Origin: Protonemura montana
Taxonomy: Eukaryota > Arthropoda > Insecta > Plecoptera > Nemouridae
Length of the DNA stretch: 64,000 nt
Direction of reading: 5' to 3'
NCBI GenBank assembly: GCA_947568835.1
Contig: OX387610.1
Location: 1,242,501-1,306,500, forward strand
Both the position numbers and the translations under genes were made by a program. Each line of letters starts with the position of its first letter. Position 1 is the stretch's first letter. A model generated the notes under the pieces. The model was not told the origin of the DNA, did not search any database, and worked only from the letters and a program-made list of their open reading frames with translations. Shown one piece after another: positions 1 to 64,000 of the stretch.

Positions 1-137
1 GGGGTCGTGGGAACGGCCCGCAAAACTGGCGGGTGCGACTGGCGCGGAGCGCCAGGAGCGCCCGGCAGTTTTGCTGCTGTCTTTAACATACGCCCAAAAA
101 AAAAAGCAAAAGTGTGAAACTGCTCCGAGAAACGGAC

Positions 138-220
138 GTGATTCGAACCCAGTACCTCGCCAATTCTATAATCATGTGATCGATGAATTCGGTGCCTTTA
201 ACCGCACGACCAAGCGAGTA
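138..220 (-). repeat. tRNA-like segment of the satellite monomer (representative copy)
   Basis: Read on the minus strand, this part of the monomer has a tRNA-like A box (TGGTCGTGCGGTTAAAGGC) about 50 bases before a B box (GGTTCGAATC). The layout resembles Ser/Leu-type tRNAs and tRNA-derived SINEs. It recurs in nearly every direct monomer, for example near 550-630 and 970-1050. The arms do not form a convincing full cloverleaf, so this is a tRNA-derived repeat and not a tRNA gene. Whether the boxes still drive Pol III is not visible from sequence. Confidence 0.6.
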
Positions 221-1079
221 TATGATTTCTATATATATATATATATATATATATTTGTGAACCAGCTCACAAACATTCAAAATGTTTACAAGTCCAAAGG
301 GTAGTACTAGATTCTGCCAACAGGTGGCGCTGATTGCCGCTAACACTAAGTACCTATCGTTCCTATATACTTGATGCTAGACTTAGGAGCTGCACACGGG
401 GTATAGGTGGGGTCTGGGGTCGTGGGAACGGCCCGCAAAACTGGCGGGTGCGACTGGCGCGGAGCGCCAGGAGCGCCCGGCAGTTTTGCTGCTGTCTTAA
501 ACATACGCCCAAAAAAAAAAAGCAAAAGTGTAAAACTGCGCCGAGAAACGGACGTGATTCGAACCCAGTACCTCGCCAATTCTATGATCATGTGATCGAT
601 GAAATCGGTGCCTTAAACCGCACGACCAAGCGAGTATATGATTTCTATATATATATTTATATATATATATATATTTGTGAACCAGCTCACAAACATTCAA
701 AATGTTTACAAGTCCAAAGGGTAGTACTAGATTCTGCCAACAGGTGGCGCTGATTGCCGCTAACACTAAGTACCTATCGTTCCTATATACTTGATGCTAG
801 ACTTAGGAGCTGCACACGGGGTATAGGTGGGGTTTGGGGTCGTGGGAACGGCCCGCAAAACTGGCGGGTGCGACTGGCGCGGAGCGCCAGGAGCGCCCGG
901 CAGTTTTGCTGCTGTCTTTGACATACGCCCAAAAAAAAAAAGAAAAAGTGTGAAACTGCTCCGAGAAACGGACGTGATTCGAACCCAGTACCTCGCCAAT
1001 TCTATAATCATGTGATCGATGAATTCGGTGCCTTTAACCGCACGACCAAGCGAGTATATGATTTTTCTATTTCTTTTCA

Positions 1080-1480
1080 GATATATAAGTCTCTTGACTT
1101 CAACGAACATGGATGAAAAATGCATTCGAGCAGTGAAAAGCTACCTCCGTGAAGTGGGTTCTCATCCTGGTAGCGCATATCTTTGACGCTTAACCTTTCA
1201 CGAATCACGTTCGTTCCACGACGCATTTTCATGCTTCTGCATTTTTTTTGCGTTTGTGTTTGCTTAAGACAGTAGTACAAATGCCGGGCGCTCCTAGCGC
1301 TCCGCGCTAGTCGCGCCCGCCAGTTTTGCGGGCCGTTCCCACGACCCCAAACCTCGACTATACCCCGTCTGCAGCTCCTATGTCTAGCATCAAGTATATA
1401 GGAACGATAGATACTTAGTGTTAGCGGCAATCAGCGCCACCTGTTGGCAGAATCGGGAACTACTGCAAGTCTCTGAGGTA
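1080..1480 (-). repeat. Inverted satellite monomer (first of nine)
   Basis: The reverse-complement version of the GC-rich part of the direct monomer and of its CTCF-like end appears at 1265-1455. It is preceded by a segment absent from the direct monomers (about 1070-1260). That segment is related to the diverged SINE-like sequence at 13384-13560. Together with the direct monomer on its left it makes a large imperfect inverted repeat. Equivalent inverted monomers occur around 2720-3130, 4370-4780, 6020-6430, 7240-7650, 8470-8890, 10120-10530, 11350-11760 and 12580-12990. Confidence 0.85.
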
Positions 1481-4400
1481 TCAAACAAGAGAACCAGCTC
1501 ACAAACATTCAAAATGTTTACAAGTCCAAAGGGTAGTACTAGATTCTGCCAACAGGTGGCGCTGATTGCCGCTAACACTAAGTACCTATCGTTCCTATAT
1601 ACTTGATGCTAGACTTAGGAGCTGCACACGGGGTATAGGTGGGGTTTGGGGTCGTGGGAACGGCCCGCAAAACTGGCGGGTGCGACTGGCGCGGAGCGCC
1701 AGGAGCGCCCGGCAGTTTTGCTGCTGTCTTTAACATACGCCCAAAAAAAAAAGCAAAAGTGTGAAACTGCTCCGAGAAACGGACGTGATTCGAACCCAGT
1801 ACCTCGCCAATTCTATAATCATGTGATCGATGAATTCGGTGCCTTTAACCGCACGACCAAGCGAGTATATGATTTCTATATATATATATATATATATATA
1901 TTTGTGAACCAGCTCACAAACATTCAAAATGTTTACAAGTCCAAAGGGTAGTACTAGATTCTGCCAACAGGTGGCGCTGATTGCCGCTAACACTAAGTAC
2001 CTATCGTTCCTATATACTTGATGCTAGACTTAGGAGCTGCACACGGGGTATAGGTGGGGTTTGGGGTCGTGGGAACGGCCCGCAAAACTGGCGGGTGCGA
2101 CTGGCGCGGAGCGCCAGGAGCGCCCGGCAGTTTTGCTGCTGTCTTAAACATACGCCCAAAAAAAAAAAGCAAAAGTGTAAAACTGCGCCGAGAAACGGAC
2201 GTGATTCGAACCCAGTACCTCGCCAATTCTATGATCATGTGATCGATGAAATCGGTGCCTTAAACCGCACGACCAAGCGAGTATATGATTTCTATATATA
2301 TATTTATATATATATATATATTTGTGAACCAGCTCACAAACATTCAAAATGTTTACAAGTCCAAAGGGTAGTACTAGATTCTGCCAACAGGTGGCGCTGA
2401 TTGCCGCTAACACTAAGTACCTATCGTTCCTATATACTTGATGCTAGACTTAGGAGCTGCACACGGGGTATAGGTGGGGTTTGGGGTCGTGGGAACGGCC
2501 CGCAAAACTGGCGGGTGCGACTGGCGCGGAGCGCCAGGAGCGCCCGGCAGTTTTGCTGCTGTCTTTAACATACGCCCAAAAAAAAAAAGAAAAAGTGTGA
2601 AACTGCTCCGAGAAACGGACGTGATTCGAACCCAGTACCTCGCCAATTCTATAATCATGTGATCGATGAATTCGGTGCCTTTAACCGCACGACCAAGCGA
2701 GTATATGATTTTTCTATTTCTTTTCAGATATATAAGTCTCTTGACTTCAACGAACATGGATGGAAAATGCATTCGAGCAGTGAAAAGCTACCTCCGTGAA
2801 GTGGGTTCTCATCCTGGTAGCGCATATCTTTGACGCTTAACCTTTCACGAATCACGTTCGTTCCACGACGCATTTTCATGCTTCTGCATTTTTTTTGCGT
2901 TTGTGTTTGCTTAAGACAGTAGTACAAATGCCGGGCGCTCCTAGCGCTCCGCGCTAGTCGCGCCCGCCAGTTTTGCGGGCCGTTCCCACGACCCCAAACC
3001 TCGACTATACCCCGTCTGCAGCTCCTATGTCTAGCATCAAGTATATAGGAACGATAGATACTTAGTGTTAGCGGCAATCAGCGCCACCTGTTGGCAGAAT
3101 CGGGAACTACTGCAAGTCTCTGAGGTATCAAACAAGAAAACCAGCTCACAAACATTCAAAATGTTTACAAGTCCAAAGGGTAGTACTAGATTCTGCCAAC
3201 AGGTGGCGCTGATTGCCGCTAACACTAAGTACCTATCGTTCCTATATACTTGATGCTAGACTTAGGAGCTGCACACGGGGTATAGGTGGGGTTTGGGGTC
3301 GTGGGAACGGCCCGCAAAACTGGCGGGTGCGACTGGCGCGGAGCGCCAGGAGCGCCCGGCAGTTTTGCTGCTGTCTTTAACATACGCCCAAAAAAAAAAA
3401 GCAAAAGTGTGAAACTGCTCCGAGAAACGGACGTGATTCGAACCCAGTACCTCGCCAATTCTATAATCATGTGATCGATGAATTCGGTGCCTTTAACCGC
3501 ACGACCAAGCGAGTATATGATTTCTATATATATATATATATATATATTTGTGAACCAGCTCACAAACATTCAAAATGTTTACAAGTCCAAAGGGTAGTAC
3601 TAGATTCTGCCAACAGGTGGCGCTGATTGCCGCTAACACTAAGTACCTATCGTTCCTATATACTTGATGCTAGACTTAGGAGCTGCACACGGGGTATAGG
3701 TGGGGTTTGGGGTCGTGGGAACGGCCCGCAAAACTGGCGGGTGCGACTGGCGCGGAGCGCCAGGAGCGCCCGGCAGTTTTGCTGCTGTCTTAAACATACG
3801 CCCAAAAAAAAAAAGCAAAAGTGTAAAACTGCGCCGAGAAACGGACGTGATTCGAACCCAGTACCTCGCCAATTCTATGATCATGTGATCGATGAAATCG
3901 GTGCCTTAAACCGCACGACCAAGCGAGTATATGATTTCTATATATATATATTTATATATATATATATATTTGTGAACCAGCTCACAAACATTCAAAATGT
4001 TTACAAGTCCAAAGGGTAGTACTAGATTCTGCCAACAGGTGGCGCTGATTGCCGCTAACACTAAGTACCTATCGTTCCTATATACTTGATGCTAGACTTA
4101 GGAGCTGCACACGGGGTAAAGGTGGGGTTTGGGGTCGTGGGAACGGCCCGCAAAACTGGCGGGTGCGACTGGCGCGGAGCGCCAGGAGCGCCCGGCAGTT
4201 TTGCTGCTGTCTTTGACATACGCCCAAAAAAAAAAAGAAAAAGTGTGAAACTGCTCCGAGAAACGGACGTGATTCGAACCCAGTACCTCGCCAATTCTAT
4301 AATCATGTGATCGATGAATTCGGTGCCTTTAACCGCACGACCAAGCGAGTATATGATTTTTCTATTTCTTTTCAGATATATAAGTCTCTTGACTTCAACG

Positions 4401-7400
4401 AACATGGATGAAAAATGCATTCGAGCAGTGAAAAGCTACCTCCGTGAAGTGGGTTCTCATCCTGGTAGCGCATATCTTTGACGCTTAACCTTTCACGAAT
4501 CACGTTCGTTCCACGACGCATTTTCATGCTTCTGCATTTTTTTTGCGTTTGTGTTTGCTTAAGACAGTAGTACAAATGCCGGGCGCTCCTAGCGCTCCGC
4601 GCTAGTCGCGCCCGCCAGTTTTGCGGGCCGTTCCCACGACCCCAAACCTCGACTATACCCCGTCTGCAGCTCCTATGTCTAGCATCAAGTATATAGGAAC
4701 GATAGATACTTAGTGTTAGCGGCAATCAGCGCCACCTGTTGGCAGAATCGGGAACTACTGCAAGTCTCTGAGGTATCAAACAAGAGAACCAGCTCACAAA
4801 CATTCAAAATGTTTACAAGTCCAAAGGGTAGTACTAGATTCTGCCAACAGGTGGCGCTGATTGCCGCTAACACTAAGTACCTATCGTTCCTATATACTTG
4901 ATGCTAGACTTAGGAGCTGCACACGGGGTATAGGTGGGGTTTGGGGTCGTGGGAACGGCCCGCAAAACTGGCGGGTGCGACTGGCGCGGAGCGCCAGGAG
5001 CGCCCGGCAGTTTTGCTGCTGTCTTTAACATACGCCCAAAAAAAAAAAGCAAAAGTGTGAAACTGCTCCGAGAAACGGACGTGATTCGAACCCAGTACCT
5101 CGCCAATTCTATAATCATGTGATCGATGAATTCGGTGCCTTTAACCGCACGACCAAGCGAGTATATGATTTCTATATATATATATATATATATATTTGTG
5201 AACCAGCTCACAAACATTCAAAATGTTTACAAGTCCAAAGGGTAGTACTAGATTCTGCCAACAGGTGGCGCTGATTGCCGCTAACACTAAGTACCTATCG
5301 TTCCTATATACTTGATGCTAGACTTAGGAGCTGCACACGGGGTATAGGTGGGGTTTGGGGTCGTGGGAACGGCCCGCAAAACTGGCGGGTGCGACTGGCG
5401 CGGAGCGCCAGGAGCGCCCGGCAGTTTTGCTGCTGTCTTAAACATACGCCCAAAAAAAAAAAGCAAAAGTGTAAAACTGCGCCGAGAAACGGACGTGATT
5501 CGAACCCAGTACCTCGCCAATTCTATGATCATGTGATCGATGAAATCGGTGCCTTAAACCGCACGACCAAGCGAGTATATGATTTCTATATATATATTTA
5601 TATATATATATATATTTGTGAACCAGCTCACAAACATTCAAAATGTTTACAAGTCCAAAGGGTAGTACTAGATTCTGCCAACAGGTGGCGCTGATTGCCG
5701 CTAACACTAAGTACCTATCGTTCCTATATACTTGATGCTAGACTTAGGAGCTGCACACGGGGTATAGGTGGGGTTTGGGGTCGTGGGAACGGCCCGCAAA
5801 ACTGGCGGGTGCGACTGGCGCGGAGCGCCAGGAGCGCCCGGCAGTTTTGCTGCTGTCTTTAACATACGCCCAAAAAAAAAAAGAAAAAGTGTGAAACTGC
5901 TCCGAGAAACGGACGTGATTCGAACCCAGTACCTCGCCAATTCTATAATCATGTGATCGATGAATTCGGTGCCTTTAACCGCACGACCAAGCGAGTATAT
6001 GATTTTTCTATTTCTTTTCAGATATATAAGTCTCTTGACTTCAACGAACATGGATGGAAAATGCATTCGAGCAGTGAAAAGCTACCTCCGTGAAGTGGGT
6101 TCTCATCCTGGTAGCGCATATCTTTGACGCTTAACCTTTCACGAATCACGTTCGTTCCACGACGCATTTTCATGCTTCTGCATTTTTTTTGCGTTTGTGT
6201 TTGCTTAAGACAGTAGTACAAATGCCGGGCGCTCCTAGCGCTCCGCGCTAGTCGCGCCCGCCAGTTTTGCGGGCCGTTCCCACGACCCCAAACCTCGACT
6301 ATACCCCGTCTGCAGCTCCTATGTCTAGCATCAAGTATATAGGAACGATAGATACTTAGTGTTAGCGGCAATCAGCGCCACCTGTTGGCAGAATCGGGAA
6401 CTACTGCAAGTCTCTGAGGTATCAAACAAGAGAACCAGCTCACAAACATTCAAAATGTTTACAAGTCCAAAGGGTAGTACTAGATTCTGCCAACAGGTGG
6501 CGCTGATTGCCGCTAACACTAAGTACCTATCGTTCCTATATACTTGATGCTAGACTTAGGAGCTGCACACGGGGTATAGGTGGGGTTTGGGGTCGTGGGA
6601 ACGGCCCGCAAAACTGGCGGGTGCGACTGGCGCGGAGCGCCAGGAGCGCCCGGCAGTTTTGCTGCTGTCTTTAACATACGCCCAAAAAAAAAAAGCAAAA
6701 GTGTGAAACTGCTCCGAGAAACGGACGTGATTCGAACCCAGTACCTCGCCAATTCTATAATCATGTGATCGATGAATTCGGTGCCTTTAACCGCACGACC
6801 AAGCGAGTATATGATTTCTATATATATATATATATATATATTTGTGAACCAGCTCACAAACATTCAAAATGTTTACAAGTCCAAAGGGTAGTACTAGATT
6901 CTGCCAACAGGTGGCGCTGATTGCCGCTAACACTAAGTACCTATCGTTCCTATATACTTGATGCTAGACTTAGGAGCTGCACACGGGGTATAGGTGGGGT
7001 TTGGGGTCGTGGGAACGGCCCGCAAAACTGGCGGGTGCGACTGGCGCGGAGCGCCAGGAGCGCCCGGCAGTTTTGCTGCCGTCTTTAACATACGCCCAAA
7101 AAAAAAAAGAAAAAGTGTGAAACTGCTCCGAGAAACGGACGTGATTCGAACCCAGTACCTCGCCAATTCTATAATCATGTGATCGATGAATTCGGTGCCT
7201 TTAACCGCACGACCAAGCGAGTATATGATTTTTCTATTTCTTTTCAGATATATAAGTCTCTTGACTTCAACGAACATGGATGGAAAATGCATTCGAGCAG
7301 TGAAAAGCTACCTCCGTGAAGTGGGTTCTCATCCTGGTAGCGCATATCTTTGACGCTTAACCTTTCACGAATCACGTTCGTTCCACGACGCATTTTCATG

Positions 7401-10400
7401 CTTCTGCATTTTTTTTGCGTTTGTGTTTGCTTAAGACAGTAGTACAAATGCTGGGCGCTCCTAGCGCTCCGCGCTAGTCGCGCCCGCCAGTTTTGCGGGC
7501 CGTTCCCACGACCCCAAACCTCGACTATACCCCGTCTGCAGCTCCTATGTCTAGCATCAAGTATATAGGAACGATAGTTACTTAGTGTTAGCGGCAATCA
7601 GCGCCACCTGTTGGCAGAATCGGGAACTACTGCAAGTCTCTGAGGTATCAAACAAGAGAACCAGCTCACAAACATTCAAAATGTTTACAAGTCCAAAGGG
7701 TAGTACTAGATTCTGCCAACAGGTGGCGCTGATTGCCGCTAACACTAAGTACCTATCGTTCCTATATACTTGATGCTAGACTTAGGAGCTGCACACGGGG
7801 TATAGGTGGGGTTTGGGGTCGTGGGAACGGCCCGCAAAACTGGCGGGTGCGACTGGCGCGGAGCGCCAGGAGCGCCCGGCAGTTTTGCTGCTGTCTTAAA
7901 CATACGCCCAAAAAAAAAAAGCAAAAGTGTAAAACTGCGCCGAGAAACGGACGTGATTCGAACCCAGTACCTCGCCAATTCTATGATCATGTGATCGATG
8001 AAATCGGTGCCTTAAACCGCACGACCAAGCGAGTATATGATTTCTATATATATATTTATATATATATATATATTTGTGAACCAGCTCACAAACATTCAAA
8101 ATGTTTACAAGTCCAAAGGGTAGTACTAGATTCTGCCAACAGGTGGCGCTGATTGCCGCTAACACTAAGTACCTATCGTTCCTATATACTTGATGCTAGA
8201 CTTAGGAGCTGCACACGGGGTATAGGTGGGGTTTGGGGTCGTGGGAACGGCCCGCAAAACTGGCGGGTGCGACTGGCGCGGAGCGCCAGGAGCGCCCGGC
8301 AGTTTTGCTGCTGTCTTTAACATACGCCCAAAAAAAAAAGAAAAAGTGTGAAACTGCTCCGAGAAACGGACGTGATTCGAACCCAGTACCTCGCCAATTC
8401 TATAATCATGTGATCGATGAATTCGGTGCCTTTAACCGCACGACCAAGCGAGTATATGATTTTTCTATTTCTTTTCAGATATATAAGTCTCTTGACTTCA
8501 ACGAACATGGATGGAAAATGCATTCGAGCAGTGAAAAGCTACCTCCGTGAAGTGGGTTCTCATCCTGGTAGCGCATATCATTGACGCTTAACCTTTCACG
8601 AATCACGTTCGTTCCACGACGCATTTTCATGCTTCTGCATTTTTTTTGCGTTTGTGTTTGCTTAAGACAGTAGTACAAATGCCGGGCGCTCCTAGCGCTC
8701 CGCGCTAGTCGCGCCCGCCAGTTTTGCGGGCCGTTCCCACGACCCCAAACCTCGACTATACCCCGTCTGCAGCTCCTATGTCTAGCATCAAGTATATAGG
8801 AACGATAGATACTTAGTGTTAGCGGCAATCAGCGCCACCTGTTGGCAGAATCGGGAACTACTGCAAGTCTCTGAGGTATCAAACAAGAGAACCAGCTCAC
8901 AAACATTCAAAATGTTTACAAGTCCAAAGGGTAGTACTAGATTCTGCCAACAGGTGGCGCTGATTGCCGCTAACACTAAGTACCTATCGTTCCTATATAC
9001 TTGATGCTAGACTTAGGAGCTGCACACGGGGTATAGGTGGGGTTTGGGGTCGTGGGAACGGCCCGCAAAACTGGCGGGTGCGACTGGCGCGGAGCGCCAG
9101 GAGCGCCCGGCAGTTTTGCTGCTGTCTTTAACATACGCCCAAAAAAAAAAAGCAAAAGTGTGAAACTGCTCCGAGAAACGGACGTGATTCGAACCCAGTA
9201 CCTCGCCAATTCTATAATCATGTGATCGATGAATTCGGTGCCTTTAACCGCACGACCAAGCGAGTATATGATTTCTATATATATATATATATATATATTT
9301 GTGAACCAGCTCACAAACATTCAAAATGTTTACAAGTCCAAAGGGTAGTACTAGATTCTGCCAACAGGTGGCGCTGATTGCCGCTAACACTAAGTACCTA
9401 TCGTTCCTATATACTTGATGCTAGACTTAGGAGCTGCACACGGGGTATAGGTGGGGTTTGGGGTCGTGGGAACGGCCCGCAAAACTGGCGGGTGCGACTG
9501 GCGCGGAGCGCCAGGAGCGCCCGGCAGTTTTGCTGCTGTCTTAAACATACGCCCAAAAAAAAAAAGCAAAAGTGTAAAACTGCGCCGAGAAACGGACGTG
9601 ATTCGAACCCAGTACCTCGCCAATTCTATGATCATGTGATCGATGAAATCGGTGCCTTAAACCGCACGACCAAGCGAGTATATGATTTCTATATATATAT
9701 TTATATATATATATATATTTGTGAACCAGCTCACAAACATTCAAAATGTTTACAAGTCCAAAGGGTAGTACTAGATTCTGCCAACAGGTGGCGCTGATTG
9801 CCGCTAACACTAAGTACCTATCGTTCCTATATACTTGATGCTAGACTTAGGAGCTGCACACGGGGTATAGGTGGGGTTTGGGGTCGTGGGAACGGCCCGC
9901 AAAACTGGCGGGTGCGACTGGCGCGGAGCGCCAGGAGCGCCCGGCAGTTTTGCTGCCGTCTTTAACATACGCCCAAAAAAAAAAAGAAAAAGTGTGAAAC
10001 TGCTCCGAGAAACGGACGTGATTCGAACCCAGTACCTCGCCAATTCTATAATCATGTGATCGATGAATTCGGTGCCTTTAACCGCACGACCAAGCGAGTA
10101 TATGATTTTTCTATTTCTTTTCAGATATATAAGTCTCTTGACTTCAACGAACATGGATGGAAAATGCATTCGAGCAGTGAAAAGCTACCTCCGTGAAGTG
10201 GGTTCTCATCCTGGTAGCGCATATCTTTGACGCTTAACCTTTCACGAATCACGTTCGTTCCACGACGCATTTTCATGCTTCTGCATTTTTTTTGCGTTTG
10301 TGTTTGCTTAAGACAGTAGTACAAATGCCGGGCGCTCCTAGCGCTCCGCGCTAGTCGCGCCCGCCAGTTTTGCGGGCCGTTCCCACGACCCCAAACCTCG

Positions 10401-13383
10401 ACTATACCCCGTCTGCAGCTCCTATGTCTAGCATCAAGTATATAGGAACGATAGTTACTTAGTGTTAGCGGCAATCAGCGCCACCTGTTGGCAGAATCGG
10501 GAACTACTGCAAGTCTCTGAGGTATCAAACAAGAGAACCAGCTCACAAACATTCAAAATGTTTACAAGTCCAAAGGGTAGTACTAGATTCTGCCAACAGG
10601 TGGCGCTGATTGCCGCTAACACTAAGTACCTATCGTTCCTATATACTTGATGCTAGACTTAGGAGCTGCACACGGGGTATAGGTGGGGTTTGGGGTCGTA
10701 AGAACGGCCCGCAAAACTGGCGGGTGCGACTGGCGCGGAGCGCCAGGAGCGCCCGGCAGTTTTGCTGCTGTCTTTAACATACGCCCAAAAAAAAAAAGCA
10801 AAAGTGTGAAACTGCTCCGAGAAACGGACGTGATTCGAACCCAGTACCTCGCCAATTCTATAATCATGTGATCGATGAATTCGGTGCCTTTAACCGCACG
10901 ACCAAGCGAGTATATGATTTCTATATATATATATATATATATATTTGTGAACCAGCTCACAAACATTCAAAATGTTTACAAGTCCAAAGGGTAGTACTAG
11001 ATTCTGCCAACAGGTGGCGCTGATTGCCGCTAACACTAAGTACCTATCGTTCCTATATACTTGATGCTAGACTTAGGAGCTGCACACGGGGTATAGGTGG
11101 GGTTTGGGGTCGTGGGAACGGCCCGCAAAACTGGCGGGTGCGACTGGCGCGGAGCGCCAGGAGCGCCCGGCAGTTTTGCTGCTGTCTTAAACATACGCCC
11201 AAAAAAAAAAAGCAAAAGTGTGAAACTGCTCCCAGAAACGGACGTGATTCGAACCCAGTACCTCGCCAATTCTATAATCATGTGATCGATGAATTCGGTG
11301 CCTTTAACCGCACGACCAAGCGAGTATATGATTTTTCTATTTCTTTTCAGATATATAAGTCTCTTGACTTCAACGAACATGGATGGAAAATGCATTCGAG
11401 CAGTGAAAAGCTACCTCCGTGAAGTGGATTCTCATCCTGGTATCGCATATCTTTGACGCTTAACCTTTCACGAATCACGTTCGTTCCACGACGCATTTTC
11501 ATGCTTCTGCATTTATTTTGCGTTTGTGTTTGCTTAAGACAGCAGTACAAATGCCGGGCGCTCCTAGCGCTCCGCGCTAGTCGCGCCCGCCAGTTTTGCG
11601 GGCCGTTCCCACGACCCCAAACCTCGACTATACCCCGTCTGCAGCTCCTATGTCTAGCATCAAGTATATAGGAACGATAGGTACTTAGTGTTAGCGGCAA
11701 TCAGCGCCACCTGTTAGCAGAATCGGGAACTACTGCAAGTCTCTGAGGTATCAAACTAGAGAACCAGCTCACAAACATTCAAAATGTTTACAAGTCCAAA
11801 GGGTAGTACTAGATTCTGCCAACAGGTGGCGCTGATTGCCGCTAACACTAAGTACCTATCGTTCCTATATACTTGATGCTAGACTTAGGAGCTGCACACG
11901 GGGTATAGGTGGGGTTTGGGGTCGTGGGAACGGCCCGCAAAACTGGCGGGTGTGACTGGCGCGGAGCGCCAGGAGCGCCCGGCAGTTTTGCTGCTGTCTT
12001 AAACATACGCCCAAAAAAAAAAAGCAAAAGTGTAAAACTGCGCCGAGAAACGGACGTGATTCGAACCCAGTACCTCGCCAATTCTATGATCATGTGATCG
12101 ATGAAATCGGTGCCTTAAACCGCACGACCAAGCGAGTATATGATTTCTATATATATATTTATATATATATATATATTTGTGAACCAGCTCACAAACATTC
12201 AAAATGTTTACAAGTCCAAAGGGTAGTACTAGATTCTGCCAACAGGTGGCGCTGATTGCCGCTAACACTAAGTACCTATCGTTCCTATATACTTGATGCT
12301 AGACTTAGGAGCTGCACACGGGGTATAGGTGGGGTTTGGGGTCGTGCGAACGGCCCGCAAAACTGGCGGGTGCGACTGGCGCGGAGCGCCAGGAGCGCCC
12401 GGCAGTTTTGCTGCTGTCTTAAACATACGCCCAAAAAAAAAAAGCAAAAGTGTGAAACTGCTCCGAGAAACGGACGTGATTCGAACCCAGTACCTCGCCA
12501 ATTCTATAATCATGTGATCGATGAATTCGGTGCCTTTAACCGCACGACCAAGCGAGTATATGATTTTTCTATTTCTTTTCAGATATATAAGTCTCTTGAC
12601 TTCAACGAACATGGATGGAAAATGCATTCGAGCAGTGAAAAGCTACCTCCGTGAAGTGGGTTCTCATCCTGGTAGCGCATATCTTTGACGCTTAACCTTT
12701 CACGAATCACGTTCGTTCCACGACGCATTTTCATGCTTCTGCATTTTTTTTGCGTTTGTGTTTGCTTAAGACAGTAGTACAAATGCCGGGCGCTCCTAGC
12801 GCTCCGCGCTAGTCGCGCCCGCCAGTTTTGCGGGCCGTTCCCACGACCCCAAACCCCGACTATACCCCGTCTGCAGCTCCTATGTCTAGCATCAAGTATA
12901 TAGGAACGATAGGTACTTAGTGTTAGCGGCAATCAGCGCCACCTGTTGGCAGAATCGGGAACTACTGCAAGTCTCTGAGGTATCAAACTAGAGAACCAGC
13001 TCACAAACATTCAAAATGTTTACAAGTCCAAAGGGTAGTACTAGATTCTGCCAACAGGTGGCGCTGATTGCCGCTAACACTAAGTACCTATCGTTCCTAT
13101 ATACTTGATGCTAGACTTAGGAGCTGCACACGGGGTATAGGTGGGGTTTGGGGTCGTGGGAACGGCCCGCAAAACTGGCGGGTGCGACTGGCGCGGAGCG
13201 CCAGGAGCGCCCGGCAGTTTTGCTGCTGTCTTAAACATACGCCCAAAAAAAAAAAGCAAAAGTGAAAAACTGCGCCGAGAAACGAACGTGATTCGAACCC
13301 AGTACCTCGCCAATTCTATGATCATGTGATCGATGAATTCGATGCCTTGAAACGCACGACCAAGCGATCATATATTTTGACAT

Positions 13384-13560
13384 ACTTTTTATATACATAT
13401 GAGTCTCCTGACTTGAGTTATTCTTGGCGGATGATTGATTTCATACTCCAGCAGTAAAAGTGTACCTATGTCGAGTGGATTCGATCCAGGTAGCGGATAG
13501 CTTTAACATTACCGAAGCAGCGACTTTACCATTGTGCCACGGGGACATCCATATACATAC
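13384..13560 (-). repeat. Diverged tRNA-like SINE at the array edge
   Basis: On the minus strand there is an A-box-like TGGCACAATGGT and a B-box-like TGGATCGAATCC about 50 bases apart. The flank matches, with clear divergence, the extra segment of the inverted satellite monomers (compare 2720-2850). This looks like a single-copy relative of the sequence that was built into the array. A second degenerate tRNA-like copy lies at about 13990-14085 on the minus strand, with B-box-like GGTTCGAATCC. Confidence 0.6.
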
Positions 13561-13629
13561 TGGACAAAGATGGATCTATTTAAATTTCATGTTTGAAAAC
13601 GCATGACATCGAGCGCATCTTCTGTTTAG

Positions 13630-15727
13630 TTCAGTTTATAACCGTGTTAGCAGCCTGGGATTGTATCTTTTAAAATTATCAAAATATCACAGACTATTAT
13701 TATTTGTCCTTGCAAGTAAGAGCTGGACCCGGCTGACCAATGAGCAGCGCAAAGGCCCTTAGCAAATCCACTAGATGGGCTTTCACTATTTGCCACAATC
13801 GATCTCGTATATGCAAGCATTACAGCCCGATTGGTACAATGCCAATCGAAGCCCATCACCAGCTGACAGGCCCCCGTTGACTCTTATTTGTTAAGTTTCA
13901 CCGAACACGCAGTCGTGTTAACTCGAACCGTGACCCCAGCGCAATCTAGCGGATACCAAATGTATATACGTCGTATTCCACTTGAAAAAAATCTTCTGAC
14001 GGCTAGCGGATTCGAACCAGGTCGCCATGATGCTAGATGTTTCCAAAGTAACAACAGTCGCATTGTGCTCCGCAAACGGTCACAGTTATCCTGGTAAACT
14101 GAAAATCTTTGCGGACGATCCCACAGCGTGCATAAAATAAATGCACCAAACTGATTGTAAATCAAGGGATGAGACTACTTTAAAACGATTACTCCGCTGG
14201 TTTGCTTCAAACAAACGATCTTTAAATGTCGTCAAAACTATTGATATTCAATTTAAGACAAAAAAGAAAAAACAGACTTGTAACTGAACATGGATCCAAA
14301 TTCTTGCCAAATTCTTGGGAATAATGATCGATGAGCTCTCGCAATGGAACGAACATGGAAAGTAGCTCTGTAAGAATCTCTGGTCATCATGCTGTGCAAT
14401 TTCTAAACTAAGAAATAACTTGAAATGCTTGCAATGCGCAGGGTGTTTTATTATTAAAACCTATCTTATTTTAAGTAACCTTATCAAAGGCAAAGCTGAA
14501 TGAGGTATTTCACGCATGTTTTCAAGCTAACACTCTTCAGCTCTCATCTCGAGAATATTTTCATTTAAAAAAACAGCCTTGCAAACGCTAACAAAAATGA
14601 GAAAAACAAAATCCTGTCGCAGTATCTTGATAAAAGAAAATATTATCACAACAGCAAGTGTGAACATTCGAGTCACTCAAGTTTATTTAACAACAAAAAC
14701 ACTTACCTCTAGCTCGATCCGATCTCCGTGGTTTCGACACTCGAAGTAAACAGACTCTGGTTGCCATGACATCGGCTAAACAGTTTGAAATGTAATACAT
14801 TCTGTAACGGTTCTTCAATCAGTTATACCAATTCTTCACTTTGAACACAAATTTGAACCGTTTCGAAAGAAAAGTGAAAACATTGATTGGAAAATAATTG
14901 GAGATGTTGGAGAAATGAAACGAGTGTAAATCCACAATCACAACTTATTTCCATTTTTATTATTATTTTGTTTTTCTGTTTTGTGTATTGAAGTTTTATC
15001 GTAATTGCTTCTTACGACGAGCGTAAATCGTGTACAAAAGAAATTAAAGCAAAATAAAAGAAATTACAAATTTGATTGAATTCTCAAAATAAAATCTCAA
15101 AGTGCTCGAAACTGTGAAGACATTTGTTGAGATGTGTTTCGTTGGGGAAATGTTTATCCTCGTTCCTAAATTTTTTAAGTTTTTTGAGGTAACATAATTT
15201 GCAAGGGAAAAGACTTGAGATGATTAAAAAAAAAAAAACCGACGAGGAAACGTCTCAAATTGAGGAAATGTTGTTAATGATAAACCAGTTTCTTAGAAAG
15301 TCACGATTTGCATGCAATTATTCTTTAAATACACTTTCCGGTGTATGCAATTTATTTGTTGGTGGTAGGTTTAGAATATCAAACCAAGGAAATAATAGAA
15401 ATTAAAAAGACAAACTCGAATCATACCTAAGCCAGTCTTGAGCCCAATCATCTTGATGTGTGAAAATCGATGGATTGGCAAGCCAACACATCCAATCCAA
15501 TGATTGGCAGTTCTTAGAATATTACAGCTAAAGACATTAACACTCAAAGACAATCGCACTTATTGCTCAGATTTTGAGGTAATTCATAGAATGACAGTCT
15601 ACGCCAAGCGTTCTGAACGTTCACAGCAGGTCGAACGTCAGAACATAAAAAGTAGGTTTTTAGAACCTTTGTGAATATCGGCGTAAACAGCCAAAACTCA
15701 CGATAAAACCCTCACACTTTGACCCCA
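13630..15727. other. Intergenic stretch without a recognisable gene
   Basis: AT-rich sequence between the satellite array and the 3' end of NIPP1. It holds a degenerate tRNA-like repeat (13990-14085) and a repeat tail near 14425-14460 shared with the fold-back elements at 23590 and 56130. Short open frames show no family resemblance. Part of the right side may be NIPP1 3' UTR; a minus-strand AATAAA lies near 14957. Confidence 0.5.
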
Positions 15728-18042
15728 CTAGAGAAGCAATGCTGGCGCTGGCTTCTTGCCTGGCCACGCCTCCTTGGCATACTTCTTCTTGCGAGGCTCA
15801 GTGGGGCCGGCAGGCTCGCCTTGTCCAGCGTGGGGGGCGGGCTGGTGGGGAGCATCTGCCATCTCCACCTCTGGGGCTGGATTTGGCAGAGTCAAGCCAA
15901 GTCGAGATGCCAACGCTGATGAGAACAGTAGCGGGTTGCCAGAGGTAGGCATCGACACTGGAAGGGAAGAGCGTTCGGTTATGTTTGGCATTTTGTTTGG
16001 TTGGCATTTAAGCTGGTTTTACTGGATATTTAAATTCTTAGCTAACCCAACTGACAGTAACAATGTAGGTGTAGCTTGTAATTGAAATAGATATGAATGG
16101 GCAATTCTTGGAGGTGTGTAAATAGTGGTTTTTCAATCTGCATCAATTGTAGCTTTACTTTGGAAATGCTTACATTGCAGTGGTCTACAAGTGATTTTTT
16201 TTGTATATGTTTAAAAAAAAACACATGGTAACTTCCCTATGACTGAAGAAAAAGCAGAATGAAACATTGCTTTGTTTACGGGAGAACTCGATGAAGTTTT
16301 CAAAACTACTATAAGGTAAGAAAATATTTCTTGTAAATTGATTCAACTTAATCAAGCAAGTTTTTCTAATTCTAACCTAAAAAGCACTTACTCGTGGCGG
16401 CTGGTAGGCTGTTTTCTGGCGGCAGATCTTGGTAGAGATGTGGCATTATCGACGACGGGTGGAGCATGTGTTTTATGGAGACTCGTTCGTCTGGATTGGT
16501 TAGCCCGCTTGTAATGCCGATACCGTCCATTCGAGCTCGCTGCAATAAAAACAAGAGATTTACGACTTGTATTCTTTCAACAGCTAAACATACCATTATT
16601 TTGAAGTTTTCATAGCGTTGTCACATGCCCAAGGGTTACCATATTCATGCTAATTTGTAACCTCTGAAACCTCTGAAACCTGAGAAACTTCAAATCTGTA
16701 TTTTTATTACTTTTGAGTTAGTGCTGTTGAGAATTATTTTGATTATTCTTGAACTTTTGATGTGTGTTGCACATAAATTACTACGTACAAATCTTAAGTA
16801 ATGTCTGGTTTTCAAATTGTCTCCGAGTCTTCATTACGATCGGCTGATTTGGCAAGGTTTTGACAATTCCTTGAAATAAGTAAGCAAAAAAGCTAACCTT
16901 GTGTGAGGGAATAACGGTGGTGTGGATCATATTTCGAAAGCGGCCGACCGACGGATCCACATCTTCTGGGTTGATCACTTCCTCGTCCTCGTTGAATGTT
17001 AACGACTTTTTCTTGCGTTTCCTCGAAGCTCGAATCTCCTCCTCCGGGATACCCAGCATTGAAATGCGCCGGTTATGCGCTGTGTTGAACTCGGTGAGAT
17101 TCTGAAACATACCATTACACAATCAATCGTTGGCGTCTAGGAACCAAATGACTATACTCAAGTCTTTAGAACTAAGAGCTCTGCTTAATCTTATCACTCA
17201 CATCCAACTCTGTTTCTGTTTCTGGAAGTCCAAGGAGTCCTCCCTCTGCATCTTCCGAGTTCTTCTCCAACTCTTCGATGATTGGCCGAGAACCTGTCTG
17301 CGGCCGCTCACGTAGGACATAGTTTCTCGTAGATGCCCCAAAGTGGAAGATGCTGTCAATAGGAAGCTGAGTTGGCTTGTTCGACTCCAGTCGCATGGAG
17401 CCGATGTAGGTACCATGAGCTAGCAAATCAAACATTAGTTAGAACCTTTTACTGTATAACTTTATCAGAAATTACCGGTTGGGTATCAGGCGGATGATAG
17501 TCAGGTTCCTACTTACTACCTAGGTACCTACTAACGAAGGTAGTATAAGTAACCCACACAATCATAAAGGCACTGGTATTGATAAAATTAAGAGTCATAG
17601 TTGACACTGAAACTTACTGCTTCCGAGGTCAACTAAAAATGCTCGATTTAGGTGTTTGTGGTAAACAAGTACGGAGTGGACTCGAGAGCATGATGCATGA
17701 TCTATGCAAAAATCATTCATTTGAGGATTCCGACCGAACAGGTAACACTTTTTGTCATCAATCATCAGTTTCTGCAACGGAAAAAAACAAAATATTATTT
17801 AATTAGAGCTTATCTTTGGAAAAACAATACAGATTCAATGGGTGGGGGGAGTTTGGTTAACTGTTTCTGCCGGCATCGAAGCATACCTGGATTAATTTGT
17901 CCCCTTTTAAGACATCTAAATGTAGTCCAACTGGAGGTTTTCCTGCCCTGTAAGAAAATAAATACCAATCAGTACCCATAACTCATAAAAAGTTAGAATT
18001 TAAGTTTGCTTACCAGTTCGGCACATCGTAATGGTTAGCCAT
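15728..18042 (-). CDS. PPP1R8: Nuclear inhibitor of protein phosphatase 1 (NIPP1)
   Basis: Seven coding exons, minus strand: 18042-18014, 17947-17887, 17771-17618, 17419-17202, 17101-16898, 16539-16392, 15957-15728. All junctions are GT-AG, phases agree, and the product is 347 aa (human about 351). The N-terminus MANHYDVPNWAGKPPVGLHLDV is typical of NIPP1. An FHA domain spans about residues 25-125 (GR at 43-44, SRVH at 59-62, THGT at 82-85). The conserved block VINPEDVDPSVGRFRNM follows at about 196-212, and the C-terminus ends with KKKYAKEAWPGKK and a short hydrophobic tail, as in the family. Known role: nuclear scaffold that binds and inhibits PP1 and binds phosphorylated splicing factors. 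The expected PP1-docking RVTF is KSLTF here (186-190), a conservative but unusual variant. Transcribed divergently from FARS2. Confidence 0.95.
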
Positions 18043-18136
18043 TTTTATGCTCTAACCTTACTTGACAGTGACATTTAAAAGCGAAGTTGGTTGAGTCAAA
18101 AACGTTGAGTGAGGTTTGAATTGGATGTGATTAAAA
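18043..18136. promoter_or_regulatory. Putative bidirectional promoter of NIPP1 and FARS2
   Basis: Only 94 bases separate the two divergent start codons, so both 5' UTRs and the core promoters must overlap here or extend into the neighbouring gene. I see no clear TATA or CCAAT box, only an AT-rich ATTTAAAAG. Inference from gene layout. Confidence 0.55.
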
Positions 18137-20814
18137 ATGTTGTTGAAGAAGATTGGTTTCTTATGTAGCTGCTCTTTTTCAATTAAACGGTATGCATCTA
18201 TAGGCTTACCGAATATTCAAAATGTGGCAAGTCTTCAGCAAGTAGATGTGAATGGGCGCCAGTTTGTTCGCGACAACTGGACAAATGTTACTCCTAACAT
18301 CCTTGCACATTTAGACAGACACCTACATTTGCAGCCAAATCATCCACTTACTATTTTAAAGCAACGTCTCGTCAACTATTTTTACAAGAGCTTTGTTGGG
18401 TCATCAGGCAACCCGATATTTTCGGTGTATGACAACTTGGATCCCGTCGTAACCCTGAAACAAAATTTTGATAGCCTTCTTATTCCTTCCGACCACCCAA
18501 GCAGAAAAAAAAGTGAGTGCTACTATGTAAACAAAGACTATCTACTGAGAGCACATGCGACAGCCCATCAAGCTGAACTAATTTCCATGGGATTGAACAA
18601 TTTTATTGCAATATGTGACGTGTACAGGAGGGATGAAATTGACTCGAGCCATTATCCAGTATTTCATCAAGCTGATGCTGCTCGTCTTTGTACTCGTGAT
18701 GAGGTTTTCCGAGCACAGCCCCTTGATTCTGGACTCAATCTATTCGAAGCTGGAAAGCGAACAGAATCCAAGCAAGAACAATACACGCTGGAAGCCTCGA
18801 AATTAATGGAATACGAACTAAAGAAAACTTTGGTCGGCTTGTCAAAGGCTCTGTTCGGAGCTGATGTCAAGTATCGTTGGGTTGATGCTTATTTCCCTTT
18901 CACGCATCCATCGTGGGAGCTGGAAGTTTGGTACAACAATGATTGGATGGAGGTCCTGGGGTGTGGAATTATGGAGCACAAAATCCTGGAAAAAGGTATA
19001 AAACTCACAACATTTTATTTTGTTTTTTGGAAGTCAGACTAGCTCTTAAACTACCTAAGGCTGATCAAGATTGTCTGTGAATTAGTTACAATGAAGGGAG
19101 GGGGAGGGGAGGAAGTGATTATGCCTTTTTGTAAAAGACCCTTTGATTGATTCTAGCTTTAGCCTGCAGAGGAAGATCTTTTAAATACCAGGATAGCTGA
19201 CAGGGTCCATAGGCTATATTGACTCCTCATGGAGAGGTCAGCTACATGGCTTAAAAATCAGTTGGTCCCAAAATCAGTTGAGACTCCAGACTAGGCACCC
19301 AGGATAAAATTTGATACTTCCCAAATGCTAGGCAGATAACTCTCAATGCGTCAGTCTCAGTCTTTACGGTTTTAATTTATGTAAAATGTGGGGTTAAAGA
19401 TCTTTCTTTTAAACTGCCTCAATTGCAGCTTCATCAACATCAGATTATCTACAAATAAGTCCATGTGTATTTAAGCTATTCTAATCAGTACTTCAAATTT
19501 CAGCTGGAGCTCAAGATAGAATCGGCTGGGCCTTTGGTCTAGGTCTAGAACGGCTGGCAATGAAGATGTTTCAAATCCCTGACATCCGCTTGTTCTGGAG
19601 CCGAGATACCGGATTTCTGAATCAGTTTGATGCAAGCAAGACTGACATGATTTACAAGGTATATCTTTCACAAACCCATCTCTTGTCAATCCAAGACCAG
19701 ACTTTCACAGGTGAAGGTACTGCAAATTGGGATTTTTATCCCCAAACAGCCAGCAACTGTGAAACCCATGGTAAAAATATCCAAATTAAAGTATTTGGAC
19801 ATCGGTACATTTTTTTACTAAAAGTGTCATATTTTCAGCCTGTCAGTGCATACCCGCAGTGCTCAAACGACATCAGCTTTTGGGTGCCCGATGATACTTA
19901 CACCCCCAACGATTTTTACGACCTCGCCCGCGAAGTAGGAGGCGACATAATTGAACAGGTGAGTTGGTTTAGATTTTTCTTCATAGCCTGTCCAGTAGAT
20001 ATGTTTAATTAGAGGCGAACAACTACCAAACACTTACTCATTGTGGTGAAATTGAGAGAGAGAATGGTGTCCCACAGTGAGATTTGGCGTTTTGGCAAAG
20101 TTGGCTTTGACTGAAAATCATAAGCATCATTCACAATATCTCAATCAGTCACAAGGCTGCTTTGCGGAAACATAAAATCTTGACAATTGCTTCACACGAA
20201 GCCTTTTCTTCATCTCTGGCAAGTTGCGCTCCTTCTCTTTTTCTTGCTGCACTACAGAAATGATCCAGCCTCTTGACATTAAACAATTACTCTGCCAAAA
20301 TGTACCTAAGCACTAAATTTGAAAGTGATTCTTACCTGATAGCTTGTAATCAACTTAAAGGGGCATTTACCTTTCAAAATTATTTCTTTACCATAGATTT
20401 GTGATAACTACGGGTTATTTCTTATGGGAGTATTTTTTCTAAGCACCCAAGCCGAAAAACGCGGACTTTGGCAATTTCTGAAAGGACGGCCGTAGACACA
20501 GGAGTTTTTTTTTATAGTCCAAATGCCATTATTAAATCTTCCAAATCGATGGTAAAAAATGATTTTGAAGGGTAAATGCTGCTTTAAGTGATCAACTTAA
20601 TCAACTTAAGAGGGAAATAAGCTGATGGGGACTTTAATATTTTCAGATCTCTTTGGTCGACGAATTCAAACATCCGAAGACTGGTAAAACGAGTCACTGT
20701 TATCGAGTAGTTTATCGACACATGGAGAAGACTCTGACGCAAGATGAAGTGAACGTGATTCACAAAACGATCGAAGACGTTGCGACCAGTCGGTTAAAAA
20801 TAAAATTGAGATAG
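18137..20814 (+). CDS. FARS2: Mitochondrial phenylalanyl-tRNA synthetase
   Basis: Four exons: 18137-18995, 19504-19658, 19839-19958, 20647-20814. Phases agree and the product is 433 aa (human 451). It charges mitochondrial tRNA-Phe as a monomeric class II synthetase. The first about 20 residues are basic and hydrophobic, as expected for a mitochondrial targeting signal. The catalytic domain includes [32 protein letters not shown], and a class II motif 3 (GLGLERLAM) in exon 2 followed by IPDIRLFW. Exons 3-4 encode the C-terminal anticodon-binding ferredoxin-like domain ([38 protein letters not shown]). The ATG at 18137 is the first that precedes the targeting-like segment. AATAAA at 21034-21039 is a plausible polyadenylation signal. 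Its 3' end converges on the ATP9 gene. Confidence 0.96.
20205..20290 (+). repeat. Dispersed repeat copy in FARS2 intron 3
   Basis: The stretch around TCTGGCAAGTTGCGCTCC, a CT-rich run and ATCCAGCCTCTTGACAT resembles the left flank and first unit of the 29-bp tandem repeat at 42160-42712. A weaker relative lies at about 32925-33000. It looks like a single-copy form of the element from which that tandem repeat grew. Confidence 0.5.
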
Positions 20815-21353
20815 ATATGTAATACAATAATATATATAATTGACAAAACTGAATGACTACGTTCATATTTAACAACCTGTATACGTTACTACACTTACTT
20901 TAGAGCATTCTAAATTAATCGTTGCGAATGATGTGATAACGTTAAGCGAGATTAAACAATGAAGCGGTGTCTTACGATGTAAATAGCAGAAATCCCGAGT
21001 CAAATAACTTACAAACTTGTATTAAATAGAAGCAATAAAAAAAAGTAATCGGATTGTTAAATTTCAATTGTTCCTTGTATATCAATTAATCAGTCGATAT
21101 TTAACGCCAATTCGGTTGCACTCGCACGCAGATGAATTGTTTTTTTGACTCAATTTTCCTCCTGTCAGATAAGGAACCCAGTGCGACCGGTACCAAAACG
21201 TTGAAACCAGCGGCCGATTTCCTTCACGGCAACTTTTAACTGCTTTCGCGCCAGAAACACCATAAAGAGTGAGCTAAAGCGTTGTCGGAGCGTTTGATAA
21301 ATTATCGCCCGGTTACAGGCATACACAGTGGGTTTAGATTGGTGAGCGGCAGA
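20815..21353. other. Convergent 3' region between FARS2 and ATP9
   Basis: Contains the FARS2 3' UTR with AATAAA at 21034 and, from the other side, the ATP9 3' UTR. No other gene seen. Confidence 0.6.
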
Positions 21354-24300
21354 CTAAGACAGCTTCGAGTATGACGGCGGGGAGAACTTCTTGCGAAGGA
21401 ACTTCAGGATGTAGAGCGGTAGACAGCTGACCAGCGTGATCACCAGCACCTTCCACAGGAAGTCAGTCGTCTGAATGAACTCTGAATCTGATGGAAAAAA
21501 ACAGAAATCGCTGTTCGGTTAAGTGTTTTTCTCCTCACCTGGCAACTTTAATCCAATTTATCTTTCCATCTTCCTGAATTTGTTTGCCTACAACACCCCA
21601 CCGAGCTTGGATTCAACTAAAAGAGGTTAAACGCGCGGTCCTCACCGAAGTAGTCCCGCATCAGTGCCAAGGAGAGCATGTATAGACCGAGACTGAGCAG
21701 CTCGGCCAGGATCATAATGTAATGCCACGTTCGAATGGTCAGCGCCACCATTATCAGTTCAGTGAGCACCAGCGAAGTGAAGCTGATGGCCACGATGTGG
21801 ATGAACTCATCCTCGAACAGGATCAGAGCCCCGTACATTATCACACCGCCTGGAATCGGAGAAGAGAGATGAGACAGAGGCGGCTTCTGAGACTTCTTGC
21901 CTCGTGGCTTGTTTGACAGATATTAGTGGTTGACAAAGCATTGTTTCGATGACCAGCCTAGATGCTCCTGTCTAACAGATCTCGTCTAGCAAAGCAAAGG
22001 GGAAACTTGGTGCTAGCGGCTTGCTGATAAGAAATTAATACCCTAAGTAAAGTGCAGTTGCAGTAACTTCAGTCCCCTCATTCTCTCTTCCAAACTGGCC
22101 ATACTGCCATGTGGATGATGGTTCCTTATTGTCAACCTTACAATTAAGAGATGGGCACAACAGCAATAATTCTCAAGAAGATTTTACTTTATGCTATCAT
22201 GATGTAGCACTAAGTAAATATGGTTTGCACCATCATTCCTGGAGCGGTTTAAACATTTTAACAAAAACTATTTAAACTGGGTTTTCAATGCTAAGTGAAG
22301 AACAACTGAATTTCCCAACGTTTCGTAACTTGTACCTGTTACTTTATCAAGGGTGACAGCAGTCATGACATTTTTAACATTATTCAAAATAACACACGTG
22401 TTCAACAGTTTTGCTTCGTTAAGACAGCTTTTCGGCTGTATAAAAAGTGACCATCAGCTGCCTTTCCACAGCCTTGAAGATGTCTGCGCCAACACAGCCG
22501 AAACCACAGCCTTGTCACGCTGATTTTTACAACCGAAAAGCGAACTTAACCGAGCGAAACTGTAAAGCTCTACAGAACCACGGCTCCCAACTGCTATGTC
22601 TCACCATTATTTTCTAAACGTGTCACCATTTTTAAGAGCTGACAATGCCAACAAATGAATTGCAAACCTAAAGAAATGCCAAGCAAACAAAAGATGAAAT
22701 CCCTCAAGCCTTGCGGAGACGGACCTTGGTAGATGCTGATGAGTACCCACAAGAAGAACGTCTTGAACGAGAGCGAGCGACCCTTGGAAAGATCTTTGTA
22801 GAGCTCGGGATACGTGAGTGCGATCTTGCCGGACACGTCTTTGTCCAGCACTAGCGAGAATACGGGGAACATCGTGTACAGCGTCGCATATCTGAACCAA
22901 ACAGAAACACACACAGATTACACACTGCCTCACTTACACTTACACACAGTAACTTTGCAGTTGAAGCATTTTGGTCGGCAACTTTGTACTTGGTTAGAGC
23001 CTTGTTACGAATAGGGTGCACAGAGGCTGCATATTAGTCGTGATGAAGACGGAAAGAGAGAGGTCGAAGAAAATTGGCTTCAAATGGTATAGTTGTCGAG
23101 AAATTTCTAGCATTTCCGAGAATTTAGACGTTTTAACTTTTAACGAATTGCCTATGTCAAAGTTAGAGACATTTCGACTGATTGTTGAGGGTTTCGCTGG
23201 TTTAACATCTAGAGCATCAGAGGAACGAGAATAATCGACATAACGGAAACCACGATCACGTCCCATTCCTTGGAAACTGACCCAACCATGAGGAATCCCT
23301 GGTACAGTGCCACAGAGGAGAAGTAGAATACGGCAGAGAAGATGGCCTGCATCGTTGATATGATGAGCCCGCGATGGATGACAAACTGGCTGAGCGATGC
23401 CGATCGCTTGTAGCTGCGGCGGCCGTGTACGAGGATGAGCCGCGCGAGATGTGAGAACTGCGGCACCGAGAAGTCGGCCGCGAGCGAGGCCTGGAGACCT
23501 TCGCGTCCAGCGATGCCGATGCCTGCAAGAGATTAATGAATGTAGAAGGAATAATTAGTTACTAATATTGATGAAATCTGTATTTAAATTGCAAACGCTT
23601 GCAATGCGCGGGGTATTTTATTATTATCAACACTATTTATGTCTCAAAAATTGATGCCAATAGCTCAATTGGTTAGAGCAACACCCGCAACAGGTGGAGA
23701 TCGGGGTCCAAGTAGCTCAATTGGTTAGAGCAACACCCGCGACAGGTGGAGATCGGGGTCCAAGTAGCTCAATTGGTTAGAGCAACACCCGCGACAGGTG
23801 GAGATCGGGGTCCAAGTAGCTCAATTGGTTAGAGCAACACCCGCGACAGGTGGAGATCGGGGTCCAAGTAGCTCAATTGGTTAGAGCAACACCCGTGACA
23901 GGTGGAGATCGGGGTCCAAGTAGCTCAATTGGTAAGAGCAACACCCGCGACAGGTGGAGATCGGGGTCCAAGTAGCTCAATTGGTTAGAGCAACACCCGC
24001 GACAGGTGGAGATCGGGGTTTGAGACCCTGTTTAGGCATCAATATTAGAGAGGTAATAAGTTTACCTGCATCCGCGGCTTGTATCATCGAGACGTCGTTG
24101 CCGCCGTCGCCCACGGCCGCAGTTCGACGGCCGGTGTGAGCGCGAATCAACCGCACGACCTCCGCCTTCTGCGTCGGGGAACAACGACAGCAAACAACAG
24201 CTGGGCAACCGCAGGCCAGCTCCAGGAATTCATGCTGGTAATACAGCAGGCAGATCTGCAAGGTGGAGGGAAATTGTCAAACCTAATGTACAAAATGCCT

Positions 24301-27300
24301 GCAATGGGCAAAGTATTTTATTATTGAGAACACTAATAACCTCTCAAAACTTTGTGCTCAATTAGGGTCTCAAACCCCGAGAGGGCGTTGCTCTAACCAA
24401 TTCAGCTACTTGATAATTTCATTTTTGAAAGGATTTTAGTGCATTTGATGAGAATGACAGAATCCAAAAAGATGGAGGTTATAATCATAATACAAGTGTT
24501 ACAACAAATCTCCAAGGTGGACAGGAAGCAGACTCGAGTGAAGACTATCTTCACTCTTGGAGGTAATTGTATAAAATTGTAAAATGAGAATATTTGTTGA
24601 ATGTTGATGGGTGGTCACCGAATGAGCCGGCTCATCAAGAAAAGGCCAGTGACTAAGTATTTCTGGACATCTAGCCCAACAACTTTACCCAATCACGCCT
24701 GGCAAGATGTTTAATGGGGCCGAGATTTATCACTTATGTTTAGAACTTAAAAAACTGGCTGAAGGAAAAGATAACCTGTTAAAATTCTAGCTACAAATAG
24801 GTAGAGCCAAGATTTTACGGTGTTATGATTTCGATAATTTCGTGGTAAGCTTTTTGGATTTCGGTGTTATGGCGGTGTTATGGAAAAAGTACAGAATTTC
24901 ACGTCTATAACAGATTTCAGACATAGGTGACGAAAAAAAGAAAAAACGTGTTTTTAGCATTAGTTTTATCGAAACTTTAGTGCTAATTATTTGAATTTTA
25001 GTGTTTATAGCTAAATAGAAAAAAGGGGTTTTGCGATCTACATTCGAAAGGAATGAAGATTTAGGGTAAGCACTGGGATCTTTAATAAAGAAGTGATCAA
25101 TAATAATTACAATAAAGCAAATAATTAGTGTAGGTCCTCAACATCGGTATTTGTTAGGGACTTGGAACAAAATGAATAGCACAAATCAATATTTTACATA
25201 AATGCCACCATGAAATACATTGTATGGCAGTAAGAGCGACACCTACCACTTGTTAAAACTTAACATTGAACAAGTTTCAATGATAGCTTCCCTAAAAAAC
25301 CTCTCTGCATCAACACTGTTCACTGGGGCCCAAATAGTTTGCTAAGTCAGAACTGCAAATGAGAAGTTTGAGATTTTTATATCCATTAGAATTTGAATTA
25401 GACCCACTGCCTGGTACTAACAACATACTTTGCAAGATTGTCTTTTTTCTCCCAGACAAGTCTGGTGTTCCAGATTCCACACATCAAAATATATCCATCA
25501 CTCACAAAGAGTTGCTTTGTTTGATCCTCAAAAGTCAAAGATTTATTACACCCGATTGAAATTTGAAATCCCAGCTAATCTCTATATAGACTGAATGCAT
25601 GTGGTGCTGGTGCTCACATGGCAAGGAGGGGAAGATTCAGCCAACCAATGGCAATGGTTTCCTACTGCAAACATTTTGCCCCACTACTTCTACCCCCTAA
25701 GCTTAGGAATGTTGACAGCATTTGATGAGAAACAGACCTGAATATGACAAATCCATGGAAATGTGTGTTTAGAGAGATAAAATAAACATTTTAAATATTT
25801 TGCATGGAAATAAGTGGCTATTTCGCAAAATACACATATTTCAGTGAAATAGCTTCATTATCTCTTAATTTAGCATAAAAACAAACGGGTTATTTTATTT
25901 GTTTATTTATTTTCCGTGAAATATGGTTTGCTAAAAATGAAAAAAAAACGATTATCTGAAATTTAAGATAATTGGATGGGAAAAGGCTCATTTCGCGATG
26001 TTTTCGCGGAAAATAGTTGATTTCGTTGTTATGGATGATTTTTCGTGAATTTCGCGTTTTGTCGCGATGAGCTTCTTACATATTTGAGTTGGGAATTCAA
26101 TGAATGGCACTCATTTGTAAGAATAACAAGAGATAAGAACTATTGGCGATTTCGCGCATCACCATATAATCGTGGCTCTACAAATAGGGGACATTTTTTT
26201 ATATTGTTAATCACTTTTCTGAAGTTCTATTGATTAAAACACTTGGCTGTTAAAAGCTTCACAGGTTGAGAGTTTTTTTAAATTAGGTCCCCACTAGGGT
26301 TCCTATTTAAAGTGAAATCGTAAACAATTTTTCTCCATCTACTTGCATAACTATCGCAGAAGCCAAGCAAAATGCTGTTTTTGTTAACTAATTGTTTTCC
26401 ATCTACTTGGATAAAGCCCGAACGAACGCTTGTTAAAGCTTGCAAAGGGAAGCTACCTCTAGCGAGTCCCCAGTGATAACCAGGGCACAGTCTTGCTTCT
26501 TGCGGAACGTGTTGAGTTGTAGATGGGCATCGGTTCGCGTGACGACCGTCTCGAACACGTGAAGTCCTTGTGTCCGGGAAACCAGCCGCGAGCTCTTCGC
26601 GATGCACGTTGCAGTCTCCAGCTTGTCCCCGGTCAGCATCCAGATCTGGAGGGGAAACCAGAAGAAGATGCTGAGATGCTGTATGTTTGCTGATGTAGGT
26701 ACATTTAAATACAGTTTTGTCAACAGACTTTAAGACTGCCTTTACCTTTACTACTGATAGGCGATTTCTTCATTTTTATTTCGTTTTCAGTGGTTTTCTG
26801 ATATTTTGAAAAGTTCAAAAGCTAACAATTGAACAAAATGTAAAAAAAAAATATGGAAATTTAAATTAAAATCTTATATTTATTTACAAAGGCACAGTTT
26901 CGTCACATCGAACTTAATAAAACGTGTAATTAAATAAGCCACACCCACTAATTAGTTTAGTTCGTAAAAACAACCGTTTTTCAGGCTCATTTTATCATAC
27001 GTATTATATATTTTTTTCTAAAGTTTGCCAACCTTAATGCCGGCGTTGCGCAGCAGTTCCAGCGTCGGCCGGACACGATCTTGTAGCCTGTCTTCAACTC
27101 CTGTCACACACAGTAGTTCCATCTCACGTTCCAATCCTTCAACAACAGCCGCGACACGTGTCACTCGATCAGAGACACTCATTCGAGCGGCATTGTAACG
27201 AGTCTGTAAAGACAAACACAGAGCTTATTTTCTATGTTTTACCCGGGGGGGGGCGATCTTACTTAATATAACTAAACAATTATGTAACATCGCTGATGAT

Positions 27301-30300
27301 GTATCTCCCTGGGTACAATAGCGACATGGGCCATCAAGCCTTCTTGTACCTCCCCAGGTACAATAGCGACATGGGCCATCAAGCCTTCTTGTACCTCCCT
27401 GGGTACAATAGCAACATGGGCCATCAAGCCTTCTTGTACCTCCCCAGGTACAATAGCGACATGGGCCATCAAGCCTTCTTGTACCTCCCTGGGTACAATA
27501 GCGACATGGGCCATCAAGCCTTCTTGTACCTCCCTGGGTACAATAGCGACATGGGCCATCAAGCCTTCTTGTACCTCCCTGGGTACAATAGCAACATGGG
27601 CCATCAAGCCTTCTTGTACCTCCCTAGGTACAATAGCGACATGGGCCATCAAGCCTTCTTGTACCTCCCTAGGTACAATAGCGACATGGGCCATCAAGCC
27701 TTCTTGTACCTCCCTAGGTACAATAGCGACATGGGCCATCAAGCCTTCTTGTACCTCCCTAGGTACAATAGCGACATGGGCCATCAAGCCTTCTTGTACC
27801 TCCCTAGGTACAATAGCAACATGGGCCATCAAGCCTTCTTGTACCTCCCTAGGTACAAGAGCGACATGGGCCATCAAGCCTTCTTGTATCTCCCTGGGTA
27901 CAATAGCGATATGGGCCATCAAGCCTTCTTGTACCTCCCTGGGTACAATAGCGACATAGGCCATCAAGCCTTCTTGCACCTCCCTAGGTACAATAGCGAC
28001 ATGGGCCATCAAGCCTTCTTGTACCTCCCTAGGTACAATAGCGACATGGGCCATCAAGCCTTCTTGTACCTCCCTGGGTACAATAGCGACATGGGCCATC
28101 AAGCCTTCTTGTACCTCCCTGGGTACAATAGCGACATGGGCCATCAAGCCTTCTTGTATCTCCCTAGGTACAATAGCGACATGGGCCATCAAGTCTTCTT
28201 GTACCTCCCTAGGTACAATAGCGACATGGGCCATCAAGCCTTCTTGTACCTCCCTAGGTACAATAGCGACATGGGCCATCAAGCCTTCTTGTACCTCCCT
28301 AGGTACAATAGCGACATGGGCCATCAAGCCTTCTTGTACCTCCCTAGGTACAATAGCGACATGGGCCATCAAGCCTTCTTGTATCTCCCTGGGTACAATA
28401 GCGACATGGGCCATCAAGCCTTCATGTACCTCCCTAGGTACAATAGCGACATGGGCCATCAAGCCTTCTTGTATCTCCCTGGGTACAATAGCAACATGGG
28501 CCATCAAGCCTTCTTGTACCTCCCTAGGTACATTAGCGACATGGGCCATCAAGCCTTCTTGGCCCGATCAATTAGACATTGTCTTTTAATTAGACTGTGG
28601 AATGCTCTGCCCCACGATATAATAACTACATTTCCAAAAAAATGTGAAATACCACTGTAAATGAATAAACTAACCACAAAATTCTACCTATGTAATTATA
28701 AAGTAGGTTCTATTAGCCTCAGGTAATTATTGTAATACCAAAGCTATTAATAAACAAATAATAATAAATAAAATAAAATAAATAAATTATGCAAATGACA
28801 TTTCTTTCAAAACAAAAATCAAACAACTTCTTTTAGTAAATGCATTTTACAAAGTTAACGGATTTTGTAGTTGTAAGGCTTAGTACATGATGATGACGAT
28901 TCAAATACTGTGTAAACGGTCAATTGTAAATAAATGTATTATCATTATTCTCCTACCCAGTAAACTTATGGGTGAGGCACCTAACTAGATATGTGGAGAG
29001 AGAACAATTTAAAACGACATAAGATCAAAATTGCTTATTCAAATTTCCCTGCAATGAATTCTCTCAGGCTGTTAAAACCTTGAAAGTGTTCAAGTTCCAG
29101 ATCGAGACGACTCCGCCAGGATTGCACCAACCCCTACCCGACCACGTGATCACAAGCTGTCTGTGCATTCATTTCTTACCATCATTTGTATTAATTTAGT
29201 TAGTGTCCACACTTTTGGGCCAGCAAAGCCACTGGTACAAAAACTTTAACAGAAATTGACAAACTTCACGAAAATATGAAATTTGTAAACAAACATCATC
29301 CCATTGACTGTATTATCGACGTAGAAAACTGTAAAAAATACAAAGATGACGAATGCAAATTGAGACCGAAAGACAAATTGTTACAGGATGCGTTGTGAAC
29401 CGAAGAAATCAAAATATTACCCGAACACGGTGCAAAATTGTACAAACCTGTATCAAAATAAAATACAAGTAAAAAGTGCAGTAGAAACCGGTTTATACCG
29501 GTCTGTAATCACCTCAAAGTCCAGGTACTGCTCTTCTGTGAGCGTCTTCTTAGCTACGACCAACGTACGCAGTCCCTCGCGAGCCATGTTGCCACATTCC
29601 TCGTCCATCCAGTCGTTGTACTGAACGATGCTGGACATCACCACGTCGGCACCTTTCAGCAAGAAGACGATCTCGTTGCTGGCTTGCTCCTGATGGATCA
29701 AACATGACTGCATTGTTTTTATCTTCAATAACAAAGTGTTACAGAGCTAGCTTTCAGCTATAAGCACCATCTAACTGTTTTAACCAAACGACAAATTTAC
29801 TCTGGCTGTTATCTTTTCAATACACTCCCCATGAGCTGCTTAAAGTTAACTGTGACAATTTTAAGACCAAACTTAAGGCCTTTTTACTGGAAAATTGTTT
29901 TCACTCCCTCGAACGAACTTGATTTCAAATGTAAGCAATTATGACACTGAACATTCTGTACTTTTACTTAAATAATTACTGTCTGTATACATTGATCAAA
30001 TAAACTTACAATAAACTTACTATTATTAATATTATTATAATGGCACGGTTCTTTCAAAGTCCTTCATGAGCAATTATTTACTTTCAGATACTGATCAAAC
30101 GTTAAGCTCCTCATTGTCTTTGGCTTGAATGTGTTTCACTGAAATCAACTCGCGTCACTCAGATTACTTTTATCATTCACAGCACTTATGGCAGCTCCAA
30201 ACCCAGCGAGGATTCATTTTGTAACGATGATCAATTTCTTTACATTATCAAAAAACATTTGTATCCATGAGGGGATGATGGGGCACAGCAAAAATGGCGA

Positions 30301-33300
30301 TTTCAAAAGAAATAAATATTAAATTACATTCTGTTGTTTGTAAAAAAAGGGGTTACAGGTTTGGGGCTATGAATCTGTCTAATATCACACTGGTTTCAAG
30401 GCTCCAAGACAATGTACTTATCTTAAAGCAACGACTAGATGTAAGAGAAAGTACAAATGTTACATCAAATACTAATAACTACAAAACAAAACAGCCGTAA
30501 CTTCAGTGAGTACCCACCCTGACGATGATGCCCATTCTCTTGGTCTCCGAGGTGAACGGGAAGATCTGCAGCACGGAGTAGGACAGCGTGGTTCCCGCCG
30601 GCGTACGCAGCTGCATGCTGACCAAGTCTCGGTGGACCAACGCCAAGCCAACCTCTTCCGTCCACCGAACCAGTGCTACCTGCAATGCAACGCTTTGTTT
30701 AACTTCAAGACAAAAATTGCTAATCTCCAGTGACGTAGTGGTCAATGCATGCGGGCGTAGTTTGAATTCCAGTTAATCCCAGTTTGAAATAGTTCATTTG
30801 TTAGCTCTCCTTGCTTATCAACCTCTCGACAGCATGGATTTGAGGAGGAATCCTGTTGTTCGTGTTTACCCCCCCTTGGAAGTCCCCTTAGACCCAGGGA
30901 TTTACCAGCTTAAACTGGTGGTCACCTTGGTGCTCTTCAACAGGAGTAGGCTACATGCCCCAGGTTTCCCCTCCTTTCTTCTAGGCTAGGTTAGGTTCAT
31001 CATCACCCACTCATTCACCGAAGCCATTAGACCAGAGCCACATGGCTTGTTGCCAATACAGTGCACAGTTAAACACAACAAATCAAAAAGAAATTTGAAC
31101 TACGACCCTACCTCGTCGGGGCTGGCCGCCTGGTAGGTGCATGTTGTTCCCTCGGCATAGTGCTGGTCAGCCTCAGTCTGACTCTCCGCCGAGACGGGAC
31201 TCTCCCCACCCTCAGCCCCCTCCGCCCCCTTGCGGGCCTCGTAGACTGGGGTCACGTTGTGGCATAGAGCCAGCGCCTGCGGAGCAAAGAGATTCCATCG
31301 TCTCTGTTGTTTTACAATCGCAGTCGAGATGAACTGGCAAGTTGGCTCGCTTTCAAACAGCGATTGGCACAAACCAACTGTATTAGGATTCACGCCGGGT
31401 CACGGCTTACGAACAATAATTTTTGTCAAGCACACATTTTTTAAGTAATTCACGCTTTGGTTCTTTAAGGAGCAAAACCTATACAATATAAACACGTTGG
31501 TCTTGTTGTCGCCTTGAAGCTTCGAGAGAAGTGCCCGAGATCTCATGAAGCTCACCTTGACCGCCTCCATCACGCGAGTGACCTCCGAGCGGCGCATACG
31601 AGGCCCTGACAGCGTCAGCGCCCGGGCAGGCGACTCCTCGACCGATGCTTCACCAGGCGTAGTCGAGAAGGCGCTCGCAATGTGCTTGCCGATCTCCTCG
31701 AAAGTCTCCGTGCCGTAGGAAACAGTGCCCAGATGCAACTTCTTGAACACCTGGGGACATATGAATGATTGACATTTAGGTCACTAGATGCTTTCAAGAT
31801 GTTCAAACTGTTATTGTAAATTCGACAAAGTTAAGCCTTTTGCAATTGAATGAACCTGCAAAACTGAAGAGATTGATTTTTATTATGACTTTCGCTTGGT
31901 TTTTTAAGATGACATGGAATATTAGTATAGCTATGAAGGATCGGTCACCACTTATAACTTAAAGATACAATAGCTCCACTCAAAGCTGTCTTGCAAAGTT
32001 GATGCAACACGTTGATGATTACGCTTAGTCTTTTTCAAACTGTTTTAATATTTGTTAATTTTTTCCTCGCACAAGCAAATAGCCAACGTGGGCCACATAC
32101 ACATTTAAACATTGATAGCAACTAGATTTGTTTATTAAACTAGATTGATAGCTCTATATTTTGTTGTAAGTTGCAGTCAAGTTTTAAAACAAAGACATCA
32201 GAATGAGTAAAAATCTTTACGATTTTTGAACTCATGTCTTCTTCATCTAACCTTAGCACTAGTTTTGACAAATAATATTTAAACTGGATTTTGAACGCTT
32301 AGTAAAGAAGAACTGCATATCCCAACGTTTCGTAACATCTAACATTAAACTAGCATTAAAAAATGTTTAATTTAGATTCAAAACCCATTTTAAAGAGTTT
32401 TTGTCGAATAAAAACCCATTTGATTTGACTTGAGTTTTATTAGACATGTCTCTGTTTTGCTTTGGTATGGTCTATGGTCTACTCACCATCTCGTTCTGTG
32501 TTAGCGTCCCAGTCTTATCACAGAGAAGATATGAGATGCGTCCGAGTTCCTCTGGGATGGTGGTCGAACGTACAACCGTACCCTCCATCTCCTTGTCCCG
32601 CTGAATCGACCACGAGTAGAACGCTTTGCCCATGTCCAGGTTTACTCGTAAGCTGTGGCAAACAAACGTTGCCAGTTAAATACCGCTGTAGTGGCAGAAA
32701 AAACTCATGTATCTAATTCTTGTGAAGCTATTGTAGTCTGTGATGATGAGTTGTCAAGTTACTTATTGCCACGTCGATGCATGACTTGATTAGTAAGTAG
32801 ATCTGAAACAAAATACCTTCGTTGCAAATATTTTCATCAAAACATCCCTAACAAAGGCGGCTCCTCAAAATGTAAAAATTCTCGGAAATTCTCGAAATTT
32901 CTCGGCAACTCCACCACCCAGCTGCAATTTTCTTCTCTGATAACTTGTGCTCATTTTTCTCTTTCAATCTTCACCACAACAAACAAACAAACATCGGATA
33001 TGTTTGGAAACGACAGAAGAATCACGCGTTTTAAGTTTGTGATGGCCGAATGAACATTTTCCAGACAAAAATGACTCTGGACATCAGGCACCTAGGTAGC
33101 GATCACTAACTTTATCTCGGTAAATTCCAGGGTTAATAACCGAACGGTTAGGCAAAAAGTTAAGCAACACTGCGCTGGGTCAGGTATTGGATGGGTGACC
33201 ATCATACACATGACCAGTTCTGTTTGGGAGAGAGGTTGGAGGGATGAAAGTTAAGCAACACTGTGCTGGGTCAGGTATTGGATGGGTGACTATCATACAC

Positions 33301-36300
33301 ATGACCAGTTCTGTTCGGGAGAGAGGTTGGAGGGATGAAAGTTAAGCAACACTGCGCTGGGTCAGGTATTGGATGGGTGACCATCATACACATGACCAGT
33401 TCTGTTCGGGAGAGAGGTTGGAGGGATGAAAGTTAAGCAACACTGCGCTGGGTCAGGTATTGGATGGGTGACCATCATACACATGACCAGTTCTGTTCGG
33501 GAGAGAGGTTGGAGGGATGAAAGTTAAGCAACACTGCGCTGGGTCAGGTATTGGATGGGTGACCATCATACACATGACCAGTTCTGTTTGGGAGAGAGGT
33601 TGGAGGGATGAAAGTTAGTACAGCAACTTCACTCGCCTTGCTTATCAACCTCTCAACAGCATGGATCTGTGGAGGAATCCTGTGTAAATCCAAGGAGTTG
33701 CTCACCTGATCGGGATGATGTATGAGAAGAGCAGAACGAAGCGGAACATGTATCGATACCACGGCCCACTGAATCCTTTCAGACACATCATGACCAGCGC
33801 CAGCCCGATAACTGCGCCAAACAAAACCTGCGCAAGCAGACATCACAATACCGTCAGCACTGATTACAAATACCAAGCAAATTAAAGAGAAATAAAAACT
33901 GATGAAATGTTTGGCAGTCAACATAGTTGTAAAATTTCATAAAGTGTTTTTGGCATTTATAACATTTTCAAACATTTGCAAATATCTAAAAAAAAAAACT
34001 ATTCAGCTAATTGTTTTTTACAACGTAACAGATCTAAGGTCAGAGATATTTAATGTCTGAAAATGCCGTTTGGCAAACAAATACACACAAAAAAATAGGA
34101 CAGATTTTTTTTGGGTGAGTCAAATCGTGTTTTCCCTGCGCTTATTCAAAACTAACAAATAAATTGCAAAAAACCAGCAGTATTTGCTATGATTTTTACC
34201 TTCATTAACCTTTGCACTGATTTTGAAAAAAAATGTTTACAGCTTGGGTTTTCAATGCAAAGTAAAACAACAAAAAACAGCAGCATTAGCAACAGCAACA
34301 TTAGCACTACATACCCGACGTTTCGTAACTTTCTAATTACTTATTTCAGTATTTCTAAGTTTTTTCCGCTGCTAAACGTGATCTAACGTGACCCACCTTT
34401 GTCAGCTGATTGATCTCCATGTCCAGCAAGCCAACCTTGCTGCGCGGCGCCGAGTTGTTCATAACACTCCGAGTCTCTGCACCGGTGTAGACCACTGCGC
34501 CGAGAGCCGTGCCGGAAGCCACCACACAGTTGGCCCAAAGCGTGTTCTCAACGTCCAGGCTGTCCTCCGACCCAAATCCATCGTGCTGCCGGGAAAATTA
34601 ATGGTTTAAAACCAAACAGTTTGGCGTGTTGGAAACACTGGTCCTTGTGAGATCACCGAAGTTAAGCAACACTGCGCTGGGTCAGGTATTGGATGGTTGA
34701 CCATCACACACATGACCAGTTCTGTTCGGGAGAGAGGTTGGAGGGATGAAAGTTAAGCAACACTGTGCTGGGTCAGGTATTGGATGGGTGACCATCATAC
34801 ACATGACCAGTTCTGTTCGGGAGAGAGGTTGGAGGGATGAAAGTTAAGCAACACTGCGCTGGGTCAGGTATTGGATGGGTGACCATCATACACATGACCA
34901 GTTCTGTTCGGGAGAGAGGTTGGAGGGATGAAAGTTAAGCAACATTGAGCTGAATCAGGTATTGGATTGGTAACCGTCATACACATGACCAGTTCTGTTC
35001 GGGAGAGAGGTTGGAGGGATGAAAGTTAAGTAACACTGCGCTGGGTCAGGTATTGGATGAGTGACCATCATACACATGACCAGTTCTGTTTGGGAGAGAG
35101 GTTGGAGGGATGAAAGTTAAGCAACATTGCGCTCGGTCAGGTATTGGCAAATTAATGTACAAATGCAAATGTACCCAAAGTTCAAAATAAATAAATAAAA
35201 CATTTTTTATTATTATTTTCCAAAGAAAAACCTACAATTTGCTTATTGATTACAGGTGGCAGAAAAAAAACTAAGGGCCGGTTTTATGTTGGTCCGTTAA
35301 GAACCTAACAGTCTGTCAGTCAGTGTAAATCGCTTAAATAATTTTATAATAGAGATTACTAGGTTAGACAGATATTATATGTTAGACCGCTATAGATGAT
35401 AATGCATACACATTAAAAAATTTACTACAACAGCTAATAAAATACAAATCAATCTTAAGTCAAGTGGCTCACCCTGGTGAAAGTGCCGATGAAAGAGTGA
35501 ATATCTCGCTGCGGTTTCTCCACAAACAGCGACGCCTTGATGTCGAACAAATGGGCGTCGGTCTCCAGCTTCTGCGTCGCTGGGACGGCAAGTCGGAGCT
35601 TCCAGTCCGTCTCTCCGTCCAGCTGATCTGTACGCACAAAACACGCTCCCGAACGTTCCGTTGTTCGGAGCAGGACTAGATCGGCCGGCACTCGTTGGTC
35701 TTTGCACACTATCACCTGCAGGCAACGAGAGGAATAGTCTTAAAGATCTGCACACAGTTGACACAGCAATAAGCACAAGCATAGCACACAAGGATCTTAA
35801 AACTTGGTTATCATATGGGACTGCACACAATTGACATAGCAATAAGCACAAGCATAGCACACAAGGATCTTAAAACTTGGTTATCATATGGGACTGCACA
35901 CAATTGACATAGCAATAAGCACAAGCATAGCACACAAGGATCTTAAAACTTGGTTATCATATGGGACTGCACACAATTGACATAGCAATAAGCACAAGCA
36001 TAGCACACAAGGATCTTAAAACTTGGTTATCATATGGGACTGTACACAATTGACATAGCAATAAGCACAAGCATAGCACACAAGGATCTTAAAACTTGGT
36101 TATCATATGGGACTGCACACAATTGACATAGCAATAAGCACAAGCATAGCACACAAGGATCTTAAAACTTGGTTATCATATGGGACTGCACACAATTGAC
36201 ATAGCAATAAGCACAAGCATAGCACACAAGGATCTTAAAACTTGGTTATCATATGGGACTGCACACAATTGACATAGCAATAAGCACAAGCATAGCACAC

Positions 36301-38932
36301 AAGGATCTTAAAACTTGGTTATCATATGGGACTGCACACAATTGACATAGCAATAAGCACAAGCATAGCACACAAGGATCTTAAAACTTGGTTATCATAT
36401 GGGACTGCACACAATTGACATAGCAATAAGCACAAGCATAGCACACAAGGATCTTAAAACTTGGTTATCATATGGGACTGCACACAATTGGCATAGCAAT
36501 AAGCACAAGCATAGCGCTGAGAAGTGCCGTGAACATACCAGGTCTCCGACTCGTAGTTTGGACGAGGGCACAAGTTCAGCCGTCTCCTTGCCTTTCGTCA
36601 GCCGGCAATACTTCTGACTATTGACATCCTTGTCGCGTTGATGTCGTCGAATGTCGTCCACAGCCTCGCGGAATATTGTCACGGTCAGCACAAAACTCTA
36701 CGCACAAATAACATACATCATTAGGGTTTTTAGACTCATGTCTACTTTACCTAACCTTGGCAATAGTTTTGAAGAAAAAAAGATTTTTAATATTTTTTGT
36801 TTTAGAAAGCTAGATACCTTTTAAATATAAACAATCTAATTGTATCTCTTTGAAGCCTGCTACCAATTTATAAGGACAACATACTTTTAGTATTAATGTA
36901 TGTTATTGAATTCTTACCAGTGGTCCCCAGTAGGTGTAGAGATATCCGATACGAATGTCAGGAATGAACTGGCTCGTTGCCATGATGAGGAAGTAAAGAT
37001 TCAAGAAGAACTTAAACTGTTGAAACAGTACAAGCGGCAGAAACGTCAAAATGTTGTACTTCTGATTACGGATGACATTCGCGGGAAACTTTTCAGGGCT
37101 CGGTCTTCCGACGACGATTGTTCTTGACTTGAGTTGTCGTTCTCTGCAGCAACGCCGCCAAAGCCATTGACAACATCTGCAGAGATTCAATTATAAATAA
37201 GACTAACATAAATGGAGTTTGTTCTGGAAATGTAGGAAATATATATCTAGCAGTATTGAAGGAATCAACTGATCTCATAAATGAAATAATCAAAGCATTC
37301 CACAAATCAATAATAATATCTGGCACTTAAGTCATATTTAATTAATCTTATCTAGCATTTCTGGGTTCTAATATGTATACAAGCAAATGTAGGAATCATA
37401 CACTGCTTGGGCTGGCCAAAGGTTCATTAGTAACAATTTCTGTCAAGAGTAAATAACTATACAATAGGTGTGGCCCCTTTGGAAAATTGAACCATATCAA
37501 AAGATGATAAAGCAGCTCTTAGCGATAAAAAATAGTGTTTTATATTATAGCCCATTGTTTTCATGGAAATTATCTGCAATAATTGATCAGCAGTTCATGG
37601 AGACGATAACCCTACCTTGTCAGAAAGTCCTCTTTGGTCTTTGGTATTAACGGCATGTTTTCACGATTTACTAACTGTGCCGTACTACTAGTAGTAGATA
37701 CAGCATCGATGTTCGCGTCTACACGTAAATTTTCCATGATTTTGCATTTGTAGCTGGAGTGTGTTTAATGTCTCACGAAGTTTTCAACTCCTTTGCAACT
37801 CCTTTGTAACAACTATGCCTGTAGCAGAATAGGATGGCAGACATGACAGCTGCTGTCAGACTCCCACGTGACACCATTTGCAAATTGTAGCCAATTCAAA
37901 CTAGTGTGCAAACTTGTGTGAAGCAAAATTTCAAATTGTTCCTTAATTATTGAGATTTTGTTTCATAAGTTTGTTAATTAAAAATATTTTAACTAAAAAT
38001 GAGTGAATGTGTTAATGAAATGATTTAATAACAATGTACCAGGAATACTGAAGAAAGTAAGAAGGAAACTGTCAGAAATAAAACTTGCCTTTTTTAAAGG
38101 AAAAATGACTGTCCTACCTTGTTGTTTTAATTTGGTAAGACGCATTTTGTGGTAGCAGTTCCGAGTCATCTTCTGGACTTATTATAATGTTAGCTGTCGA
38201 TGACGCATCACGAGCCAAATCCACCTCCATAAAATTATTGAGATTGTTGCCAAGTGCAGGTTGCGTTAAAACTGTCATATGTAAATTCGTGGCACTCATT
38301 TCTATCTTAACTCAGAAATGTACATGGTAAACTAACTGTTTATATCCATTGCGTCAGCAAGCACTATTTAAAAAGTCCGTATTCAAAGTGACCTATCACC
38401 GGGAATTTGTGGCCAGCAAAGTATAGTCATTCTTATCTAATCTCGGAACTAAAGCTAAGGCCGCTAAGACTGATAACATAGTGGAGGGGAAAATAAGCAT
38501 GAGTCGTTAATGGGGGGGAAGTAATTATTGAGATCTCCCACTTCTAGATTACCAATGGCTTTGCGCTCAGATAAAGAGGAGGTAGATTTTGGAGTAGTGA
38601 GATTCCAAAGGCTGTATGCATGCTAATCTAATGGTATGAAACAAATATCTTTGCTTAAATTTAAAAAAGTAAATAACTGAAATTAGCTGTTTGTGATTTT
38701 TTATCTAGTTATTATTTAGAAGAGTGATCAAAAGTCAAAGCTAAAAAAGTGTCAATGCCTTTTAATCTTACCCACACAAGAAGAGTTGAATGCAGTTGGA
38801 AACTCTTCGAGAAGCACGATATCTACCCCAGTTGGGTCTGCGGAACTCATGATCAGGATGATGCAGTAAAAAGTCACTCTCGTCCATCTCGAAGTCCCGC
38901 TCGCCGGTGACTAGTAGTGGAACTTCCTCCAT
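21354..38932 (-). CDS. P4-ATPase phospholipid flippase, ATP9A/ATP9B (Neo1) type
   Basis: Eighteen exons, minus strand: 38932-38772, 37176-36918, 36697-36539, 35715-35473, 34585-34397, 33827-33706, 32652-32487, 31750-31556, 31276-31112, 30679-30518, 29689-29513, 27203-27033, 26645-26457, 24255-24066, 23522-23282, 22891-22725, 21849-21646, 21481-21354. Phases agree throughout and the product is 1095 aa (ATP9A 1047, ATP9B 1147). Landmarks are DGET in the actuator loop (226-229), the phosphorylation motif DKTGT (D423), KGAD in the nucleotide-binding domain, LTGD (727-730), GDGGND hinge (835-840) and paired C-terminal transmembrane helices. The start FEMDESDF and GCCQWL resemble ATP9B. The ATP9/Neo1 class works without a CDC50 subunit in endosome/Golgi membranes. 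Residue 422 is Cys where relatives have Thr or Ser. Donors after exons 11, 12, 15 and 16 are weak (GTGATT, GTTGGC, GTCAGT, GTCCGT). Introns are rich in tandem repeats. Orthology to ATP9A versus ATP9B is not resolved. Confidence 0.95.
22243..22370. repeat. Fold-back MITE-like fragment (ATP9 intron 16)
   Basis: Shares AAAAACTATTTAAACTGGG, ATGCTAAGTGAAGAAC and CCCAACGTTTCGTAAC with the palindromic element at 54904-55110. Other copies lie at 32229-32410, 34187-34385, 36724-36785 (only the end) and 49735-50025. Confidence 0.7.
23661..24036 (+). repeat. 52-bp tandem repeat of a tRNA-like sequence (7 copies)
   Basis: Units start at 23661, 23713, 23765, 23817, 23869, 23921 and 23973, exactly 52 bp apart. 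Each begins TAGCTCAATTGGTTAGAGC, a textbook Pol III A box. Only the last copy runs on into a B-box-like GGTTTGAGACC. The array is framed by GATGCC on the left and GGCATCAA on the right, the inner ends of the fold-back element found whole at 50096-50206. It lies in ATP9 intron 14 and ends about 30 bp from the donor of exon 14. Confidence 0.9.
24300..24430 (-). repeat. Fold-back element with tRNA-like core
   Basis: Minus-strand copy of the tRNA-like sequence (AGCTGAATTGGTTAGAGCAA then GGGTTTGAGACCC), flanked by CCTCTCAAAAC on the left. It is the same family as 23661-24036 and 50096-50206, and sits in ATP9 intron 13. Confidence 0.7.
27292..28557. repeat. 45-bp tandem repeat, about 28 copies
   Basis: Unit begins GTACCTCCCTRGGTACAATA and continues GCGACATGGGCCATCAAGCC plus TTCTT, period 45. 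Most variation is at the A/G of CCTRGG and at a few other sites. Because 45 is divisible by three, both strands stay open for over 400 codons; this follows from the period and is not evidence of a protein. It lies in ATP9 intron 11 and its right end runs directly into a LINE coding remnant. Confidence 0.93.
28558..28663 (+). mobile_element. C-terminal fragment of a LINE reverse-transcriptase ORF
   Basis: The frame reads [19 protein letters not shown] and stops shortly after. The LWNALP signature near a stop codon is typical of the C-terminus of non-LTR retrotransposon ORF2 proteins. Only the end remains, joined to the 45-bp repeat. A possible second remnant lies at 29040-29210. Confidence 0.6.
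30788..31082 (+). repeat. 5'-truncated 5S-derived SINE (ATP9 intron 9)
   Basis: Matches the 3' two-thirds of the full element at 59811-60240, including CTTGCTTATCAACCTCTCGA, the GTAGGCTAC block and GGCTAGGTTAGGTTCATCA. The 5S-like head is missing. Confidence 0.75.
32229..32410. repeat. Fold-back MITE-like element (ATP9 intron 7)
   Basis: Carries the family landmarks ACTCATGTCTTCTTCATC, TTAGCACTAGTTTTG, CCCAACGTTTCGTAAC and an inverted return into TTCAAAACCCATTTTAAA. The termini are complementary, so the element can fold on itself. Confidence 0.65.
33131..33684 (+). repeat. 5S-derived SINE with five 91-bp tandem units
   Basis: The 5S-like core (GTTAAGCAACACTGCGCTGG then GGTATTGGATGGGTGACC) corresponds to the internal region of 5S rRNA. 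That core plus its flank is repeated at 33159, 33250, 33341, 33432 and 33523, exactly 91 bp apart. The SINE 3' part then continues to 33684. It lies in ATP9 intron 6 and stops about 20 bp from the donor of exon 6. Confidence 0.88.
34187..34385. repeat. Fold-back MITE-like element (ATP9 intron 5)
   Basis: Contains the family blocks TTTGCACTGATTTTG, GGGTTTTCAATGCAAAG and CCGACGTTTCGTAAC. More diverged than the copy at 54904 and abuts the donor side of exon 5. Confidence 0.5.
34608..35150 (+). repeat. Second 5S-derived SINE with 91-bp tandem units
   Basis: The head reads AACACTGGTCCTTGTGAGATC then ACCGAAGTTAAGCAAC, close to the 5S rRNA sequence around its internal promoter. Units start at 34661, 34752, 34843, 34934, 35025 and 35116, all 91 bp apart; the last is cut short. 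It lies in ATP9 intron 4. The expansion is independent of the one at 33131 or was copied from it. Confidence 0.88.
35742..36517. repeat. 73-bp tandem repeat filling ATP9 intron 3
   Basis: About 10.6 copies of a 73-bp unit (for example CTGCAC at 35821 and again at 35894). The units are nearly identical, with isolated changes near the ends. The intron is 823 bp (35716-36538), and the repeat leaves only about 25 bp at the acceptor side and about 21 bp at the donor side. Unit ancestry is unknown. Confidence 0.93.
37616..37737 (-). CDS. Candidate alternative first coding exon 1c of the ATP9-type flippase
   Basis: ATG at 37737 opens a 122-nt frame (40 codons plus AG) ending at a CAAG|GTAGGG donor. 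The phase is 2, exactly what exon 2 at 37176 needs, giving a junction [10 protein letters not shown]. The peptide starts [11 protein letters not shown] and ends [16 protein letters not shown] plus an acidic tail faintly recalls the DEMPLM region of the ATP9B N-terminus. No transcript evidence. Confidence 0.5.
38118..38299 (-). CDS. Candidate alternative first coding exon 1b of the ATP9-type flippase
   Basis: ATG at 38299 opens a 182-nt frame (60 codons plus AG) ending at an ACAAG|GTAGGA donor, again phase 2 and joinable to exon 2 at 37176. The peptide starts [13 protein letters not shown] and contains an acidic [11 protein letters not shown]. An upstream in-frame stop (TAA) lies just before the ATG, so this would be a true first coding exon with its own promoter. 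No transcript evidence. Confidence 0.5.
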
Positions 38933-39745
38933 CGCCGACGGTCAACGGCATGGAACACTGCCCACCGATATGGGAGTTATCAATTAGTGCATATTCTTAT
39001 TTATAAGTGTAGCCTTATAAGTTCTAAACATGTTTCAACTGCAACCCTGACAGCAAAGGACTGAAGCATGAAGGATTAAGTGCTAGTAGAGCTAAGTGAC
39101 TAGCTGACATGCAATGGGCTGATAAAATGGCTTTCTCAATAAATTACATGTTACATACAGCCTTATCAATGGTAAAATGATTTATGAACAAACGTACCTA
39201 ACGCTACATGAAGATAATTGTAATGCTTTTCTTAACAGCTCGAGCTAGCGGCACACACATGCCCCGTCCGGCTGACTAGAGATCGCCTTTACCCCTTCCC
39301 CAAAATTATGACAGCTCCGGCTCGGTTCCCATTTCCACCGAAATGTCATGGCGAGATATTTTCGTTCGAGGCCGTCCTGGGCGTTTAGTTTTTTAGTATA
39401 TTAGGTAATTACTTTTGCTATATACGCTAATCAGCATGGAATCATACCTGTAGTGGTTAATTTCATTAGGTCCACTCAAACTAAGAGTAATAAACTGACA
39501 TGTGACACACCCACCTTGCCTTACATTTCTGAAGATAGGGATTAGCATGCACAAGTCAAGGTCCAAGTGGCCATGTCCCTTTAAATTTTAAAGGAAAAAA
39601 TAAGGCAGTCATTTGCTAAAAGTTGTGCTCTCTCTGTCCTATCTTATCCTGATAATTTTTTTTCATCTTATCACTTTATTTTATCGTTTTGCACTTATCT
39701 GCCTTTCCAGCAGCGAACGATGTTGCGGTGCAGTCTGGCCGCGGA
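38933..39745. promoter_or_regulatory. Shared upstream region of ATP9 and HS3ST
   Basis: 813 bp between divergent start codons. GC-richer patches lie near 39230-39370. A pyrimidine-rich CTGCCTTTCCAG ends at 39710 and could be a splice acceptor for a 5' UTR exon of HS3ST. No TATA box recognised. Confidence 0.4.
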
Positions 39746-43331
<3,586 letters not shown>

Positions 43332-43672
43332 TCAAGCTCACCACGAAACGGAACGACTTCGGTGATTATCGAAAGTTTTGTGTCGAAATGTTTTTTTTTT
43401 CGTTGAGTTCGGTCGGATGTCCCAGTGCATATTCAGAAACGGTCTGAGAGAGACATTGCAAATGTTTTACTGTGATAAATATTCTCTTCTTCTTAAAACT
43501 GTGTACTGGTATACCGATTGAAATCAACGTCGATTTGATGAGGAAAATCATAGCATCCTACAGTCAATTTCATCTTGCAAAGATGATGGATTTTCTATGT
43601 TCAATGAAGCTCTGCTGCTAGCCAAATCATAACTGGCTCTAAAATCATAACTGAAATCATATTCATGAGTGG

Positions 43673-44914
43673 GTAGCAATGCAGGGGACAGTCATTGTGC
43701 TGGTATCTTCTCTCACGGGCTAGACTGTAGCAATGCAGGGGCCAGTCCTTGTGCTGGTATCTTCTCTCGCGGGCTAGACTGTAGCAATGCAGGGGACAGT
43801 CCTTGTGCTGGTATCTTCTCTCACAGGCTAGACTGTAGCAATGCAGGGACAGTCCCTGTGCTGGTATCTTCTCTCACGGGCTAGACTGTAGCAATGCAGG
43901 GACAGTCCCTGTGCTGGTATCTTCTCTCACGGGCTAGACTGTAGCAATGCAGGGGACAGTCCTTGTGCTGGTATCTTCTCTCACGGGCTAGACTGTAGCA
44001 ATGCAGGGGACAGTCCTTGTGCTGGTATCTTCTCTCACGGGCTAGACTGTAGCAATGCAGGGGACAGTCCTTGTGCTGGTATCTTCTCTCACGGGCTAGA
44101 CTGTAGCAATGCAGGGGCCAGTCCTTGTGCTGGTATCTTCTCTCGCGGGCTAGACTGTAGCATTGCAGGGGACAGTCCTTGTGCTGGTATCTTCTCTCAC
44201 AGGCTAGACTGTAGCAATGCAGGGACAGTCCCTGTGCTGGTATCTTCTCTCACGGGCTAGACTGTAGCAATGCAGGGGACAGTCCTTGTGCTGGTATCTT
44301 CTCTCACGGGCTAGACTGTAGCAATGCAGGGGCCAGTCCTTGTGCTGGTATCTTCTCTCGCGGGCTAGACTGTAGCATTGCAGGGGACAGTCCTTGTGCT
44401 GGTATCTTCTCTCACAGGCTAGACTGTAGCAATGCAGGGACAGTCCCTGTGCTGGTATCTTCTCTCACGGGCTAGACTGTAGCAATGCAGGGGACAGTCC
44501 TTGTGCTGGTATCTTCTCTCACAGGCTAGACTGTAGCAATGCAGGGGACAGTCCTTGTGCTGGTATCTTCTCTCACCGGCTAGACTGTAGCAATGCAGGG
44601 GACAGTCCTTGTGCTGGTATCTTCTCTCACGGGCTGGACTGTAGCAATGCTGGGGACAGTCCTTGTGCTGGTATCTTCTCTCACGGGCTAGACTGTAGCA
44701 ATGCAGGGGACAGTCCTTGTGCTGGTATCTTCTCTCACAGGCTAGACTGTAGCAATGCAGGGGACAGTCCTTGTGCTGGTATCTTCTCTCACCGGCTAGA
44801 CTGTAGCAATGCAGGGGACAGTCCTTGTGCTGGTATCTTCTCTCACGGGCTGGACTGTAGCAATGCTGGGGACAGTCCTTGTGCTGGTATCTTCTCTCAC
44901 GGGCTAGACTGTAG
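43673..44914. repeat. 54-bp tandem repeat downstream of HS3ST, about 23 copies
   Basis: Unit starts GACTGTAGCAATGCAGGGGA and contains GTGCTGGTATCTTCTCTC, period 54 (53 in copies with one G fewer). Variants recur in blocks, so groups of several units were duplicated together. It begins about 340 bp after the HS3ST stop codon, and AATAAA at 44949 follows it. The repeat may therefore be inside a long 3' UTR, but that is not established. Confidence 0.93.
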
Positions 44915-47900
44915 AATTCATAGAGCAGTCAAAATCCTTAACTCTCGGAATAAATGCGACACAGAATTTGTTTATAATCTTAATGGCGTGAGCCAATATT
45001 TAAAGTCGGTTTGGTTTTTCGCAAGATGGATTTGTTCAGAGATTGTGTTACGTTCTCGGTGCAGTATTGGAAAGTTGACGGTCTATTTTCTTGCCAAAAG
45101 ACAATCTTGTAGAAGATGGAAATTCTCCAGAAAATCCAGAACTGGGTGCCTAAATACACTAAAAAGGATGCGTATTATCGAATGTACAAAATGCAAGGAA
45201 TTGTGGTGTCGACGATGAATTACAAGGATGCGCCTACGTGTCAACTTTCCAATCAGTATCGTCGGAGTGAGTTTATCGAAAAGTTGAACTAGTTTGTCAT
45301 GTTACCTTCTAGATCTGGTCTAGATGGAAAATAATGGCATTGCTCAAGGGGAACCCAATGTACTCAAGCATGACGAACAATCATTTGAACGCAAACTGTT
45401 GCGGCGGCTTTTGCATTCGTGACTGTCGTTGACTATGTCAAATAACTAAAAATGCCAACTAAACAAAGTTACCATAGAGATTTTAGATATTTATGTCCTA
45501 GACATATGATATTATGAATAAGTATTACGCTAAACGCTAATAGCATGTACTTGCACTACGTACAGATAACTAGAATTGTAGGTAAGTGAACTGAAAATAT
45601 GAACAGAGCTTTTCAAATATTAGTTGGCTGATATTTGGATGTTAGGAACATATTTCTGCCGAGTACAAAAATCAAGTTATCGAAACGGGCTAAAGATTCT
45701 TATTCTTGAGTGCCATTATTAAAATATCACATTAAACCAACCTCATGAAATGTACTTATCAGAAATTTGTGCCATTGCAAGGTTGATTTCAATTGGGACT
45801 TGAAGTTGAAATTGATCCCCAATTGTTATTACTGAAGGTAATTCAGCTTGGTCGACAGAAATAACTGAAAACCAAGTTCCTACTAAGATTTTAAAGATAG
45901 CATCGTAGAAGAAAGACTAGGTTAGCTAAAATTCTAGCGTTGATGGAAGGAGAGAAGCTTGCAAATATCTGTTCTGGGTAATGTATTGCTGTAAACCGCT
46001 CTGGACACAGGCGTCGAGTTTGCTTGTAATGCTTTGGAAATCATGCAAGCAATTCGAAATCAGAACCTATGCTGATGCACAGAGTGATCACCACTCTGTA
46101 CTTAAAAAAATCAGGATAAGTCAGAAAGAAATAAAGAAATCAGGATCAGGAAAGCTTCTCTCCATACACCACCGCTAATCTCATTTTTCTCCTACGATTG
46201 CAGGTTATAATTCTAGTGATGACGGCAATATCTCATTTTAATAAATCCCATGCCAATTTTGAAAATAAAAGTCAACTAGAAAGTCAAAGTTCCATTGTGC
46301 CGTAGTTACAATAATTAGGTCTGATTCATTGCGCCTTATCGAAGTACGTATTGACTGCCAATTTTAGTAACAAGTCGTAACAGTCCAAAAAAAAATATGG
46401 AAAATCACAAAAAAAAAATTAGTGAGGTTATAAATAAATGTCCATTGAAGAATAGACTGGCAGTTGATTCAATGCAATATTAGTTTGTAAGACTGTGGCA
46501 GTTAGAGACATACGTCCATAGCTTTAGCTATTGCTAGCAGCTTGTAAAACCTAGGAAATAATATGGTATTTTACATAAACGTTGTTGAACTGAAAGCGAT
46601 ACGTTATTGTGCCAACTAACTAGATAGAACCAGATTGGGTTTGATACCATTGAATTGTCGAAGACTAAATCGATTGCGTTGTGATTTGCTAATAAGTCTC
46701 GATTTAACCGTTGAATGTTCTACAGCTGTGAATTGTGAATCGAATGCGATGTGCTTAAAGTTTTATAAAATTTATACGCTCGTGTAATTACTAGGAAACC
46801 ATCGACGCATGTTCCTCCGCTTTTTGTAGTATGTATTTGTGCGGCTATAGTTTTACCCACGTTTATTTATTGACTAATTTATTGCTTAGGTCCACGTGAA
46901 ACGTGCTACGTAAAATTGACTGCTGTTGTTGGTTATTGTTGTACTCGTGTTAAAAGAGTTGTGTGATGTGGTTGCTCGGTATTTCAGGAAAGTTAGAAGT
47001 AGCAGTAGAGATTTTGTGGGTCGATTTCACTCTACCAAACGACGTTTAGGGGACATTTTTACCGGCAAAGTAATTTGTTCAAAACATTGATACTGCGTTA
47101 CAAACCAAGAATTGTAAGGTACACAAGAAGAATGTGTATAATAATGTCGTTGATTCGAAACAAAAATATCGTGACAAAAATACTAACAAAACTATACTTG
47201 GTCTGACCCGTGGTTTTAACGTTAAAACCCCGTCCTTCGAGATCAAATGTTTAACGACGATTTGGGTCGAGAGAAAATAGTGACGGCTACCAAATAAAAT
47301 TTCTTCGATTTTACGGAAACGACGTTCTTAAATTATCAATGTATTCAAAAATAAATTTGTGTCTCTGTGTGATTATCTATACATCCTCTTTAAAATCTAC
47401 CAAAAACTTGGCTAAACGGGAAAAATTGATTGGTCCCTGTCAACCTACCTTAAATTGAACAGCGTCGGTGAAATCGGCCCAATGCGTCCAGCTAAGAAAC
47501 CTACTGGTCTAAAAGTTCAAACATTTTCAATGTAGCCAGATACAATTGTAGTACTCAAATTATCCGTCAATCTTCGTCGTCAGATATTACCGTTCGAGTA
47601 TCGGGTACTTTCGCAAACTTCGTGTTACGTTACTTATGTGATGTCTATGCTATGTCGTGATTTAATCAGTTACCAAAATCCAATAATGAACACATTTAAA
47701 ATTGTTGTTGATTTGTTATCCTAATTTATTGGTTATGTGCATTACCTTGTTGCTAATTACACAGATTACCGTGATATTTTGTAATTAATGAAATCAGAAA
47801 CAAATCAGCAGAAAAACCTACCGGTCTTTGGTACCTGTTAGTACCGATTAAATCTTGTGTTTCTGATTTCATTAAAGTAGTAAGTAAGCCAGTAGTCAAT

Positions 47901-48874
47901 TATAATTAATACCAATGTATCAAAATTAGTTGATAGGTAGTTGATTTGTTGCAATTACATTACAAATAAAAAAGATTCAAACAGATGACTACTTTCAATA
48001 TTTATATAGAGTCATTTCAATCCATTATCACAGCTGATTCATCGGGCTCATCTCGTCAACTTCAATACGGTAAAAAAAACCCAAAAGAAGTCACGCGGGA
48101 CAATGGAAGATATTTTTTTTTAATAAATGCTACCAATCTGACTTCGGCATAAGTAATTATTCGGGGTTTGGGCTCTGAAAGCAAAGTCCAAATCCTGTTG
48201 AAAAACTGCACGGACTTGTGAGTTGCAATCTAGTTAAACATCGGCTCATTTCAAGTGGCAGAATACAAAGTTAGCCACGAAGAATAGTTCAGATTGGTAG
48301 GGTTATGTTATCACATTTCTTGCCACAAGAAAGGGGAGGGAAGAGTTTTTATAAGTTTTGTTCTTCTTTACGAAGCATCATTTGAAAATAGGGCTTGAAA
48401 CAAAACATACCTAGCAAAAATTGCATTTCTTTAGTCCTTAATTCTACTTAAAAAAAAAAAAAAAGTTCTGTCAATCAAAAAGGCATATTTTTCACATTGT
48501 GTTGGCTGCTGGGTGAGCGGCATAATTTTTACAAAACTGCACAATTCATTACGGAGGTGTTTGCACAAATATGTTTGAAAAAATAACTCTGTACTGTACG
48601 ACTACAATATTGACTTACTTTTCTATACTGTGTATGTACAAAAAAACAAATTGTGATGAAATTAAAATTAATTCCATAAGAAAAATTTCAAGGTGAAATT
48701 TACGGAAAGGAACAAACGGGCCACTTTCCAAGCACAAAGCTTCATAAGTAGTAAGAGAGTAAGCACTACGTACTTCAATTTGTACTTGACTTCATCTCTT
48801 CAAACTTACAAGCGGGCCAAACGTCAGTTTCAACAATCCTGCTCAGAAACGCAAGACAAAGACTTGCTTGCCGG
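44915..48874. other. AT-rich intergenic stretch, no gene recognised
   Basis: No open frame with family resemblance or plausible exon chain on either strand. It contains an 18-bp-arm inverted repeat (47785-47802 and 47858-47875). Part may be 3' UTR of HS3ST from the left or of TSEN54 from the right. Confidence 0.5.
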
Positions 48875-51800
48875 TCACGATTCGTTTCCGTGACCGTATT
48901 CCGTGAGATCGGCGGGAAGTTGGACGGCATCGAGACGAAGAAAGGAAACGGTTCCGCCGCGGACGATCGCGAACAGTAGCGGCACTCGATCAGGATATCG
49001 TTTTCCCAGAATTAAGAAGTCGCTGGCTCTAGGTAAGCGATCTTCAGGTCTGGAGGCATAGATAATAATTCTAGTAATAAGAGATTTATTTCCAACACGT
49101 ACCTTCAATAATTTCAGTGTTGGTTTTTCCAACTGATAGTTTTGTCTCCCAGATATATGTGTTGGTTAATTAGGAAAACTGTGAGCAAGTAGTGAGGGGT
49201 TGACGTAAGAGCTCACATTTTGCAACAAGTGAGACAGATATGAATTGCACGTTCCGCTCAAATTTGACGGAGATACAGTTGACAAAGAGCATATAATGCT
49301 AGAAGCCTAGCTCCTTAAAACATAACCTTAAGATACATTTGATCTTTATTTGCTAGCATCGCAAATTGTTACGATTCTTAACCAACTAGCATTTTATTGG
49401 GTTCATTAGGAAACAGACTAATCTAAAAAATTACGCAAAAAACCTTTAACTTTTCATCCTCAATGAATTTGAACTTTTCATCTAGTAATCATTTTTTGAA
49501 TCTATTTTGTTTTGCTATCGTTTTTATTCAGTTGTATACCTGAGCACGATGATCCTGTAGTCTGGTTTTCCGGGATTGGATTTCCGGAAAGGTGTGTTAC
49601 TTGCCATCATCGGCAGGTAAAGATCGTAGCTGATTTTGAATGAAGTACCGTCTGCCGCCAGCTCAGCAGTAGCAGACCCAATTATGCCCAGCTTGGAGAT
49701 CACTGATGCTGTGAAGATGTCATTAAAGAATATTGTTTTTAGACTCATGTATACTTTAACTAAACTTAGCACTAGTTTTGGCAAAAACTATTTGAATTGG
49801 GTTTTGAATGCTCGGTAAAGAACAACTAAATCCCCCAAAGTGTTGTATCTTTAATTTAGATGCATTTAGGAAGCTTGAACTTGGTAATTGTTATAATTTT
49901 ATGTGGTTATTTTGTTATCGGAAAATTGTCAGGACTGCTCTTACCCTTGATAAAGTAACTAGTATATGTTACGAAACGTCGGGAAATTCAGTTGTTCTTC
50001 ACTTAGCATTCAAAACCTAGTTTAAAAAGGAAATTTCCAAGTAATTGAAGAAATTACAGGTTTTACGTGAAATCTTATTTAAATTGCAATGCAATAAAAT
50101 CCTCTCAAAACTTGTACATCCAAGTAGCTTAATTGATTAGATCAACACCTCGCGACAGGTGGAGATTAAGATTCAAGTCCCCGTTTGGACATCAACTTTT
50201 GAGAGGTTATTAGTAAAATTCTTATAATAAAAACAATAACTTGATAACGCAGTGATTACCATAATCTGTGCAGTCTGAAGGTTTGATCAACGGCTCAACA
50301 ACCTCCTCTTCGCTGGAGCTCTGCTGGCAAGAGCTATCCCGAGATTCTACTTCGCCTTCCATCTCCTGGAGAGCTGCCTCTTTTTGGACAGCGTCCGTTG
50401 TCGCTGCACCGACTTCAATCAGGTGTTCGATTTCACAGAATCTCTCGTCTTGGGTTGCAGCAAACCGGAACAAATCCACGTCTTCCGCGATGAAAGCTTC
50501 GCCGTTCCTCATTCTTTCTTTAGCTCGTTTCCAAACCTCGGCCTGTTCTTCGGAGAGCGTCATCCAAGCCATAATTTCAACTACTTGCGCGTTTAACTGT
50601 TTAGTACTGACGGGAAGATTATTATCGTGCGAACTGGAAGTAGAGACGGTGTCTTTACCGGAGTCCACCTCGGGACTCGATTCACTCGGCGATTTCAAAT
50701 TCGTTTCCTCGGCGCTTTCTTCAGTCTCTCCGCTGCTTTCTTCGGCCGACTGCTCATTGTTTTCAGGTATTTCAACGTTACTGCTAATGATATTTCTCTG
50801 ACTATTCTGTAAAATAAACTCCCTTTCATTTATAGATTCCTTTAACAACTCTGAAAATTCAATTTTTTTTTCCGATACACTGAAGTAGTTGGCCCAATCG
50901 ATTAGTATATCCACTTCGTTCGATTGTTGCTGGTCTGTGCCGAGGATAGACTTCACAACCCGCGTGATCATTTCGCAAACGCACTCCAGTAAGCGCAGTT
51001 CCGATTGGCTGGGAGGTCTGCTCACCAAACTCTTGCATCGGACTGCTTTTCCCAAAAATCTTAATTTAGCATTGCTAAAAGTATTTAACCAAGGACACAT
51101 CGCTACTAGGCTTGGTAATTGATTTCGCCATTGGGCGTCGGGGGCATTTGATCCATGAACAAATGGTCTTATTAAGTTATTTCCCATGTATGCCCTATTT
51201 ACCATTAACGGAAGGACAAAATACAATCTTCGATCGTTTGATTGGGCATAATTCAGGGTATTATAGTCGCCTACACTTAAAGGATCACCGTTTTCAAGTT
51301 GCTTTTTAGTACGACTCCACTCGATGGCAACCGGCGGCTGAAAGCGAACCCACTCTTCAATCTTTGCTGCGAGTGTTTTCAAATCGACAATGCCAAAGTT
51401 GTCGTCGCTGGCACCTGCTTCGCCTGCTCTTTCAAAGTAGGAAAGCTCGTCTGTATCGTTATCGATAACGGAGACTTCTGTAGCCGCGTTAGCATCACTA
51501 GCGGCTTGAACGTTCAAATTTAACAAACACTCATCTCTCCAACTTTCTAAAGAATCAGTTATTTTGGAATACGAGTAGCACACGACTTTGACGCACGTGA
51601 TCAACTCATTCACTAGGTCCAAGGGTAACGGATTCCTCTTGAGAACACTCCTAGCGTAGGCACTGATCTCTTTTCCCACGTAGCGCAGAACCTTCAGTTG
51701 GGGTTTCAACAACGCTACGCCACGCGCTTTCATTTGAAGACCGCTTCGCAAGTTGACGATTTGTAAAGGAGTCAGTTTCACCAACGGTGGACAAATGCTT

Positions 51801-54800
51801 ATCATGTGTGCCACTTGTTTTAAAATGTTTTCAGCCACGACTGAATTTGTCCCCAGGGTTTCGTCCTTGACTTGAGTAAGCGATCCGTGGTTCGCTGTTA
51901 GGTTCCAAGAAGCAACAATCTTGGAAACGTTTGCTGTCATCCCCTTCAGCCACGGAAATGCGTATTCGAAGAACTTGAAAGCTTTTCGGGTGGTTTTTTC
52001 AAACTTTTTTTTCCGCAGCATTTTCGTCCACTCAAACCGCAGCATCGATCTTTTGTTTTCTTTCGCTTGCGGACACGAGTCGAGAACTTTCTTCAACGTG
52101 TAGTTCCCCACCGCAACTTCTTCGTCGGCAACGTTGTTAGGAACTCGATTGAAAGCGGCGGAGCTCGCCTCCTCCTTGACCAATGGCAACGAAATCGAAG
52201 TCACCGGAACTTCATCCTTCATCTTTCGCATCACTCCCGGCACCCACGGTTCCGGCTTCACCGGCGGCGGCAACTCAACGCGGATCGCGTTCGGTTCATT
52301 GAACACGTTGTTCTGCTGGAACCAGCCTTGAGCCGCGGGACCGCCCCGCACCTGGCGGTCGAATGATTGCGGCCGTGCAACCTTGGTCACGCCACGGATC
52401 GTTCGGTTCTGCATGCGCGGCGTGTAAACCACGTGCAGTAGCGGAGCACAGTGCCGTGGCGGGGCAAAGCTTCCCGGGATCGCGTAGCCCATGTTGTTGG
52501 GGGCTATGAACGCAGACGAAGGCTGTTGCCATGGCGACGGCGGCGGCGGGTTGTGCACTGTCAGCTGGTAGTTGGGGAGGAAGTTATGTGGGCCGACTTG
52601 GACCCACGGGCTCGTCAGCTGCGAAGGGTGACCAAGTAGAGGGGGCGGGGCGACCTGCACGTCAAACAGGGAAGGCACTGACGGCGGTAACTCGACGATC
52701 CTGCCGCGAGCTTCGATCACTTTGTGGGCGGGAACGTAATCGACGCTGGGCTTGCCGCCGATGCCGATAGCGTTCAGTCGGAAGACTTTGACGCGTTTAT
52801 CGATCGGGTTGCAGTTGGCCGGGACGTATCGGCAGTCGGCCGACAGGTCGATCTGCGTCTTGTTGGCCACGTTGACGATCGATCGCAGGATCGTCGTCCG
52901 GTCTTGATCCTCGAGCAGCGCGGGATCCCAGTACTTCTTCCGTCGCGGCTCGGTTACGTTGATTGCCGACGAACCGCTGTCGACCGACATTACGTCGGTC
53001 TCCGCTTGGTTCAGATCTTCCGTCTCGTTGTCGCTGCTCTCCGTCTCCTCGTCGGAAAGGTTGACGACTTCGATCACCGGGCGGCGCTTCACGTTGCGCA
53101 CCTCGTCGTCCGTTTGCTTCCGTTTGTTCGACACGGTCACCGACAAAACCTCGACGTCGCCGATCTCAATGATTTCCAAATCGGAATCGTACTCGTTTAT
53201 CCCGCCTAGCGATTCCAATTCTTCACGATTACTTTCGATGTTCAAGAAATCATCGTCTTCAGACGACGAGCCGGAATGGTCGCGGCACTCTGCAGGTTCT
53301 TGGCCGAGGCTCACGGTCGAACCGCTTTCCGTATCACTCTCCGATTCCGCACTCACTCCGTTGACCAGAGGCTCTTTCGAAGTACCGGCAACCGTCAAGT
53401 CCGGATGAGATTTCTCGCCATCGTGCACCGTACGACCCTCGTTGTCAATTCCTTCTTGATCTGAACGCAATCTCTTACTCCCCCCGACTTCTTCGGCCGT
53501 TTCCGCACGACGCTTCCCGTACGACGTTTCGACGGGTTCCGGGACGTCTACGAGGACCGGGCACATGTTCTGACGGACGACCACGTTGAAGCCGGGCGCA
53601 AGTTTGCGGAAGTCGTCCTCGTCGCTGAACTCATCTTCGGTCTCGTACGCGTTGACCTCCGCGAGACTGTTCAGCACGGTCTCCGAAGCATCGATCCCGG
53701 ACACGCCGATGAAATCAGCCTCCGAGCGAGAGGACATCGGACTGATGTCCTCTCGCTGCTTCGGGCTCGGACAAATCTCCGCGAGGAATGCGTTCAGATC
53801 GGAGAACATGCAAGCGTCCTCGCTTTCCGCAACGTCGTCTTTTTCAGATCTGTCGATTTCTTTTTTTTCCATTGGAATGATTTCTGGGGGATTAACGTCT
53901 GCGTTGCTTTGCACTTTGTCCGTGTCGGGCCTGGAAATAACTGTTGCCGGCTCGATGACAATCTGCGGACAAATCTCTGCCAAATATTTCGGAGAAGGTG
54001 TTTTGACAACTTCGTCCATCTGTAAAAAATCACTCTGAGATTTCTGTTTCGAAACGATTTTATCTAGAAACCCGTCGTCGGCGTTTTCTTTCGCCTCTAG
54101 CGTGACGCCTATGATTTCTCTGTCGTCATCAATGACAATCGAGGAGCTCTCATTGACGGCAGAAACGTCGCTTCCATCCGCTGCCGTCCATTCGTCCAGC
54201 ACAACAAACTCGTTGGGGAACTTCTCGAGCCCGACTTCTTCTGTCGGCGATTCGTTCCTCGAAGAACTTCTCGATGCACTTCTTACCGTTGTTTCCAGCT
54301 GGGACCGGCAGGCTACCGGTAAAACTATCTCTTCTTGAGGCGAAGAATCGGTTCTAGCTTCAACATCGTCTTCCATGAGAGTTACTGGCATTCGGTCTAC
54401 TCGAGTCACGTCCCTCTCTTTGATCATACATTTTCTCGATGGTTTCGCGGAACATTGTTCAAGTCTAGAAAATCAAAATAAGATGGTATTTAGTAATTGA
54501 AGATGTGAAATCTGATTTAAAATGCAAATGTTTGCAGGGGACAAAGTATTTTATTATGAGGAACTCTAAGAACCTCTAAAACCCTGGCACAAATTCCTTA
54601 AGTTGGGTCTAAAGCTGGGCAACCCAACCAATTCGACGTACATATGGCTGCAATTTTGCAGGTAGAACATGGGAAGATTAACCTCAAACTTATATTCAAA
54701 TGAATCTTAACTTTTAGGTGAAATATTGATTGAGTTTATACAACTGTCATTAGTTTTGATCGTTCTGGAGTCGGTTTTAGAGGTTTTACGGTAATAGCTC

Positions 54801-57800
54801 TTTTTTAAAAGGGGTTTCGATCTACAAAAATAACAATTACCGTAAAACCACTAAAAGCACTCACCAACGACTCTCAAATCCTCAGCAGAAAAATTCTGGA
54901 ATTAAGAAAAACTATTTGAACTGGGTTTTGAATGCTAAGTAAAGGGCTACTAAATTGCCCGACATTTCGTAACATATACTAGTTACTTCTTCAAGGGTAA
55001 GAGACGTTGGGAAATTTAGTAGCCCTTTACTTAGCATTCAAAACCCATTTCAAATAGTTTTTGTTAAAACTAGTGCTGAGGATTAATCAAGTAGACATGA
55101 GTCTAAAAACCATCATAATTCTGGAATTAGTTTATCTGTACTCGTACTTAATGCTGACATTCACTTTGGTATAGAATGTCACTTTATGCGATCGAATTTG
55201 TTGCATTCTGTTGGTGAACGGGCAAGGTTTGCGGGGAAACGTGCCTGGAATTACGCTGATCAGCGCTTCACAGCACAAGCTATCTCGAGAAGTGCCCACG
55301 CGATTGCCTAGGCTGTGGTTTGACTTTTGAAAGATAAAGGGAATAACATTTTAGGTGTAAAGGTCTAATTTGCAACGGCGTGGTATCTGGGGCTGTCTAA
55401 GATGGAGACTTCACAAGGACTTGCTGGGTGGTAGAGATGGGACCGTTCAATTGATTTGTGGTGTTTAACGACGCACTGTTTTGACAACTGCCCTTGCTGC
55501 ACTGGTCTAATGGTGTTGGTGAATGAGAGGTCGATGATGAACCTAACCTAGCCTAGAAGGGAGGAGGGGAAACCCGGTGCCGGCACGTAGCCTACTCCTG
55601 TCGAAGACCAAGGGGACCACCGACTTAACGTTCCTTCCGAAGGACGGTACAACGCGAACAACAGGATTCCTCCACAAATCCATGCTATCGAGAGGTTGAC
55701 AAGCAAGGCGAGTGAAGTTGCCGAACTAACTTTCATCCCTCCAACCTCTCTCCCGAACAGAACTGGTCATGTGTATGATGGTCACACATCCAATACCTGA
55801 CCCTGCGCAGTGTTGCTTAACTTTCATCCCTCCAACCTCTCTCCCGAACAGAACTGGTCATGTGTATGATGGTCACTCATCCAATACCTGACTCAGCGCA
55901 GTGTTGCTCAACTTCTATGATCTAACGAGAACCGGCGTTTCCAACACGACAAACCGTTCGGTACAAAATCAAAATAAGACAGTATGTTTAAATAGATAAT
56001 AAAGAAAATTCCCTACTCAGAGCAAACATTAGGCCATAGATAAAAAATAAATAAAAAACACATAATAGAGCATAGGTTCCATCCAGATGATCAAAATTGA
56101 AGTTATTTAAAAAAAAACTTATTTAAATTCTAAATGCTTGCAATGCGCGGCGTATTTTATAGTGTTCTTAATAATAATAATTGAAGTTAGTCACAGAGGT
56201 CGGCAATCCATTGTTAGCAACAGGTAGGAGTCCCTAAATCCAAGGGGTCCCTGTGATCCCAATGCTATTTTCAAAGTGTATTATGCATGTCTTCAACCAA
56301 CTTTGACATTCTAGTGAAGAAATTACCTAAACCACGAAAACAACTGATGAAATCACTTATAATCAGAGAGAGAGAGAGAGAGAACTCTTAATCAGGGACG
56401 CTCAAGGAGGCAGTCGGTGAATGGTAACCGTTATCCAGGTTATTTGAGATAAGTGCCTAGTGCTGAGTTGCCATTTAACCATTCAGATTGCTGGCAATTT
56501 CGCAATTGAAACTCAAGTTGGTTACCATAAAACTTAAATACAGATTTTATTTGGACTCTATGACGTTTATTGCGTGTAAATCACAAGTTTCGTTAAAGAA
56601 AATAGTCAACTAACTAGCAACTAGCCTGCCACTCTGACAGTCAACAGATGATTGACAAATCGCAGGCTAGAATTATGCTAAGCATGGCACATGGACACAT
56701 TGATAATGGTCTTTGTTGATAATGTCACTCTGTGATGTCACTGTCACTTGTTATTTAACCTACCTGTTGCCATCCTGATTTTCCTCCCAGAAAATGTAAC
56801 TAACTTGGATGGAAACACGAAATGTTCCTGATTTGGAAACAATAAACAGTAAGTTCTTAAACAGCAACTACCAATGCAGCATGACTCGTGTGAGATCGTG
56901 GAAGTAAGGTTAGAGTCGCAAAAACTAGGCACTACGGTTATATTAGGCCAGGCAGAAATCACTAGAGAAGTCATATAAATTGCTGTCCTCCCTTAATTTG
57001 TATCATAAGTGAGAGTAGCTAAGCCTTGTAGTACAATTATAACACAAATACTGCGCCTTCCTTGTATGCTGCAATGCAAACTTCTTATTCAAGAGCTTTT
57101 TACTTGTGGGTTCACTTAAAGTTGCAATTGAAAATAGATGTGACAAAACATAATATGCATCCTGTTTTTCTTTTCTAGGGTGAGAGTAGAAGAAGAATTA
57201 TAATTTTTAGCCTGGAAGATTTCCTGAAAAAGCCTCAAATGCTAATAACGCTGACAACATTTTTCAATGTCACGGATAATTTTTGCAAACGGACTAAGCA
57301 GTGCTCTAATTGCCCGAAATGCTTGAAGCTTGGTGTTGGCAATGCACTTCGTTGTTTTGAAAACCAAGCGTCATCGAGTTACGCCAGCGTTAGGATGTAA
57401 GGAAGTTAGGATGAGTTCCTAACACTGAGTTACACCGGCAACTCCATCTACGAAGCAAAATTACACATACTGAGATTACATTCTTTGCGCTTCCAACTCA
57501 TAAAGCACATTTCCCTGATAAGTTCAATGATAGTATATTTAAAAAAATAAAATAAAAAAAATCCATCAACAAGTGTATCCCCAAAATTGTTATTTCCTTA
57601 TGTAACGTCATACATTTGACGATTTATGAAAAAATAAACACTTAAAATATCATCATTTGAGCAAAAACAACCAGCTGCGGTCTAAATACCGTTATATGGC
57701 GCACACAAATGTTAATTTCCTTTCAAAGTTGCACAGCCAATGTCTTTTGCTCACATAACCTTCGAAAAATTAGAGCGAACATTGGTCAGGGGTCAGTATT

Positions 57801-60800
57801 TCACTTCCAGAAGAGCAAAATTGGAATTCTCGAAAAGTGCCATTCCCACTCTAGAGCTGACTGGATCTGCAAGGGTCCACAATATCGTCAGTTCTGTTTA
57901 CAGCTGATCTCGCAAAGTATGCTAACGTGGGTAGTCTAACTCTGTATGCAGACGACACTACGCAACTGATCACAGATGCATCATCAAACAAATCGGACGC
58001 AGAACAGCAAATATGCCTCGGTCAATGTAGCTCAATAGCAGTGCAGCAAATGCAAGACTACTGTGCAGATGAGGGCCTTTTCCTCAACAAGAAAATGACA
58101 GTAATTATGCACTTCAAACCACTCTGTCACATACACAACAACAGCCCACTGATTAGAATTGACAAGAAGGGCAACCCTTTTGAACGTAAATAGGTTTCCT
58201 TCCTGGCAGTCGAGCTGGAAAAAACGCTCAAATGGAAGACGTTTACCGATACTCTATGCAAGGAAATTGCTTCCGATTTCCTCTCAGAAACATTCTCAGA
58301 AATAACAAGGAAGTAACAAGCCCTGAAGGAGTCAGGCTGCTTTACTTTTTGCAAATTGAATCCAAATTACGTTACGGTATCACACTTTGAGGAAACTCAC
58401 ATCATGCACGCCATGTTTTCAAAAAGCAAAAAGCAACCCCTGCGCAGAGGTCTACATAAAAGACTCCTGCAAACCGCTCTTCGGGAAATTTAAAATGCTC
58501 ACGCTACCATGCTTATACATCTAATGCAGCATCGTGTATATCAAAGATAACCCAAAGCTGCTAACTACAAACAGGACCTATCAACCAGACGACACCAATG
58601 GTAGAAACGAGCCCTGTCTTCAACTAAACAAAAGAGAAATCTTCAAAACGAATCCCATCTACGCCGGTTCAAAACTTGACCAAGGCAATTAAAGAAAAGG
58701 AAGGTAGCGCTTTTAAATCTAACCTCAAGCAATATCTGATAGCGTAGCAGCAAAGGAATGTTTTAGTTTGATAAGCTTCTTCCCTGTGACTTTTCTTTCA
58801 GATTGTAAAGATCGGCTTGTTTGATTTTTAATATCTGGACTACAGAGGTTGTAAATCTGTGATGAAAAGTATCTTAAATTAGGGACAATCACCATATTAC
58901 GATGGTAATAAAAATCTAAAAAATCTATTATTATTGTGCTCAGTCCACTATCCCATAATCGGTGGCAAAGTGTTTTCTCTAAGTAGGGAATTTCCTCTCT
59001 TATCTATTTACATGTACTATTATCGTAGTTTGATTTTATGACACTTATGAGACCGCTGAGGCCTCCTTTTGCCCGGTCTGCCCAGGAAAGTAATGCCAGA
59101 GCATTTCAAATTCCAAGATTTCTTTGCGGTATATTAGCCACGAGACTTTTCCTAATTTGTCAAAGAATGCAGGATATTTTTTCAGCCATGCCCCACATTA
59201 TTATTGATCATCAAAACTAATAAAACAAATATTAATATTAACCAATACAGTAAAATTGACCAGAAAGTTTGATTTCTACAGAAGATTTACAGACATTTTC
59301 AATGTTTACATCAAAATATTCTGAGGCTGAAATTTACAGAAATTGATCTTGGGCAAAATGTTTAGTAATAAATTGAATGCTTTTTTTCAGTGAACCAATG
59401 GTACAAAAAGAAGTTTGATGATTGGGTGGGATTTTTTTGCAGTAAGATGAGATGAGATAAAAATTATTTTCCAGTGCTTGCAACGACAATACCAAAGAAG
59501 GACTCGTATGTTATCTCACTTCACTGCAGAAAGTTACAGAATTACAGAATTCAAGCAGAGTCATTCCCTAATATTGACCCCATTAAAATTAGAGAGGAAT
59601 ACTAAAATTGTGCTTGGGATGTCCTAGTAAATGTAGCTGCCCTGGGAATGTGGCACGATTAAATCTACATCCTTTATCTCACCATTCCTTTGCCTTTATT
59701 AAGGTAGATAAGACATTATTATTTGCCGATTGCCTCCTGACCACCAATGTGATGTAAGACAGGCCATGATGATGATTTTTTTTTAATTACTAGATTTATA
59801 TTTCAAGTGGTATAACCGAACGGTTTGGCGTTTTGGAAACACCAGTTCTCATGAGATCACGAAAGTTAATCAGCACTGCGCTGGGTCAGGTATTGGATGG
59901 GTGTCCATCATACACATGATCAGTTCTGTTCAGGAGAGAGGTTGGAGGGATGAAAGTTAGTACAGCAACTTCACTCGCCTTGCTTATCAACCTCTCGACA
60001 ACATGGATTTGTGGAGGAATCCTGTTGTTCGCGTTGTACCGTCTTTCGGAAGGGACGTTAAGCCCTTGGTCCCCTTGATCTTCGACAGGAGTAGGCTACG
60101 TGCCGGCCCTGGGTTTCCCCTCCTTCCTTCTAGACTAGGTTAGGTTCATCAATACCCACTCATACACCAACGCTATAAAACCAGTGCCACATGTTCAGAT
60201 GTCAAAACAGTGTCTTGTTAAACCCCCATTAAAATACATCAAGTGGTAAAACAATGAATTATTCAATCTCAGCTTTATGTTCTTACCGTATGTCCAGTTC
60301 ATATTGCGTTGGACAAGGCTTGTGGCGCAGTATTCTGTAACCGAGATGGCTTAGATGCTTGTAGACTGTGTACTCAATGTCTTGACAGCCCATTTCATCG
60401 CCCAAGAGCATCACATATCCTTGTTGAATGCTCACTGTTACTCCACCATACAACAATTCAGCACGACCCTGACAATTAAGAAAGAAAACAATATATTTTA
60501 AAATTCAACGGTTGCCATCATATTATTGTCAAATTATGTACCTATTAAGATCACAGTACAAACACAAAAATAATCAGACAAGTAGAAATTCACTCTTTGA
60601 TTACCCTATTAAACAAATGGTTGACTAACCAGTTCTAAGAGTAGCAGAATCTCTTCTGGATAAAGCCAGAGTCTTGCATTTTCTTCATGTCCCATGACAT
60701 CGAAATGACCGCTTGCTCTCCGAGTGACTAGAGCTAATTTCCGGTCAGCATTCCATTCCGCACCAATCAAGAATGACCTAAAACAAAGAGATAAATCTAA

Positions 60801-61235
60801 GATGAAATTGTTCCTAGATATTTGCTTTGCTATGTTTCTTAATTATTTTTTCTACAGTAGTTAAACAAGTAATAGGTAGATAGATACTTACAATTTGTCA
60901 ACCTTGGCAACTGCCAGCATTGCGGCTTGTCGTTTCAGAGCATCCTCAATTTGTTTCGTTTCAGTCACCGAATTTGAAGGCTGAAACTCTTTGAGTCCAG
61001 TGACTGGTAGAGTGTGGCTGCAATTTGGTGCATCCTTCATTATCTCACTTGCTCTGAAACAACCTAATCTTAATATTTTCCTTGCAACAACAAAACATGC
61101 ATGACAGTACAAGCAAAGAATTTTAACCAGTATAAGTATCCTAAATTCAACGACTCTAGGTTATGTTACTCTGTTTAGAGAACAAAACTTCTGCACTCAC
61201 GGTAGGTTTTGTGATTGCAGGTCGCAAATATCCAT
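48875..61235 (-). CDS. TSEN54: tRNA-splicing endonuclease subunit Sen54, greatly enlarged
   Basis: Seven exons, minus strand: 61235-61201, 61053-60892, 60777-60630, 60468-60287, 54464-50260, 49708-49540, 49049-48875. All phases agree and the product is 1691 aa; human is 526. Exons 1-4 (residues 1-175) match the Sen54 N-terminal domain: GAEWNADRKLALV, RLWLYPEEILLLLELGRAEL, IEYTVYKHLSHLGYRILRHKP. Exons 6-7 (about 1578-1691) match the C-terminal domain: SYDLYLPMMASNTPFRKSNP, GKPDYRIIVLR, RVPLLFAIVRGGTVSFLRL. Between them exon 5 adds about 1400 residues: an acidic Ser/Glu-rich half with basic patches, a Pro-rich stretch, then a helix-rich half with internal repeats. Sen54 is a structural subunit of the nuclear tRNA intron endonuclease. 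Exon 5 is 4205 nt (not a multiple of 3), so skipping it would put the C-terminal domain out of frame. The exon is GC-richer than its flanks. Confidence 0.88.
49735..50025. repeat. Fold-back MITE-like element in TSEN54 intron 5
   Basis: Starts GTTTTTAGACTCATGTATAC, carries TTAGCACTAGTTTTGGC and GGGTTTTGAATGCTCGG, and returns inverted through CTAGTATATGTTACGAAACG and CTTAGCATTCAAAACC. About 26 bp separate it from exon 6. Confidence 0.75.
50096..50206 (+). repeat. Fold-back element with tRNA-like core, most complete copy
   Basis: The ends are inverted repeats: CCTCTCAAAACTTG on the left and CATCAACTTTTGAGAGG on the right. Between them lie an A box (TAGCTTAATTGATTAGATCA) and a B box (GATTCAAGTCC). 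This shows that the tRNA-like sequence seen in tandem at 23661 is normally carried inside a terminal inverted repeat. Confidence 0.75.
54904..55110. mobile_element. Palindromic MITE-like element (TSEN54 intron 4)
   Basis: The left half (AAACTATTTGAACTGGG, ATGCTAAGTAAAGGGCTACT) is repeated in reverse complement on the right (AGTAGCCCTTTACTTAGCAT, CCCATTTCAAATAGTTTTTG). A short centre contains TTCGTAACATATACTAG. The right end reads GACATGAGTCTAAAAAC. The left outer end is missing. Confidence 0.85.
55462..55958 (-). repeat. 5S-derived SINE, minus strand, two 91-bp units
   Basis: Reverse complement of the element at 59811-60240 with the 5S-like core present twice. The head is at the right end near 55950 and the 3' part runs left to about 55462. 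Lies in TSEN54 intron 4. Confidence 0.85.
57179..57400 (+). other. Unassigned open frame behind a splice-acceptor-like site
   Basis: A pyrimidine tract ending TTTTCTTTTCTAG at 57178 is followed by 73 open codons ending in TAA. The peptide has a Cys-rich stretch (FCKRTKQCSNCPKCLKLG). No start codon at the front and no partner exon found. It lies inside TSEN54 intron 4 on the opposite strand. It could be a chance frame or an exon of an unrecognised transcript. Confidence 0.2.
57900..58745 (+). mobile_element. Decayed LINE reverse-transcriptase remnant
   Basis: The frame reads DLAKYANVGSLTLYADDT, the palm motif YADD with its usual lead-in. It continues through LNKKMTVIM, and after frame breaks AVELEKTLKWK. 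A final segment ends SAFKSNLKQYLIA and a stop near 58745. Several stops and frameshifts show it is inactive. It is a non-LTR type remnant within TSEN54 intron 4, in antisense to TSEN54. Confidence 0.75.
59811..60240 (+). repeat. 5S-rRNA-derived SINE, most complete single copy
   Basis: The head has TTGGAAACACCAGTTCTCAT, GAGATCACGAAAGTTAA and GGTATTGGATGGGTG, corresponding to the 5S rRNA internal promoter region. Next comes a unique body (GTGGAGGAATCCTGTTGTTC) and a tail with GACTAGGTTAGGTTCATCA. The single 5S-like core shows what the element looked like before the 91-bp expansions at 33131 and 34608. Lies in TSEN54 intron 4. Confidence 0.85.
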
Positions 61236-63589
61236 TGCGGTGATTCTTTTTTACGTGCAGACTATTCAATTAGTATCTTTGAACCTGAAATATACATTTT
61301 CAAACATTAACACGTGCAAAATACATAAGCGCCATAGAAAACAACCCTCAGCCTCTTGCGCCAAGCGAACAGCTGATGGGATAGTGGCGCCGACGACGGC
61401 ACTGACCGAAGCGCTAACGCTGATGCCGAACGTTTCCGAAGGCGATGGATCTGACGGCGGCAGCTGTTAAAATTGTCAAGCCATTTCTTTCGGGAACAGA
61501 GAAAATGTTTTTAGAAGCTTGCTATGCAAGGGCGAAAATACCGGGGATTCTTACGCATCTCAACCTTTGACATTCTAGGTCCAGGCATGTAAGAAGTCAT
61601 TCCTCACTTTAAAAATCTTGTTTTTTTGCCTCTCATAAGGTGTGGGAATTAAAAAAGAATCCTATGTAATTTTGATCGACTCAAACTGGCTCCGTACCAT
61701 GCCACTGCAATATTATTTCACCACCAAATAAATGTATTTAATTACAATGAAGTTACATCAATACAGTAACATGCAGCAAGTTGACAGATAATTCACCTGA
61801 TTTTTTTACAGAAATGGTGCCAAAAGAATAACATTTTGCAGGTTTTTATAAGATAGCAAGGGTTCCAAACTTTTTCTGGAAAGTTAGCTGCAAAATCTAT
61901 GAGCTGCTGATAGATAAGTTCTAGCACACAGCGTCTAGAAATGAGTGAAGACATTCACACAATTTTAAATCCTGTAGCCCAGTGTTTTTGTACTCAATAA
62001 GTTCAAGAAACTGCCATTGCCCTGTATTTACATTTACAGTATAATAATGTATGTCATACAAAATAAGCAAGTAGAAATAAGTTTAGAAACTCATGGGCAT
62101 ATGTTAAGAGGGATAGATAATGTATGTAGCAAACTTATCTGTCACAAACATGAATGACAAGAGCCCTGTCTCTATGAGGGGTAAGCATTTTCAATAAACT
62201 GCCAGCTGATATTAAAGCTAGACTGACGAACCAAGACTTTACTGGAAAGCTAATGAACTCTTTAACATCAAACTGTTTGTACTCACTAGAAGAATATTTT
62301 AATTTGTAAATGTTTATATTACTACTATTATGTTTGACCAACCCAATGCTAACATATTATGTCAACCAATCTGGAAATAAAAAATGTATTATTTTTATTT
62401 ATTGTTATTACTTCATTTATTTAGTTGGCTATGAAAGTCAATTAAACAACAGTCTTACATTTGCACATGCAATCTTGTATAAAATATCATTAATATTTCT
62501 TATTATAATTAATCATTTTACTATTAAACTTTTTTTTTATTCCCAATGCAATGCACTTTTCACATATCTACTAAACACATTTCTGAAATATTTGTGCTAA
62601 TTTCAAGCACAAAAGATTTCTACGTTTCCATACATTTTTGTCACCTGAAACCAACAACATTTTGCTAAGTTTTCTAATGGCCCAACTTCAGACAGCTGCT
62701 GTGCATGAACAGATGTGAGAGAACATTTGGAAAAATGTTTTTCTGTTCTAGACCTTCTGTTTTTATTTGATTTCAGTTTTTAAGGTGAACATTTCGTAAC
62801 GTTTCATTTTTTGTGTTGATATGACCAATATGAAATTTTTTTTTTTTTTTTGTGACGTTTTCTCGGTGTTTGGGAAATTACGGAAGGGGTACACAGATGT
62901 GGAAAGTTTGGGAAACTGCTGTAGACCAATGAAACCATGAGGTGACACCTGGCAAAATACGGGGTACCAGTCCCGCAGGGCACGTTGTCAAAACAGTCCA
63001 TCGTTAAACAAAACTAATCAAATAATTTCTGAAGTAAAATAGACAGAATTTTAAGTTTGAGTCGTAAAGTTCCGTTGTAATTTAACTACGATTGATGTTC
63101 ACCTTATATTGACTTTACAGTTTTCTACATTCTTTTGGTAATTTAATGCAAAACATATTACAGTACTTTAGAATAGAAAATGTTATTGCCTAAGCAATAA
63201 AAAAGCCCCCTGGAGAAAGAAATCACAGTTGGTTGAAGAAATCTGATGATGCATAGGTCACAACAAAAGCAAATTTAAATCCAGCTCCAACAAAATTTCT
63301 GTATTTGGCCTCCAATTTAATATTCGTGAAAATTGCTGTAAATTTGGCGAGTCAAGATATCAAATGAAGAACACATAAAGGGGGTGCCGTGAAAATTTCT
63401 GTTCTGTTTGTGACAGCTCATGTTTGTAATTGCCTCAGGTTTTGTACACCTTCACGATAGACTTTTCATTTTAGCCGCGTTTTTATCTGAGTTTGCATAA
63501 TTGTGTTTAGAGGGCAGTATCCACCGATCTTAATCTTGGCCTGCCAAGTTTGTGCTATCTACCGTTTTTAGTTCATCACCTAATAAAGT
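61236..63589. other. Intergenic region between TSEN54 and MRPL39
   Basis: GC-richer near 61360-61470, probably the TSEN54 promoter side. It contains a 41-codon plus-strand frame (61445-61570, MDLTAAAVKIVKPFLSG start) of unknown meaning and a LINE C-terminal fragment at 62187-62308. The rest is AT-rich with no gene seen. Confidence 0.5.
62187..62308 (+). mobile_element. LINE ORF2 C-terminal fragment
   Basis: The frame reads FNKLPADIKARLTNQDFTGK and LMNSLTSNCLYSLEEYFNL, then a stop. The lead-in is broken by a frameshift. The NxLPxxI pattern before the stop is typical of non-LTR retrotransposon C-termini. Confidence 0.55.
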
Positions 63590-64000
63590 ATGCGGAATAA
63601 TGCAAATTCCTGTATTGCTCAATACATCTGCTTAACTGGGAAACTTTTAAGCAGATCACGCGCTGAAAAATGCATTAGTAAGTCTTATTTGCAGCTATGA
63701 TATCGCGTGCATAACCTCAAAAGTTGGGTGGGTTCTGCCAATAAATTTGGAATGTTAGTTGTCCTCGTGTATTACCACCCATTTGCTCAGTTTTGTCGGC
63801 AATGTTCTACTATGAACATTAAGTCTGTAATATGTATTTATCTAGTTTTTTCTGTTTCTCCTTTAGGAAGGTCCAATAGCTCATTTTCAAACAATAATGA
63901 CCGGGTGCAAAGAGATATTTTGTTTACACAAGAACAAAAACGGCAACATGAGGCCATCGGGCGCATCGAAAAGATCAACGTCGAATACAAAGGATTACCT
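63590..64000 (+). CDS. MRPL39: Mitochondrial ribosomal protein L39, first two exons (partial)
   Basis: Exon 1 is 63590-63677 (29 codons plus one base, donor GTAAGT). Exon 2 starts at 63867 after CTCCTTTAG and continues past the window edge. The joined start reads MRNNANSCIAQYICLTGKLL and then SRSRAEKCI, an Arg/Lys-bearing segment without acidic residues until late, as expected of a mitochondrial targeting signal. Exon 2 reads NDRVQRDILFTQEQKRQHEA followed by IGRIEKINVEYKGLP, matching the region of MRPL39 just before its TGS-like domain (human NDLFNKEKARQ, TEKIEVKHVG). It is a component of the mitochondrial large ribosomal subunit. Exon 2 is confidently of this family. Exon 1 rests on phase, donor and signal character only. 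Confidence 0.75.

Follow-up and report, generated by a model that had tools for sequence, protein, structure and literature searches.

The only TSEN54 (Sen54) gene detected in the genome of Protonemura montana has, as judged from its sequence, a middle linker of about 1,400 residues encoded by one exon, and we hold it moderately probable that this linker grew in place and serves as a looped-out arm that docks nuclear proteins. The gene was found in the window, the 64,000-nt stretch of contig OX387610.1 that was analysed. Sequence analysis demonstrates the gene model, the homology of both protein ends to TSEN54, the single-copy state of the exon 5 DNA in the genome and a duplication inside exon 5 (copies A and B) under protein-level constraint, while the docking role of the arm is putative.

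Gene model and identity of TSEN54

The model joins seven exons on the minus strand into a 1,691-residue protein with a coding length of 5,076 nt (Table 1), and all six introns have GT..AG borders. Exon 4 ends with 2 nt of an incomplete codon, exon 6 requires 1 nt from the exon before it, and exon 5 connects the two in frame. When exon 4 was spliced straight to exon 6 the result was a frameshift and stops. The coding frame of exon 5 contains 0 stops, versus 68, 81, 59, 35 and 28 in the remaining five frames, and its 1,401 open codons compare with a maximum ORF of 386 aa across all six frames of 300 first-order Markov random copies. The stop-to-stop ORF (54472-50222) begins 8 nt ahead of the exon 5 acceptor and, with its stop codon counted, runs 38 nt beyond the donor. 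A sequence-only reading of this DNA had proposed an open 4,205-nt exon with compatible phases on both sides, flanked by exons for the N- and C-terminal domains of Sen54, and had argued that direct joining of exons 4 and 6 would shift the frame; all of this is borne out. Its statement that exon 5 is required for a full Sen54 was too strong, as candidate in-frame splice sites within exon 5 (50633 and 54429) could bypass most of it. The long form is presumably transcribed.

Table 1 Features of the P. montana TSEN54 gene, in window positions
Feature	Position	Strand	Basis or remark
TSEN54 exon 1	61201..61235	-	ATG (putative start codon), 11 codons + 2 nt, donor GTGAGT, phase matches exon 2
TSEN54 exon 2, N-terminal extension	60892..61053	-	Joined protein matches human TSEN54 from residue 30
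TSEN54 exon 3, PF12928 (tRNA_int_end_N2)	60630..60777	-	E 5.1e-10, 39.7 bits, curated cut-off 24
TSEN54 exon 4, end of N-terminal domain, 2 nt left over	60287..60468	-	Gene model and human alignment
TSEN54 giant exon 5 (4,205 nt), coding for residues 177-1577 of 1,691, the presumed expanded linker	50260..54464	-	
Acidic, Ser-rich part, residues 177-679	52955..54463	-	20-30 D/E per 100-codon block in the first five blocks
Pro-rich stretch, residues 781-944, three psi-K-x-E matches	52160..52651	-	Composition and motif scan
Presumed helix-rich part, residues 945-1400	50792..52159	-	Single-sequence model, unreliable, mean pLDDT 37.7
Repeat copy A, residues 1196-1262	51206..51406	-	Self-comparison and shuffles, codon-position matches, drift simulation
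Repeat copy B, residues 1456-1525, modelled four-helix domain	50417..50626	-	Self-comparison, codon-position matches, structure model
Weak in-frame internal donor, GT starting 54429, 35 nt into exon 5	54428..54429	-	Would give a 301-aa TSEN54
Candidate in-frame internal acceptor, first exonic base 50633	50632..50633	-	Would give a 414-aa TSEN54
TSEN54 exon 6, C-terminal domain, takes 1 nt from exon 5	49540..49708	-	Phase and human alignment
TSEN54 exon 7, C-terminal domain, stop codon included	48875..49049	-	Gene model and human alignment

Profile and protein comparisons support the assignment of the gene to TSEN54. The Sen54 N-terminal domain profile, PF12928, had a single match in the 258-Mb genome (E <= 0.001). 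Four human TSEN54 sequences were matched at E 3.7e-25 to 6.9e-25, with the N- and C-terminal parts aligned in both alignments examined, and one EndA-like protein was matched as well (E 0.031). The N-terminal part aligns with human residues 30-186 (7uxa, domain E 2.6e-17) and the C-terminal domain is homologous to that of TSEN54 (7uxa, domain E 2.9e-4). With the C-terminal domain and flanking linker as the query, human TSEN54 was recovered at E 7.5e-6, followed by unrelated matches at 0.23 and 0.5. In the same genome PF01974 was found above cut-off at two C1 sites and below cut-off on C4, and Sen15 had one match above cut-off (27.3 bits versus 22, E 8.3e-4); by these profile matches the partners TSEN2, TSEN34 and TSEN15 are predicted to be encoded there as well. 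No giant exon shows at the two C1 PF01974 sites, around which the longest stop-to-stop ORFs are 262 and 230 aa.

Composition and internal duplication of exon 5

The acidic, Ser-rich part of exon 5 had no Pfam match at E <= 10 and is presumably disordered. A 456-residue single-sequence model of the presumed helix-rich part was discarded for its low pLDDT (Table 1). The acidic and helical content described in the earlier reading stands for the acidic half, by its D/E counts, and for the duplicated unit, which the repeat test and the model of unit B make probably helical.

Copies A and B align with a score of 72, versus 22.7 +- 4.2 in shuffles, and 0 of 1000 shuffles reached it. Identities between them by codon position are 29, 35 and 19 of 66, and when unit A was taken through simulated neutral drift to the same DNA identity (0.419), none of 1000 simulations aligned as well (maximum 59). 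The A/B score is above that of neutral drift, so both copies were retained as protein. At the level of sequence this establishes that a 65-70-residue unit within exon 5 was duplicated long ago and has been under protein-level constraint, which is new here. Unit B was modelled with a pLDDT of 74.4 (core blocks 75-91), in which the duplicated unit is a predicted four-helix domain; any folding of exon 5 beyond unit B is presumptive. The model gave no trusted match among PDB folds, and the A/B profile gave one match among PDB sequences, at E 2.

A larger repeat array was considered and rejected, as only AB is strong among the six pairs of units A-D. Pair CD is weak (19 of 1000 shuffles reach its score) and the scores of AC, AD, BC and BD are reached by 875, 990, 737 and 921 of 1000 shuffles. 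The A+B profile, run over the whole protein, found no copies besides A and B, and comparing it with three further parts of exon 5 gave negative results. The first self-scan of the helical part scored 41, reached by 31 of 300 shuffles. For the colinear alignment of unit-1 with unit-2, 102 of 1000 shuffles scored as high, and for the A0 pairs 746 and 853 did so; self-BLAST yielded nothing.

Origin and splicing of the long linker

Searches for relatives of exon 5 were carried out against several databases. Pfam with the whole exon 5 ORF, and PHROGs and NCBIfam with exon 5, gave nothing at E <= 1; with six in-frame segments at E <= 10, the Pfam matches PF05055 (E 0.062) and PF06945 (E 1.4) were sub-threshold and taken as chance. 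Among PDB sequences exon 5 matched nothing at E <= 1 and the helical part nothing at E <= 10. In a close-match search of contig collections, which include no set of animal genomes, exon 5 gave 6 pattern-matching stretches in viral contigs (2 when the search was repeated with the helical end) and 28 in the genome contigs collection, of which 0 were confirmed in each case. A protein search of the 258-Mb P. montana genome, confined to the helical part, found no donor or paralogue. No mention of a giant Sen54 linker was found among the literature titles and abstract openings listed, so that a published description may nonetheless exist.

Human TSEN54 (7uxa, 8iss, 8hmy, 7zrz) likewise has an N-terminal extension and domain, a linker and a C-terminal domain in the same order, but about 217 residues separate the matched blocks (186 to 404), versus about 1,390 in P. 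montana. The exon 5-6 junction aligns with the human protein (VVEPLIKPSD.. versus PVTPLLSPGQ..). PMC5204098 gives the human transcript as 11 exons with 1581 bp of coding sequence, whereas in P. montana the coding sequence of 5,076 nt is spread over 7 exons, and PMC10539383 describes disordered segments and stretches without density in human TSEN subunits. In human chain 7zrz, which is 293 aa long, the C-domain is matched at 207-291 and not at 440-525, so TSEN54 without most of the linker was evidently used for a structure. A likeness by layout only is offered by big tau (MAPT exon 4a), in which, as described in PMC12896622, a conserved protein likewise gains a disordered, highly acidic segment from one large exon, although that segment is about 250 residues and the protein is cytoskeletal.

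The fusion or insertion of a new module put forward in the sequence-only reading thus finds the human linker already in place, an aligned junction, no helical donor and no DNA copy in the genome, and old linker growth with internal duplication fits the sequence better than module capture. We regard capture of a separate module or gene into TSEN54, by fusion or exon shuffling, as unlikely. Fourfold-site GC along exon 5 forms a hump (0.53 to 0.81 to 0.46) that could mean mixed origins, and synonymous codon usage is odd (r 0.04 against the remaining TSEN54 exons, with 0.31 and 0.20 for two wrong frames of exon 5); however, GC changes gradually across blocks without a step, the end of exon 5 aligns with the human linker, and the genome yielded neither a protein paralogue of the helical part nor an exon 5 DNA copy. 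One foldback repeat has copies in opposite orientation in introns 4 and 5, flanking exon 5, but the family is so common (3783 first-look candidates, 40 scored) that these copies mean little, and transposon capture was rejected for the same abundance. We consider it very improbable that exon 5 is an intronless gene lying within an intron of TSEN54, with accidental splice sites. Exon 5 has an in-frame Met at codon 13 and a stop shortly past its donor, yet the ORF limits adjoin splice sites at both ends, the phases match and direct joining of exons 4 and 6 fails; going down from 54464, no poly(A)-like hexamer was found before ATTAAA at 49855, inside intron 5. An alternative exon joining exons 4 and 6 in frame, which the earlier reading had raised, was found only as one weak cassette in intron 4 (55597-55548; scores 3.2 and 1.5; within a repeat) at thresholds 2.9/1.1, with none in intron 4 at 4.7/1.6 or higher and none in intron 5 at every threshold tried.

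Rather unlikely, too, is the production of two TSEN54 proteins by alternative splicing, of which the short form would splice tRNA and the long form be separate or minor. The candidate at 50633 is the top-scoring internal acceptor (4.1, tract ..ccgtctctacttccag) and would join exon 4 in frame to the 374 nt at the end of exon 5, which include unit B; the model acceptors of exons 2-7 score -1.5, 7.6, 7.2, 6.6, 2.9 and 4.7. Two in-frame internal donors, 50658 (1.8) and 54429 (0.9), score much like several weak donors of the model (1.1, 1.2 and 1.6, within a range of 1.1-4.9), and use of 54429 would connect the 35 nt at the start of exon 5 with exon 6 without an internal stop. Against this, the exon 5 model acceptor outscores 50633 (6.6 versus 4.1), an in-frame acceptor equal to 50633 arises in 65 of 500 synonymous codon shuffles, and the scoring matrices are textbook frequencies. 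It is quite unlikely that the arm is switchable, with internal splice sites toggling TSEN54 between a canonical-sized subunit and a 1,691-aa scaffold that would recruit a nuclear partner via duplicated four-helix domains, which neither the Pfam nor the PDB searches recognised, and so couple tRNA splicing with a second pathway in this lineage.

Possible role of the arm

Under the favoured reading of linker growth, the middle linker of TSEN54, short and poorly ordered in human, would have expanded to about 1,400 residues within one exon. Both ends would, by homology, form the usual TSEN54 core holding TSEN34, TSEN2 and TSEN15, and the linker would loop out as a long arm running from the acidic, presumably disordered part through the Pro-rich stretch to the duplicated four-helix part. 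The arm may dock other nuclear proteins onto the tRNA-splicing endonuclease and would have no part in catalysis. A role as a SUMO hub was rejected, as SIM-like motifs are not enriched (4, a count that 395 of 2000 local shuffles attain, versus 2.3 expected). The psi-K-x-E total is 4 versus 3.1 expected (732 of 2000), and the cluster of three within 45 residues, reached by 23 of 2000 shuffles, was chosen post hoc and rejected as a claim.

TSEN54 is a small essential scaffold, the knock-out of which is described in PMC8935212 as lethal in zebrafish, with severe fly mutants, and the single-exon layout makes the arm easily deleted and tested. If the arm were a mere drifting linker, it would show the tolerance of an essential RNA-processing subunit. 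If the lineage keeps a domain-bearing arm of about 1,400 residues, it would mark a link between tRNA splicing and something else.

TSEN54 and its giant exon

The TSEN54 gene model lies on the minus strand, and its 7 exons, joined across GT-AG introns, encode a protein of 1,691 residues. Exon 3 matches the Sen54 N-terminal domain PF12928 (39.7 bits against a cut-off of 24), and four human TSEN54 sequences from the PDB match the joined N- and C-terminal parts (E 3.7e-25 to 6.9e-25), so that by each sequence feature tested the protein is TSEN54. A search of the whole genome (258,480,905 bases, 34 contigs) returned one PF12928 match at E <= 0.001, that of this gene. PF01974, the TSEN2/TSEN34 type, has two separate matches above cut-off on contig C1 and one below it on C4; Sen15 gave a single match above cut-off. 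The single PF12928 match and these partner matches therefore point to a normal setting for TSEN54, with no second copy detected.

The sequence-only reading had placed one giant in-frame exon, exon 5, between exons 4 and 6, and phases, stop counts and domain matches agree with it. The exon is entered with 2 spare bases and left with 1, matching the needs of exons 4 and 6, and has 0 stops in its own frame versus 28-81 in each of the five others. The open frame spans 54472 to 50222, with limits near both splice sites; ORFs in 300 Markov copies reached at most 386 aa. In a genome-wide search the exon 5 DNA occurred once.

Features of exon 5 and other elements of the window
Feature	Position	Remarks
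Exon 5	54464-50260	minus strand; 4,205 nt, open in frame throughout
Unit A	residues 1196-1262	exon 5; duplicate of unit B
Unit B	residues 1456-1525	exon 5; duplicate of unit A
GC hump	52000-53900	within exon 5
Foldback repeats	49732-50029 (intron 5), 54902-55119 (intron 4)	opposite orientation, flanking exon 5; more copies near 22256, 32223 and 36717
5S rRNA-like sequences	34611-34731 (+), 59815-59935 (+), 55842-55962 (-)	inside dispersed repeats, probably 5S-derived SINEs
Tandem units of ~91 bp	33156-33683, 34659-35147	with the 5S-like repeats
tRNA-like sequence	23966-24038 (Rfam match)	within 23707-24061; preceded by five partial copies, 52-bp spacing
Related tRNA-like copy	50119-50214	intron 5
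Open frame with YADDT motif	57861-58193	intron 4; reverse-transcriptase-like by eye; likely a LINE fragment
Repeat-unit array	334-12932	many units ~1.65 kb apart; recurring ORFs on both strands
Minisatellites	27272-28660, 42177-42993, 43881-44928	open in at least one frame as repetitive ORFs
Open frames	18131-20012	like mitochondrial phenylalanyl-tRNA synthetase (by eye)

Proposed growth of the linker and composition of the arm

Insertion or fusion of a new module had been proposed for exon 5, and comparison with human TSEN54 argues against it. In the human protein (7uxa) the matched N-terminal block stops at residue 186 and, when the query includes the linker, the C-terminal match starts at 404, a gap of ~217 residues compared with ~1,390 in P. 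montana; a linker is thus already present in human. Across the junction of exons 5 and 6 the protein aligns with the end of the human linker and the C-domain, a weak but colinear similarity (E 7.5e-6). A protein-level search with the helical part found no paralogue of it in the genome. Since a search with unit B recovered unit A (30% identical, E 0.336), copies at least that distant could be seen. From these comparisons the arm, the product of exon 5, would be an already present linker in a greatly enlarged form, expanded rather than foreign. As counter-evidence, synonymous codon usage shows no correlation between exon 5 and the remaining exons of TSEN54 (0.04, small sample), two wrong frames scoring 0.31 and 0.20. 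GC3 is 0.58 versus 0.38-0.57 in the other exons, and fourfold-site GC in successive 200-codon blocks runs 0.53, 0.72, 0.81, 0.70, 0.55, 0.46 and 0.51. Local mutation or gene conversion within so long an exon could account for this hump, as could mixed origins.

The flanking foldback repeats say little about the origin of exon 5, as their family is very common genome-wide (3783 first-look candidates, 40 scored).

Units A and B, a duplicated repeat within the arm, align with a score of 72 (shuffles 22.7 +- 4.2; 0/1000 reach 72) and share 19 identical amino acids over 66 aligned codons. By codon position, the first has 29 matches, the second 35 and the third 19; a codon alignment guided by the protein sequence by itself favours positions 1 and 2. 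Selection on exon 5 was tested with a neutral control over these 66 codons, in which unit A was randomly mutated to the DNA identity that A and B share (0.419); protein scores averaged 23 with a maximum of 59, and 72 was reached in 0/1000. The duplication is therefore old, and both copies were kept as protein. Self-comparisons, shuffles and profiles established no other repeats within the arm.

The exon had also been described as an acidic and helical module. Its acidity is borne out (D/E 20-30 per 100 at residues 177-676, and 21 and 26 in the final 200 codons). Proline reaches 20 and 12 per 100 in blocks covering about residues 777-976, and hydrophobic residues 41-50 per 100 in codons 801-1200. 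The helical character is backed in part: unit B, from a two-sequence alignment, is predicted to form four helices (mean pLDDT 74.4, pTM 0.60), but the longer helical part gave no usable model. No trustworthy match to the unit B model was found in the PDB.

Six of the 23 Cys in exon 5 stand in Cys-Pro dipeptides (residues 341, 407, 477, 973, 1067 and 1299; 1.4 expected, reached by 32/20000 local shuffles), a count chosen post hoc as one of 400 dipeptides. Two sit in an exact LAEICP repeat. Heme regulatory motifs have a Cys-Pro core.

Internal splice candidates and the likely role of the arm

That exon 5 is required holds for direct joining of exons 4 and 6, which shifts the frame, but is weakened by in-frame candidate sites inside the exon. 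A scan with matrices of textbook splice-site frequencies ranked base 50633 first among the internal acceptors. This candidate keeps the frame of exon 4, and its use would yield a TSEN54 of 414 residues in which unit B forms a short linker; an in-frame acceptor as good is present in 65/500 synonymous shuffles. Internal donors in exon 6 phase, 50658 (score 1.8) and 54429 (0.9), are about as weak as several model donors (range 1.1 to 4.9), and candidate donor 54429 would yield 301 residues. As for an alternative exon joining the N- and C-terminal domains, introns 4 and 5 held one weak frame-bridging cassette at the lowest thresholds tried and 0 at higher ones.

The human TSEN54 chain in 7zrz, of 293 aa, is without most of the linker, which suggests that the linker is dispensable for the folded core. 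Judging from amino-acid composition, from the four helices modelled for unit B and from analogy, P. montana TSEN54 would most likely have a normal core from which a long flexible arm extends, with small helical domains on the arm that would bind partners.
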